From assembly GCA_920105625.2 (NCBI GenBank), contig OV050030.1, positions 94,804,652 to 94,868,651 of the forward strand: 64,000 bases of DNA, read 5' to 3'. The DNA is from Clusia tigrina (Eukaryota > Arthropoda > Insecta > Diptera > Clusiidae). Every line of letters starts with the position of its first letter. The stretch's first letter is position 1. Below the pieces are notes generated by a model. That model was not told the origin of the DNA and made no database searches. It was given only the letters and a program-made list of their open reading frames with translations. The position numbers and the translations under genes are program-made. Of this stretch, positions 1 to 64,000 are shown in pieces.

Positions 1-4
1 TAAT

Positions 5-900
5 AGTTGGTTGGGTAACCCTTTCTCTTAGCCACCTCTGCTAAACATTTTGGCATTGATTAGACCAATTTTTCGGTATCTGTGGCACTAATGTTTGCCC
101 ACTCCGCCCGAATTAGGCCCTTTACCATAGTCTTCGAGGAAATATGGTGATTTCGAATGCGCCATTCTAGTAAACCCTAAAAATATTCAATCAGATTTAA
201 GTCGGGTGATTTTGGGGGGACCAACTGATGGGGTGCATTATAAAGGAGACAAAGCTTCACTTCCTCTGCTGTATGCTTTGGGTCATTGTTTTACAGGAAT
301 TAAAATGATGGATCTAAGGAAAGGTTTTTTGCGCTGGTCTTCATCTTCTGTTGGAATATATTTAGGTAGTCTGTTTTATTCTCAATAAATTCCAATTTGC
401 CAATTCCTCAAGGTGCCATGCACCCCAAATCATCACTCCTCTACCGCTGTGTTTAACTGTGATATTTTTGGACGGCTACACCGGGTCCCCGCCAGACTAT
501 CTTAGGCCCTATAATACCAAAAATACAAAATTTGCTTTCGTCAGAAAACATTAACTGTTTCCAGAAGTTTTCCCCTCTATTTAAATAATTTTAGGCAAAT
601 TCTTGTCGTTTTAGTCTTTTAACTATTGCAACATAAGGTTTTTTGCGAGCGGTACTGCCATGTTAGTTGGTGCTTTTTTTAAATTCTTAGTACAATATCG
701 GCATATAATTTTTGTATGTGATTCTCCTCAACATCCTTTGCCAGTTCTGCTGCTGTTAGTCGTGAATTGACATTTACTTGCCCTATAAGATTTTCTGGTA
801 CTTAATATAAGAACGTGCCCGGTCTACAACTGCGCCAATTTCACGGTATTTATTCCCTTCTTGCCAAAGATGCACCATGATATTTTGTTCACTGAAATTG
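5..900 (-). pseudogene. Tc1-like transposase remnant
   Basis: Broken transposase of the Tc1/mariner superfamily (DD34E), which would cut and paste its own element at TA sites. Read on the minus strand, the pieces follow family order: a helix-turn-helix stretch (YREIGAVVDRARS, near 800-840), the first catalytic Asp in FSDESKF (near 540-555), VKHSGRGVMIWGAW (near 415-460), the Glu-containing motif SPDLNLIEYF (near 180-215), and a C-terminal SMPKCLAEVAKRKGYPTNY that reaches almost to the window edge. Several frames and stop codons interrupt it, so it is inactive. The expected end of the reading frame lies within a few bases of position 5; the left terminal repeat must lie outside the window. Family assignment is firm, exact ends are approximate. 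Confidence 0.85.
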
Positions 901-1049
901 ATTTCCTTTCGATTAGCTTCAATCACAAAAAATATTTCAAATTTACTTTTTTCTTAAAATTTCGAAGTATTTTGAATTAAAAATAACACTACTGAAGTAA
1001 CAGCCTTGATATTTTGGAATAATTCTGTTTATTTGCCTCAACAAGCACC

Positions 1050-1262
1050 TACAGTGGCGCATAAAAGTCTATATACCCCCTGGTTAAAGCTAGTTCTGGG
1101 CAATATACTCGTATACATGCTATCAGAATAAAATGCACATGAAATTAATCCAAATAGAAAATAATGAATAAAAATCAGGCAATAATTATGTTTTACAAAG
1201 AATTTTTTAATAAAAATTAGCAAAACCTATTTTTAATGCTCAGAAAAGTCTGCATACTATAA
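1050..1262 (+). repeat. Tc1-type terminal IR/DR remnant
   Basis: The stretch starts with CAGTGGCGCATAAAAGTCTA, which resembles a Tc1 outer terminal repeat, and about 180 bases further on a related direct repeat occurs (AAAAGTCTGCATAC near 1241). Two spaced copies in the same orientation are the IR/DR layout of many Tc1 elements. The orientation points rightward, so this is the left end of a different Tc1 from the transposase remnant at 5-900. Its interior is missing, replaced by the 3' end of the LINE that begins near 1285. A 61-codon frame here has no recognisable homology. Confidence 0.55.
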
Positions 1263-1602
1263 GGAAAATTCTATTTTACACTTATTAGGTTAGGTTAGGT
1301 TAACCTGGCTGGCTTAAAACCACACATAGACCGATTGGTCCCTAGCTATACCAGATGGGGTCTGACCTTTATGCAGATTTCCAGTAGACATCTAGTAGAA
1401 TGTCAACGCTCTTTGCGAATTTAAGCAGTGCTGTCAGCTCCATTCCTGAGATTTGTTCCAATACCCCAAACTGTGGGACTCCCAAGCATTTTAAGCGCGT
1501 TTTTGATAACGCAGGACATATACAAAGGAGATGTTGTAGAGTTTCCCTTACTCCAACCTCCTTACATTTCCTACATTCATCATTGTCCGTAATTCCTATC
1601 TA

Positions 1603-2151
1603 GTGTGCATGTGCCGCGAATAAATTATGGCCTATCATTATACCTATGATAGGTTTGCAGTCTTTTCGTGAGAGCGCGAGTATAAATCGCGTTTGTTTCC
1701 TATCGTTGACATTACACATAACGTTTGCAATTTTGCAGGTGTTTAAACTGTGCCACCTTGCTTTCACCTGCCTACTCATGTGTCCGTCCCTTTCATTGAA
1801 TAGTTCTTTAAGGGGTTTCTCTATGTTGTTTTCTTGTTCAAGTGGTAAATAGACAGCGTTCCTTGCAATCTCATCTGCTATTTCATTCCCTTCTATGCCT
1901 TTATGACCAGGTACCCAATAGATATGCAGTCTTCTATTTGTGACTAGCCTATCTATGGCTTCCCTGCTCTGTATGACATTTTTGGATTTTATACTATATG
2001 AGTTAATCGCCTTTATCGCTGCCTGGCTGTCCACGTATATGTTTATTTTTGTGTCATTTCCTGTATTGGCTCTGCGGCTTTCCTGACAGCGAAGACTTGC
2101 GCTTGAAAGATACCATCCATCGTTTTTGAGCCGTCCGTGTAAAAGTTAAAG
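1603..2151 (-). pseudogene. LINE RNase H domain
   Basis: RNase H domain of the minus-strand LINE, which would remove the RNA strand after reverse transcription. The first catalytic Asp is in FNFYTDGSK (near 2130-2150). The usual Glu appears as Gln in QAQVFAVRK. The second Asp is in VDSQAAIKA (near 2015-2040), and the C-terminal motif is WVPGHKGIEGNEIADEIAR (near 1870-1920). A frameshift near 2040 separates the first motif from the rest. The Glu-to-Gln change alone should abolish catalysis. Downstream residues up to the stop near 1600 resemble the extended C-terminus of such LINEs. Confidence 0.8.
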
Positions 2152-2753
2152 GTCTTTCGGCTGGCCGTCATGCCCTTACGCCACCCCTCCTGTTCGATTG
2201 TAGTTCGATACCCTCTTTCCCAATTAAAACGTGGAGTCATGTAATCAGAGTTGCACAAACCCCTACTGCCTATTGAGCTATGCCCGAAGGTTCTGTATGT
2301 GAATTCTGCAGTAGCCGTCAGTCTTCCAGCGGATTTCGCTGCAAGATTCTCCGCCACAAGGTCGATAGGCGGCAAGTTGAGTACTGTTTTGAGAGCAGCC
2401 GTTGCATTGGTTCTCAGTGCGCTTGTTATGCAGAGTGAAGCGAGGCGCTGGACTCTTCGCATTGGCATTATATATGTAGCCTTCTTTGTTGCAGTCTACC
2501 ACACTAAAGCACCATACAGTAAGATTGACCTATCTATTGCGGTGTAGCACCAGTGCATCAGCGAGGGAGAAATACCTCAAGTAACGCCTAGCATTCTTTT
2601 ACATGCATATAGCGCGTTACTGGCCTTCTTCGCCCCTTCCTCAACATTGCGCCTCCACATAAGCTTATTGTCCAAAATTACTCGAAGGTACTTTGTGTGG
2701 TATTTGGGAGTAAGTTCACTGTCACCTAGCTTCCAGAAGTTCCACGCGGGGAC

Positions 2754-3781
2754 CTAGTACTTTCTGGTAAAGAGTATCATGTCCGTTTTATCCGCGTCTA
2801 CCTCCAAGCCTGCTCGAGACGCCCACTGATGGATTGTTTTAAGAGTGTTGTTCATTATATTACTGATGGTATCTAGGTAGTTTCCCGTAACTACTATTGC
2901 TATGTCATCTGCATATGCCACTCCTTTAGGTGCCTTCCCATCAAATTCCCTGAGTATTTCGTTTACTACAAGTAACCACAGAAGCGGCGATAGCACTCCT
3001 CCTTGTGGGGTACCTCTGCCTGCCTGTTTGGTCACCTTAGCCTCGTTCCATTCCGCTCTTATCGTTCTGCAATCTAGAAGCTGCATTATCCACAAATAAA
3101 CAGTGGGTTCTACATTACTTTTTACCATGCTATTCAAAATAGCATCCTTCGTCACGTTATTGAAGGCGCCGGTATTTCTAGGAATACCCCAAGGGCATAT
3201 TCTTTATATTCTAAGGTCCTTTCAATATTCAGTACTGGCGAATGGAGTGCAGTCTCCGTGGATCTGCCTTTAGTATAAGCGTGTTGTGCTTTTGACATAT
3301 TGTCTGGCGCAATTGTGTCCCTGATATACTCGTATGTGCCTAGTATCTTCTCTAACGCCTTCAGGAGGAATGAGGTCAAACTGATGGGCCTGTATTCCTT
3401 TGAGTAGAGAGGGTTGCTTTTACCCACTTTCGGTATAAACACAGTCCTCGCCTGTCTCCAAACAGCAGGCACATAGCCGAACCCCAAACATCCCGTATAT
3501 ATCGTTTTTAGCCATGGTACCAAAAGATAGATAACCCTTTGGAGCATGGCTTGGAAGATTCCGTCCAGACCTGGGGATTTAAATGGGTCAATGGAATTTA
3601 CTGCCCACTCTATTCTATCTGCTGTAATGATATCCGTTGGAATGTCGTTCACAGTATCTCTTAAAGTTTCGAGATCTACAGTGTCAGTACAGCCCGGGAA
3701 ATGTGTACTGACAAGGTCCTCGAGGGATTCCTCACAGCTGTCAGTCCAGTCTCCATTGCATTTAAGTATTAAATTGGACAT
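2754..3781 (-). pseudogene. LINE reverse transcriptase
   Basis: Reverse transcriptase of the same minus-strand LINE, split by a frameshift near 3153. The upstream part holds FKSPGLDGI and EYRPISLTSF (finger motifs) and TKGRSTETAL. The downstream part holds GTPQGGVLSPLLW (motif B) and the catalytic YADDIAI (motif C, near 2895-2915). In the intact element this enzyme primes on nicked target DNA. The sequence between 2151 and 2754 still encodes related residues in several frames but without a continuous reading frame. Confidence 0.85.
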
Positions 3782-4239
3782 GGTCAGATTCTTAGAAATC
3801 AGTTTCCTGAGTCTAGCCGTTTCGTTTGTATTTTCTATATTGCTACAGAAGTCTTTCCAAGATTCATTCTTTGCTACGCGGACTTCCCTTTTGTATTCCC
3901 TTAATAATTCCCTGTACTCAATCTAACATATCTCATAGTCAGCTACTTTGGCCAACTTAAAGAATTCAAGTACCTTCCGCCTTTGCAATCCTAGCACCTT
4001 GTTCCACCAGGGAGGTTTCGACTACCGTTTTGTACGTGTTGGAAGCCAAGACCTATGATGAGCTTTAATGAGAGTACTTGTGAGTGAATTTATCCCTTTT
4101 TCAAGTTCAACGTGCGAGTTGTTCTTTCTTGGTCTCATTCGTTTATTTTCTAGTATCTTCCTGTACAAATCACAGTTCGTGTTTCTGGGATTCCTGAAGT
4201 TTAAATTTTTATATTTAGTCGAGAATGTAACAGAGAAAC

Positions 4240-4880
4240 TTATATATATTTGTGGTCAGAAAGTGATGGTGCACTATGCACTTTCCAGTCTTCTACCATA
4301 ATACAATTATTTGTGTAGAGTGTTACGTCTAGTACGTTCTTCGAGGTTGGTCCAATGTATGTTGGTTTTTCCCCCCTATTGGCTACTTCTAGACTATTTT
4401 GGAGAATAAAGTTGAGTAGTGACTCACCTCTTTCATTTATATCGGCACTTCCCCATACCGTGTGGTGCGCGTTTGCGTTGGATCCCACCACCAGAGCCTG
4501 CTTCCTTTTGCTGGCTGCTTCCGCCAGCCTATGAAGTTCACTCGGCGGTGCCGCGTCCTCGCGTGGCATGTACCAAGACGCAAGGAGTAGTAGCTCATCC
4601 TTGCCGCCTTTTACGACCAGCACCGTCAGATCATCTCTGGAGAGATTGAGATTCATATAAGAATTTATACTTTTCTTCACCAGTATCGCTGTTCTTACCT
4701 TATCTTTCACATTTGGGATATAGGTATTATAATTTTGTGATTTTAAGCCGGAAACTACGTTACCCGAGGCTATCCATGGTTCCTGGACACCACATCGTAG
4801 CCGACTTCCTCCATATTGAGGAGAAGTTCAGTTGAAGCAAGTTTACTTTTGTGGAGATTGATTTGAAGAGCCTTCAGCAT
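4240..4880 (-). pseudogene. LINE AP-type endonuclease
   Basis: Endonuclease domain at the start of ORF2, which would nick the target site. The likely start Met is at 4880 (MLKALQINLHKSKLAS), 43 bases beyond the ORF1 stop. Downstream are NANAHHTVWGS, where the family normally has an Asp before NAHH (here Asn), and LSDHKYI, the C-terminal SDH motif. A frameshift lies between 4880 and 4710. The Asp-to-Asn change and the frameshift indicate loss of function. Confidence 0.75.
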
Positions 4881-4922
4881 GCGGCACTGGCTCTCTCCCG
4901 GGGTTGGATGTTTCCTCCACTC

Positions 4923-5015
4923 TCACCAGGCTTTCAAGACCTCTTCCAGGCCAAGATATTTTTCCACCTCCCCAGTCTCAAGCGTGTTTTGGTTATCATC
5001 ACCCGGGTTCCGCTT
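4923..5015 (-). pseudogene. LINE ORF1 C-terminal end
   Basis: Short in-frame tail ending in TGEVEKYLGLEEVLKAW and a TGA at 4925-4923, placed directly upstream of the ORF2 start at 4880. Position and ending fit the C-terminus of a LINE gag-like ORF1. A 20-base direct duplication (ACACGCTACCAACTCCCATT twice, 5031-5070) lies just upstream. No zinc knuckle survives here. Assignment rests mainly on position. Confidence 0.45.
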
Positions 5016-5134
5016 TTTGAGGCGAAGGTACACGCTACCAACTCCCATTACACGCTACCAACTCCCATTCCACATCGCATGCCACTGAAGTTCGCACACT
5101 TTTCGCGATGATCATTTCGACATGTCAGTCTTCA

Positions 5135-7483
5135 AATCCGCGTCAATGGGATATGGGATACGTACAAAAATTACATTGCCGAAGTCATTTTATATCGTAT
5201 TTGAGTGGCAACATGGAATTCAGAATTACAAATCAACGATGACATCTACAATGAAGTATTGGTGTTGATTGAAGATTTGTGTTTGCTTATGAGTGGAAAA
5301 CTATTGACTGAAATTCATATGCAAGCGCCAAATCGTCAAATCAGAGATGTCATCATCATCATCATAATAATTGGCGTACAACCATTTCTGGTCATTGCCG
5401 CGTTATCAGCCTTACCAGTCGTCTCTGCTTCGCGCACGCTGGCGGCAATTGGAAACACCAAGTGCAGCCAGGTCCTCCTGAACCTGGTCCTTCCAACGTA
5501 GTGGTGGTCTCCCCCTCCTGCGTCCGCCACCCGGCGGCATCGATTCAAATACTTTTTTCGCCGGAGCACTTTCATCCATTCGTACAACATGTCCCAGCCA
5601 GCGCAGCCGCTATGTTTTAATGCGCTGAACTATATCAATGTCGGCGTACAGCTCATACAGCTCGTTGTTCCATCTGATTCGATACTCTCCGCAGACGCAT
5701 ATAGGACCATAGATCCTTCGAAGAATTTTTCTCTCGTACGCCCCCAAAGCTCGCTCATCGTTGTTTGTCATCGTCCAGGTTTCGGCACCATAAAGCAGGA
5801 CGGGAAGGATGAGGGCTTTGTAGAGCGTAATTTTTGTTCGTCGAGAGAGGGCTCTGCTTCTCAATTGCCTACTGAGCCCAAAGTAACACCTGTTGGCAAG
5901 AGTGATTCTTCGCTCGATCTCCTTGCTGACATCATTCGTGGTGTTGATGCTGGTTCCCAGATAAACGAAATTCTTCACAACTTCAAAGTTGTAGTCGCCA
6001 ACAGTGACGTGGTGTCCAAGACGTTGAGACTCTTTGTGTGTTGACACCAAGTACTTCGTTTTGTCCTCGAGATGTACTGAATCGTGAATTGGAACGTGAG
6101 CGTGCATACGACAGAATAACTTTGGAACAACAAGTACAAAGAAATGTTCCATTATTGAATGAGCAGCAAAAGAGTGCGTATGATGAATTGATGAAGGCTG
6201 TCAATGATGGAAACGGTGGACTATTTTTTCTTGATGCGCCCGGCGGAACTGGGAAAACGTTCCTGATATCATTGATTTTGGCAACAATACGATCTCAAAA
6301 TGGCATTGCGTTGGCTCTCGCATCTACTGGGATTGCTGCAACTCTACGAGAAGGTGGAAGAACGGCACATTCGGCACTGAAGCTTCCGTTAAACATGCAA
6401 ATCAATGCAACACCTGTTTGCAACATTTCAAAGCAATCAGCTATGGCAAAAGTGTTGAAGAATTGTAAACTGATAGTATGGGATGAGTGCACAATGGCTC
6501 ACAAACGGTCTCTAGAAGCACCTGACAGATCAATGAAAGATCTGCGGAATAATAATCGTCGCTTTAGTGGCGCAATGATACTGTTAGCAGCGATTTTCGA
6601 GAAGCACTTCCTGTTATTCCGAAATCAACAGCGGCGGATGAATTGAACGCATGTCTCAAGTCATCGTATTTGTGGCGGTATATGAAAACCATACGATTGA
6701 CTATGAATATGCGAGCGTTCCTGCAACAGGATAGCACCGCAGAAGTTTTTTGCTAAGAATTGGAAATGGGCAAATTCCGGTTGATACTTCCAGTGGTTTG
6801 ATATCAATTCCACCTGCCATTTGTCAATTCACTTCAACGAAAGCTGAACTCATCACGAATGTTTTTCCGAACATTGGCCAAAATTATCGTAACTACGATT
6901 GGTTGAGTGCGCGCGCAATTTTAGCTGCCAAAAATACCGATGTTAATGACTTAAACTGCACGATTCAAAGTCAAATTCCGGGAGATTTGCGCTCATACAA
7001 ATCGACCGTGAATTATACAGTGGAATTTCTAAATTCTTTGGATTTGCCTGGCATGCCGCCGCATCATTTGCGTCTCAAAGTTGGATCTGTTATTATTATG
7101 CTTCGCAATCTTCATGCGCCGAAACTGTGTAATGGGACCCGACTGATTGTGACGCAGCTATCGAATAATGTGATAGTTGCAAAAATTTTGAAAGGGACTT
7201 ACAAGGGGCAGAATGCTTGATTCCACGAATTCCTTTGAGTTCCAACGATTTGCCATTTCAGTTCAAACGTATTCAGTTTCCAGTGAAACCTGCATTTGCG
7301 ATGACAATCAATAGGTCACAAGGACAGTCGTTGGAAGTGTGTGGCATAACTCTGGAAATGCCATGTTTTTCACACGGCCAGCTATACGTGGCGTGTTCAC
7401 GAGTTGGAAAACCATCTGCTCTGTACATTTACGCACCAGAACAGAAAACAAAAAATGTTGTTTATCAAGCTGCGTTACATTGA
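5135..7483 (+). pseudogene. Helitron Pif1-like helicase, interrupted
   Basis: Helicase of the RepHel protein, which unwinds DNA during rolling-circle transposition. Order of motifs: NGIWDTYKNYIAEVI and DIYNEVLVLIEDLCLLM (5140-5320), then after the RTE insertion LNEQQKSAYDELM, Walker A GGTGKT (near 6245-6260), ASTGIAATLREGGRTAHSAL, and Walker B IVWDECTMAHKRSLEA (near 6470-6520). C-terminal motifs include GSVIIMLRNLHAPKLCNGTR, MTINRSQGQSLE and LYVACSRVG, ending with TGA at 7483. Disablements: a stop near 5200, an indel near 6595 that destroys the AGDFRQ-type motif, a break near 6750 and a frameshift near 7218. Removing the RTE insertion restores the frame across its site. Confidence 0.88.
5351..6068 (-). 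mobile_element. RTE LINE 3' fragment inserted in Helitron
   Basis: A 718-base, 5'-truncated RTE-clade LINE on the minus strand. It encodes the C-terminal part of the reverse transcriptase protein, with NFVYLGTSIN, LYKALILPVLLYGAETWT and KILRRIYGPICV, and ends in an (ATG)n-like repeat at its 3' end (5351-5375), as RTE elements do. It is flanked by a 7-base target duplication GAGATGT (5344-5350 and 6069-6075). Removing insert plus one duplication joins the helicase reading RQIRDV to LNREL in one frame, so the insertion site is exact. A frameshift lies near 5600. Confidence 0.9.
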
Positions 7484-7567
7484 AAAAATGTAGAAAAATC
7501 GCAAATAAATGATTTTCAACACAATATAAATTCAAGTTTCTTTTCTTTTCAAAATACATAATTTCAT

Positions 7568-7595
7568 GCAGGGCAAGGCCTGCGGGGTCAGCTAG
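7568..7595 (+). other. Helitron 3' terminal hairpin and CTAG end
   Basis: A stem GCAGG/CCTGC with a six-base loop (7568-7583) is followed by GGGGTCAG and CTAG at 7592-7595. In Helitrons this hairpin acts as the transposition terminator. The next base is T, as expected for insertion between A and T. Confidence 0.85.
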
Positions 7596-7965
<370 letters not shown>

Positions 7966-8393
7966 TCGCGCGTCGTCTAGATCGGTTCGTTTCGTCGCAC
8001 CTACGAGAAAATAAATTCAGAAAAGTTTAAAAAAGTGTAGAACGCCTAAAAAAGAACAAAAATCTATTTAAAACCTTCGAAATATTGAGTGATCCCAACT
8101 AATTGCCTTGTCAAGGATTGAAAATTATTTAGAAAAAGAAAACAAAAAGCAAAAAATTAAAATAGAAAATATAGTGCAGAACGGTACTCAAAAGAACTTA
8201 AAAAATAAAGTAATATAATCAACAGCAGTGGTATCACTGCACTGCTGACAGTGACAGCCAATCTATTACAGTGACACAGCTATTACTAAGTGTGGTTAGT
8301 GTATGGGATAAGTCACCCCTCATCTATTACCTTTTATTATTCAATTAAATATGCTTATCGCGTGCTGCCACATTGCTAGAATTTTAAACTTAA

Positions 8394-9708
8394 ATGAGTA
8401 ACTTAAAAACACCACCACCAGGAGGGGGGTCCAAAGAAAAAATACTAAATCTTGAATCGCAAAACACAGAATTGCTCGACAAAAATCTAAAACTCCATGT
8501 TATGCTCATTGTTAAAAAGCGAGTTATCTGTACTCAAAAGTGAGAGTGTAAAACTTAAATCAACCGAAAATTATACCAACACAAAAATTATTGATAACGA
8601 AAAAAACTATGAGACTGATGAGGATGAACTAGCCAGAGAGACAGACTGGATCCTCAAAAAGAAAATAGCAACAAAAAAACGGAAGGCAGAGACCTCTCCG
8701 GAAGTGATCACACTAAGTGGACCTACAGTTTCAAGTGCTAAAGTGATTGTTATTAGTAGTAAAATACCTCGACCTCCTCCAATTGTTGTCAACAGTACAA
8801 AAGATTTTAAGAAATTACACACCCAGCTTATTGCAACTATAAAAAACATGTTCTTTGTGAAACTTATTAATAATGGTGCATACAGAGTAATAACTTTTGA
8901 CTCTTCTGACTATCGGGCTGTTACGAAGTTGTTAACTAATGAAAGTATCCCTTGGTTCAGCTATAAAGACAAGCAAACCAGGCCAATAAAAGTAATGGTG
9001 AAAAATATGCACCATTCGTGTGACCAGGAAGCCATTATAAGAGATTTGAATAATCAAGGCCTCAAAGTAATAAGTGCTATTAGCAATCTTAAATTTTAGA
9101 CGAAGGAACCGCTTGATATGTTCGTTGTGACATTCGACTCTTCTGAAGATGTGAAGAAAATTCACGAAATCAAAAACATTTTAAATACAATTGTAAAGAT
9201 TGAACCAATAAAATCATCTTACTTAATTCCCCAGTGCAAAAGTTGCCAATCATTCGGCCACACAAAAAATTTCTGTGGGAAACCTCCACGATGCGTCAAA
9301 TGTGCTGGCAAACATATATCTTCATAGTGCCAAAAACCAATAGCTGATAAACCCAAATGCTGCAATTGTCGTGAGTCGCACACAGCAAATTATCGTGGCT
9401 GTGTAATTGCGAAAGAATTACAAAAAATCAGATCGAAGAAGACAACTTTTGTTAAAACGAAGGATCGCGATAATAATCAATTTGCTGCGTCAAAAAATGT
9501 CCCCACCAAAATTGGACCATCTACGAGTACTAAAGCAGCAAGCTATGCTCATATAACGAAAGGCTCTGCCCCCAATTATGCCACACAAAGCACCGATGCG
9601 CTGTCAATAATCTTGGCAAAGCTACACCGCCAGGAAAAAATGTTCAAAGCATTGGAATTGCGCTTGGGAGCCCTGGAGCACAACAAGCAATTTTTAAATT
9701 ATGACTGA
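8394..9708 (+). pseudogene. Jockey ORF1 (gag-like, zinc knuckles)
   Basis: Nucleic-acid-binding protein that packages the LINE RNA. The start ATG at 8394 begins MSNLKTPPPGGGSKEKILNL. A frameshift near 8500 moves the reading to a long frame with a PRE_C2HC-like region (KVMVKNMHHSCDQEAI, near 8990-9040), then a stop near 9099. After this come the zinc knuckles CKSCQSFGHTKNFC and CVKCAGKH (9235-9320), another stop at 9327, and CCNCRESHTANYRGC (near 9360-9405). The protein ends LRLGALEHNKQFLNYD with TGA at 9706-9708, overlapping the ORF2 start by 8 bases. Confidence 0.82.
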
Positions 9709-12205
9709 TTGTCTAAGACTGATTTTATGGAACGAAAATGGTTTAGCCAAAGACAAAAATGAGCTGGAAGTCGTGCTTAACAATGAAGATATTGATATAT
9801 GCGTAATTCCTGAAACTCATTTTACTAAGCAATCGTATGTGTCCTTTAAAAAATACGCGCTTTACCATACAATACATCCTGGCAATTGTGCAAGGGGTGG
9901 TAGCGCAGTCATAATCAAAAACTCCATTAAACATCACTTGGAAGACCAAATCAGCAGAAATGAGTTTCAAACCACGTGCGTTTCCGTTGAACCACCTAGG
10001 CACCAGTTGAAATATGAAGACTATTTGTCTCTTTTTAATCGTTTCCATGGTCGTTTTATAATTGGAGGCGACTTCAACGCAAAACATACGTTTTGGGGCT
10101 CAAGGCTCACCACGACAAAAGGAAGAGAATTATTCAAAGCCATGCAGCGTACATATTGTAATTCAATTTCAACTGGTAAACCAACATATTGGCCATTGGA
10201 TACTAGCAAAGTACCAGACTTAATTAACTTCTTTGTCTACAAAATCATTCCTGCAGCGCATTTAACGGATTTGATCTGAGTTCTGACCATTCGCCGGTGC
10301 AATTGGTAATTTCCCAAACCCCAGCACTAAATTAAAGCACATCAACGTTAGTAAATGCTTGTACTGACTGGAATTACTTTCAAGTGCAGCTAGAACAATT
10401 AGCCAAGTTTGATTCTATTGTTACCAGTTAGTAACTTGATGATGCTGTACTCCACTTTACACAGCAAATACAGATGGCAGCGTTGAATAGTACGCCCACA
10501 CTATGACTTGTTCTGTACGGGTAAAAATATTCACCTTTTATTAAGAGCTTAATTGCAAAGAAACGGAAGCTACGGAAACGTTGGCAACAAACCAGATCTC
10601 CAGCAATCAAATCGAATTTAAACTTAGCCAACAAACATTTACACACAGCAATCAAGTCATTCAATAATGACACATTTAATCGATTTCTGATGGATCTTAC
10701 AGCTAACAAGACCACAGAGTACTCTTTGTGAAAGGCGGCTAAATCATTCTGCATGCCAATACAACACTGTGCTCCAGTTAAAATCAACGATACACTGTGG
10801 GCCAAAACAAGCGCGCAAAAAGCAAAGTTGTTTGCTGAACATCTTGAAAAGACCCTTTTGTCCAAATGAAGGAAATGATGAAATCGTTATAAATGAAAGT
10901 TGGCTAGAGTCCGATACCCACATTACTCAAGTAACTCCCGAAGTAGTTGGTAAGCAAATTCATAAAATGAAACTAAAAAAAGCGCCAGGATTTGACTTAA
11001 TAACGACGGAAGTTCTTCGTAAACTGCCCAAGAAATGCGTCTCTTATCTGTCTGCTTTAATTAATATGTGCTTCAGGTTGCGGCACGTTCCTATATACTG
11101 GAAATTAGCAGAGGTAATCATGGTACCCAAGCCTGGGAAATCACTCAACGACGTATCATCGTATAGGCCAAAATCTATACTGCCAGCATTGTCGAAACTA
11201 TTTGAACAATTGCTTTTAACGCGCTTAATGCCAATAGTCGAGAATAAAAAATTGATTCCCGCTCATCAGTTTGGTTTTAGGAAAAATCATTCGACAACTG
11301 ATCAAATCCACAGAGTTGTAAATATGGTCGAAAATGCGTTGGAAGGGAAAAAAGTGTGTTCCGTCGTCTTCCTAGACGTTTCACAAGCTTTCGATAAGGT
11401 GCGGCATGCAGGTCTATTACAAAAGCTGCGGACATTGTTGCCAATGCAATATTGCGAGGTGCTTTCATCATACCTTGATGACAGGTACTTTAGTGTTAAG
11501 TACGAAAACGCCCATTCTTCTTTGAAAAAAATTAGTGCTGGTGTACCGCAAGGGAGCATCCTGGGGCCAATGCTGTACCTCCTGTATACATACGACCTAC
11601 CAACAGCAAATCAGCAAGTAACCGCAACATTTGCGGACGATACTGGTGTTCTGGCTACAGGTAACACTATCGAAGACGCGACTGTTAAGCTACAAGAGGC
11701 TGTTAATTGTACTGCTTCATGGGCTAAGAAATGGCGCATTAGGTTAAACAAAACCAAATCAGAGCATATAGTTTTTTCACACCTTACAAACCGATTTTCA
11801 TTGATGAATTAATAATCCCACATGTCAACGATGCCAAATACCTGGGTATTACACTCGACGCCAAATTGCGCTGGAAAGTTCACGTAAAGAAAAAACGAGA
11901 GGAGTTTGACCTGAAATTCAACAAATTGTACCACCTTATTGGCAGACACTCTACCCTGTCAATTCACAATAAACTAATGGTGTATAAACAAATACTGAAG
12001 CCGACCTGGACCTATGGCATCCAATTTTGGGGATGTGCTAGTGAAATATACATTGCCACTATCCAACGTTTTCAAAATAAAGTGCTGCGATGTATTGTTA
12101 ATGCACCATACTATGTTAGAAATAGCGATCTACATCGTGATCTTGGCATGCAAACTGTCACTGATGTGAAAAAAAATTTGCAATTTCTCACAAACAGCGA
12201 CTGAA
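9701..12205 (+). pseudogene. Jockey ORF2 (endonuclease and RT)
   Basis: The ATG at 9701 opens an endonuclease with RLILWNENGLAKDKNEL, GGDFNAKHTFWGSR (near 10064-10105) and SSDHSPVQLV (near 10270-10305, after a frameshift at about 10268). The linker at 10300-10770 is badly broken. Reverse transcriptase follows (10880-11812), with KKAPGFDLIT, FGFRKNHSTTDQIH, LDVSQAFDKVRH (first catalytic Asp), GVPQGSILGPMLY and the catalytic FADDTGVLAT (near 11628-11660). After a frameshift at 11812 the C-terminal part continues at 11820-12205 with KYLGITLDAKLRWKVH and ILKPTWTYGIQFWG. Length and order match Jockey; catalytic residues persist but the frame does not. Confidence 0.85.
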
Positions 12206-12359
12206 ATCGCATGTCAACGTTGCAGCATCCAGTTTACTTCTGATGACTTCGCAGCGTAGGCGGCTAAAACGGAAAACAGTGTCAGACCTAATGGAAGTCG
12301 AGTAGCCGATATTTTATTTATATAGTCTTATAGTTTTAGTCTCAAAAAGCATAAAAAAA

Positions 12360-12396
12360 AATTTGACAACGATTGGATAATTTTTAGCCGTGCCCC
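12360..12396 (+). repeat. Left TIR of the 12.4-15.3 kb transposon
   Basis: Reads AATTTGACAACGATTGGATA and continues to GCCGTGCCCC. It is the reverse complement of 15230-15266 apart from a four-base block and one transition. It abuts the A-run that ends the upstream Jockey element. Confidence 0.8.
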
Positions 12397-12535
12397 AAGC
12401 ACCTTTTTGTTTTTATTATGAGACTTAATGCAAAAAAAAAAAATATTTTTTTATTTTATTTACATTTATTTGAAAATTAAGAATAAACTGAAATATTTTT
12501 ATTAATTACATACTCATATTAACATTAATATTATT

Positions 12536-14898
12536 TTAATTTAATAGTGAAGTCTTTTTAAATGTGGGATAATTCATGTTATATTCTTTAACCACTTGAA
12601 AAAGGAATTGTTTCTCCTCTTCATTGTGGGTTAATTTATTATTATAATCTGTAATGAATTTGGCGCCTCTTTCAGCTGCATCATTAACTACAGATAAGTT
12701 TTTACAAATTTGTGATCCCTGAGCGTAGTCAAATCTTTCATTCCAATCCGACGGATCGACTTGCAAAAACTCTTTTGAAGTTTCTAAGCGATCAAAGAAC
12801 GCGTGTGTATTGGAATTTACAAAATCGCTTAAATCTTTTTGTGCAAATGTGTCGATATTTGTTGGATTAGTTATTATTCGCTTGCATTTTTCTGTATTTG
12901 CTTTAACATTAATTGCCTGAACCATTTTTATTTTAATTGCAACACTTACATTAGGATCGAAGAATGAAATACCGACTGCTTCTTCCGACAAATACCACAA
13001 ATGATTGCTTATTTCTTGTAGCAAAGGAAGAGCTATATCCCTTTCAGGATAAGCTATAATATTTTTAATTAAATTTAGGTCTTGATTTGGTGCTTCAATT
13101 GCTTTAGTGCATCCAAACCAGGCTTTTACATAAATACGAACTATAAACAGACAGACACTACGTATACCGTTTAGCTTTTGTTTGGTCATATTGAATTCAT
13201 TACGAAACAAACACATTTTAAGTGCATAAATAGATTTTGACATCCATCGAGCATGAGAAGTTGCACCAGGTATACAAAAGGTGTTAAAATTCGGCACCGT
13301 ACCACCAAGAAAACTGACAACTAATTGTAATAATTCTTTGTAGTCGCGTTTGCTATGAGCTTGTTTTAAGTTTTCTAATTTAAAATTGTTCCACGTTCTT
13401 CAGCAGTCAATACTGTAATAATGTGTTCATCTTCTAAACAAATTTTATAATTTAATTTCTCAATATTAATCCATTATTTGCTAAAGCGATTAAAAATTAG
13501 CACTTCTGGACCGGCTGTAGTAGCCACTCTAATTTCAAACGCTTTATGGATCAACAACTCGTAAATATGGTGTCGGCAGGGAATATATAATCAATTGCGA
13601 CCTAGTTTTCCTTCAAGCAGAGCAGCAGCACCGTTTTGTTCTCCTTTATTATGAGCAGTTGTGTTGAAGCAGATAATTTCAACTAGATCAAGCATTTCAT
13701 ATTCTTTTATTGAATTAAACACGGCATCTGATATTTCTTTTCCACTCGAAGATTTTAACTTTGGAATGCCAAGTAGTTTATCGATACCTTGAGATGAGAC
13801 TATGATTGGCCAGCGATCAACTTTTTCCTTGCCACTAATTTCTGGTAACATTGTACCATCCCAATGCAAAACAAAACTACGTGGAATCTGGAAATAAAAA
13901 CTCAAGTTTCTTAATTTATACTCAAAACATAAAAAAAGAAGCATAGGGAAAAACACAAACACATTACAGTACTTACATCAAAGTTTGCTGCAATGTTTTG
14001 TGCTGTTGTTGCACGATGTTTTTGACGCATTCGACGAATTGATGAACGATTTAGTATAAGATCTTCGATATCATAGCCCAACGCGTCAGCAGTTGCACTT
14101 AGGATATGAACTGCAGCACCATCAGTGATTTTCCACTTATCCAAAGTTGAAAGCAGTCTTGGTGTAAAAAAATTTCTTTGACCTCTGGATATACCTGATA
14201 TACCTGGATATCATTTCCTGCTGATGTTGATGCTACAACTTCAATATCGTTTTTGTCGTCAATGTCAATCATACCTGTTTTACAACAATAATTCTGATTT
14301 GCTTAAAATAAAAAATTCTTAATTGTATACCTCTTTGAGTCTGTTGTTCATATAACTCTTTTCGTTCATCCTCTTTTATTCGACGCTGGTTTTCTTGGTC
14401 TTTCTGGACTGCCTTTCGCTTTTCTTTCTGCATGACAATTCTATCCGTTCCTAGCATACAACCTGGTCTTCCTTTTTCTCGTTGGTTTTTTAAGAACTCT
14501 TTGTCTTCTTGTATTTTAATTAATTCTAACGCGTTTGCGTGTGCGATATCGAATAAATCATGTAATTTATCTTGAAATTCAGTTTCTTTCCACCTTTGAC
14601 ATTCTGTTTTCCGACCATGATGCTTTGTAATATCTCTCCACTCGTTGTATAATTTTTCCAGCTTCTCAATGCAGTGTTTTTCATGGTGTGTTGGAATTCG
14701 TGCTTTGTGCCAAAACGTGCTAACCTCAGCAACAACTAATCTATAACTTTCTCTTAAATTTAAACCAACTATTCTCAAATTATAAAATAAAACTTGTAGC
14801 ACTTGTTTTCTTGCTGGTAATTTAGCTCCAGTAATTTGGTGGTCAATTACGCCAATTAACATAATGTCACCATCCGATCGAAGTCTTTTGGTTGTCAT
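12536..14898 (-). pseudogene. Transposase-like gene with two introns
   Basis: Probable transposase of the TIR element. Exon 1 (14898-14331) starts MTTKRLRSDGDIMLIGVIDH and is rich in charged, coiled-coil-like sequence toward its end (KEKRKAVQKDQENQRRIKE). Intron 1 (14330-14275) has GTATAC and ACAG borders. Exon 2 (14274-13977) carries DKWKITDGAAVHILSATADA. Intron 2 (13976-13888) has perfect GTAAGT and TTTCCAG borders and joins NFD to IPRSFVLHWDGTML. Exon 3 holds HWDG, then CFNTTAHNKGEQNGA (an Asp seems replaced by Asn), then a stop at about 13589 followed by PCRHHIYE. After a frameshift come GATSHARWMSKSIYALK (near 13220-13270) and the C-terminus at 12536. A one-base shift also lies near 14190. 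The gene structure is clear, the family is not. Confidence 0.7.
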
Positions 14899-15229
14899 CG
14901 CTTTGGATTTTTAATTTTAAAATTTATTTGATCAATTTTTTAAAGGTAATCTTTTGGACAATATTCTTTTAAATTTTTTTGTTTGAACTTCACGATTTCC
15001 CTAAATTTGTCGATCTCCACATGTGAAAGTTGCAATACAAAATGAGCAAACAGATGTTTTTATCGGCGTGAAGTTAACAAAGTAAAATAACAAACTAAAT
15101 TATCTGAGAGAGCGAGAGAGGAAATATTGAGAGAGACTGCCATTTATCTTTAACTACTATTGAAGTACAACACTGTGCTTTTTCTCATTTGAGAGAACAA
15201 TAGTCACGAATGACAAACAATTGTTGGCG

Positions 15230-15266
15230 GGGGCACGGCTAAAAATTGTCCAATCAAGCTCAAATT
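15230..15266 (-). repeat. Right TIR of the 12.4-15.3 kb transposon
   Basis: Begins GGGGCACGGCTAAAAATTGT on the plus strand and ends AAATT at 15266. It pairs with 12360-12396. The bases between 14899 and 15229 show no coding sequence; they include GA-rich sequence near 15105-15135. Confidence 0.8.
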
Positions 15267-15349
15267 CTGTTTGTGTATTTTTAGGATCAAATAAAATGGT
15301 TTTAGCGCTTGCCGTCATACGAATTCGAAAAAAAAGAAATAAGGACCGG

Positions 15350-15353
<4 letters not shown>

Positions 15354-15403
<50 letters not shown>
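15354..15403. repeat. (TA)n microsatellite, about 50 bp
   Basis: TA dinucleotides followed by a short TG tract (15402-15410) and then the T-run that is the poly(A) tail of the minus-strand R1 element. The LINE appears to have landed in, or generated, the simple repeat. Confidence 0.95.
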
Positions 15404-15411
<8 letters not shown>

Positions 15412-15591
15412 TTTTTTTTTTTTTTTTTTTTTTTGTGTATTGGAGGTGGAAATCTGCAACCAGACACTGGACGACGCGCCAGTAGTGTGGGGCTCTTACC
15501 CACTAAAACCACCCCCACGGACGCCTCCCCGACGGTACATAACCGCTAAGCAATACTTCATTCGGGGAGGGGAATGGTCAAAGGACCCCTC

Positions 15592-18509
15592 CTATGGATT
15601 CCCTGAACGTCGTCGCCACTCCAAGTGGCGGAGGTCTCGCATTATTTCTGCCGAAGCGTCACAGACCACTTCCCATTTCTTGGGGCACTCGAGCATATGG
15701 TGCACGATATTGTCAGGGGTCACGGGCTCTCCGCAAACTCTCTGAAGCACCGCTCTGGCACCGCTGTACCGCGGGCATGCGAAAAGGACATGCTCCGCGT
15801 CCTGTGGCTCCGTGCCTCCACAGTTTCCACAACAGGGGGATTCATCTAGCCGGAATCTGTGCAAATATGCGCGGAAACCTCCGTGCCCGGTCAGCATTTG
15901 TGTGACGTGGTAGTTCATGTCGCCATGTGACCTGTTCATCCAACGTTGGAGGTCAGGAATCAGTCTCCACGTCCAACGGCCCTTCTCAGACGCATCCCAT
16001 CGGGCTTGCCACTCCCGTATGGTGCGCTGTCTGGTGGCTACTACGCGATCTTCCGCACTGGACTCGCGCGTACTTCTGCCGTAGTATAGCCTCCAGGACT
16101 CCTTGGCCAGCAGGTCCACAGGGATCATACCAGCAATCACCAGAGCGGCGTCTGTGGACACAGTGCGATGGCCACAGATCGTTCGAAGTGCACTTCTCCT
16201 ATAGGCTGCCTCTATGGTGCGAACGTATGCCCTGACATTCGCCTTATCAGCCCATATGGGCGCCCCATACAGGATTACGGATTTTACAACTCCTGATATG
16301 AGCTGTCTCTTCCGCTGCCGTGGTCCTCCAAGGTTCGGCATTATCCGGCAAAGCGAAGAGCAGATCCGAGCCGCCTTTTCGCCTACACGCCTCAAGTGTT
16401 CCTTGAATGTTAATCTGGAGTCTATCCAGACGCCTAGGTACTTCAGGTGTGGGATCGTGGTAATGGTGCAGTTTCCAACTCTTATCTCCACGACCTCCTG
16501 TACCTTTCGACTCGAAATAAGGATGGCCTCAGTTTTCTGCTCCGCCAGTCTAAGTCCTGCATTCGCCAGCCATCTCCCGACAACAGCCACTGTGCGATTT
16601 GCCTCCGCTACTACCACTTCCAGATGTTTCGCCGCGATCACTAACGCTATGTCGTCCGCATATCCGATGATTTTTACATCATGGGGCACCTGTATGCGGA
16701 GAATGCCATCATACATAACATTCCAGAGTAGTGGACCCAGTACAGACCCCTGGGGAACCCCTCCGGTGACCTTATGCGTTTCCATACCTCGCTCGGACTC
16801 GTATAGCAGCATCCTGTCGTTGAAGTAGTCGGCAATCATCCGTCTTAGGTAGACGGGCACTCCAAATTCTTCCAGCGAACTCGCTATGCGCGCCCAGCTC
16901 GCCGAGTTAAAGGCATTCTTGACATCAAGGGTGACCACAACGCAATACCTCTTGGAACCCCCCTTCCATCTTCGTCCTTGTATCGCCCCCTTCGCCATTC
17001 GGATGACGTCGTCAATGGCGTCCACTGTCGATCTTGTTTTCCGGAATCCATATTGGCGTCGCGCCAGTCCTCCAGCCTCCACTAGAGCCTCGTCAATCCG
17101 GTTGCAAATAATCCGCTCCAGGACCTTCCCTGCCGTATCTAGCATGCACAGGGGACGATAGGCTGATGGGTCTTCCGTTGGCTTATCAGCTTTTGGCATC
17201 AGGACCAGCCGCTGCCTTTTCCACCGTTTTGGGAAGACACCTTGTCTAAAACAGGCCTCGTAAAGAGACCTCAGTGCCTCTGGGTGTAGCGCAGCTACCG
17301 TTTTGAGCACGTGGTTGGGTATTCCATCCGGGCCAGGTGCCTTCTGGTCCCCAAATCCTCCAACAGCCCGCATCACCTCGTCAGTGGTCACACTGGGAAG
17401 AGCTCTCCCACAATACGTCTGAGTAAGTCGGAGCAGCGTGGGGCTGGTTGCCTATGGCAAGGGAGCTTTTTCATCACAAGCTTATATGCTGTGCCCCATG
17501 GGTTTTCTTCAACCTGTGCACATAGTTCGATGAAACTCCTGCGCTTGCTTGACTTTATGGCCTTTTTTAGCCTCCTCTTGGCCTCCTTGTATACCTGGCG
17601 TAGCTGCAGACACTCTGGCTTGCCTATTGCCCGCTGGTGTCTTCGTCTTGCGGCATGAGATTCCTTACGCAGGCCAGCGATCTCATCTGTCCACCAGTAG
17701 ACGGATTTTTGGCATCCGCCATAGGCCCTTCTGGGCATCGCCGCATCGCATGCACTCTCTAGCTGGCTTGCTAGCTGACTTGCCATTTCGTCCGCACCAC
17801 CTTCCAACTTCATGTCCTCCAACATGACTTTAAGGGTGCCGTCATCGAGTTTATCCGCCCTCCAGCCTCTTAATCTTGGACCTATCTTTGGCCTTCTCCC
17901 CGGTAACCTTAGATCGATCGTAATGGCATTGTGATCGCTGTGAGTATATATGGGACTCACAATCCACTTAGCTCCTCTCACCAGTCTGCTGCTCAGGAAC
18001 GTAAGGTCGATCACGGACCTGGCTCCTCCTCTGGTGAATGTCGCCTCTCCCGTGTTCATGAGAACTACGTCAAGTGCCGTGAACGCGTCCATGAGGATAT
18101 GACCTTTTGGCGTTGTTCGGGCGCAGCCCCATTCATTTGCCCATGCGTTGAAGTCGCCAGCAATCACTACGGGGTGCCTGCCTCGCGCATCCAGGGTAAG
18201 TCTGTCCACCACTGACTCGAACTCATTCGTAGTGAGGCTTGGTGGAAGGTAGCAACTGTAGACCGTAGTACCTCCAATGGTCGCTCTGACGTAGCCGTCG
18301 CTACTATGTTTGTTGCTCAGTTGTAAGGCTGTGGCTCCACACACCCACAGTGCGGCTCCGCCAGTATTGTCCTCGGCCCAAACTCCTTGGTGCTTGCGCC
18401 GGTATGGCTCGCTAAGCACCGCAACATCAGCCTTTTGTTCCCTTACTGTCTGCTCCAAGAGATCCTGAGCAGCCTCGCAGTGGTTGAGATTGAGCTGGAG
18501 CAACCTCAT
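15592..18509 (-). pseudogene. R1-like ORF2, one frameshift
   Basis: Endonuclease plus reverse transcriptase that carries out target-primed insertion. ATG at 18509 starts MRLLQLNLNHCEAAQDLLEQ. Endonuclease motifs are VAVLSEPYRR, IAGDFNAWANEWGC (near residues 115-130), VIDLTFLS and THSDHNAI. This part ends at a premature TGA (17388-17390). The reading then continues in another frame from TTDEVMRAVGGFGDQKAPGP through PSAYRPLCMLDTAGK, RQYGFRKTRSTVDAID, TLDVKNAFNSASW (first catalytic Asp), GVPQGSVLGPLLW and the catalytic GYADDIALVI. The C-terminus carries CCGNCGGTEPQDAEHVLFAC, a CCHC zinc finger. A single-base indel near 17390 explains the split; otherwise the frame is open for about 970 codons. 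Confidence 0.9.
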
Positions 18510-19370
18510 CTCCTACGTCTGGATTTTCCCGCGGCTTGTTTGTAGGACGGGCATGAGCTGCATCCTGTCGGGTGCTCCACGTCCTTACGACCCTTGGCTG
18601 TGCAGAGTGCGCACGCAGGCGTCCTGTCGCACTCACGGGCGCTGTGTCCTTCTCCACCACATCTGTAGCACTTGTGGCGCCAGTCCTCTTTGCTAGTGCA
18701 CTTCTGTGAGATGTGACCAAACGACATACACTTGTAGCAGCGCACTGGTGTCACCTTCTCACGCACACGGCAAGAAGTCCATCCAACTCTAAGCCTGCCG
18801 ATTTTTACAAGGGTTGCGGCTACCTGGGGCGGTAAGCTGATGGTCGCCGTCTGCGTTCCCCCATATGCTTTGCGGAGGGATCTGACTGCACCCACGGGAG
18901 GTCTCTCTGAGACATTCAGCTGTTTACATAGCGCCTCATGAACATCTTCAACCATGGTAACCTCATCTAGATCCTTTACCTCCACCAGCGTCTCCTGCGT
19001 GAGTTTACGCACCTCCGCACTGGATCCTAGGACATTCACCACTGCCTTACTGTACTGCAGGGTCTTTGGATCTGCCCCTGCGCTCAGCTCCAGCAGCAAT
19101 TCACCTTTTGCCGTTTTGCGAATTCGCCGCACGCTCTCTCCCAGTTCAGAGAGCTGCGGATCCGTCTTGAGCTTCCGGAGGATTTCCGCATAATTCGCCA
19201 TCCCAGTTTCCTTTATCACTATAGCATCTGGGCGCACTTGCCTGGGCTTCAGGTCCTTAGGCTTGGCACGGGCGCGAGTACCGACCGTGATCCACCCCGC
19301 TTTTGCCACCTCTGGTTTGTCCGATTTGGGTTTAATCGCCTTGGACTTTGGCTTCGGCCGGGCTACCGCT

Positions 19371-19376
<6 letters not shown>
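18506..19376 (-). pseudogene. R1-like ORF1 (gag-like), 5' truncated
   Basis: RNA-binding protein of the LINE. The open frame runs in from 19376 (AVARPKPKSKAIKPKSDKPE) without its natural start. It carries an EIL/RR-type middle region (NYAEILRKLKTDPQLSELGE) and three cysteine-rich knuckles at the C-terminus (CYKCMSFGHISQKC, CYRCGGEGHSARECD and CALCTAKGRKDVEHPTGC, near 18585-18745). It ends at TGA 18508-18506, overlapping the ORF2 start as ATGA. R1 ORF1 proteins are usually much longer, so a large N-terminal part is missing, replaced by (TG)n. Confidence 0.85.

Positions 19377-19429
<53 letters not shown>
19371..19429. repeat. (TA)/(TG)n microsatellite
   Basis: Four TA units then about 26 TG units. 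It separates the truncated 5' end of the minus-strand R1 element from the remaining part of the Gypsy 5' LTR. Confidence 0.95.
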
Positions 19430-19431
<2 letters not shown>

Positions 19432-19630
19432 CAGTTGTAAGGCGAATTTCGAGAGGCTAAGTCGGAAAACGTGTGTTAAGTTGTAATTCGTCAAGCGGAC
19501 ATTGAGAGGCTGTATAAAAAAAAAGTGTGAATGAAATTTAATCGAATGATATTTTTGTGTATTGAACTATTATCCTAATTTTGCTATTTTTTTAACTAAA
19601 TATTGAATTGTAATAAACTTGATTAATTTT
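19429..19630 (+). repeat. Gypsy 5' LTR, first surviving part
   Basis: Matches 28345-28565 in the 3' LTR through shared strings such as GTGTGTTAAGTTGTAATTCG and AAATTTAATCGAATGATATT, with scattered substitutions and small gaps. It ends at TTGATTAATTTT, where the I element begins. The LTR resumes at about 24858. Confidence 0.85.
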
Positions 19631-19813
19631 CTTTTTCCGAGCAATTCCTGTCAAGCATTAAAATAATTTTAATTTAAATTTTTTAGTTTAATTCTCGTTT
19701 TAACCAGTAATATAACAAAACCAATCTCGATATACGCAGTGTTAATTTTTGTTACATTTTGTGTGAAAACTAATCGGACCTTTTATCTGTGCGAAAACTA
19801 ACGTATATCAATA

Positions 19814-21129
19814 ATGGCCTCTAGGCCAAATTTAGAGGCTAATCGCTTTGCTCTGCTAAGCGAAAGCCCCAATAAAAAACGAAAAAAAATAATGGACAAA
19901 ACCATGGAATTTTTCCCAACTTTACAAACAATAAACTTACCAAATCCAAAATTCATAGTGGTCTCCTCTTTATACCCCAACAAATCGCTACAAAAATTTT
20001 CTAGCTTTGCAGTGCATAAAGCACTAAATGTCATTTGCAAGGACATAATAAAAATTTCGGAGCTTCGCGACTGTAACTTACTGCTTTTAGTAAAAGACAA
20101 AAACACCGCCAAAAAATTTCTTGAAACAAAATATCTACACGGGATCTGTCCAATTCAGACAAAATTCCATGAAAACCTAAACTTGATAAAAGGGACAGTG
20201 TATGCCCCCTTCCTGAACAACGTGCCCGAATCGGAATTCATAGAAGAGATGAAAGCTCAAGGCGTTGCGTCTGTATATAAATTTACAAAAAATGTACAGG
20301 TTAAGTCAATTCCAAGCGGAGTCGTTTTGCTCACTTTCAACTTATACCACCTACCAGAAAAAGTTACAATTTCTTGGCATAATACACATGTTCGTGAATA
20401 CATTCAAAACCCGATCAGATGCAAGAACTGCCAAATTCTAGGCCACACGGCAAAATACTGTAAACGATCACCAGCATGCAACAACTGTAACCTACCTCCA
20501 CATTCCCCGGAGCCATGCACCCGTACATATTGCGCGAACTGTGCCGCTGAACATGTTGCATCAACTAAAGACTGCACAAGATTTTTTCAAGCAAAGGAAA
20601 TACTAAAAATCAAAATAAAAAACAAATGTACACTCAGAGAAGCAATGAAAATTCATAATTCCCAGAGTCAGCAATCAACTGTTTCGTCCTCCTATGCATG
20701 TATAGCCCGTCAAAACACTGACCTAAACGGAGCATATACTAATAGAAAAACAACACTAATAGCAGGATCAACAAGCAACAATGATGCCCCCACTTTCTAC
20801 AAACAATCAAAAGAAAATAATGTTACGGAAAATAAGAACACAGTAACAGGTAAAACAATCGCAACTTATATAAAAAAAAATTACAACAAATAACAGAAGA
20901 ACAAATAAAAGAAAAACAACAAAGAAATGAAGAAATAAATACGAAAATTAACTTATCACAAATGACAAAACCAACTTACAAAAGCAAATCAGTTACAAAC
21001 GACTACGAAATGCACTTAAACACTCCCTCAACACAAACTTATCAGCCAGACGAACATAAAAACCTACAATACGGAACCTCAAAACTCAATTTTAATATCA
21101 ACCCACTGGTATTATCAGCTCCTCAATAA
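19814..21129 (+). pseudogene. I-element ORF1 with frameshift in A9 run
   Basis: Gag-like RNA-binding protein. The ATG at 19814 begins MASRPNLEANRFALLSESPN. Zinc knuckles lie in the middle: CKNCQILGHTAKYC, CNNCNLPPHSPEPC and CANCAAEHVASTKDC (20420-20580). The frame stops at 20893, just after a run of nine A (20872-20880). Changing frame at that run continues the protein (LQQITEEQIKEKQQRNEE onward) to TAA at 21127-21129, giving about 435 residues in total, close to the length of I-factor ORF1. The shift is most simply a decay mutation in a homopolymer. Confidence 0.85.
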
Positions 21130-21221
21130 TAAACAACTTCTAATAACAACACACACTAATTAACTTAAATTTCTTAAATCCTCAAAAATAACAATTTCCT
21201 CTCTTATTTACTCTATTTACT

Positions 21222-24200
21222 ATGCTTAACATACTACAATGGAACATGAAAGGTTACTATAACAATCTACATGAATTACAATTACTAATAAAAGATATCT
21301 CACCAGCCATAATAGCTCTCCAAGAAACTCATATTCCCTTTAACAAATAGCCAACTGGCATTCCAGTAATGTATGATGCGTATTTCCACAATCTTTCCCA
21401 AAACACGACCAGCAAACAAGACGTAGGTCTGCTGATAAAAAAAAATATCTCCCACAACATAATTCAAATTCCTTCTAATATCTCACTCATTGCCATTGAA
21501 ATTAACCATATAATCAAACTTACAATAGTATCTGTCTACATTCCTCCCAATCAAAATTTTTGCACAAGAGACTTATTCCAAATTCTAGAAGCCCTACCAA
21601 CATCACACATACTAATTGGTGACTTTAATGCTTGGAGTCCATTTTGGGGTTCTACCTCAACTAATCAACGTGGCAAAGTGATTGAAGATGTAATCCTCTC
21701 ATCTAATCTCATAGTATTGAATGATGGATCTCCCACTCATTTTTCCACTTATAATACACTCACACAAATAGATCTCACATTCTGTTCCTCAGACCTAACA
21801 GCCAAATGTAATTGGACTGTATTAGATAACTTACATGGTAGTGACCACTACCCAATAACAATTGAGATTCATTCTTCTACAACAATATTCAAAAATAAAC
21901 CTAATCGAGATTCAAAATCGATATAGCAAATTGGAAAAAATTTGGACAGATCTGCGAGCAGCTTTCCATTACTTTACCATATTTAAGTCACATTAATAAA
22001 GAAGTGGCAAAAATCTCAAATATCATCCGAACTGATGCACTGGCAGCACGGTTCATATACAACGCAAAAAAAGCAAAAAGGAGGTGCTTGGAAATTTTGA
22101 CCAGCGCAATCAACCCTTTGTCGAAACCTAAAAAAATTTGGTTTGATATTAAAAAGCTAACTGGGACTATTTAACAAAATTCAATTAAGGTGATCAACAC
22201 CAATACTGGTCCCATATCTATGCCAATCGATATTTCCAATTACTTCGCGCGTAAAAGGTCAAACTATTCTCTAGAAAGCAATTTCTCTAAGGCTTTTGGC
22301 ACCGAAAAAAATAAATTTGTAGTGGAGTCTAATAGCTCACAACTACATATGTGCTCCTTCGCTAAATATATTGAAACTGATATTTCCTAAACTGAATTTA
22401 CTCTTGCTCTGAATAATACAAAAGGAAAAACACCTGGACTTGACAGAATATCGTATCCAATGTTAAAAAACTTGCCTCAAGAGATGACATCTAGATTAAT
22501 TGATCTTTTCAATAATATTTTGCATTATGGCATTTACCCTCAAAGCTGGAAAATAGCGAATATTATCCCAATACCGAAATCGAAACATCCAAAAATAGAA
22601 CTATCGGGATACCGCCCTATTTCATTACTCCCCTGCATGGGTAAACTCAAGGAAAAAATAATTGCCACAAGGCGTATGTGGTTCATCGAAAGGGGTAAAT
22701 TTGTAAAATCACATCAAGTTGGATCCAAAAAGGGACAAGGTACCATGGACGCTCTACTCTACTTTGACCATTACGTAACGAGAGCACTTTAATGCAGGAA
22801 CCATATCACAGTCCTAAGTATAGACTTTGAAAAGGCTTTCGACCGAATAGGCCCACATATGGTACTTAAACAATTGCTCAAATGGAAAATCGGACCAAAA
22901 ATATTTAATTTCGTCAAAAGTTTTTGGTTAAATCGTAAAATCAGAGTTACGACCGGTTCAGCTCTGTCGGGAGTTCAGCCTCTCGCCAACGGAATCCCCC
23001 AAGGATCACCGCTGTCTGTTGTTTTGTTCATTATAGCATTCGACGAAGTCAGCAAAATTATTTCAAAGTAAAAACATGTAGAACACTGCATATATGCCGA
23101 TGATGTCTTAATCTTCTCAAATTGCCAACACAACAATCTCATACGCAGTACTTTCAACGCTATTCTTGAAGACCTATCTAAATGGTCAAACATCTCTGGA
23201 GCGAATGTAGCGTTTAACAAATGCAGCACCCTAGCAAGAAGAAATCATGTGCCGGTTTTGATATAAGCTTTCGAAATGCAATCATTCAAAACGCAAATAC
23301 GTTGAAAATCTTACTTATAATCATAGACAGTAAATATACTTTTAGGGCACACTTTTGTTACATTAGGAAAAGCCGTGACATAAAACTGAATATTATGAAA
23401 TTCCTTTCTTCTAAATTCTGTCGAACACACCCTAAAACCTTACTCAAAATCACAAGGTCACTTATCTTGTCAAAAATTGACTACGGACTCTATATACGTA
23501 AATTGTGCAGCTAGCAATATTCGGCGTCTAGTTCGTATCATACCATACTGGTATATGAAGAAGCCTACGCGCATTCCCAACAACACCTACGGAAAATATT
23601 CTAGCTGTGGCAAGAATGCCGTCAATAGAGGAAAGAATTCAATACACCACCCTACGTTTAATACCAAAATTATGGTCCGGATTTAGCCCTATCCTTCACA
23701 AAGTGATCACAAAATGTTTAAATCACGAACGACCGATAAAAATTCTTAGTACCATCGATAAATGTATCCGATTTGTAAAGCAAGAACAATTAATTATTAA
23801 CCCTATCAAAAGATCTCATAATCTATATCCATCTTGGATGCTCAGTGACTCATCCTTTATACTCGACATGTTAAAATACTCAAAAAAGGACACTGACAGC
23901 GCTACCTACCAGCAAATTTTCCTGGAATATAAATCAAGATTGGAAAAATCGTGACAATATATATATACCGACGGTTCAAAGAGTATTGATGGGACGTTTT
24001 TCGCTGTAGTAAACAATAATGGCGATGCATCAAACATTGATCTACTCGGCAACCATTGCTCTGCATTCACTGCAGAGCTAACAGCAATCAACAACGCAAT
24101 TACCCAATCTGGCAAAGCTAGGGGTAAATTTATAATTTGCTCAGACAGTCAAGCCAGTATCAATTATATTCGCAATTTATCAAAAGGAAGTGATACAGTC

Positions 24201-24320
24201 TCTAAAATCTGAGATAAACTTATAAAATTCAACAAAAAAATGACAATAATGTGGATTCCCAGCCATTCTGATATTCGCGGAAACGAATATGCTGACGCAA
24301 TGGCCAATATTGCCTGAAGG
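21222..24320 (+). pseudogene. I-element ORF2 (EN, RT, RNase H)
   Basis: The ATG at 21222 starts MLNILQWNMKGYYNNLHELQ. Endonuclease motifs: ALQETHIPF, then a TAG at 21348-21350, IGDFNAWSPFWGS (near 21615-21655) and LHGSDHYPITIE. The frame breaks near 21926. Reverse transcriptase (22390-23240) has GKTPGLDRISYPML, YRPISLLPCMG, KKGQGTMDAL, LSIDFEKAFDRIG, GIPQGSPLSVVLF and YADDVLIFSN. After further frameshifts RNase H reads YTDGSKSIDGTFFAVVNN, AFTAELTAINN, CSDSQASINY and MWIPSHSDIRGNEYADAMAN (23955-24315), retaining Asp, Glu, Asp and the HxD-type C-terminal motif, with a stop in between. Sequence to 24700 includes a remnant C-terminal cysteine/histidine region. Confidence 0.87.
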
Positions 24321-24838
24321 ACTCCAGCTTACACTTTAAGCACTATCGAAAAAAAAGACAGCCACCGGTAGATATATGAATTTATGCTCAAAATACAAAA
24401 CAGATCTTGGGCTGACTACGTACACCATTATGCTTCAATCAACCCATTGAGACTTTGCGCTAACTACCCAACACATCTCAATTGGTCTGAGATACGTCCG
24501 TTCATTCGCCTCAGACTAGGGCACATCAAAATGGATTAGGCACACCAAATTGCCATTTCTGCAATAGACAATCAGTCCCAATAATCCACTTATTGGCCGA
24601 ATGCCAGCACTTCAATATTGCGAGGAGCAATCTTCTTTCGGGCAAAATCCCCAGCGAGCAGCTAAATAACCCTTCAACCGATAATATAAAAAATTATATA
24701 GTTTTATAAAAAATTCTAATTTAACTAATTTAACTTGTATTAAATGTAAAAACACTATTTTACCATATTTATAACACGAGAGCTGAAAGCCGCAGTTGCT
24801 AGTGCTCGTCTTACAAATTGTACACTAATTCATTTTTG

Positions 24839-24863
24839 TATAAATAATAATAATAATAATAAT
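24839..24863 (+). repeat. (TAA)n tail of I element
   Basis: Six to seven TAA/ATA units end the I element, immediately followed by ATTTTAATTGATAATCAATG, the continuing Gypsy 5' LTR. The AT-rich stretch 24320-24838 is the element's degenerate C-terminus and 3' UTR. Confidence 0.9.
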
Positions 24864-24895
24864 TTTAATTGATAATCAATGTTTATTCATTTCCA
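24858..24895 (+). repeat. Gypsy 5' LTR, second part
   Basis: The LTR end (ATGTTTATTCATTTCCA) matches the end of the 3' LTR at 28581-28597. It is followed by CA and the primer-binding site. Confidence 0.85.
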
Positions 24896-24897
24896 CA

Positions 24898-24911
24898 TGG
24901 TGTCAGAAGTG
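24898..24911 (+). other. Primer-binding site of Gypsy element
   Basis: TGGTGTCAGAAGTG starts two bases after the LTR end. It is complementary to a 3' end CACTTCTGACACCA, which I recall as the end of an insect tRNA-Leu. The match is 14 bases. The position is as expected; the tRNA identity is from memory. Confidence 0.75.
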
Positions 24912-25010
24912 TTTTAAAATAAAAATCAGCCCAAAAAAGTTTTAAAATAATAAATCGACCCAAAAAGTTTACAAGAAGGAGAGGACAAATTAAATAATTA
25001 AAATTTACTT

Positions 25011-28000
25011 ATGTCTACTAATGACCTTTCAGCATTTACAACAAAACAGTTACAAGAACTTCTGAAAAAGCGTGGTTTTCCATACGGCTACCAGCTAAAA
25101 CGGGACTTAATCGTACGATTGCATAAGCACCAAGAAACCAACAACAGCGTCGAGCAAATAAGCAAAAAGAGACCATCAGCCATAGACGACTTTGCTATAA
25201 ACTACAGGTTGAGCGGAGATAAAACAACAAAAAGATCAACACAAATAACAATGACAAGTGAGGAAGCAAAATACCCTGTAGGTAACAACAATATTGTGTA
25301 AAACAACATCCAACTACGAGATGTGCAGGAAGCGCTGGAAAGGTTTGATCGCGAATCAAGTATAAAAATGAGAGAGTTGTTAAACGAAATCGAAAATGTC
25401 GCTTCGGTTTGTCGTTGGAACGATGTCCAGAAATGTTTGTACGGTAGACAGCTGCTAGTCGGGGCAGCAAAACTAGAAGTTGAAGCAGAGAGCGACGTGT
25501 CGAGTTGGGAGAGTTTAAAAACGATATTACAAAATGAGTTTGGATCCCGTGAGAGCGATAAGGTACACAAAATACTCGAGAGTACTGGCAAGAGAACAGA
25601 AGAAACACTTTTAGAATACTTATATAAAATGAAAAAAATTTCATCAGGCGTAAAGGTAGAGCCACACCACCTCATCGGTTATATTATTGCAGGTATACAG
25701 GATGAGGCAGCGAACAAAACTATTCTATACCAATCGCGTAGTATTGCAGAGCTTAGAAGTAACCTTAAAGCATACGAAAAATGTAAGGTAGAGCAAAATG
25801 AAGAAAGAAACAAAAGCAAACGCTACGACAGTAAGGGTACTAGTGGATGTATGAGCGGTAAGGGTGACTTAAGCATCAAAAGCTACGATAAATTTGCGTC
25901 CAATGTAAATAAGCGATGTAATAACTGTGGGGCAAAATCGCATTGGGCACGTGAATGTCCAAACAAAGAAAAGGGGGCCCGTTGTTTCAAATGCAGTGAA
26001 TTTGGTCACATCGCACCTAATTGTCCAAAACAGAGAACAAAATCCAGTGAACACCAAAATTATGCGCAGGCTAATAGGGTGAAAATTCCAGATATGTCTA
26101 TAGAAGTGAAAATACACGGTTTCAAGTTAAGAGCGATGTTGGATACTGGAAGCGTTATTAGCATTATAAGACAGACTGTAACGAATGAGTTTGGAGTTAG
26201 ACATTTCGATGGTCCTGGTATGGGAGCAGTAGCTTTTGGCGGCACAAGCAAATCGACACTTGGTTTCGTTAAGCTTGGCACAGAAATAGAGGGTGAATCA
26301 TACGAGCTAAATTATGATATTGTACCCGACAGTTGGACTAGTGAAGATATAATACTAGGCAAAAACATCTTACAGCATGCATCGATTCTGATTGAAAATG
26401 TGAGAATTACGACCTATAAAGAAAATACTGGCGATGACAAATTGATGCTAGCGCAAGTGAATCTCATTAAGCATTCTCAGACAGCTGAAGAGCTAGATGG
26501 GTTACAGCATATTCGTGCACTTGACATTAAGCAAACTCTACAGCAATTACCTTTATCATACAATCCAAAGAAAGTAGGTACCTCATGTGTGAAGATGCGG
26601 ATCTATCTAGAAGATCACAAACCAATTTTTCAAAACCAACGAAGGCTAGCACCCAAAGAGAAGGAGTTTTTCAACTCACAAATAGAAGAATTGTTGGGGC
26701 AGGGCATAATACAGCCAAGTTCATCGAATTTCGCGAGTCCCATAGTATTGGCGCGTAAGAAGGATGGCAGTCATCGGGTCTGTATCGACTATCGAAAATT
26801 AAATTCAAAGGTTATTCGCGATAGATATCCATTGCCAAATATAAAAGAAGTACTGGAAGGTCTTTACGAAGCACGAATTTTTACTACACTGGATTTGCGG
26901 AAAGGGGGTTTCCACGTCGATGTGGACGAATAGAGCATGAAATACACATCCTTTGTAACCCCGGCTGGCCAATTAGAATTTCGGAAGGCACCATTTGGTC
27001 TTTGCAATTCGCCTTCAGCGTTTCAACGATTCATCAATACTATTTTTAAAGATCTGATAAGAGATTGCGTCGTACTTGTTTATAAGGACGATTTAATAAC
27101 CATTAACCGACCTTACCAAAAGAGATGTAGCTTTTTGATGGGGCGAAGCCGAAAATGAAGCGTTCATTTTACTTAAAGATCAACTTAGTGCGGAACCAGT
27201 ACTGAAACTATTTAATCAAAAGCTGCCTAAACAATTTCACACAGATGCTAGCAAAGAGGGATACGGTGCTGTATTGCTGCAAAAACATGACGATTATCAC
27301 CCAGTTTTTTATTTTAGCTACAAAACGACAGCTTCAGAAAGAAATTACCCTAGCTACGACCTAGAAGTTTTGGCGATCATAAAAGCATTGAAACGACTTA
27401 GAATTTATTTGTTGGGTTTAAAATTTGATATCTTTACACATTGCAAGGCATTTCAGCTGACAATGTCGAAGAAGGCACTTAACAGCAGGGTAGCACATTG
27501 GGCTATGCAGATTCAGGAATTTGATTGCAACGTAAAACATCGATCAGGCAGCTGCATGCGTCACGTGGATCATTAAGTCGACACCCTGTCGTACTAAGAG
27601 TTGAAGATGCTATCCTTCATTCCATCAAAAATCACATATGCTAGGTGATGAGATATGCCAGGTTGTTATAAAGCTACTAGATAGTGGGGAGTTTGAGAAT
27701 TTCCAAATGCGTTGCGGTGTGTTCTGTAAATTTGTAGAAGATTCTTACCTTCTGGTCATACCAAAGTCAATGAGAAATGAGCTGATCACAAAATTACACG
27801 AAAGAGGACATTTAAGTACCAGCAAGGTAGAGGCGATAGTCAAACAAGAATATTACGCAGCGAATGCTAGGAAATATAATGAGAGAGCTATTTCGAATTG
27901 CATTGTTTGTATATTGGCAAATCGAAAAGCTGGTAAGCAGAAAGGAAGGAGAATAAGAAGCAGTTCGACAAAAGATGTAAAGCAGCAAACACTTACAAAG

Positions 28001-28251
28001 TCGGTGACGTAGTCGCTATTCGGCATACCCAATTGGGAGTTGGGCTTAAACTAGTTCCTAAGTACCTTGGTCCGTCCGAGATTACAAAGGAGAAGCGAAA
28101 TGATCGATATGAGGTGCGTAAAGTTGGCGGGCAAGATGGACCGAAGCACACCTCTACAGCTGCAGATTTTCTGAAACGATGGAAGCACTATGAAGACGAG
28201 AGTGATGCACAGTCATCTGAGACATCCGACATTCAGAATGGCCGAATGTAG
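25011..28251 (+). pseudogene. Gypsy gag-pol, broken
   Basis: One long frame with gag, protease and RT, interrupted by in-frame stops at 25299-25301 and 26931-26933. Gag begins MSTNDLSAFTTKQLQELLKK, a SAP-like start, and has two CCHC knuckles, CNNCGAKSHWARECP and CFKCSEFGHIAPNC (near 25915-26030). Protease has MLDTGSVISII. RT has ASPIVLARKKDGSHRVCIDY, TTLDLRKGGFH and VYKDDLI (YxDD motif). Then a deletion joins the RT end to RNase H in another frame (HTDASKEGYGAVLLQK, near 27238-27285). The integrase zinc-binding domain is present (HERGHLSTSKVEAIV and CIVC, near 27800-27915), but the catalytic core is deleted and the frame resumes in its C-terminal region. It cannot supply integrase. Confidence 0.87.
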
Positions 28252-28597
28252 GAATTATAGACATATTTACCAGCATATATAAAATGCTAATACAATGCAA
28301 ATTAGTCTAAGCGAGCGCAAATATTAGCGTGCATAATTTTCTGTTTCAGTCGTAAAGCGAATGTCGAGAGGATAAGTCGGAAAGCGTGTGTTAAGTTGTA
28401 ATTCGTGAAGCGGACATTAAGAGGCTGTATAAAAAAAAGTGTAAATGAAATTTAATCGAATGATATTTTTGTGTATTTACGATTTGTTTCTAAAACTTGA
28501 ATTATTATCCTAATTTTGCTATTTTTTTTAAACTAAATATTGAGTTATAATAAACTTGATTAATTTTAAAATGATAATCTATGTTTATTCATTTCCA
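28247..28597 (+). repeat. Gypsy 3' LTR, about 351 bp
   Basis: Starts TGTAGGAATTATAG, overlapping the end of pol, and ends CATTTCCA. It shares about 230 bases with the 5' LTR pieces at 19429-19630 and 24858-24895. It provides the uninterrupted reference for the I-element insertion site. AATAAA-like signals occur near its middle. Confidence 0.8.
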
Positions 28598-28735
28598 TAT
28601 ATATATACTCGTATATACTTATACATAAATATATACATATCCATATTCTTGTACATATACGAGTACATAGAATATACATATACATATACATATAGATATA
28701 CATAGCCATACAATATAAATATACATACACTCGAA
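28598..28735. repeat. TA/TACA simple repeat
   Basis: Interrupted TATATA and ACATAT tracts between the Gypsy 3' LTR and the Tc1 terminal repeat. No coding content. Confidence 0.85.
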
Positions 28736-29955
28736 GTCATAAGTCTACAAACAGGTATATTTTTCTTAGAAGATTTTTATTAAAATAAATGAATTCATTG
28801 GATTCATTAGAATCTTTTTACAACACTCATTTTACTATGTTCACTCTAAATTTCTTTGTACCTGTTCACTAAACTGTGCAGAAAATGGCACTTTTGTTGT
28901 CAAGGGTAGCAAAACGAGCGATCAAATGTCTACAAACACTTAGTAATGCTGCAGATTTCAAGCGTGTTAAATGTTAATAGGAGAAAATTTCGAATGCATT
29001 TTATTGTGTTTTTGGAAATTAATCATAAAAATACCCTGGCAGCTAGTGCTCCTAAATATCGTATGATAAGAATTGATTAAATTGGTAGATCACACTGCTC
29101 GGTCCATACCGTAATTAATAATTGGAAAACTACGGGAATTATCACGTCAAAGCCGCGTTCTGGTCGTCCACCGAAATTTACACGTCCCCATGAAAGCGGC
29201 TCCATATTAAAGTCGGTAACGAAAAATCCACGTTTGACGGCACGGGAAATTGTACGGGATATACAGGATATACAGGATAGATTTTCAGAAAATATACCGC
29301 ACGGAGCATTTTGAGAGGGGCTGGTAGTAGCACGAAAGAAGCCTGGCACATCTTTAGCTAATCGAAAGAAGCGCAAAGCATTTGCAAACAAATATGTATA
29401 TGTGCCGGATGAGTTCTGGAAAAACGTGCTTTTCTCCGACGAATCCAAATTCTGTGTTTTCGGCATACAGGGACGTAAATTAATATGGCGTAAGCAAGGC
29501 GAAGCATACAAGAAGCTTAATCTTTTTCCATGGGGGTTGTATGTCAGCCAATGGTACGGGCAATCTGGAGTTTGTGGAGACAACAATGGACAAACATGTA
29601 TATTTAAACATTTTAAAGCGAAATATGTGATCAAGTACTGACAAATTCAGACTTATAAATTGGTTTTATTTCCAACAAGACAATGATCCCAAACATAGAG
29701 CAGAAATTGTTCGTCTTTGGTTGCTTTATAACGCCCCCAAACTACTAAATTCGCCTCCACAGTCACCGGATTTAAATCCAATTGAACATTTATGGGCAAT
29801 TTTGGAAAGAAAAATACGCGAACATTATATTTCAAGCAAACAGCAGCTGAAGGACATAATTCTTAAAGAGTGGGCCGAAAGAACATCTCAGGAAACCATG
29901 ATACTTGTGGCTTCGATGAAAAACCGTCTAGTGGAAGTCCTTAAGTGTTACGTTG
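28733..29955 (+). mobile_element. Tc1-like element, 3' end lost
   Basis: The 5' end has two spaced direct repeats (AAGTCATAAGTCTACAAACA near 28733 and ATGTCTACAAACACTTA near 28925), the IR/DR layout. Transposase follows at 29060-29950. The 3' terminal repeat is not found: coding sequence changes directly into an RTE LINE fragment at about 29955. Confidence 0.8.
29060..29950 (+). pseudogene. Tc1-like transposase
   Basis: DD34E transposase remnant. In order: paired-like DNA-binding region with SVHTVINNWKTTGIITSK and RSGRPPKFT (29095-29190), KNPRLTAREIVRDI, a duplicated QDIQD with a stop near 29312, and the first catalytic Asp in FSDESKFCVFGIQGRK (near 29430-29475). After frameshifts there are the second Asp in QQDNDPKHRAE (near 29675-29710) and the Glu in SPDLNPIEHLW (near 29765-29800), followed by SMKNRLVEVLK. 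All three catalytic residues persist but the frame is broken in at least three places. It is distinct from the Tc1 at 5-900, though related. Confidence 0.85.
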
Positions 29956-30285
29956 ACGACGATTACCGTATTCGAATGAACCACGAGCTGTATGAGCTCT
30001 ACGCCGACATCGACGTAGTTCAGCGTATAAGCATTGAGCGACTACGCTGGCTGGGTCATGTCCATCGTATGGATGAAGAAGCTCCAGCGAAAAAGGTATT
30101 TGAGACGAAAGCTGAAGGTCAACGACGAAGAAGGAGACCATGCCTCCGATGGATGGACCAAGCTGATGAAGCACTGACCACGCTTGGTGTAACTGATTGA
30201 AGAAGGCGTGCGCGAAGCAGAGGCGCCTGGCGAGAGCTGCTCAAGTCAGCCGTGACCCGCCCGCGGGCTGTAAGTAAGTACGTAA
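29955..30285 (+). mobile_element. RTE LINE 3' fragment
   Basis: The C-terminal end of an RTE protein (YRIRMNHELYELYADIDVVQ and RLRWLGHVHRMDEEAPAKKV) continues the Tc1 frame by chance and runs to about 30200, then in a shifted frame to TRPRAVSK and a TAAG repeat (30265-30280). It corresponds to the same protein region as the start of the fragment at 5351-6068 but extends further toward the C-terminus. Confidence 0.82.
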
Positions 30286-30349
30286 TATTTTGTAAATTTA
30301 TCAATTGCTGTCATTCTAATTTTCCCTTCTATTATATGTCATTGTGTAT

Positions 30350-31830
30350 GGTTTGTCCTGGGAAAGTAGATAGTGGGGTTTCATTTATCTTTGGTTGATT
30401 AGGATACCTATTGTATTTGTTCTCTTTACATATCGTACAAATTGAAGTCACTCTTTTGATCTTAGTTGTCATTGCTGGGAATTTGTACTTCTGAAGAATT
30501 TATATTTTATTTTCTGACATGTTTCTATGTGCGTTGTTATGTTCTTCTAAAATATTATTTTCCTATTCTTGTTCATTAATGATGTCCTCTACAAACTTTT
30601 GAGTGTATCTTCTTTTATAGTTATTAAAATAATAGATAGAATTTATGTATAATGCCCATAATTCGTTCTTCTGTATGAATACCGTTTATAGCGGATGGAT
30701 TGTGGTTTTTTTTAAGGTGAGATATGAGTTTTTCTTCTATCATTTGTGGTTCCGTAATCATATGGTTGGAAATATGATATTAAATTGATAGGTTGAAGTT
30801 TCTCCGTGCTTAAAAAAAATTTGCTTCCTAAAGTCGGTGATTGGTTCTTATGCACATGGTATTAAATTTTGGTTAGAATTTTCATCGCTGTTGACAGTAG
30901 GCGTGAGTGAATTGGTTTCAATAAGTATTATTGCCAAGGCATCTGCGACGATATTTGCTCTTCCGGATTTATAAAACAGATCTTAGTTATATGCCTCTAA
31001 GTTGGCTTTCCACCTTTTCATTTTACTATTTGTATTTTTTATACTTAAGGCGTATGTTAGTGTTTGGTGATCTGTGAATATTTTCACCTTTTTCGAGTCG
31101 TATAAATAGTTTCTAAATGAATGTAATGAGCAAATGGTGAGGAGCATTTCTTTAGCATTTGTCGCGTAATTGTATTCCGTTTCAGAGAGCGTCCTTGATA
31201 TGAAAGCGATTTTGATGGTCTTATGATGCCATCTGCGAGGAGTTTTTCGACATATTCTTCAACTGCTTCTTTTAACGCCATGGGTTGCGAATACGATTTC
31301 GAATAGATTGGAGTCTCATTTGTAGTTCGAATTTCGCCTTTAATCATGGCGATGTATGTTAATTTTTTGTCAGGGTCAGAAAATGATTGAAGGTATCCTT
31401 GTTATTTTTGTATATTTGTGAGTTTTGTTTTTTGTTCATGTAGGAGATGTGGTGTACGTAAAGTAATGCTATTAATGTCCTGGGTGGCCTATTGATTAAG
31501 AGGTGTTTTTAGACTTGGAAAAATGGTCATATATCATTTGTTTGTGTGAATTCTTGCTTTTAGTTGTCTCAGCGTATCATTGCTTATGATACCATGAAAA
31601 GTTTTTAGCGAAGGTAAAACAAGAATTTTAGTTTTTCTGTTTCCGCTCTGAAGATGTTTACAAAGGTATGGTGAGTTATTTGAATATTTCTTGCAACTGA
31701 ATTTACGAAAAAGAATTTTTCGCTAGCGATAGGATTTATGATTCGCGTGGATTGAATATAGTTTTTATTCGAACCTGAGTCTATTAGTATTTTGAGAATA
31801 TCTCAATCCCTGACTTTAAATTCAAAATAT
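30350..31830 (-). pseudogene. Gypsy pol remnants (PR, RT, RNase H, IN)
   Basis: Readable pieces in order: ILIDSGSNKNYIQ (protease DSG), TETPIYSKSY-like start of RT with MALKEAVEEYVEKLLADGII and RPS (near 31240-31350), then a jump to RNase H with ATNAKEMLLTICSLHSFRNY and KKVKIFTDHQTLTYALS (near 31045-31180) and RWKANLEAYN. The integrase zinc-binding domain has EEHNNAHRNMSENK and CTICKENKYNRYP (near 30400-30560). The central RT catalytic region (YxDD) is absent. The order and motifs fit the gypsy/17.6 group. Confidence 0.75.
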
Positions 31831-32957
31831 GGGTGGGAAGATTTCCTAATCTAAAAAATAGAAATGATCAATTTCCTCCGCTTCGAAGATTTCATTTTCA
31901 TCATAATGTTCTCGGTCCGGAATGTTCAGTAAAATTTTTTTTGGAGTCCGATGTGACGTACATTTTCCTCAGTTTCTTCAGGAAGACTTTCATTAATGTG
32001 GAAATTTCTTTGCATTTTATTTGGACTGTAGACTTGCTGCTTGGAGAATTGAATGGGCTGTAGACAAGGTTTGTTGATAATTGACCTGGTGCGTCTGAAT
32101 AGAAGAGTCAATCTCTGGAGGTTTAGTTGGAATATATGGTTTATTGTATGCTGGCTGGTTGTTACTCTAATATTCTGGCTGGTTATTGAATTGCCGTTAT
32201 TAATTAAATCTCGATTGGTTGTTTAATCTTGGTCAGAATGAATTAGAAAAATTTGTACGATTAGGTCTTGAAAGATCGTGATTATTTCGAAATGGTTGAG
32301 GAAAGTGTACTAACTCTGCATAAAATCTGCAGTCCGGTTTTTGCAAGGAAGAGCAACTCCGTAATGTCATCCGGCATTATAATCTCAGTTTCTAAAAACC
32401 TAGTAACATTACAATTTACTTAAATTAGTTTTAATAGAATACTCAACATAATAATAATGCAATAATCATTAAAATACAATAACCTTCTGAAATTTTTCTA
32501 AAATGTGTAAAAATTTTTCTTACATGGCTTACGCAAAGTAGAAAAATATTTTAATGTTGTTTTTAGTTAGCTGATTTTCCGCTGATTCGTTGCCCTTTTG
32601 CTACAGGTGCTGCCGCGCTCCTTGGCAAGTTTTCACTTTTAATATTTTTTTTATTGTCAACTTTTGGAGTTATTCCGTTCGAGATTTTATTCTAGTTTAT
32701 TATTTCAGTACGCAAGCAAAGTAAATTTCATTTTGATTTTTCTGTTAAAAATATCACGCCAGCGGTGGTTGGCTAGGTTTGATGAATAATTCGGCTGCTG
32801 GTCCTTTTCCAACGACGTCGTCGTTTACTGAGGGGCCTCCTTATCACCAGTTTTGTAGAAACACCAATTATCCTACGTTTAATGTGATTTCGTTTTCAAA
32901 CTTCTCGAGCTTTACTTTTTCCGCTTATTAAATAGCACGAAACCGCTGATAGCTGTA

Positions 32958-32976
32958 TGTCCCTGCTCGGGCGCCA
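32958..32976 (-). other. Gypsy primer-binding site
   Basis: On the minus strand it reads TGGCGCCCGAGCAGGGACA, a near match to the tRNA-Lys type site of many retroelements (TGGCGCCC start). It marks the border between the LTR at right and the internal region at left. Confidence 0.75.
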
Positions 32977-33188
32977 GTTAAAACATTAATGTTTTAAATT
33001 TTAAAAATATATGATTTTTTTATAATGTGCAATTTGAATAATTTCAAACTATTTTAATAATTTCAAACAATGATATTTTTATTTCTCTGTTTTCCGTTGC
33101 TTCTGCTAATGTTGTGTTTGTTGTTTTCTCTCAAATTTCGCGCTGCTTCTGCTAATGCTGTTCTTTTTTTTCGCTGTAATTTTCCCTT

Positions 33189-33322
33189 GCAGCTATCGGC
33201 CGAAGGCCATGATATAGCTAAGCCATGAATAGGAAAATTCAGCTTTGCCACTATTGACTGCGCTGTCGGCATCGTCGTCGTCGTCGTCGTCGCCATAATG
33301 TTTTATTATTTTTACTGCGCAT
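33189..33322 (+). repeat. Densovirus ITR, NS end (partial)
   Basis: Starts inside the terminal hairpin (GCAGCTATCGGCCGAAGGCC) and continues through TTCAGCTTTGCCAC and the GTC/GAC tract to ACTGCGCATA. It equals about 134 of the 232 bases of the junction repeat. The hairpin arm has the opposite orientation to that facing unit 2 at the junction (flip versus flop). Its outer part was lost at integration. Confidence 0.85.
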
Positions 33323-33348
33323 AGTTAACGACTTATTTTGCAAAAGAG

Positions 33349-33356
33349 TATATAAG
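33349..33356 (+). promoter_or_regulatory. TATA box of NS promoter
   Basis: TATATAAG lies 27 bases after the terminal repeat and 34 bases before the first NS-region ATG (33383). Position and sequence fit the left-hand densovirus promoter. Confidence 0.7.
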
Positions 33357-33382
33357 CGCAATAAATTTCTCAAGTAACTTAA

Positions 33383-33682
33383 ATGAATTCTAGTAGCGAA
33401 AGTGAGTGTTCGTATAATTATTCAAGTGAAGAAAATGGCACCGACGAAAAAAGTGACGATTCGCGAGCCAGTAGTATTAGACGACGATTCTCCATTGGAG
33501 TCAGAAAACGAGCAGGAGATTCAACTTGGACAAAGATTAAGCGATTACGAAGAAGTATCAGTAATGCCGATTACGCAAGCAGTGGAGGAGACGATAGTGA
33601 AGGAGAAACAGAAGAAAAGGAAAGCAGAGGACAATCAGGAGATGACCAAAAAAAAAGAAATTGGATGTCGAAGCAGAAATGA
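33383..33682 (+). CDS. Small Ser/Glu-rich densovirus NS ORF
   Basis: A 99-codon frame starting at the first ATG downstream of the TATA box. It is acidic and serine-rich at the start (SSSESECSYNYSSEENGTDE), then Arg/Lys-rich (RASSIRRRFSIGVRKRA), and acidic again. It overlaps NS1 in another frame. It has no recognisable domain. It could be an NS3-like accessory product or an unused upstream frame that leaky scanning passes. It is absent from unit 2, which is truncated before this region. Confidence 0.45.
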   Translation: MNSSSESECSYNYSSEENGTDEKSDDSRASSIRRRFSIGVRKRAGDSTWTKIKRLRRSISNADYASSGGDDSEGETEEKESRGQSGDDQKKRNWMSKQK

Positions 33683-35294
33683 AAAAGGCGAGTCTTCTTC
33701 CAGAGAACTCAACGCATATTTCGCTTCTTTCATTGGTGATGCTGCTATGGACAAAGGAATTCCTTCTTCATGCAAATACAACATTGGAGATTTTGATCTC
33801 TCTCTCTTTGAAACAGAAGCAGTACGAGGCGAAACGATCTCTACATACGTTGATGGACTCCCTCCTGTATGCACAAAAAATAATTCTTGCCCAAAAGAAA
33901 GAATTAGGCAAGTATTCGTTGAAGCATTTAATCATAATCCTATTAAACAGCGAGTGGTCCACGATGTATTTGGAACAATTTATGACGTTGGAAACATCAA
34001 CATGGATTACCAACAATTATGTAGAAAATTTTCAGGGACCATCCTCATCATCGCACATCACGGGAATCACATCCATGTCATCCACGACTGCAATTACTCC
34101 AACAATTCCTGCCGATGTTCCTTCAATTCCTGCTTCCAGGAACGTATCACTAGAAGATTCGCTCGACGCGTTATTCCAAGTTGGAAATTCACGCTCCAGC
34201 ACTGGATCAATCTGTCAATCTATTTGCAGAAAGATTCCAGGGAGTACATATACTATAACATCGCCGGGGGAACGTGGTTTCCAAGTTGTGAAACTAGATG
34301 TATACGATTTTTCCAAGATCTGCAAGAAGCCGAAGAAGGAATGGTGGACGGAAGCGAATTTTCGTTCAACATTTACAATCCAATCTCCTTTGGATCCCAA
34401 TTACAAAACAATAATGAAGTTATTAGTATCTGTAACGAATCAGTTACAACAGATACCAAATGTCAAAAGAGAGGAAAGGGAGACAAAATAATTGATTTTC
34501 TAAAAGAACATCCAACAGCTCCCATAAGCCATATTTTAAATACATCAATGTGGCTATCTTCGCAATTTCGGTTCTTTGACTTAAATTCTACTTTAATAAA
34601 AAATTGTATAAGAATAGTAAATAACTATATAAATAATTTAACTTTCCAGGAAATTTTTTTATATTTACAATCTGTTGAACCACAAAATTTAATTTTTAAC
34701 GCACCAGTAGGTAATTTATATAATTATTATTATTCTATTCAAGAATCAGTAAATATTTTAGATAACTTATTAAAATTTCAATTTTATAATGATTATAATG
34801 AAATAATAAAATTTTTAATTAATTTATATAATGTTATTGATAAAAATATTCCTAAAAAAAATACTTTATTTATATTATCACCTCCAAATGCTGGTAAAAA
34901 TTATTTTTTTGATACTTTTATTCATTTTTGTTTAAATTTTGGCCAAGTTGGCAATTTTAATCGTTATAGTTCTTTTCCATTAATGGAATGCGTTGACAAG
35001 AGAATAATTCTATGGAACGAACCTATACTGGAGCCGTCAGCAACTGAAACATTAAAAATGTTATTTGGTGGAGATACTGTTGCAGCTAAAGTTAAATATT
35101 CAAATGATACTGTAGTCATGCGAACACCAATTATTGTTCTATCAAATAACGATGTATTCCCAAATGATAAAGCTTTTAGATCTAGAATGTTTATTTATAA
35201 GTGGAGATCATATAAAAATTTAAAAAATTATAATAAAAAACCACATCCTTTGTCAAGTTATCATTTATTGAAAAAATATAATATATTACAATAA
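33435..35294 (+). CDS. NS1: Densovirus NS1 replication initiator
   Basis: Replication initiator that nicks the terminal hairpin and unwinds viral DNA. I choose ATG 33435 (context AAAATGG), giving 619 residues. An earlier in-frame GTG is unlikely. The N-terminus is charged and disordered-looking. An HUH-type metal site is visible as HIHVIHDC near residue 215, and a superfamily 3 helicase lies at the C-terminus: Walker A PPNAGKN (about residue 480), Walker B RIILWNEP and motif C PIIVLSNND (about 570). The frame is open throughout. The stop TAA overlaps an AATAAA signal, and the convergent VP stop lies 9 bases away. No break was seen; whether the sequence is expressed or functional cannot be told from here. 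Confidence 0.88.
   Translation: MAPTKKVTIREPVVLDDDSPLESENEQEIQLGQRLSDYEEVSVMPITQAVEETIVKEKQKKRKAEDNQEMTKKKEIGCRSRNEKGESSSRELNAYFASFIGDAAMDKGIPSSCKYNIGDFDLSLFETEAVRGETISTYVDGLPPVCTKNNSCPKERIRQVFVEAFNHNPIKQRVVHDVFGTIYDVGNINMDYQQLCRKFSGTILIIAHHGNHIHVIHDCNYSNNSCRCSFNSCFQERITRRFARRVIPSWKFTLQHWINLSIYLQKDSREYIYYNIAGGTWFPSCETRCIRFFQDLQEAEEGMVDGSEFSFNIYNPISFGSQLQNNNEVISICNESVTTDTKCQKRGKGDKIIDFLKEHPTAPISHILNTSMWLSSQFRFFDLNSTLIKNCIRIVNNYINNLTFQEIFLYLQSVEPQNLIFNAPVGNLYNYYYSIQESVNILDNLLKFQFYNDYNEIIKFLINLYNVIDKNIPKKNTLFILSPPNAGKNYFFDTFIHFCLNFGQVGNFNRYSSFPLMECVDKRIILWNEPILEPSATETLKMLFGGDTVAAKVKYSNDTVVMRTPIIVLSNNDVFPNDKAFRSRMFIYKWRSYKNLKNYNKKPHPLSSYHLLKKYNILQ
33679..34491 (+). CDS. NS2-like ORF overlapping NS1
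   Basis: A 270-codon frame (+1 relative to NS1) that lies wholly inside NS1. The first ATG is at 33679; the open frame itself begins at 33661. It has a Ser/Thr/Pro-rich middle (SSSHITGITSMSSTTAIT) and a Lys/Trp-containing C-terminal part (KICKKPKKEWWTEANF). Its length is close to the NS2 of known ambisense densoviruses, which also overlaps NS1. Part of the frame is still open in unit 2, with at least two replacements. NS2 is an accessory protein of uncertain role. Assignment rests on position, length and frame. Confidence 0.6.
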   Translation: MKKASLLPENSTHISLLSLVMLLWTKEFLLHANTTLEILISLSLKQKQYEAKRSLHTLMDSLLYAQKIILAQKKELGKYSLKHLIIILLNSEWSTMYLEQFMTLETSTWITNNYVENFQGPSSSSHITGITSMSSTTAITPTIPADVPSIPASRNVSLEDSLDALFQVGNSRSSTGSICQSICRKIPGSTYTITSPGERGFQVVKLDVYDFSKICKKPKKEWWTEANFRSTFTIQSPLDPNYKTIMKLLVSVTNQLQQIPNVKREERETK

Positions 35295-35330
35295 AAAGTA
35301 AAATTATAAATTTAAATGTTGTGTTTTATT
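35290..35330. terminator. Convergent poly(A) signals of NS and VP
   Basis: AATAAA on plus at 35290-35295 overlaps the NS1 stop. AATAAA on minus at 35330-35325 lies inside the last VP codons. The two transcripts would overlap at their 3' ends, as described for ambisense densoviruses. The mirrored signals recur at 39823-39863. Confidence 0.65.
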
Positions 35331-37316
35331 TATAACATCATATTCTTCATCATCATCTTCTTCATTTAAAATTGCATTTACTTTTCCATTATCGTCATCT
35401 GTAACGCCGAATAATGTTTGACCATCTGTGTAAGCTCTATCATAATTAGCACAAAAAGTTGCTTCTAAAGGCCAACTAACACTAAATCCTTTGCCAAATG
35501 CTGATGTAATATTACATTTAATTTCTATTGAACATTCTACTTTCCAATAACATGCGCTATTTAAATAACTAGTTGAATTATCTGTTGGTTTTAATTGAGG
35601 AGTTGCAATTAACCCCACATGTAATTGAGGTTGTGTATCATAACCGAATCCACCTCTTATTGGATGATATGTACCATATGATTCTATTGTTCTAGCATAT
35701 ACATCATTTATATTATTAATTACGATAGGTGTTGTTGCACTTTTACTTAAACCTATATCTCCAGATATTGGTTTATTGCCAGCTTTAAAGAATTGTAGTA
35801 CATGACTATGTGGTCTAATTTTTAAAGAATGAACTTTATATTTTTGTCTTGTATATGGGACAAAATGTTCTTTACCACGTTTTATAAATCCACTTTTTGG
35901 TCTATATTCATAATTTGCAATTGGGATTCCTATTGATTGATTTATTAAAAACTGGTGAACTTTTTCATCCATTCTCACACTTCCTTTATCATGAATTATA
36001 TATTCTGGATATTTGCCTTCATCTGGATTTCTTTCTCGGTTCCATTCATGGACAAAGTATTGTTCAATTGGTGTTGGAACACATAGTGCATTTGATGGAA
36101 TGTGTTTATAATATTTTTGGTACATTTCAGTAACATCAATTGTTTCCAATCCAGTTACTCTCATCGGATCTGTTCCAGCTGAAGTATATTTTACATTTTT
36201 TCCATAAAATGTTTTATTTAATCCTTCTGCTACCAATCCAATTGGTACATATTCTGAAGTTGCAGTTCCAGTCACAGTTGAACCAATGTCAAAAGCAGTA
36301 CGAGTACCTAATGGAGTTACTTGGCATGTAGCTTTCATTACTTCTGCAGTTGTCGGTAACATATCATATTCAGCTTCACTTAGATAAAAAGGTATAAAAT
36401 CAACTGGAATTAGAGCTAAAGGTGTAGTAATTTGATCAATTGTTTGTGAAGTTTGAATGTTCTCAGTACTAGAACCATAACTTACTAATATTTTGGTCTT
36501 TGAAAAATGCATATAATTACTAGAACATGGTGTACTAGGTCTTATCCATGTGATACCCGTAGTAGAGGAATCTCCACTTCCTGTTGCACCCGATCGCGCC
36601 CCTGTATTCGGGCCACGACCTGAACCACTTTGCTGATGAATATTTTCTTGATCAACATCCATATTAGAAGAAGCAGTATTAGGATGATTAGTTTTTTCAA
36701 CGAATAAAGGATCGTGTTCAACACTTGAATCAGATTCACTATCTGGATCAGATCTTGGTCTCTTGGCGGGTGGTCCGTTATTGGTTCCGGCGCGGTTTGC
36801 ATTAAAATCTCTTTCTAAAGCTTTATAATAGTATCCTCCAACTTTATAACTATCGTAGATTTGTTTACTTATTAATGCGTTTGCTTTAAATTCTTGAAAA
36901 TTTCGATATCCGCCTTTATCTGGTGTATCTTTTATACGTGCCCACTCTTGTGCAAAATGTCTTTCTCGTGAAGCATATATTAATTGAGGTAAAGTTTTCT
37001 CTTTTTCTCCTTGCATTCTAGGATATTGTACACCAAACACACTTTCAAAACCATATTTCAATGATAATCCAACAATTCCAGTTAATTCAGCTAATGATCC
37101 GTTTTTATGATAATCAGATATAAATGAATTAATTGCAACACGATCAGCTTCTCTTATTTGTTCCTTTGTTGTTGCTAATTCATATGTTAAATCGTGAATG
37201 TATGCATCAAAATCAACTTCATCAACCGGTTCGTCGTCTTTGTATACTGTGTTGCCTGGTCCCAAGTAATTATGACCTGGAAATGTGTATCCGTCACTGC
37301 TATGATATAACACCAT
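35304..37316 (-). CDS. VP: Densovirus capsid protein VP1, unit 1
   Basis: Structural protein with a built-in phospholipase A2 used during entry into cells. 670 residues, ATG at 37316. Near the N-terminus are the calcium-loop motif YLGPGN (about residue 16) and the catalytic HD pair in the helix AYIHDLTYE (about residue 38), typical of the parvovirus VP1 unique region. A Gly/Ser-rich stretch (QQSGSGRGPNTGARSGATGS, about residue 230) precedes the jelly-roll capsid part, as in other parvoviruses. The frame is open from start to stop. A single VP frame rather than a split one is notable for this group. Expression in the host is unknown. Confidence 0.9.
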   Translation of the reverse strand: MVLYHSSDGYTFPGHNYLGPGNTVYKDDEPVDEVDFDAYIHDLTYELATTKEQIREADRVAINSFISDYHKNGSLAELTGIVGLSLKYGFESVFGVQYPRMQGEKEKTLPQLIYASRERHFAQEWARIKDTPDKGGYRNFQEFKANALISKQIYDSYKVGGYYYKALERDFNANRAGTNNGPPAKRPRSDPDSESDSSVEHDPLFVEKTNHPNTASSNMDVDQENIHQQSGSGRGPNTGARSGATGSGDSSTTGITWIRPSTPCSSNYMHFSKTKILVSYGSSTENIQTSQTIDQITTPLALIPVDFIPFYLSEAEYDMLPTTAEVMKATCQVTPLGTRTAFDIGSTVTGTATSEYVPIGLVAEGLNKTFYGKNVKYTSAGTDPMRVTGLETIDVTEMYQKYYKHIPSNALCVPTPIEQYFVHEWNRERNPDEGKYPEYIIHDKGSVRMDEKVHQFLINQSIGIPIANYEYRPKSGFIKRGKEHFVPYTRQKYKVHSLKIRPHSHVLQFFKAGNKPISGDIGLSKSATTPIVINNINDVYARTIESYGTYHPIRGGFGYDTQPQLHVGLIATPQLKPTDNSTSYLNSACYWKVECSIEIKCNITSAFGKGFSVSWPLEATFCANYDRAYTDGQTLFGVTDDDNGKVNAILNEEDDDEEYDVINKTQHLNL

Positions 37317-37460
37317 ACTAACAGCAAAACCATTTTAAAATTATTTAAATAATACCAATATGCGCAATAAATTATCTTAGCAACATTGTATTACTTAGCA
37401 ACATTGTATTATACTGGTTTTTAACGTGCAACGTGACTTCATGTTTACGTTATAGTATTA

Positions 37461-37692
37461 TATGCGCAGTAAAAATAATAAAACATTATGGCGACGACGA
37501 CGACGACGACGATGCCGACAGCGCAGTCAATAGTGGCAAAGCTGAATTATCCTATTCATGGCTTAGCTATATCATGGCCTTCGGCCGATAGCTGCCGAAT
37601 GGAAAATTCAGCTTTGCCACTATTGACTGCGCTGTCGGCATCGTCGTCGTCGTCGTCGTCGCCATAATGTTTTATTATTTTTACTGCGCATA
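37461..37692. repeat. Densovirus ITR palindrome joining the two units
   Basis: A 232-base near-perfect palindrome running from TATGCGCAGTAAAA to TTTTACTGCGCATA. Each arm has a (GAC)6 tract (near 37493-37511 and mirrored near 37642-37660). As I recall, the NS1 of a lepidopteran densovirus binds GAC repeats. The centre (37543-37608) is an imperfect hairpin with GGCCTTCGGCC near the tip and small bulges. The palindrome continues beyond 37461 and 37692 into the inverted arms. Confidence 0.92.
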
Positions 37693-37836
37693 TAATACTA
37701 TAACGTAAACATGAAGTCACGTTGCACGTTAAAAACCAGTATAATACAATGTTGCTAAGTAATACAATGTTGCTAAGATAATTTTTTGCGCATATTGGTA
37801 TTATTTAAATAATTTTAAAATGGTTTTGCTGTTAGT
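37693..37836 (+). promoter_or_regulatory. VP promoter region, unit 2 (mirrored in unit 1)
   Basis: Between the ITR and the VP start lies an AT-rich leader with a direct repeat (ATACAATGTTGCTAAG twice, 37744-37780) and TATTTAAATAAT (about 37800), a possible TATA element about 35 bases before the ATG. The mirror image is at 37317-37460. Upstream ATG 37820 is out of frame and unlikely to be used. Confidence 0.5.
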
Positions 37837-39849
37837 ATGGTGTTATATCATAGCAGTGACGGATACACATTTCCAGGTCATAATTACTTGGGACCAGGCA
37901 ACACAGTATACAAAGACGACGAACCGGTTGATGAAGTTGATTTTGATGCATACATTCACGATTTAACATATGAATTAGCAACAACAAAGGAACAAATAAG
38001 AGAAGCTGATCGTGTTGCAATTAATTCATTTATATCTGATTATCATAAAAACGGATCATTAGCTGAATTAACTGGAATTGTTGGATTATCATTGAAATAT
38101 GGTTTTGAAAGTGTGTTTGGTGTACAATATCCTAGAATGCAAGGAGAAAAAGAGAAAACTTTACCTCAATTAATATATGCTTCACGAGAAAGACATTTTG
38201 CACAAGAGTGGGCACGTATAAAAGATACACCAGATAAAGGCGGATATCGAAATTTTCAAGAATTTAAAGCAAACGCATTAATAAGTAAACAAATCTACGA
38301 TAGTTATAAAGTTGGAGGATACTATTATAAAGCTTTAGAAAGAGATTTTAATGCAAACCGCGCCGGAACCAATAACGGACCACCCGCCAAGAGACCAAGA
38401 TCTGATCCAGATAGTGAATCTGATTCAAGTGTTGAACACGATCCTTTATTCGTTGAAAAAACTAATCATCCTAATACTGCTTCTTCTAATATGGATGTTG
38501 ATCAAGAAAATATTCATCAGCAAAGTGGTTCAGGTCGTGGCCCGAATACAGGGGCGCGATCGGGTGCAACAGGAAGTGGAGATTCCTCTACTACGGGTAT
38601 CACATGGATAAGACCTAGTACACCATGTTCTAGTAATTATATGCATTTTTCAAAGACCAAAATATTAGTAAGTTATGGTTCTAGTACTGAGAACATTCAA
38701 ACTTCACAAACAATTGATCAAATTACTACACCTTTAGCTCTAATTCCAGTTGATTTTATACCTTTTTATCTAAGTGAAGCTGAATATGATATGTTACCGA
38801 CAACTGCAGAAGTAATGAAAGCTACATGCCAAGTAACTCCATTAGGTAATCGTACTGCTTTTGACATTGGTTCAACTGTGACTGGAACTGCAACTTCAGA
38901 ATATGTACCAATTGGATTGGTAGCAGAAGGATTAAATAAAACATTTTATGGAAAAAATGTAAAATATACTTCAGCTGGAACAGATCCGATGAGAGTAACT
39001 GGATTGGAAACAATTGATGTTACTGAAATGTACCAAAAATATTATAAACACATTCCATCAAATGCACTATGTGTTCCAACACCAATTGAACAATACTTTG
39101 TCCATGAATGGAATCGAGAAAGAAATCCAGATGAAGGCAAATATCCAGAATATATAATTCATGATAAAGGAAGTGTGAGAATGGATGAAAAAGTTTACCA
39201 GTTTTTAATAAATCAATCAATAGGAATCCCAATTGCAAATTATGAATATAGACCAAAAAGTGGATTTATAAAACGTGGTAAAGAACATTTTGTCCCATAT
39301 ACAAGACAAAAATATAAAGTTCATTCTTCAAAAATTAGACCACATAGTCATGTACTACAATTCTTTAAAGCTGGCAATAAACCAATATCTGGAGATATAG
39401 GTTTAAGTAAAAGTGCAACAACACCTATCGTAATTAATAATATAAATGATGTATATGCTAGAACAATAGAATCATATGGTACATATCATCCAATAAGAGG
39501 TGGATTCGGTTATGATACACAACCTCAATTACATGTGGGGTTAATTGCAACTCCTCAATTAAAACCAACAGATAATTCAACTAGTTATTTAAATAGCGCA
39601 TGTTATTGGAAAGTAGAATGTTCAATAGAAATTAAATGTAATATTACATCAGCATTTGGCAAAGGATTTAGTGTTAGTTGGCCTTTAGAAGCAACTTTTT
39701 GTGCTAATTATGATAGAGCTTACACAGATGGTCAAACATTATTCGGCGTTACAGATGACGATAATGGAAAAGTAAATGCAATTTTAAATGAAGAAGATGA
39801 TGATGAAGAATATGATGTTATAAATAAAACACAACATTTAAATTTATAA
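37837..39849 (+). CDS. VP: Densovirus capsid protein VP1, unit 2
   Basis: Second, inverted copy of the capsid gene, also 670 codons and open throughout, with the same PLA2 motifs. Compared with unit 1 it has three amino-acid differences seen here: Thr/Asn at 38848-38850, His/Tyr near 39196 and Leu/Ser at 39328-39330. There are no indels over 2,013 bases. Two long, nearly identical open copies suggest either a recent insertion or ongoing sequence exchange between the arms. Confidence 0.9.
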   Translation: MVLYHSSDGYTFPGHNYLGPGNTVYKDDEPVDEVDFDAYIHDLTYELATTKEQIREADRVAINSFISDYHKNGSLAELTGIVGLSLKYGFESVFGVQYPRMQGEKEKTLPQLIYASRERHFAQEWARIKDTPDKGGYRNFQEFKANALISKQIYDSYKVGGYYYKALERDFNANRAGTNNGPPAKRPRSDPDSESDSSVEHDPLFVEKTNHPNTASSNMDVDQENIHQQSGSGRGPNTGARSGATGSGDSSTTGITWIRPSTPCSSNYMHFSKTKILVSYGSSTENIQTSQTIDQITTPLALIPVDFIPFYLSEAEYDMLPTTAEVMKATCQVTPLGNRTAFDIGSTVTGTATSEYVPIGLVAEGLNKTFYGKNVKYTSAGTDPMRVTGLETIDVTEMYQKYYKHIPSNALCVPTPIEQYFVHEWNRERNPDEGKYPEYIIHDKGSVRMDEKVYQFLINQSIGIPIANYEYRPKSGFIKRGKEHFVPYTRQKYKVHSSKIRPHSHVLQFFKAGNKPISGDIGLSKSATTPIVINNINDVYARTIESYGTYHPIRGGFGYDTQPQLHVGLIATPQLKPTDNSTSYLNSACYWKVECSIEIKCNITSAFGKGFSVSWPLEATFCANYDRAYTDGQTLFGVTDDDNGKVNAILNEEDDDEEYDVINKTQHLNL

Positions 39850-39858
39850 TTTTATTTT

Positions 39859-41060
39859 TTATTGTAATATATTATATTTTTTCAATAAATGATAACTTGA
39901 CAAAGGATGTGGTTTTTTATTATAATTTTTTAAATTTTTATATGATCTCCACTTATAAATAAACATTCTAGATCTAAAAGCTTTATCATTTGGGAATACA
40001 TCGTTATTTGATAGAACAATAATTGGTGTTCGCATGACTACAGTATCATTTGAATATTTAACTTTAGCTGCAACAGTATCTCCACCAAATAACATTTTTA
40101 ATGTTTCAGTTGCTGACGGCTCCAGTATAGGTTCGTTCCATAGAATTATTCTCTTGTCAACGCATTCCATTAATGGAAAAGAACTATAACGATTAAAATT
40201 ACCAACTTGGCCAAAATTTAAACAAAAATGAATAAAAGTATCAAAAAAATAATTTTTACCAGCATTTGGAGGTGATAATATAAATAAAGTATTTTTTTTA
40301 GGAATATTTTTATCAATAACATTATATAAATTAATTAAAAATTTTATTATTTCATTATAATCATTATAAAATTGAAATTTTAATAAGTCATCTAAAATAT
40401 TTACTGATTCTTGAATAGAATAATAATAATTATATAAATTACCTACTGGTGCGTTAAAAATTTAATTTTGTGGTTCAACAGATTGTAAATATAAAAAAAT
40501 TTCCTGGAAAGTTAAATTATTTATATAGTTATTTACTATTCTTATACAATTTTTTATTAAAGTAGAATTTAAGTCAAAGAACCGAAATTGCGAAGATAGC
40601 CACATTGATGTATTTAAAATATGGCTTATGGGAGCTGTTGGATGTTCTTTTAGAAAATCAATTATTTTGTCTCCCTTTCCTCTCTTTTGACATTTGGTAT
40701 CTGTTGTAACTGATTCGTTACAGATACTAATAACTTCATTATTGTTTTGTAATTGGGATCCAAAGGAGATTGGATTATAAATGTTGAACGAAAATTCGCT
40801 TCCGTCCACCATTCCTTCTTCGGCTTCTTGCAGATCTTGGAAAAATCGTATACATCTAGTTTCACAACTTGGAAACCAAGTTCCCCCGGCGATGTTATAG
40901 TATATGTACTCCCTGGAATCTTTCTGCAAATAGATTGACAGATTGATCCAGTGCTGGAGCGTGAATTTCCAACTTGGAATAACGCGTCGAGCGAATCTTC
41001 TAGTGATACGTTCCTGGAAGCAGGAATTGAAGGAACATCGGCAGGAATTGTTGGAGTAAT
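39859..41060 (-). pseudogene. Densovirus NS1, unit 2, truncated with stop
   Basis: C-terminal part of NS1 in the inverted unit. It retains the superfamily 3 helicase region but is cut off at 41060, equivalent to position 34093 of unit 1, so the start and most of the HUH nuclease region are missing. A single substitution creates TAA at 40464-40462 where unit 1 has a Leu codon, splitting the remainder into an upstream piece (about 155 codons) and a downstream helicase piece. It cannot encode a working initiator. Confidence 0.9.
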
Positions 41061-41084
41061 ACTTCCATTTTATTTGCGTTTACA

Positions 41085-41310
41085 TATGTAATTCAGCTCT
41101 ACTTAGTTTACTTTACATATATACATATACATATAAATATACATATACATATACCTATACATATACATACACATATACATAAACATATACATATACATTT
41201 CCATATACATATACATACACACATACATATACATATTCCTATACATGTACATGTACATATACATAAAAATATACTTATATACCTACTTCTATATATATAT
41301 ATAACCATAT
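41085..41310. repeat. (TACATA)n simple repeat
   Basis: Interrupted TACATA and CATATA units that begin about 25-50 bases after the densovirus breakpoint at 41060. The intervening 41061-41084 shows no match to the virus. Open frames with Ile/Cys repeats here are artefacts. Confidence 0.9.
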
Positions 41311-42236
41311 CCCAACACGCTGATTGGATCTTATCAGTGCGGTTTTCGACCTGGAAAGTCCACCGTTGACCAGAAATTCATGCTCCTCAAAATTCTGCAT
41401 AAACTCAACGTGGAGCAGATCAACACCCATCATCTCTTTGTCGACTATAAAGCTGCTTTCGATAGCCCGATAAGGGATTGCCTATATGCAACAATGTCTG
41501 AGTTCGGTATTCCTACAAAGCTAATACATTTCTGTAGAATGACATTGAGTAATACGTCCAGCTCTGTCAGGTTGGGAACTGACCTCTCCAGACCGATGGG
41601 TGTTCGAAAAGAAAATTCTTCCTAAAATCTTTCGTCCTCCTGAACTGTACGAACCTTACGTTCATATTGACATTGTCAAAAGCCGCTATACAACGTCTGC
41701 GCCGGTTTGCACATGATGTGGAAATGGACGTATCAGCTCCAACGAAAAATGTGTTCGAAGCGGAAGCCGCTGGTCGTCTAGGAAACCCTAACTTGGATAA
41801 TGTTATATGCAGAAGAAGTACTAAAAGAGCTACGTCGGCTAGAAAGAATCGACGCAATTTAAACTAGAGAATGTCGCATGGATGCGGCAGAATAGTAGAG
41901 GCAGCTTTTCGTAGCATAGCTCCCCAACCTCGACGCCTGCTCAAGAGAGCGTTATCCGAGGGGATGTGGGTGGAAAGGAGACGATTTTAGTGGCGTAGGC
42001 CTCTCCGGAGGAGTCCCACAGTACCAGCGCGGCAGGAGCCTGCTGGTCTCCATGAGGATTTCACGTTTCCCATCGGAGGAAAAAAAATACATATATCTAT
42101 ACATGTACATTCGCATATGCACATACATTTGCATATACATATACACATCTATATACATGTAAATTTGCATATACATATACAGCGCTGCTAAGTTCGGCCG
42201 TAACCCGATAGCTGTATGTTTCGCAGGAAAGTAAGT
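41311..42236 (+). mobile_element. RTE LINE fragment with internal deletion
   Basis: It starts with reverse transcriptase sequence YQCGFRPGKSTVDQKFMLLK, then DTHHLFVDYKAAFDS-type text (here NTHHLFVDYKAAFDS, near 41425-41470) and MSEFGIPTKLI, clear RTE-clade motifs. Near 41600 a deletion joins RT to the C-terminal region (VEMDVSAPTKNVFEAEAAGR, near 41720-41780) and later pieces in several frames, ending in a TAAG repeat (42230-42241). The catalytic YADD segment is missing. Non-functional. Confidence 0.82.
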
Positions 42237-42239
42237 AAG

Positions 42240-42241
<2 letters not shown>

Positions 42242-42280
<39 letters not shown>

Positions 42281-42282
42281 TC

Positions 42283-42380
<98 letters not shown>

Positions 42381-42400
42381 GTATATATATACATATATAC
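42242..42400. repeat. (TA)n microsatellite, about 150 bp
   Basis: TA dinucleotides with a CTCG interruption at about 42280, placed directly after the RTE TAAG tail. The reverse frames of alternating Tyr and Ile are artefacts. Confidence 0.95.
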
Positions 42401-43055
42401 GTATACATATACAAAGTGTATAAGTGTATAAGTGTTTTCCCGTTGCAAATAAGTCATGTAGTCGATAATAAAATTAAAAATAATGGTTTTCTCGAGTTTG
42501 TCAAACCAAAACTAAATTTTCCGACCAAAATTTAAATTTATATTTCCGTGAGCAGTTGTCAATCATCTCTTCATCTTCAGTTTACAATAGAACAACATTT
42601 TACAAGTTATTATTTTATTGTTTCTTTTTTTTCTTAATATATTACAATGGCCTCCGAGCATGGGTAACATACCAAAATTACTATTAAATTTTGGATAGAC
42701 CGACTGGAAAAAATAACAAATTGTGCATAAACTAAAAAAACAACATAAATTCAAACAACAACACAACCAGCCCTAAATTTATCGTAATAAAAAACAACCA
42801 AAATGATAAACCACTTAATATATTTAATATATTCCTCGTCTCAAAAGGTCTTGAGAGCATAAGCACAGAAAAGGCACAAAAAATAACCTACACAAGAGAT
42901 GGAAATTTATTCCTACTCCCAAAAAAGCATGCACAAACAAATCGTTTTTTAAAGGCCACCAAACCGAACTCCTTTTTTTCGGAAGTGAGGGGAAATCTTT
43001 AAAAAGACACGAGGGGGTACACACCACCCAAGAGTGTGAGATTTTTACTCACTAA
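42401..43055. other. Non-coding spacer, nothing recognised
   Basis: AT-rich sequence with short unrelated open frames (such as about 67 codons at 42563-42766 and 42824-43027) without motifs. It may include the 3' UTR of the minus-strand LINE that follows. No element ends were found. Confidence 0.5.
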
Positions 43056-43486
43056 AACTACCTCCCTAACCTAACAGTTATGCTAAGCCTCAAAAGCCTG
43101 ATAGCGATTTGGGAAGGGTATTAAACATATATACAAAGATATACAAACAGAACTACTCGCGGTTTGAAGGAAAAAGTGTTATTTTCGATTTCAACATATG
43201 TTTGGATTCATTCAAACAAATCACCTTCGATATTAAATTGAAATCATGACACACATATATACGAAACGGCGCAAAATCTAAGTAGTTCCGATTACAAGGA
43301 GGGAGATACAAGTGAAATTCCTTGGTCTTCTTGCAGGAGCATTAAAGTGGAGAATGGAGACGAATAAGTTTAAGGCGACTCACATAAGAGGGAAGTTGAA
43401 AATTGGAGTTCCATGTAAAGGAACGTAGGCAAAACAATAAAAACCATTTTTGAACTCATTCAATAGCATCAGAGTAACAGCCATAT

Positions 43487-45823
43487 CTAGAACACCAAAC
43501 AACACTTGCGTAATCTAATGATGGGCGTACCAGGGAAGTGTACCGAAATTTGGTAATAAAGGTGTCTTTGAACTCCTTTACCCAACTTTGTGAGAGAACC
43601 TTTCTTAACTATAGTTGCAACGTGTTTACCAAAAGTAAATTTTTGGTCAAAGGTCACACCAAAGTCGCACATATGAGCAACGGATATCAATAGTTGATTG
43701 ACAATGAAGTAAGGATGAGCAGAGTGGGATGATCTGGAAAAACACATATGTTTGCATTTCTTGTAGTTTAGTTGCATACAGTCACCAAGAACATTTAAAT
43801 CATCTTGAAGCAACTGAGATTCATTAGGGATATCAAATGAATGAAAAATTTTTATGTCATCAGCAAACATAAGAATGCTGGAACGGGGTATACGCGAAGG
43901 AAGGTCGTTTATAAAAATTGAAAATAGTAAAGGACCAAGGTGGCTACCTTGCGGCACGCCAGAAGACGCAAGAAATTCATCAGATAATAGTCCTTTAAAT
44001 AACAATTAATTTAAATTTGGGAAGATAGGATTGCTTCCTTTAACTTAGGAAGAATACTAAGTTTCGCAATCCCACTGTAATTGGATATTGCAGATTTACT
44101 GCCCGATTTATGCAGAGGTCAAATATAAGACTTTTTCCATATATCGGGAAATGACCATATATAAGAGAAGCACAAAAGAGCGAAGTAATCGGTGAGACAA
44201 CCTCAAGACAACACTGCTTAAGAATAAAAGAAGGGATTAAGTCGGGACCTGGAGTAAAAGATGATTTCAGTTGAGCCAAATGCTTCAGCACAATGTTCTC
44301 ATCAATAATAGGTTGATTCACTATGGAGGCTTGTATAGAGAAAGGATAATCGGTCATTTTATATTTTCCAGTAGAGTAGTTGGACTTAAAATAATCAGAA
44401 AAAAGATTACAGATCCCCAAATCATCACTGGAAACATTGTCATTATACTTTATCGAAGATGGAATCGAACTAGTCTTTCGTTTTGAATTTATAAAGTTCC
44501 AGAAGGTAAACTTTTAAGTTGAATATAACTTTAGTCAAATAGGTATCATAAGCGGATTTGCAAAGATTTTGGTACTTATATACGAGTATAATGGATATAT
44601 AAGACTTAAAATCGGCTACCTTAGAAGAAAATTTGTATCTACGATAATATTTAACTTGTAAGTTACGTAGCCTATCAGTAAACCAAATTGGGGAAGAAGA
44701 AGCAGCACCCAGACATTTAGGAATACATTGCTCGAATGCATCTAACAAGGTCCGGTTAAACAAAACCACTGCGCTATTAATCTCGCATGGGGACTGAGTA
44801 GAGGATATATCCAAGAGAGCAGACCAGTCTGAACGATTGAACAACTCTTTCAATTTATTCAAATCAGTCCGCTTATAATTAAAAGATTAGTCAGGTAAAG
44901 GATCTACAAAACTTGACCTTAATAAAGGGAATCTGCCAGACACTTCCGACGTTTGATGGTGGGGGTCTTCTAGAAACACCAAAGGATGAACAGAGGAAAT
45001 TGAATTAATTCCATTTCTCCCACAAAGACTAGATCAAAAGTCTACCCATCTTATTACAGATTGAATTTATCAGCGAGAGGCCTAAACTGAAAATAGAGTT
45101 TATAAACTCAGTATCATTTGAAAATGAGAAGAGTCTAATAGGGTCATCACTTGAATGTTGCCAACACAGAGTTGGAAAATTAAAATCAACCAAAATTAGG
45201 ATTTTATTATTTGGATTTAGTTTCTTAGCCAATAAGGAGATAACCTCCAAGTGAATGGTATATTGCCGAAGAAGATCGCGGTGGTATATACGAAGAGGAC
45301 ACATAAATATTCACGTTTGCCACTCTGATTTGAACGCAACATATTTCAATACTAACAGCTTCCAAGAATACTAATTCTTCCGAGAAGAGGGTTGTACTTA
45401 CTACAATAATAACCCCCGGCCTAGAGTAGACATTGAAGAAACAGAGGCCCTGTCTTTCCCATATAAAATGAATTTAGGAGCAAAAACCTCTGACGACAGG
45501 GTACATGGGAGAAGCCTTGTTTCTGAAAATGCAATTAAATCATGTACGAAAGCAGAACTGGCTAGCAAAGCGTTTGTAAGCTTTGTATTTAAACCTCGTA
45601 CGTTTTGGTATAAGAATAACAGATCAGTAACTGTGTTTAGTTTTTTTGGTTTTGCATCAAGTGTAATAAGTTTAGGATGTGATCGTGACTGATATTCACG
45701 CACCACTGCATTTAGAGGCCAGAAATTTGGGTCAACAACAGTTTCAAACAAGTCTGTAGGTACCATAATTTTGAAAGATGAGGTATATCTAACAAATTTA
45801 AACATGAACTTAGAAATTTTCAA
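43487..45823 (-). pseudogene. CR1-like ORF2 (EN and RT)
   Basis: Pieces in order: endonuclease start FLYQNVRGLNTKLTNALLAS and IAFSETRLLP (45820-45401), a middle endonuclease part near 45300-45029 (ILVDFNFPTLCWQ in place of the usual GDFN motif), a linker with IWFTDRLRNLQVKYYRRYKF (44862-44470), RT finger residues SSFTPGPDLIPSFIL (near 44200-44245), then after a gap GVPQGSHLGPLLFSIFINDL and the catalytic MFADDIKIFHS (near 43855-43885). RT motifs between FTPGPD and GVPQGS are largely deleted. Stops lie at each break. Confidence 0.75.
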
Positions 45824-46600
45824 GTTAAATTCAGAAGATGTGGAATACCAGATTCGATATGGAATCGTATGTCGTCCTCCGTTGTATCGTCAGAGAATCT
45901 CGAGACAAATACTACTTTCGGGGCTAAAGCAATGAATTTTTTCCCAACTACGCTTTTATCCTTTTCAGACATACCACCAAACGAATTACCTGGACTTGCA
46001 GTTGAAACAAAGGATGAAGCAATGCTAGCATATGTTTTGCTCACAACAGTCTTAGAAGAATTTAATCCCGGTAAAGGGCTGAATACTAATAGATTATCTG
46101 CGGGAATAGTCAAGTTAGACAAATTCGGAAAAGCGTCCACATCAACTGGCAGATTTCCAACTGATGACAAATCCTGAACAGGCTTTGTTGCTGTATCGGA
46201 AACAGCAGGCTTAAGAGAATGCTTAAGAGAAGGCCCAGACTTAGCTGCTGATACAATAACATTGGAAGACACAGTGTTAGCGCTTCGCAAAACAGGCTTA
46301 TTACGCTTTCGCTTAAGAGATACTACATTATCGTCCATGCACTTCAACTCTGAAAAGAATTCTTCGCATTCCTCAAACTTTGCTTGCACCGATGCCAAGT
46401 CTCTGGCAACATCAAGGAATGCCTTACGGAAAACTCAAAACATCTTGAAGAGTTTGATGTTGCCGAGTACGCGACCAGTCAAGCCAGCACACCTAAAGAG
46501 CCCAGCATCGTCACACAGCCAGCAAACTACAAAGAGCTCTGGCGAAATTGTGATTTTGCAGCCCTTCTTAGTGCAAGTTATTACAACAAAAATAAAGTAC
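45820..46600 (-). pseudogene. CR1-like ORF1 with PHD-like and RRM-like parts
   Basis: The upstream piece (46623-46435) reads CTKKGCKIT, then VVCWLCDDAGLFRCAGLTGR, spacing like the PHD finger found in some CR1 ORF1 proteins. After a frameshift the frame 46398-45820 has a Ser-rich linker and a C-terminal VVFVSRFSDDTTEDDIRFHI, resembling an RNA-recognition fold. It ends near the ORF2 start. Role in the element: RNA binding and possibly targeting. The domain names are tentative. Confidence 0.6.
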
Positions 46601-46699
46601 AACAACAAAATACACAGGTACAATGCTGTTGCACTAGAACTTATCTGACACAGCCAAGTATCACAGCTGATTTAAACCCTCTTCCACCGTTTTGACTTC

Positions 46700-46960
46700 A
46701 TCGAATAAATTCGTAACAAACGTAGACACTTGTAAATGTTCTTTTTTTTATTAGACCATTTATTTGTTTATTGTATCTTACTCCATTGGAAACTACAATA
46801 AGTTATCAACTCGTAAAACTTTGGTATTAAATATGCTCTTTGCCTATTGCTTGGAGCTATTTGGGTTCTACTAGTGTATTCATATATATTAATTAATTAT
46901 AATTTTAAAAAGAAACAAAATTTTATATAGATACATATTACAGATTTTATATAGATACAT
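46700..46960. other. AT-rich spacer between two minus-strand LINEs
   Basis: No coding similarity. It includes a direct repeat of ATACATATTAC with ATTTTATATAG (46923-46975) at the 3' end of the following Jockey element. Confidence 0.5.
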
Positions 46961-48444
46961 ATTACGGATGATTTTGCAGGCGTTTCAGGTATTTCTGCCT
47001 TAATTCTATGATTTCTTCGTCTATAGTGGATATATGTACGAGTATATCATTATGAATGTTTTTATTTTTGACAAACCATGGTGCGCCGGTAATTGTTCTT
47101 AGGATTTTCGACTGTGCCCTTTGGATAAGTTCTAGGTTTGAGGTGCTCGCACTACCCCAAAGTTGCACCCCATATGTCCATATAGCTTTGTATAGAAGGA
47201 CTTTGTATTCCAAGCGCATCTTTGATTGTTTGTTGATTAACCAATTCAGAGAGTTAGGTTTTAGTCTCATTTGAGTTCTTTTCGCTTCTATGTGCTTCCT
47301 CCAAGTTAATCTACGGTCAAGATGGATTTCTAAATACTTCACTTCTGTTGCTTGCAGTATTTTATGTCATTTAGTAACACAGCTGGACAGGTGCTGGTTC
47401 TGAGGGAGAACGTTATGTGAGTACATTTCGCTTCGTTAACTTTAATACGCCAGTTTACCAGCCAAATTTCTACATCTTTAAGGTGTTCGTTTAGGTCAAG
47501 AGAGGCGATATGCGGATTTTGATGGGTACTAAAAATTGCTGTGTCGTCAGCAAATGTGGAAGTAACTAGGCTTGGTAGGTCCGACATATATATTAGGTAG
47601 AGAATAGGACCAAACACACTCCCTTGTGGTACTCCAGCAAATATTTGAAATTCGGGGGTTACAAATTGCTTGTATTTCACTTTAGCATTTCACGCTAAGT
47701 ACGATTACAGCACTCTGTGTGTGTTGTATGGCAGAAACTTTTTAACCTTGTGCACTAGCCTCATGCCAGACTTTATCGAAGGCTTGGGCAATGTCTAGAA
47801 ATATTGCTGAACAATTTTTCTTCTGTTCGAAAGTTCTTCTAATTTCGCTAGTTATACGGTGCACCTGCTCTATTGTACCGTGCTGTTTTTTAAATCCGAA
47901 TTGATGAGTACATGTTGCCATTTTGATTTAGATAGGGCATAATTTTCCCAAATAGTAATTTTTCAAATATTTTTGAGAGGGTCGGTAGAAGGCTTATGGG
48001 CCGATATGAGGACACCTGCGTTGGATCTTTTCCTGGTTTAGGAATCATTGTAATTTGTGATATCTTCCATATATGCAGGAAATGACCCAGGCGAAGGAAA
48101 GTATTGAACAATTTGGTTAGGTGTATTAACGGTATGTGTCGTAATTCCATGACCATTTTATTTGTGATTAGGTCATACCCAGGGGACTTTTTGCATTAAG
48201 ACTTGTTTTAATGGCACACTCTAAGTCTTTGATTTTTAGTTGAAGCGGCTGAGTCACTTTGGTTCTAGGTAAAGTGGGGACCTCGAAGTTATTGGACGGA
48301 GCATTTGGGCAAAAAAGTGTTTGTAGATGCGCAGCAAACGCTGCTCTTTTTTCTTTGTCGCTTTTGGCCCAACTTCCATTTCCAAACACTTTCCTTTGGG
48401 CTTTTTGCAACCTTTGTAGCTCTCCAAAGTGAATAATTGGTGTA

Positions 48445-49729
48445 CGAGGGCGGATTGATATTGAAGCTACCTAGCGCTAGATGGCAGCACAAACACAAAA
48501 ACTTTTTTTTTAGAAATTGCGATCTGTCAAACGTTAGCTGTTAAAATTTCACCCAAATTCATCGATTCGTTTATTTGTTGTAGTCGTTTGAAGTAACCAA
48601 CTTTTGTGTTTCTTGAAAAATGGAAAAAAGCGAATTTCGTGCAGTGATTATAATGACTATTATTTGAAACGGAAAACGGCGAAAGAGACAAAAGAAAAGC
48701 TCGATAAACATTAGGGTGAGTCTGCTCCGTCAGATTACATGGTAAAATATTGGATAGCTGAATTTAAACGCGGCCGAACAACCACTGCAACAATACCATC
48801 AACAGGAAGGCCAAAAGAGGTGGTTACTGAAGAAAATATCAAGAAAATCCTCGATATCGTTATGAATGATCGCCGAGTCAAGTTGCGTGAGATTGTTGAA
48901 ATGGTAAACATATCATATGAACGTGTGTTCAACATTTTGCATGAACATTTGCATATGAAAAAGATATCGGCAAGATGGGTGCCGCGTTTGCACAGTGTCG
49001 AACAAAAACGAGTTCGACAGACCACTTCACAGCGGTGTTTGGACATAATAAAGCGTAATCCTGTTGATTTTTCGCGTCGATTAGAAACTGTTGATGAAAC
49101 GTGGGTCCACCACTACACACCTGAAACCAAAAATCAATCGAAACAATGGGTGGAAGCTGGTGGAAGTGCCGAAGAAGGCGAAGGCAGTGAAATAGGGTGG
49201 CAAGGTTATGGCCACTGTATTTTGGGATGCACACGGAATTTTGCTCATCGATTATCTTGAAAAAGGATTCACAATCACAGGAAAGTATTATCGTGCATTA
49301 CTGGATCAATTGATTGATGCAATCAAGGAAAAACGACCACATTTAAAGAAGAAAAAATGCTCTTTCTTCAATACAACGCACCGGTTCACACAGCATTAGA
49401 TACGATGCTAAAATTACATGAAATACACTTCGAATTGGTTAATCCACCTTATAGTCCAGATTTAGCTCCTAGTGACTTTTACCTGTTTCCAAACTTCAAA
49501 AAATGCCTCGCAGGAAAAAGATTAATCTCAAAAGAAGAAGTGATTACCGAAACTAACGCGTATTTTGAGGGGTTCCCGAAATCGTATTATTCAGATGGTA
49601 TAAAAAAGTTGGAATATCGTCTTACTAAGTGTGTAGAAGTAAAAGGAGACTCTGTTGAGAAATAAATAGTTTTTGAAAAAAAAAATATTTTTTTCCTACT
49701 TAGGTAGCTTCAATATCAATCCGCCCTCG
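48445..49729 (+). mobile_element. mariner element, 1285 bp
   Basis: Terminal inverted repeats start CGAGGGCGGATTGATATTGA at 48445 and mirror at 49729, about 28 bases each and matching. They are flanked by the TA duplication (48443-48444 and 49730-49731) that mariners make. The length is normal for mariner. It interrupts the Jockey ORF2. TIRs in near-perfect condition but a broken transposase suggest moderate age. Confidence 0.95.
48620..49665 (+). pseudogene. mariner transposase, catalytic Asp lost
   Basis: DD34D transposase remnant. The ATG at 48620 gives MEKSEFRAVI, then a frameshift and a stop near 48713 before YMVKYWIAEFKRGRTTTATI (near 48738). Next come STGRPKEVVTEENIKKIL and WVPRLHSVEQKR. 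The first catalytic Asp is in VDETWVHHYTPETK (near 49090-49130). A frameshift near 49195 precedes ILLIDYLEKGFTITGKYYRA. The second catalytic position reads LQYNAPVHTA (near 49360-49390) where the family has an Asp after Gln, so Asp is replaced by Tyr. The third Asp is in YSPDLAPSDFYLFP. It ends near 49665. Inactive. Confidence 0.92.
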
Positions 49730-50789
49730 TATTTAAGCGGGCCCAGATCTTTAATATAGGTGTCAATACTTGCTTCAGCTTCCTTTTGACGTACATCTCT
49801 AAGGTGATTTTATGATAATTTTAATTTTCTCTTAATGGCAGGTGACCTATATTTCTGCCGTATTATCTGGCGTATTTTATCCTTAACGAGGCACTGCACA
49901 TGGGTTGAAGCTATATAACCGGTAGCAACCTGCATCGTTTTTTCTGTTGGTGTTGCGCACGCTGCCGCTGATGCTAACCAGGAATTTAACTCGTGGAGCG
50001 CTCTTTCTAAGTCATCTTTGTTTTTGGAGGCGATTCCAGCAAATATGTGTACTCACGTATTTCTTATACTTGAGTAATTTCGTTTTGTTGGTGGTCAATT
50101 TGGGCGATTTATGTGCAAGTTCAGGAACTTTGTTAAAGTATATGATGACAGGTGAGTGATCGGAGGACAAATCGAAAATTGCTTCAGAGGAAAACAGTGC
50201 CCTGTTTATATTTTTGATCACAGCGAAATCAATAAGATCAGGGATTTTACGCTGGTCCGCTGGTCAGTACGTGGGTTGGCCACTTGAGACAAAATCTAGA
50301 TGATTTCGATGACACATCGTACAACTGTTTGCCTTTAGGGTTTACCAGACGAGAGCCCAAGTAGGTATGCTTAGAATTATAGTCTCCAGCTGCTATACAT
50401 TTTCTTCCGAGTGTTTGAAAAAACTGCAGGAATTTTTCTGACGTCACTTGGAATCTAGGTGGACAGTATACTGCAGAAATTGTTATAATTTCGCCCCAGC
50501 ACTGAAAGGAGATTGAAGTGGCTTGGATGTGTCTTTCGGAATATTTGTCGCGTAAGAAATGTTTTATACGGGCATTAATTAGAATTCCTGCGCCTCCGAG
50601 CGCTTTACCGTCTGGAGGATTGGTTTTGTAGAAATTGAAACTGGCAATACAGAAGTTGTACTTATCTGTTAAATGAGTTTCTGAGATAAGCATTATGTCA
50701 ATTTCGCTGTTGTACGAAAAATTCTTGATTTCTATTTTGTGTTGGATATTACCGTGGGCATTCCATTAGCATAACTTTAATTGATGCAT

Positions 50790-52144
50790 TTATTTTTGAG
50801 AGAGCAGTGTTTTCATCACTAGATTCTGATCTTGTATAAGTTCATGAATCATTGTTTGCATGGTTGAAATAAATAGGGTCCTACAATGCGTTAGGTTACA
50901 AATCATTGCTTCTACATTTTGAACGGGTGGAGAACTAGGTAGACTTTCAGTAGGTGCTTTTTTCAATACGTTTGCGTACGTCATTGAGGAGGACGAGGGC
51001 GCAGCATTGGCTGGATTTATGCTAGGATAGTTAGGTGCAATATTGCTATGTTCACAGCGAACTAGCTTTTGTTTTGTATGCGCCTTCATCTTCAGGTCTG
51101 TGTAAACTGAACACCCTCTATAGTTGGCCTTATGGTTACCACCGCAGTTTGCTGCATTTTTTTACATTTTTATCAAATTTGTCAAATTTTTATTCAACGG
51201 TGGGGTGAAAATCGCCGCAAGCGGCATATATTGTGCGTAGAGTGCAGTAGGATTTCGTGTGCCCATATTCCTGGCAATTTGAGCATTGTACCGGACCTTT
51301 GCGCTTGTGGGGCTGCTCAATTGAAATTCTACGATGTATTCAGTAACGTAGGCTATAAACAGGGTGGGTTTCATTTTTTTCAGATTTCTCGTCTCTGGAA
51401 CGAGCTCCACCTTAAATAATGGTTGAGGTATTTTATCCCTGTTTTTTATGTTAAATATTGTTGTTACTTTGAATCCGGCGTCTGCCAGCGCTTCCATTAT
51501 TTCATCTGGTTCAACTTCTGGTTCTATTCCTTTTATTACAAAAGTTAGGCCTTTGCTACTTTTCAATTGGTACGAGTAAGAGTTTTTTTTGTTATCGTGG
51601 AGGTAATTAGCAATAGAGCGATAATTTTTTTCGTTATATATTTGGATTTTAGTCTCTTGTATGTTACCTTTTTTGAGCGAGATTATATGAAAATTATTCT
51701 TGCCTATTAGGCGAGCAATATTTTCAACCAGAACGTTTGAACTTTTTTCACGCAAGTGGATTGGCGGCGGTTTAATGATTTTTTCAAATGAATTTATTTT
51801 ACTTGAAATTATTTCATTTTCTTTGTTTCGCTCATCATAAAGTGCGGCAAACCTGTTGTGGTACATTGAGTTAGTAGGTTGATCAATTTCAATTCTTTTA
51901 TGTATTTTTGTTAATTTATTATTTTTTGGGGTGCTTAGTTTCCGTTTAATTTGAATATACCGATCCATGCCTGTTTGTATAGTTGCAGACTGAGCGGAAA
52001 TTGTTGTATTTGTTATATTTGTTGTTTTTGAATGTTTATCACAACGTTTATTTCAGTGAAGTGTTTGGTATACTGCTAATTGCTGATGCAGAAGGACCCG
52101 CGGGGGTGAGAAATCTATCTCTAGCAAGAGCGCAAAATGCTCAT
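50790..52144 (-). pseudogene. Jockey ORF1 (minus-strand copy)
   Basis: ATG at 52144 (MSILRSC then a stop), then a long frame 51968-51162 starting MDRYIQIKRKLSTPKNNKLT. It shows KPPPIHLREKSSNVLVENIA, IGKNNFHIISLKKGNIQETK and a PRE_C2HC-like region (LTFVIKGIEPEVEPDEIME). Zinc-knuckle sequence 51350-51130 is present in shifted frames. The last part 51089-50790 ends QNLVMKTLLSQK with TAA. It aligns with the plus-strand Jockey ORF1 at 53334-54945. Confidence 0.8.
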
Positions 52145-53333
52145 GTATAACTTGTTTTTGTTTTATGTTTTGTTATTACCACTATTTGGACTTTTGCTTA
52201 TTATTAATTTTGATTTTTGGCTTACACATTTAAGCAAAATTGCAATCTGAAACCAGTGGTAGAGTCACTATCTCGGCGATTTGCGTGATCACTTTAAGTG
52301 TTTATAATTTGTATTATTTCTATTTTTATATTTCCCTTTTTTTATGAGACTATGTGGAACGTTTCAAAAACACATCCGCACAGTATGAAATCACAAACTT
52401 TAATTTTTGATATCCCTTGATCGGTTTTTTCTCGGCGTGGCGTCTGATGATTCGGCAAGCCTTTCCTTCGGGTTTCCTTTGGTTCGTGGTGGGCAGCAGG
52501 AAAATGAAACCGTATGCCCGATTGAAGTCGCTTTGTTGTACTCTCTTGGCCTTAGGTGACCTTCAATACTTTCGGGAAAAGTTCTTCTGTAGACAAACGC
52601 CTAGTAGTTGTTGCGGCACATCGTTGTAGTTGCACGCCCTGTTTTTGTTGCAACTATTTCCCATTGGCCTTCTTTGCGCGAGAATTTCATACTGATTTGT
52701 TCTTGCTCCTTACTTGTTATCAATTGACGGTTAACAATTTTAAAATTAGAGATCTGTGTTTGAATATTATTTATTATATTCTTCTTTGTGCTATATCCTT
52801 GCTGGTTGTATATACGGCGATCGTTCTGTCGTCGTCTCTTTTGTTCTTCCCACTCGGAGGTTCGTGTTGTTATTGTTATATTTGCCGAGCTAGTGCACTC
52901 GATAAATTCAGACGAAACTTGTAGTAATTCGTCGCATGCATAATTGTTAGTGTAATTTGAATGTATGTTTATATAATTTTTGTACTGCGTAATTTTTATG
53001 TGCTCCCATTCTTCGTGATTCTAATTGGTGTGTTCGCTGCGTATGATGGTTTTATTTTGTTTTTATCTATGATATTTGACTTGCAGAGTGTCGGCGTGCC
53101 GGTGTTCAATTCTCCGCTCTTTTTTCTTTTTAATACAAGTATGTATATCAAAAATAAAAAAATATCTACGAGTGTAAAATTTAGCATCAAAGTGGTAAAC
53201 ATTTTTTGTTGGCTAGCCTTTATGGGCAGGCCAAAAACAATTAATTAAATCACAAACAAAAATTTTAAATTAGTGGTTCCAAACAAAAAACAACAACAAT
53301 AGAAGGAAAAAAAAATAAACAAAAACAATTTAC
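52145..53333. other. Spacer between head-to-head Jockey elements
   Basis: Contains the presumed 5' UTR of the minus-strand Jockey (from 52145 rightward) and of the plus-strand one (leftward from 53333). Small open frames (52417-52629, 52556-52924, 52961-53248) have no motifs. The boundary between the two elements could not be fixed. Confidence 0.5.
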
Positions 53334-54945
53334 ATGAGCATTCGACACTCACCGCCACAAGCGAGAGATCGATGTCTCACCCGCGCGTATCCCCCGCATG
53401 CAGCAATAGACAGTAATCAACAAATCAATTTAACCCCAACGGAGATGATCTCTCACAATAGTTCATCACATGCGCAATCACCACTAGTAATTCAGCAAAC
53501 GGTAAGCACTGATTACGCTCAAACTTCTAAGCTAGTCACACCCACACCAATAAAACTAATAAACACGCAGGAGCAAAGCAACATTGCTCTTTGCACAACA
53601 AAAAAAATAAGCACAGATTCTCAAGCAAACTCGGCTACGCTAAATATGCCAGCAAACTTTCAGCTCTCTTGGAGTGGACAATGTGCCTCTCCAAATTCAA
53701 CAGCATCTCCAACACAAATCAAAAACAACAAAGGTTCTGCTATGAGTATATATAAGCAACAACAACTTACCAATGTTGCAAATAAAACTATAGAAACACA
53801 GTGTGCAAAACCAAACATAAGCACACAAACAGGTATTGATCGATACATAACAATAAAACGAAAACGCAGCCCGATTGCCAAGGCAGAAAAGAAAAAACTT
53901 GTTCAAAATAATACATATACCCTAAACAACAACCGTTTTGCTCTATTAAGCGATAGTGCAGAGTCTGAACCAACTAAGAGTATTGCATTCAAACCACCAC
54001 CAATTTACTTGCGGGAACGCAGTTCCAACTTATTAATAGACAGTGTTGCCAGCTTGATTGGTAAAAATAATTTTCATGTGGTCCCGCTGTTGAAGGGTAT
54101 TTGGAAAAAAACTATCGGGCAGTTGTTTCTTTCCTTGAAAATGAACAGAAAAATTACTATACTTATCAGATAAAAAGTAGCAAAGGGTTGACAGTTGTTA
54201 TTAAAGGTATAGAACCTGAAGTATACCCTTTAGAACTAAAATATGCACCCCAAGACACTGGATTCACAGCAAAATCTGTGTTTAATATAAGGAATAGGGA
54301 AAAAATTCCGCAACCACTCTTTAGAATAGAACTAGAACCAGGGAATATTAGATTAAAACAAAACGAAACCCACCCCATTTACAACTTAAAATATTTAATG
54401 CATCGTAGAATAATAGTCGAGGATCCTCACAAATGAAAAGGTCCAATACAATGCACAAACTGCCAAGAGTATGGGCATTCGAAATCGTACTGCACCTTAC
54501 GTACTGTATGCGTTGCGTGTGGCGACTTCCATCCATCAAAGGAATGCAAGCTGAACACAAGTGAGAAGGATACAAAAAAATGCAGCAATTGTGGGGGAAT
54601 CATACTGCTAACTACAGAGTCTGCCCGATATATACACAACTAAAAATCAGTATGAACCAAACTGCTAAGACAGTTCGAACCCAAAAATATAGTGCTATAC
54701 CTACCAACACAAACCATATTGGAAGCACCACCGAAAACATCTCTTCATCCACTAGCTATGCGAATGTACTGAAAACTGGCGTTTCTGATAAACCGAGTCA
54801 CCCTATGCAACCTCAAAATTTACAAACATTAATATTTAACTTGTCTCAGTGTATTACTAACTTCATGTCCTCGATGCAATCTATGATTCAAGAGCTTGTA
54901 CATAACCAAAACTTACTTATGAAAACTCTACTTTCACAAAAATGA
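53334..54945 (+). pseudogene. Jockey ORF1, array copy 1
   Basis: Gag-like protein. The ATG at 53334 begins MSIRHSPPQARDRCLTRAYP. A Gln/Thr/Ser-rich N-terminal part is followed by TGIDRYITIKRKRSPIAKAE and LRERSSNLLIDSVASLIGKN. A deletion near 54100 shifts the frame. PRE_C2HC-like sequence (LTVVIKGIEPEVYPLELKYA) follows, then a TGA at about 54434, then zinc knuckles CTNCQEYGHSKSYC and CVACGDFHPSKEC (54450-54550). One G is missing near 54595 (copy 2 has six Gs), shifting the third knuckle. It ends with TGA 54943-54945, overlapping the ORF2 ATG. Confidence 0.85.
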
Positions 54946-57561
54946 ATGTTCTAAAAATATGTCATTGGAATGCTAACGGTATTAACCAACACAAAATTGA
55001 ATTAAAAAATTTTCTAGACAGTAACAGCATAGACATCATGCTTATCTCAGAGACACATTTAACTGTAAAATATAACTTCAAACTAGCAGGCTATAATTTT
55101 TACTCAACAAACCACCCACAAGGAAAAGGTTATGGTGGTACGGGAATTATAATTAAGTCTCGATTAATGCATTACTTTCTGGAATCCTATGCAAAAAAAA
55201 CATCCATTCTACTTCCATCTCTTTACAGTGTTGGGGTGAGCCAATAGTAATTTCATCAGTCTATTGTCCTCCTAGGTTTCCTATTTCCACAACCGATTTT
55301 GTTTCTTTCTTTAAATCGCTCGGTAACAAATTTCTCTCTGCCGGAGACTTCAATTCTAAACATACCTACTGGGGCTCACGGTTAATCAACCCTAAAGGAA
55401 AGCAAATGTTTAATGCACTGATAGACTCTCGGAATGGTCTAGACTTTGTATCATCTGGAAAACCTACATACTGGCCAACTGATCAAAGAAAAATTCCCGA
55501 TCTTATTGACTTTGGCATAACTAAAAATATTGAAAGGTGTTTCTTGGAAACCGAGCCCTGTTTCGACTTATCATCCGATCACTCACCGGTGATAATATAT
55601 TTAGCAAAAAGACCAGAGTTCATTGAAAAAACAATAAAACTGACCTCCAAGAACACAAACTGGCTCAAATATCGCATATCGAATATATTAGTACCCACGT
55701 GTGCGTTAAAACAAAACTTAAGAGTGGAGAGGACATTGAATCAGCTACGCAGGCTCTTGGTTCAATAATAAAAGCAGCTGCTATTAGTGCCACGCCCGCA
55801 CAAAACTCAACTAAAACTAACGCGAGACACACTACATCACACTATGTGGAATGCCTCGTTAGAGAAAAGAGGAGATTAAGGCGTGAATGGCAAAAATACA
55901 GATCTCCAGCACTAAGAGTAAAATTAAAGTCATTACAAAATCAGCTGAAAAACACTCTACGGGAGGAAAAGGAAGAAAACCTTAATAAGTACCTTGAAGA
56001 TTTGGCTCCTCTCAAAGTCACCAATTACTCACTCTGGAGAGCGACAAGAATGGTTAAAACACCAAAGGATAGTGAATCGCCTCTAAGACAAAGCGATGGA
56101 ACTTGGGCAAAAACAGAAGAAGAAAAAGGCAACTTCTTTGCAGCCCATCTGAGGTCAGTATTTCAACCTAACCCGCCGACCTGCAACAACACTAGCATAC
56201 AGAACTTTTCAATTACGAAGTCAGCAGTACCAATTCATTTCAAACCAAAGGAAGTTATACGCCTATGTACAACGAGTCTAAACCCAAAAAAGGCACCTGG
56301 TTGTGACCTAATTACCAATAAAATGGTAAGTGAATTGACACAAATAGCTCTAATACATCTCACACACATTTTTAACGCAATACTCCGTCTGGGCTACTTC
56401 CCTACAACATGGAAAACGTCGGAAATAATAATGATTCCAAAACCCGGAAAAGACCCTACTCAGGTATCTTCTTATCGGCCATAAGTCTCCTGCCAACGCT
56501 CTCTAAAACGCTCGAACGCTTATTGCTGGAAAAATTAGCACCAAAGCTCGATTTAATCATTCCTCACCACCAATTTGGTTTCCGCAAACATCATGGAACT
56601 ATTGAGCAGGTGCACCGTATTGCCTCTGAAATAAGGCGAGCATTTGAACAGAGGATGTACTGCTCCGGAATATTCCTAGACGTTGCACAAGCCTTTGACA
56701 AAGTCTGGCACGAAGGACTCATATATAAAATTAAAAAACTTCTGCCAAATAGTTCGCATAAGATTCTGGAGTTATATTTAACAAATCGCAAATTTAGGGT
56801 TAAATATAAAGAATTTGTAACGCCAGACTTTGAATTTATGGCTGGAGTACCACAAGGTAGTGTGCTTGGACCTATGCTTTACACTCTGTACACTTCCGAT
56901 CTGCCAACGAATAAAAACCTCGTTACCCCGACTTTCGCTGACGACACAGCTATCCTGAGCTCTCACCTAAATCCACGGATAGCCTCCCGGGATTTAGAGG
57001 AACACCTTAAAAAAATAGAAAGTTGGCTAGCAGATTGGCGCATCAAAGTAAATGAGCAAAAAAGTGTACATGTGACATTTACTCTTAAGCCCAGTTCTTG
57101 TCCGGCAGTCTCCTTAAATGGCATTGTAATACCGCAAGCAACAGAGGTTAAATACTTAGGAGTGCATTTTGACCGACGGCTCATCTGGAAAAAACATATA
57201 GAAGCCAACAAAATGCAAATGAAACTCAAGGCAGTTCCTTGTATTGGCTTACCAACCGATAATAAATTAATTAATTAAACCGATTTGGACTTATGGTATT
57301 CAGATATGGGGCACTACTAGTGCACCAAACTTGCAAATAATTCAAAGGGCTCAATCGAAAATTCTGAGAACGATCAGCGGCGCTCCATGGTTTGTCAGAA
57401 ACGAAAATATTCACCGCGACCTTAATATAGCACCCGTTGAAGAAGAACTAGCAGTTTTAAAAACAAAATACCAATTCAAACTTCAGTGTCATCCTAACGA
57501 ACTAGCAAGGAATCTGCTTCATAGGATGAATACATCTCGACTTAAAAGGCCACTTTTTTAA
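54942..57561 (+). pseudogene. Jockey ORF2, array copy 1
   Basis: Endonuclease MNVLKICHWNANGINQHKIE, LISETHLTVKYNF, then a frameshift near 55190, AGDFNSKHTYWGSRLINPKG (near 55345-55400) and LSSDHSPVIIYLAKRPE. A frameshift near 55700 leads to the linker (ESATQALGSIIKAA to LKVTNYSLWRATRMVKTPKD) and RT with KKAPGCDLITNKMVS. Another shift near 56480 is followed by QFGFRKHHGTIEQVHRIASE, FLDVAQAFDKVWH, GVPQGSVLGPMLYTLYTSDL and PTFADDTAILSSH (catalytic, near 56930-56965). After a deletion near 57262 it ends RMNTSRLKRPLF. The frameshifts at 55190, 55700 and 56480 recur in copy 2. Confidence 0.87.
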
Positions 57562-57764
57562 AAAAATAGAGTTTCTTTATATTAATATTTTTATATTTAT
57601 TTTTTTTCTACATAATTTATATAATACTTGAACTAAAATTGCTCTAAGCACTGGCGCGGAGCATCAATTTATTTATTAGTTGTAAGCTTTGTAAAATTAT
57701 TGTTGGTTTCGATTGAAAAGATGCAATAAATAAATCCATGTTGAATTAAAAAAAAAATAAAAAA

Positions 57765-58463
57765 TCTATGATGGGGGTATCGCGCACGCTAATGAGCTAT
57801 GGGAAATTCATACAATTTATTGTCCAGTGATGTCAACGAGGTGGTTATCAGAATTTAATTGTGTGAGCAAATTTAGTTTATAATTTTGCTCGTCCCACAA
57901 TCTCAACAGAACCTACACCACCAACTTAATGGTGACGAACCTCGAAGTATTTTGAGGCCTGCCAAGGTTTTAACGGCTCGGGGTCAGTTACGGCGTTTAA
58001 CCGATATATTCACCGCACAATAACAAAAACCGACAGGGTAAATTTGCACTCGAACTTTTGTTTCTTTTACTGATTTCACAAATGTTTAACGAATGGATTG
58101 TGAAGCACTCGATGAACTATTAATTATGGTTGGTCCAATAATTAAAAAACTAAATACTAAGATGAGGGACGCAATTTCACTTAGTATGCGTTTGTCAGCC
58201 ACTTTACGATACTTTGCAACCGAAAATAATTTTGAGTACCTTAAATTCTCAACAGCAATTTCGGCAAGATCGCTTGGCTGTATTATAACTTGTGAAGCTA
58301 TAATAACATTGCATTTGCATTATAATGCATTTATTTTTAATTTTTAAATTTTATGTAATTTTTTTATTTTACAAACTTTTAACGCCTTTAAAAAAATACT
58401 TAACTTATTAAACAAATGTACAAATAGTTAGAAGATGCATATTTAAATTTAATACTCGTAATG
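57765..58463 (+). other. Array spacer, copy 1
   Basis: Non-LINE DNA between the Jockey tail and the next truncated Jockey start. It contains sequence without recognised features (57765-58080), the Harbinger-like fragment (58093-58347) and an AT-rich end. The same sequence recurs at 62574-63272 with very few changes. Confidence 0.7.
58093..58347 (+). pseudogene. PIF/Harbinger-like transposase fragment
   Basis: An 84-codon frame, MDCEALDELLIMVGPIIKKL followed by MRDAISLSMRLSATLRYFAT, then FEYLKFSTAIS and IITCEAIITL. This resembles the N-terminal segment of HARBI1/ALP1-type proteins derived from PIF/Harbinger transposases (ELL..V.P.I, MR.AI, RLA.TLR.LATG). The catalytic DDE part is absent. It probably hitchhiked in the array as a remnant; a retained exon of a host gene is a weaker possibility. 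Confidence 0.6.
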
Positions 58464-58486
58464 TCAAAAACAACAAAGGTTCTGCT

Positions 58487-59719
58487 ATGAGTATATATAA
58501 GCAACAACAACTTACCAATGTTGCAAATAAAACTATAGAAACACAGTGTGCAAAACCAAACATAAGCACACAAACAGGTATTGATCGATACATAACAATA
58601 AAACGAAAACGCAGCCCGATTGCCAAGGCAGAAAAGAAAAAACTTGTTCAAAATAATACATATACCCTAAACAACAACCGTTTTGCTCTATTAAGCGATA
58701 GTGCAGAGTCTGAACCAACTAAGAGTATTGCATTCAAACCACCACCAATTTACTTGCGGGAACGCAGTTCCAACTTATTAATAGACAGTGTTGCCAGCTT
58801 GATTGGTAAAAATAATTTTCATGTGGTCCCGCTGTTGAAGGGTAAAATAAATTAGACAAAAATTCAAATATATTTGGAAAAAAACTATCGGGCAGTTGTT
58901 TCTTTCCTTGAAAATGAACAGAAAAATTACTATACTTATCAGATATAAAGTAGCAAAGGGTTGACAGTTGTTATTAAAGGTATAGAACCTGAAGTATACC
59001 CTTTAGAACTAAAATATGCACCCCAAGACACTGGATTCACAGCAAAATCTGTGTTTAATATAAGGAATAGGGAAAAAATTCCGCAACCACTCTTTAGAAT
59101 AGAACTAGAACCAGGGAATATTAAATTAAAACAAAACGAAACCCACCCCATTTACAACTTAAAATATTTAATGCATCGTAGAATAATAGTCGAGGATCCT
59201 CACAAACGAAAAGGTCCAATACAATGCACAAACTGCCAAGAGTATGGGCATTCGAAATCGTACTGCACCTTACGTACTGTATGCGTTGCGTGTGGCGACT
59301 TCCATCCATCAAAGGAATGCAAGCTGAACACAAGTGAGAAGGATACAAAAAAATGCAGCAATTGTGGGGGGAATCATACTGCTAACTACAGAGTCTGCCC
59401 GATATATACACAACTAAAAATCAGTATGAACCAAACTGCTAAGACAGTTCGAACCCAAAAATATAGTGCTATACCTACCAACACAAACCATATTGGAAGC
59501 ACCACCGAAAACATCTCTTCATCCACTAGCTATGCGAATGTACTGAAAACTGGCGTTTCTGATAAACCGAGTCACCCTATGCAACCTCAAAATTTACAAA
59601 CATTAATATTTAACTTGTCTCAGTGTATTACTAACTTCATGTCCTCGATGCAATCTATGATTCAAGAGCTTGTACATAACCAAAACTTACTTATGAAAAC
59701 TCTACTTTCACTAAAATGA
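58487..59719 (+). pseudogene. Jockey ORF1, array copy 2
   Basis: Starts MSIYKQQQLTNVANKTIETQ in the middle of ORF1. Stops at 58853-58855 and in QI-stop-SSKGL near 58946 break it. The rest is open to TGA at 59717-59719 with all three knuckles in frame (CTNCQEYGHSKSYC, CVACGDFHPSKEC and CSNCGGNHTANYRVC). It retains the Arg codon that became a stop in copy 1 (near 59206). Confidence 0.87.
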
Positions 59720-62369
59720 ATGTTCTAAAAATATGTCATTGGAATGCTAACGGTATTAACCAACACAAAATTGAATTAAAAAATTTTCTAGACAGTAACT
59801 GCATAGACATCATGCTTATCTGAGAGACACATTTAACTGTAAAATATAACTTCAAACTAGCAGGCTATAATTTTTACTCAACAAACCACCCACAAGGAAA
59901 AGGTTATGGTGGTACGGGAATTCTAATTAAGTCTCGATTAATGCATTACTTTCTGGAATCCTATGCAAAAAAAACATCCATTCTACTTCCATCTCTTTAC
60001 AGTGTTGGGGTGAGCCAATAGTAATTTCATCAGTCTATTGTCCTCCTAGGTTTCCTATTTCCACAACCGATTTTGTTTCTTTCTTTAAATCGCTCGGTAA
60101 CAAATTTCTCTCTGCCGGAGACTTCAATTCTAAACATACCTACTGGGGCTCACGGTTAATCAACCCTAAAGGAAAGCAAATGTTTAATGCACTGATAGAC
60201 TCTCGGAATGGTCTAGACTTTGTATCATCTGGAAAACCTACATACTGGCCAACTGATCAAAGAAAAATTCCCGATCTTATTGACTTTGGCATAACTAAAA
60301 ATATTGAAAGGTGTTTCTTGGAAACCGAGCCCTGTTTCGACTTATCATCCGATCACTCACCGGTGATAATATATTTAGCAAAAAGACCAGAGTTCATTGA
60401 AAAAACAATAAAACTGACCTCCAAGAACACAAACTGGCTCAAATATCGCATATCGAATATATTAGTACCCACGTGTGCGTTAAAACAAAACTTAAGAGTG
60501 GAGAGGACATTGAATCAGCTACGCAGGCTCTTGGTTCAATAATAAAAGCAGCTGCTATTAGTGCCACGCCCGCACAAAACTCAACTAAAACTAACGCGAG
60601 ACACACTACATCACACTATGTGGAATGCCTGGTTAGAGAAAAGAGGAGATTAAGGCGTGAATGGCAAAAATACAGATCTCCAGCACTAAGAGTAAAATTA
60701 AAGTCATTACAAAATCAGCTGAAAAACACTCTACGGGAGGAAAAGGAAGAAAACCTTAATAAGTACCTTGAAGATTTGGCTCCTCTCAAAGTCACCAATT
60801 ACTCACTCTGGAGAGCGACAAGAATGGTTAAAACACCAAAGGATAGTGAATCGCCTCTAAGACAAAGCGATGGAACTTGGGCAAAAACAGAAGAAGAAAA
60901 AGGCAACTTCTTTGCAGCCCATCTGAGGTCAGTATTTCAACCTAACCCGCCGACCTGCAACAACACTAGCATACAGAACTTTTCAATTACGAAGTCAGCA
61001 GTACCAATTCATTTCAAACCAAAGGAAGTTATACGCCTATGTACAACGAGTCTAAACCCAAAAAAGGCACCTGGTTGTGACCTAATTACCAATAAAATGG
61101 TAAGTGAATTGACACAAATAGCTCTAATACATCTCACACACATTTTTAACGCAATACTCCGTCTGGGCTACTTCCCTACAACATGGAAAACGTCGGAAAT
61201 AATAATGATTCCAAAACCCGGAAAAGACCCTACTCAGGTATCTTCTTATCGGCCATAAGTCTCCTGCCAACGCTCTCTAAAACGCTCGAACGCTTATTGC
61301 TGGAAAAATTAGCACCAAAGCTCGATTTAATCATTCCTCACCACCAATTTGGTTTCCGCAAACATCATGGAACTATTGAGCAGGTGCACCGTATTGCCTC
61401 TGAAATAAGGCGAGCATTTGAACAGAGGATGTACTGCTCCGGAATATTCCTAGACGTTGCACAAGCCTTTGACAAAGTCTGGCACGAAGGACTCATATAT
61501 AAAATTAAAAAACTTCTGCCAAATAGTTCGCATAAGATTCTGGAGTTATATTTAACAAATCGCAAATTTAGGGTTAAATATAAAGAATTTGTAACGCCAG
61601 ACTTTGAATTTATGGCTGGAGTACCACAAGGTAGTGTGCTTGGACCTATGCTTTACACTCTGTACACTTCCGATCTGCCAACGGATAAAAACCTCGTTAC
61701 CCCGACTTTCGCTGACGACACAGCTATCCTGAGCTCTCACCTAAATCCACGGATAGCCTCCCGGGATTTAGAGGAACACCTTAAAAAAATAGAAAGTTGG
61801 CTAGCAGATTGGCGCATCAAAGTAAATGAGCAAAAAAGTGTACATGTGACATTTACTCTTAAGCCCAGTTCTTGTCCGGCAGTCTCCTTAAATGGCATTG
61901 TAATACCGCAAGCAACAGAGGTTAAATACTTAGGAGTGCATTTTGACCGACGGCTCATCTGGAAAAAACATATAGAAGCCAACAAAATGCAAATGAAACT
62001 CAAGGCAGTTCCTTGTATTGGCTTACCAACCGAAAATCAAAACTGCGTTTAGAGTATAAAGTACTTATATACAAGGCTGTAATTAAACCGATTTGGACTT
62101 ATGGTATTCAGATATGGGGCACTACTAGTGCACCAAACTTGCAAATAATTCAAAGGGCTCAATCGAAAATTCTGAGAACGATCAGCGGCGCTCCATGGTT
62201 TGTCAGAAACGAAAATATTCACCGCGACCTTAATATAGCACCCGTTGAAGAAGAACTAGCAGTTTTAAAAACAAAATACCAATTCAAACTTCAGTGTCAT
62301 CCTAACGAACTAGCAAGGAATCTGCTTCATAGGATGAATACATCTCGACTTAAAAGGCCACTTTTTTAA
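59716..62369 (+). pseudogene. Jockey ORF2, array copy 2
   Basis: Same protein and the same three frameshifts as copy 1 (at about 59965, 60475 and 61255). It has an extra TGA in the endonuclease (LI-stop-ETHL-type site near 59820), where copy 1 has a Ser codon. RT motifs GVPQGSVLGPMLYTLYTSDL and TFADDTAILSSH are intact. The C-terminal region 62013-62369 (MYWLTNRKSKLRLEYKVLIY to RLKRPLF) is open, whereas copy 1 has lost part of it. Confidence 0.87.
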
Positions 62370-62573
62370 AAAAATAGAGTTTCTTTATATTAATATTTTT
62401 ATATTTATTTTTTTTTCTACATAATTTATATAATACTTGAACTAAAATTGCTCTAAGCACTGGCGCGGAGCATCAATTTATTTATTAGTTGTAAGCTTTG
62501 TAAAATTATTGTTGGTTTCGATTGAAAAGATGCAATAAATAAATCCATGTTGAATTAAAAAAAAAATAAAAAA

Positions 62574-63272
62574 TCTATGATGGGGGTATCGCGCACGCTA
62601 ATGAGCTATGGGAAATTCATACAATTTATTGTCCAGTGATGTCAACGAGGTGGTTATCAGAATTTAATTGTGTGAGCAAATTTAGTTTATAATTTTGCTC
62701 GTCCCACAATCTCAACAGAACCTACACCACCAACTTAATGGTGACGAACCTCGAAGTATTTTGAGGCCTGCCAAGGTTTTAACGGCTCGGGGTCAGTTAC
62801 GGCGTTTAACCGATATATTCACCGCACAATAACAAAAACCGACAGGGTAAATTTGCACTCGAACTTTTGTTTCTTTTACTGATTTCACAAATGTTTAACG
62901 AATGGATTGTGAAGCACTCGATGAACTATTAATTATGGTTGGTCCAATAATTAAAAAACAAAATACTAAGATGAGGGACGCAATTTCACTTAGTATGCGT
63001 TTGTCAGCCACTTTACGATACTTTGCAACCGAAAATAATTTTGAGTACCTTAAATTCTCAACAGCAATTTCGGCAAGATCGCTTGGCTGTATTATAACTT
63101 GTGAAGCTATAATAACATTGCATTTGCATTATAATGCATTTATTTTTAATTTTTAAATTTTATGTAATTTTTTTATTTTACAAACTTTTAACGCCTTTAA
63201 AAAAATACTTAACTTATTAAACAAATGTACAAATAGTTAGAAGATGCATATTTAAATTTAATACTCGTAATG
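62574..63272 (+). other. Array spacer, copy 2
   Basis: Near-identical repeat of 57765-58463. The Harbinger-like frame recurs at 62902-63156 with one residue changed (KKL to KKQ). Confidence 0.85.
62902..63156 (+). pseudogene. PIF/Harbinger-like fragment, copy 2
   Basis: Same 84-codon frame as at 58093-58347, with Gln for Leu at residue 20. Being open in both copies reflects recent duplication rather than selection. Confidence 0.6.
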
Positions 63273-64000
63273 TCAAAAACAACAAAGGTTCTGCTATGAG
63301 TATATATAAGCAACAACAACTTACCAATGTTGCAAATAAAACTATAGAAACACAGTGTGCAAAACCAAACATAAGCACACAAACAGGTATTGATCGATAC
63401 ATAACAATAAAACGAAAACGCAGCCCGATTGCCAAGGCAGAAAAGAAAAAACTTGTTCAAAATAATACATATACCCTAAACAACAACCGTTTTGCTCTAT
63501 TAAGCGATAGTGCAGAGTCTGAACCAACTAAGAGTATTGCATTCAAACCACCACCAATTTACTTGCGGGAACGCAGTTCCAACTTATTAATAGACAGTGT
63601 TGCCAGCTTGATTGGTAAAAATAATTTTCATGTGGTCCCGCTGTTGAAGGGTAAAATAAATTAGACAAAAATTCAAATATATTTGGAAAAAAACTATCGG
63701 GCAGTTGTTTCTTTCCTTGAAAATGAACAGAAAAATTACTATACTTATCAGATATAAAGTAGCAAAGGGTTGACAGTTGTTATTAAAGGTATAGAACCTG
63801 AAGTATACCCTTTAGAACTAAAATATGCACCCCAAGACACTGGATTCACAGCAAAATCTGTGTTTAATATAAGGAATAGGGAAAAAATTCCGCAACCACT
63901 CTTTAGAATAGGGAATATTAAATTAAAACAAAACGAAACCCACCCCATTTACAACTTAAAATATTTAATGCATCGTAGAATAATAGTCGAGGATCCTCAC
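63273..64000 (+). pseudogene. Jockey ORF1, array copy 3 (cut by window edge)
   Basis: Starts as copy 2 does, with the same stops near 63662 and 63756. It has a private 12-base deletion near 63910 that removes four residues (ELEP) of the PRE_C2HC-like region in frame. The array therefore continues past the window. Confidence 0.87.

What the first reader, a model, noticed from the sequence alone, without database searches (positions are those of the whole stretch)
33189..41060. Integrated densovirus as a tail-to-tail inverted dimer
Seen: NS(+)-VP(-)-ITR-VP(+)-NS(-) with exact mirror symmetry about 37576.5 and equal arm lengths. Known: parvoviruses replicate by rolling hairpin through dimeric duplex intermediates joined by one terminal repeat. 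Inference: a dimer replicative form, not a packaged monomer, was captured in the genome. Most endogenous densovirus copies are fragments, so a near-complete dimer is unusual.
Basis: partly seen in the sequence, partly recalled or inferred. Interest (0 to 1): 0.92.

Follow-up and report, generated by a model that had tools for sequence, protein, structure and literature searches.

The report
Inverted double copy of integrated densovirus
A fly-like genome carries an insect densovirus inserted as two mirror-image copies joined by one hairpin end; it is one of many such insertions, and together they record the replication forms in which the virus entered the chromosomes.

Summary
Real, and part of something larger. 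The window holds an ambisense densovirus insertion (about 33,172-41,060): a near-complete left unit and a mirror-image second unit, joined tail-to-tail by one complete 232-nt hairpin telomere. 'Equal arms' is wrong: the right arm lacks about 0.9 kb. The arms differ at 12 of 3,460 positions without indels, which speaks against a read-through artefact. NS is broken in both arms, VP open in both. The same assembly holds at least 71 further NS and 65 further VP matches. Of the joints I read, tail-to-tail ones are exactly 232 nt in 8 of 8, head-to-head in 6 of 8, head-to-tail within 1 nt in 3 of 7. Of 22 viral ends read inside a telomere, 18 keep 129-152 nt, centred on 140; and 232 = 140 + 140 - 48 (one shared tip), as hairpin-primed copying predicts. 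The window's arms share one viral haplotype (rank 2 of 210 copy pairs); other neighbouring units mostly do not. No target-site duplication was evident. Best reading: end-joining capture of a rolling-hairpin dimer, repeated many times with monomers, dimers and arrays. A new variant of a known kind; dimers are not rare in this genome.

The parts
33172..33323 (+). Outer terminal repeat of the left unit (tip and inner arm complete from 33,189; a short part of the outer arm, with small gaps, to about 33,172)
   Evidence: 134 of 135 nt equal to the joint telomere; telomere match 1-152 of 232; alignment
33383..33682 (+). 99-aa frame that matches the N-terminus of related NS proteins; out of frame with the rest of NS
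   Evidence: BLASTP to relatives, best 3.6e-14
33387..35294 (+). NS frame, left unit (Parvo_NS1; conserved H-x-H and helicase motifs)
   Evidence: Pfam 8.9e-15; alignment with 18 relatives; motif names recalled
35304..37334 (-). VP frame, left unit (ATG at 37,316; PLA2-like domain and Denso_VP4)
   Evidence: Pfam 2.2e-8 and 1.7e-28
37461..37692 (.). Joint: one complete hairpin telomere, two 92-nt arms around a 48-nt tip
   Evidence: DNA fold -132 kcal/mol, z -29; centre on the mirror axis
37819..39849 (+). VP frame, right unit, open
39859..41060 (-). NS, right unit: N-terminal part absent, one in-frame stop
30335..33171 (-). Left host flank: degenerate Gypsy-like retrotransposon (RT and RNase H pieces, likely primer-binding site and LTR)
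   Evidence: translations read by eye; no family search was run on it
41061..41620 (+). Right host flank: TATACA-type simple repeat and a LINE-like reverse transcriptase fragment

Best explanation
The locus is an integrated tail-to-tail dimeric replicative form of an ambisense densovirus. Shown: two mirror-image units joined by one 232-nt telomere, host DNA on both sides, right unit truncated inside NS, arms slightly diverged and of nearly one haplotype. Inferred: the natural viral end is a repeat of about 140 nt (92-nt arm plus 48-nt self-folding tip); the folded tip primes copying of the arm, giving arm-tip-arm (232 nt) and a mirror-image second genome, as in rolling-hairpin replication; the unresolved dimer was then joined to a chromosome break by end joining, with loss of about 0.9 kb at one end. 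The same virus population entered this genome many times, as monomers, dimers and longer arrays, the head-to-tail steps of the arrays made at least in part by end joining of unit ends.
For: Joint folds as one complete telomere centred on the axis. Arms 12/3,460 substitutions, no indels. Tail-to-tail joints 232 nt in 8 of 8 read, head-to-head 6 of 8, head-to-tail 3 of 7 (Fisher p 0.045). 18 exact 232-nt telomeres in the list, each with viral sequence on both sides in the stretches read. 18 of 22 viral ends read inside telomeres keep 129-152 nt, 11 of them 136-141. Window arms differ at 2 of 37 shared viral sites, rank 2 of 210 pairs, and are each other's nearest copy. Tail-to-tail neighbours are alike next to the joint: 9/4,064 against 25/4,062 for head-to-tail. 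No target-site duplication evident. A second virus lineage sits as a tail-to-tail dimer too.
Against: The other three tail-to-tail pairs tested differ at 7/39, 13/39 and 9/39 shared sites, no closer than many unlinked pairs, so fold-back of one genome alone does not explain them; later recombination has to be added. Three head-to-tail joints are within 1 nt of 232, which fold-back does not make. Head-to-head neighbours show no excess similarity near the joint (p 0.51). Gene conversion between arms could also make the window's arms alike. The 140-nt end is inferred from integrated copies, not virions; some ends keep 42, 171, 178 or 191 nt. No raw reads, no empty site.
Confidence: 0.8

Rival explanations
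1. Post-integration palindrome: a monomer integrated first; later its hairpin end folded back at a chromosome break and host repair synthesis copied the unit before the end was joined to other DNA.
For: Gives the same 232-nt joint and one haplotype; the right arm stops inside NS before any left host flank would have been copied, so the sequence cannot exclude it.
Against: Needs a break at the viral end at each of many loci; arrays with mixed haplotypes are not made this way.
Confidence: 0.1
2. Two separate viral genomes were joined end to end through their terminal repeats (recombination between molecules, as described for AAV vectors; recalled), not copied from one another.
For: Other tail-to-tail neighbours carry different haplotypes; head-to-tail joints exist and one of 279 nt is about two 140-nt ends.
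Against: In the window the arms differ at only 2 of 37 shared sites, rank 2 of 210 pairs; tail-to-tail joints are uniformly 232 nt (8 of 8 read).
Confidence: 0.06
3. Assembly or sequencing artefact: a closed viral hairpin was read through both strands, or free virus was joined to host contigs.
For: A hairpin telomere could act like a sequencing hairpin adaptor (inference); no reads were available; one array has a run of N beside it.
Against: 12 substitutions and no indels between the arms; different DNA beyond the two borders; right arm shorter; such joints at several loci on large contigs.
Confidence: 0.04

Closest known systems
Densovirus integrations in the tapeworm Echinococcus multilocularis (PMC6880638; passages and one section read)
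   Same: Multi-copy endogenous densovirus (26 NS loci there), concatemers, complete stem-loop repeats of 228-229 nt with 95-96-nt stems, frameshifts in the N-terminal part of NS
   Different: The passages describe head-to-tail concatemers; tail-to-tail or head-to-head pairs are not mentioned in what I read (those terms were not found in the main text); another virus lineage, NS and VP in one direction as far as I read
Jumbled IHHNV element in Penaeus monodon (PMC8982415; passages read)
   Same: Densovirus of about 4 kb integrated as repeated and inverted pieces; hairpin RNA proposed by its authors
   Different: Scrambled short fragments in a 9-kb stretch; a 2,877-bp inverted repeat is reported in one related copy, but not whole units joined by a complete telomere in what I read
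Bemisia tabaci ambidensovirus and its endogenous pieces (PMC12297876; passages read)
   Same: Homotelomeric ambisense densovirus with I-shaped, flip-flop hairpin ends; an endogenous copy that begins inside the flip-flop part of the terminal repeat
   Different: ITR 207 nt, genome 5,123 nt; partial endogenous copies, no dimer in the passages read
JcDV vectors integrating in Sf9 cells (PMC5978394; passages read)
   Same: Apparently random integration of an ambidensovirus DNA with loss of NS sequence
   Different: Transfected vectors; integrants scrambled; its authors say they cannot show concatemers for one vector type

Membership tests
Parvoviridae, Densovirinae (ambisense densoviruses) | NS1 with nickase and SF3 helicase domains | tested here: met
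   Parvo_NS1 8.9e-15; conserved H-x-H block and helicase block in 19 aligned sequences (motif names recalled)
Parvoviridae, Densovirinae (ambisense densoviruses) | Densovirus capsid protein with PLA2-like domain | tested here: met
   Denso_VP4 1.7e-28, PLA2-like 2.2e-8; solved densovirus capsids matched
Parvoviridae, Densovirinae (ambisense densoviruses) | NS and VP on opposite strands, ends converging | tested here: met
   NS + to 35,294, VP - from 35,304
Parvoviridae, Densovirinae (ambisense densoviruses) | Inverted terminal repeats that form hairpins | tested here: met
   134 of 135 nt inverted repeat between the two ends of the left unit; hairpin fold
Parvoviridae, Densovirinae (ambisense densoviruses) | Packaged linear ssDNA genome | not testable with these tools
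   Only integrated copies seen; relatives occur as unnamed 4.0-4.6 kb contigs
Rolling-hairpin dimeric replicative form | Two mirror-image units with one telomere at the joint | tested here: met
Rolling-hairpin dimeric replicative form | Both arms copied from one genome | tested here: met
   2 of 37 shared sites differ, rank 2 of 210; gene conversion not excluded. Other tail-to-tail pairs in the genome do not meet it (7/39, 13/39, 9/39)
Rolling-hairpin dimeric replicative form | Complete outer ends on both units | tested here: not met
   Right unit truncated at 41,060 inside NS; so a truncated dimer
Endogenous viral element | Host DNA on both sides | tested here: met
   Transposon-rich flanks in a 430-Mb contig
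Endogenous viral element | Same insertion in other individuals or species | not testable with these tools
   Only one assembly held, without relatives in the collection
DNA transposon (considered) | Target-site duplication | tested here: not met
   Longest words shared by both borders 5-8 nt at nine of ten insertions (one of them with an N-filled flank) and 11 nt at one, where it looks like telomere sequence; 5 nt at the window

The most novel reading that the evidence does not exclude
The family is not only a set of fossils: this densovirus persists partly as an inherited, multi-copy element that re-enters the chromosomes again and again from its own rolling-hairpin forms, and palindromic copies such as this one can give long hairpin RNA that the host's RNA interference turns against the free virus.
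Probability: 0.15. Interest if true: 0.85.

Novelty: new variant of a known kind. Interest (0 to 1): 0.62.

Why it matters
Densovirus replication intermediates are normally studied in infected cells. Here one genome preserves monomers, tail-to-tail and head-to-head pairs and mixed arrays side by side, so joint lengths and end positions can be used to infer the natural telomere end, the product of hairpin-primed copying, and the end-joining step. The two arms of a dimer also form an internal clock for the age of an insertion, as LTR pairs do for retroviruses, with the caution that gene conversion slows it. If transcribed, such palindromes would be ready-made sources of antiviral double-stranded RNA, which is directly testable.

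Tried and rejected
Scans of the viral-contig collection with NS alone and with NS and VP alignments found no relative. The host was not identified: the flanks are transposons, the LINE search listed mostly unnamed proteins, and the named NS relatives from a host genome nearest in the tree are from the fly Eurosta solidaginis. My first reading, that the left end is a 232-nt telomere cut near its apex, was dropped when free ends proved to centre on 140 nt and no complete 232-nt telomere was seen at a host border. Dating: K 0.0035 gives about 3.0e5-6.2e5 host generations at two mutation rates recalled for Drosophila; I do not rest on it. A strand read-through artefact was judged unlikely. The coding differences between the arms (5 nonsynonymous or stop, 4 synonymous) fit neutral change (p 0.175) and do not fit strong constraint well (0.033 at omega 0.1, 0.205 at 0.2); too few to decide. 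The empty site could not be sought: the flank search did not complete. A scan for bacterial promoters was uninformative.

Rows dropped before a count: three 37-residue NS rows of the 73 are not in the table. Searches used 21 copies; they left out fragments, the 68.2-Mb and 94.39-Mb copies, the second lineage and all copies not fetched. One search scored 40 of 118 candidates, so its list is partial. Incomplete telomeres inside joints (C4:108.255, C4:108.268, C1:94.39 Mb) and the second lineage are not among them. The two head-to-tail joints at C1:364.66 Mb, one a likely duplicate, count once; those at C1:68.2 and C1:312.8 Mb share variants and may not be independent. The second lineage's tail-to-tail joint has another telomere and is in no joint count.

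Not in print: ten library searches listed no paper that I recognised as describing a tail-to-tail endogenous densovirus dimer. Only open-licence papers are held; eight were opened, in passages (one section of PMC6880638 in full).
Full report
What is there. The window carries an ambisense densovirus insertion. The left unit has NS on the plus strand (33,387-35,294) and VP on the minus strand (35,304-37,334); Pfam names Parvo_NS1 (8.9e-15), Denso_VP4 (1.7e-28) and a PLA2-like domain (2.2e-8). A mirror-image unit follows: VP on plus (37,819-39,849), NS on minus (39,859-41,060). The arms 34,093-37,552 and 37,601-41,060 agree at 3,448 of 3,460 positions, with 12 substitutions and no indels. It is the only inverted repeat of 200 nt or more found in the window.

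The right arm ends at 41,060, which mirrors 34,093; counted from the axis the arms are 4,405 and 3,484 nt. The right unit lacks the outer terminal repeat and the start of NS. The left viral border is nearer 33,172. NS is broken on both sides: on the left its N-terminal piece lies in another frame (a 99-aa frame matches NS N-termini, best 3.6e-14); on the right it is truncated and has an in-frame stop. VP is open in both arms. NS matches without stops inside the matched part exist elsewhere in the genome; I single out none.

The joint. 37,461-37,692 is one complete hairpin telomere of 232 nt: two 92-nt arms around a 48-nt tip. It folds at -132 kcal/mol against a shuffle mean of -32 (z -29), and its centre equals the mirror axis. 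The tip is asymmetric: the left end of the insertion agrees with the joint at 134 of 135 nt read from the left unit and 99 of 135 read from the right one, like the flip and flop of parvovirus telomeres (a flip-flop palindrome is described for BtaDV, PMC12297876, passages).

The rest of the genome. After several unanswered requests, searches of the window's own assembly (1.21 Gb, 666 contigs; window at C1:94,804,652-94,868,651) gave 73 NS matches, 67 VP matches and 80 telomere matches, most places counted on both strands; the window itself holds two NS and two VP of these, and the tool calls its counts lower bounds. The 70 NS rows that I tabulated fall into 32 clusters. I fetched 20 stretches and 11 short ones and mapped pieces of the window unit on them. 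There are single monomers, tail-to-tail (TT) and head-to-head (HH) pairs, and arrays with head-to-tail (HT) steps; one array on C4 at 108.24-108.27 Mb shows nine NS copies, one of them partial.

Kinds of joint. TT joints measure exactly 232 nt in 8 of 8 read. HH joints do so in 6 of 8 (others 258 and 135). HT joints are within 1 nt of 232 in 3 of 7 (others 159, 183, 201, 279). TT plus HH against HT gives p 0.045, a modest number, and two of the three exact HT joints may share an origin. In the list I count 18 exact 232-nt telomeres: 9 TT, 6 HH, 3 HT. All 18 have viral sequence on both sides in the stretches that I read; in one of the nine TT only about 14 nt of virus follow, and it is not among the 8.

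Where free ends lie. Of 22 main-lineage viral ends read inside a telomere, 11 keep 136-141 nt and 18 keep 129-152 nt; the others keep 42, 171, 178 and 191. In 20,000 uniform draws no 6-nt window held more than 7. One arm plus the tip is 140 nt. So the natural end is probably a repeat of about 140 nt, and 232 = 140 + 140 - 48: the tip folds back (z -2.45 on its own), primes copying of the arm and yields arm-tip-arm. The 279-nt HT joint is about two such ends joined. This is inference from lengths in integrated copies, not from virions. The left end of the window belongs to a smaller class that keeps about 150-152 nt.

One genome or two. Over 21 copies there are 39 sites where two or more copies share the rarer variant and 71 private ones. 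Shared variants are 12 nonsynonymous to 27 synonymous, against a neutral expectation of 74.5% nonsynonymous or stop (p 1e-8): they arose in replicating virus. Private ones are 43 to 28, closer to neutral but still below it (p 0.009), and different from the shared ones (p 0.005): change after integration mixed with viral variation. The window's arms differ at 2 of 37 shared sites (rank 2 of 210 pairs) and at 7 of 64 private ones. The other three TT pairs differ at 7, 13 and 9 of 39 (ranks 15, 141, 43). So the window fits a dimer of one genome, while the arrays mix haplotypes. Next to the joint, TT neighbours are more alike (9 differences in 4,064 nt) than HT neighbours (25 in 4,062; p 0.006, or 0.034 without the window). 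For HH neighbours the same kind of test shows nothing (p 0.51). Viral recombination is evident: 275 of 741 site pairs show all four gametes. Gene conversion within palindromes could mimic part of this.

Integration. At ten insertions tried (one with an N-filled flank) the longest words shared by both borders were 5-8 nt at nine and 11 nt at one, where it looks like telomere sequence; at the window 5 nt with the corrected border (one search used the old border). No target-site duplication is evident. That argues for end joining. The left host flank is a degenerate Gypsy-like element, the right one a simple repeat with a LINE-like fragment. The empty site could not be sought.

A second lineage. 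At C1:88.35 Mb a virus with about 72% NS protein identity also sits as a TT dimer, its arms differing at 6 of 4,066 positions, so dimers arose in at least two virus lineages. Its VP start and upstream region match the main lineage at 95-100% of nucleotides while its other coding pieces match at 68-81%: a natural mosaic.

Placing it. The features of ambisense Densovirinae that I could test are met; the genus is open. The nearest NS relatives are unnamed contigs (63% identity over 89% of the query for the best) and, in the tree, proteins annotated in the fly Eurosta solidaginis. In print, the tapeworm integrations, the jumbled shrimp element and the whitefly pieces are closest. The ten searches named above listed no paper that I recognised as describing a TT dimer.

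Verdict. A real, truncated tail-to-tail dimer in host DNA, best read as capture of a rolling-hairpin intermediate. It is not exceptional within this genome, but the genome as a whole is an unusually rich record of such forms.

Noticed in passing
window 53,319-64,000: Three head-to-tail copies, spaced about 4.8 kb, of a LINE-like element (endonuclease and reverse transcriptase domains); pieces 99-100% alike, the last one cut by the window end.
   Followed up: partly
window 15,592-19,369: LINE-like open frames on the minus strand with G+C about 54-56%, in a window that is otherwise mostly 30-45%.
   Followed up: partly
G000 C1:88,347,046-88,356,024: Tail-to-tail dimer of a second densovirus lineage whose VP start and upstream region are 95-100% identical to the main lineage: a mosaic.
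   Followed up: partly
G000 C1:10.66, 11.02 and 12.53 Mb: Trios of NS matches recur with equal spacing at 10.66 and 11.02 Mb and nearly so at 12.53 Mb, which looks like host segmental duplication carrying older copies.
   Followed up: no
G000 C4:108,236,588-108,272,916: Non-adjacent units of the array (sixth and eighth; fourth and seventh) share almost one haplotype while immediate neighbours do not; unexplained.
   Followed up: partly
window 33,349 and 35,269-35,330: TATA-like box before NS of the left unit only (the right arm lacks that part), and polyadenylation-like signals where NS and VP converge; the latter would limit read-through into a hairpin RNA.
   Followed up: partly
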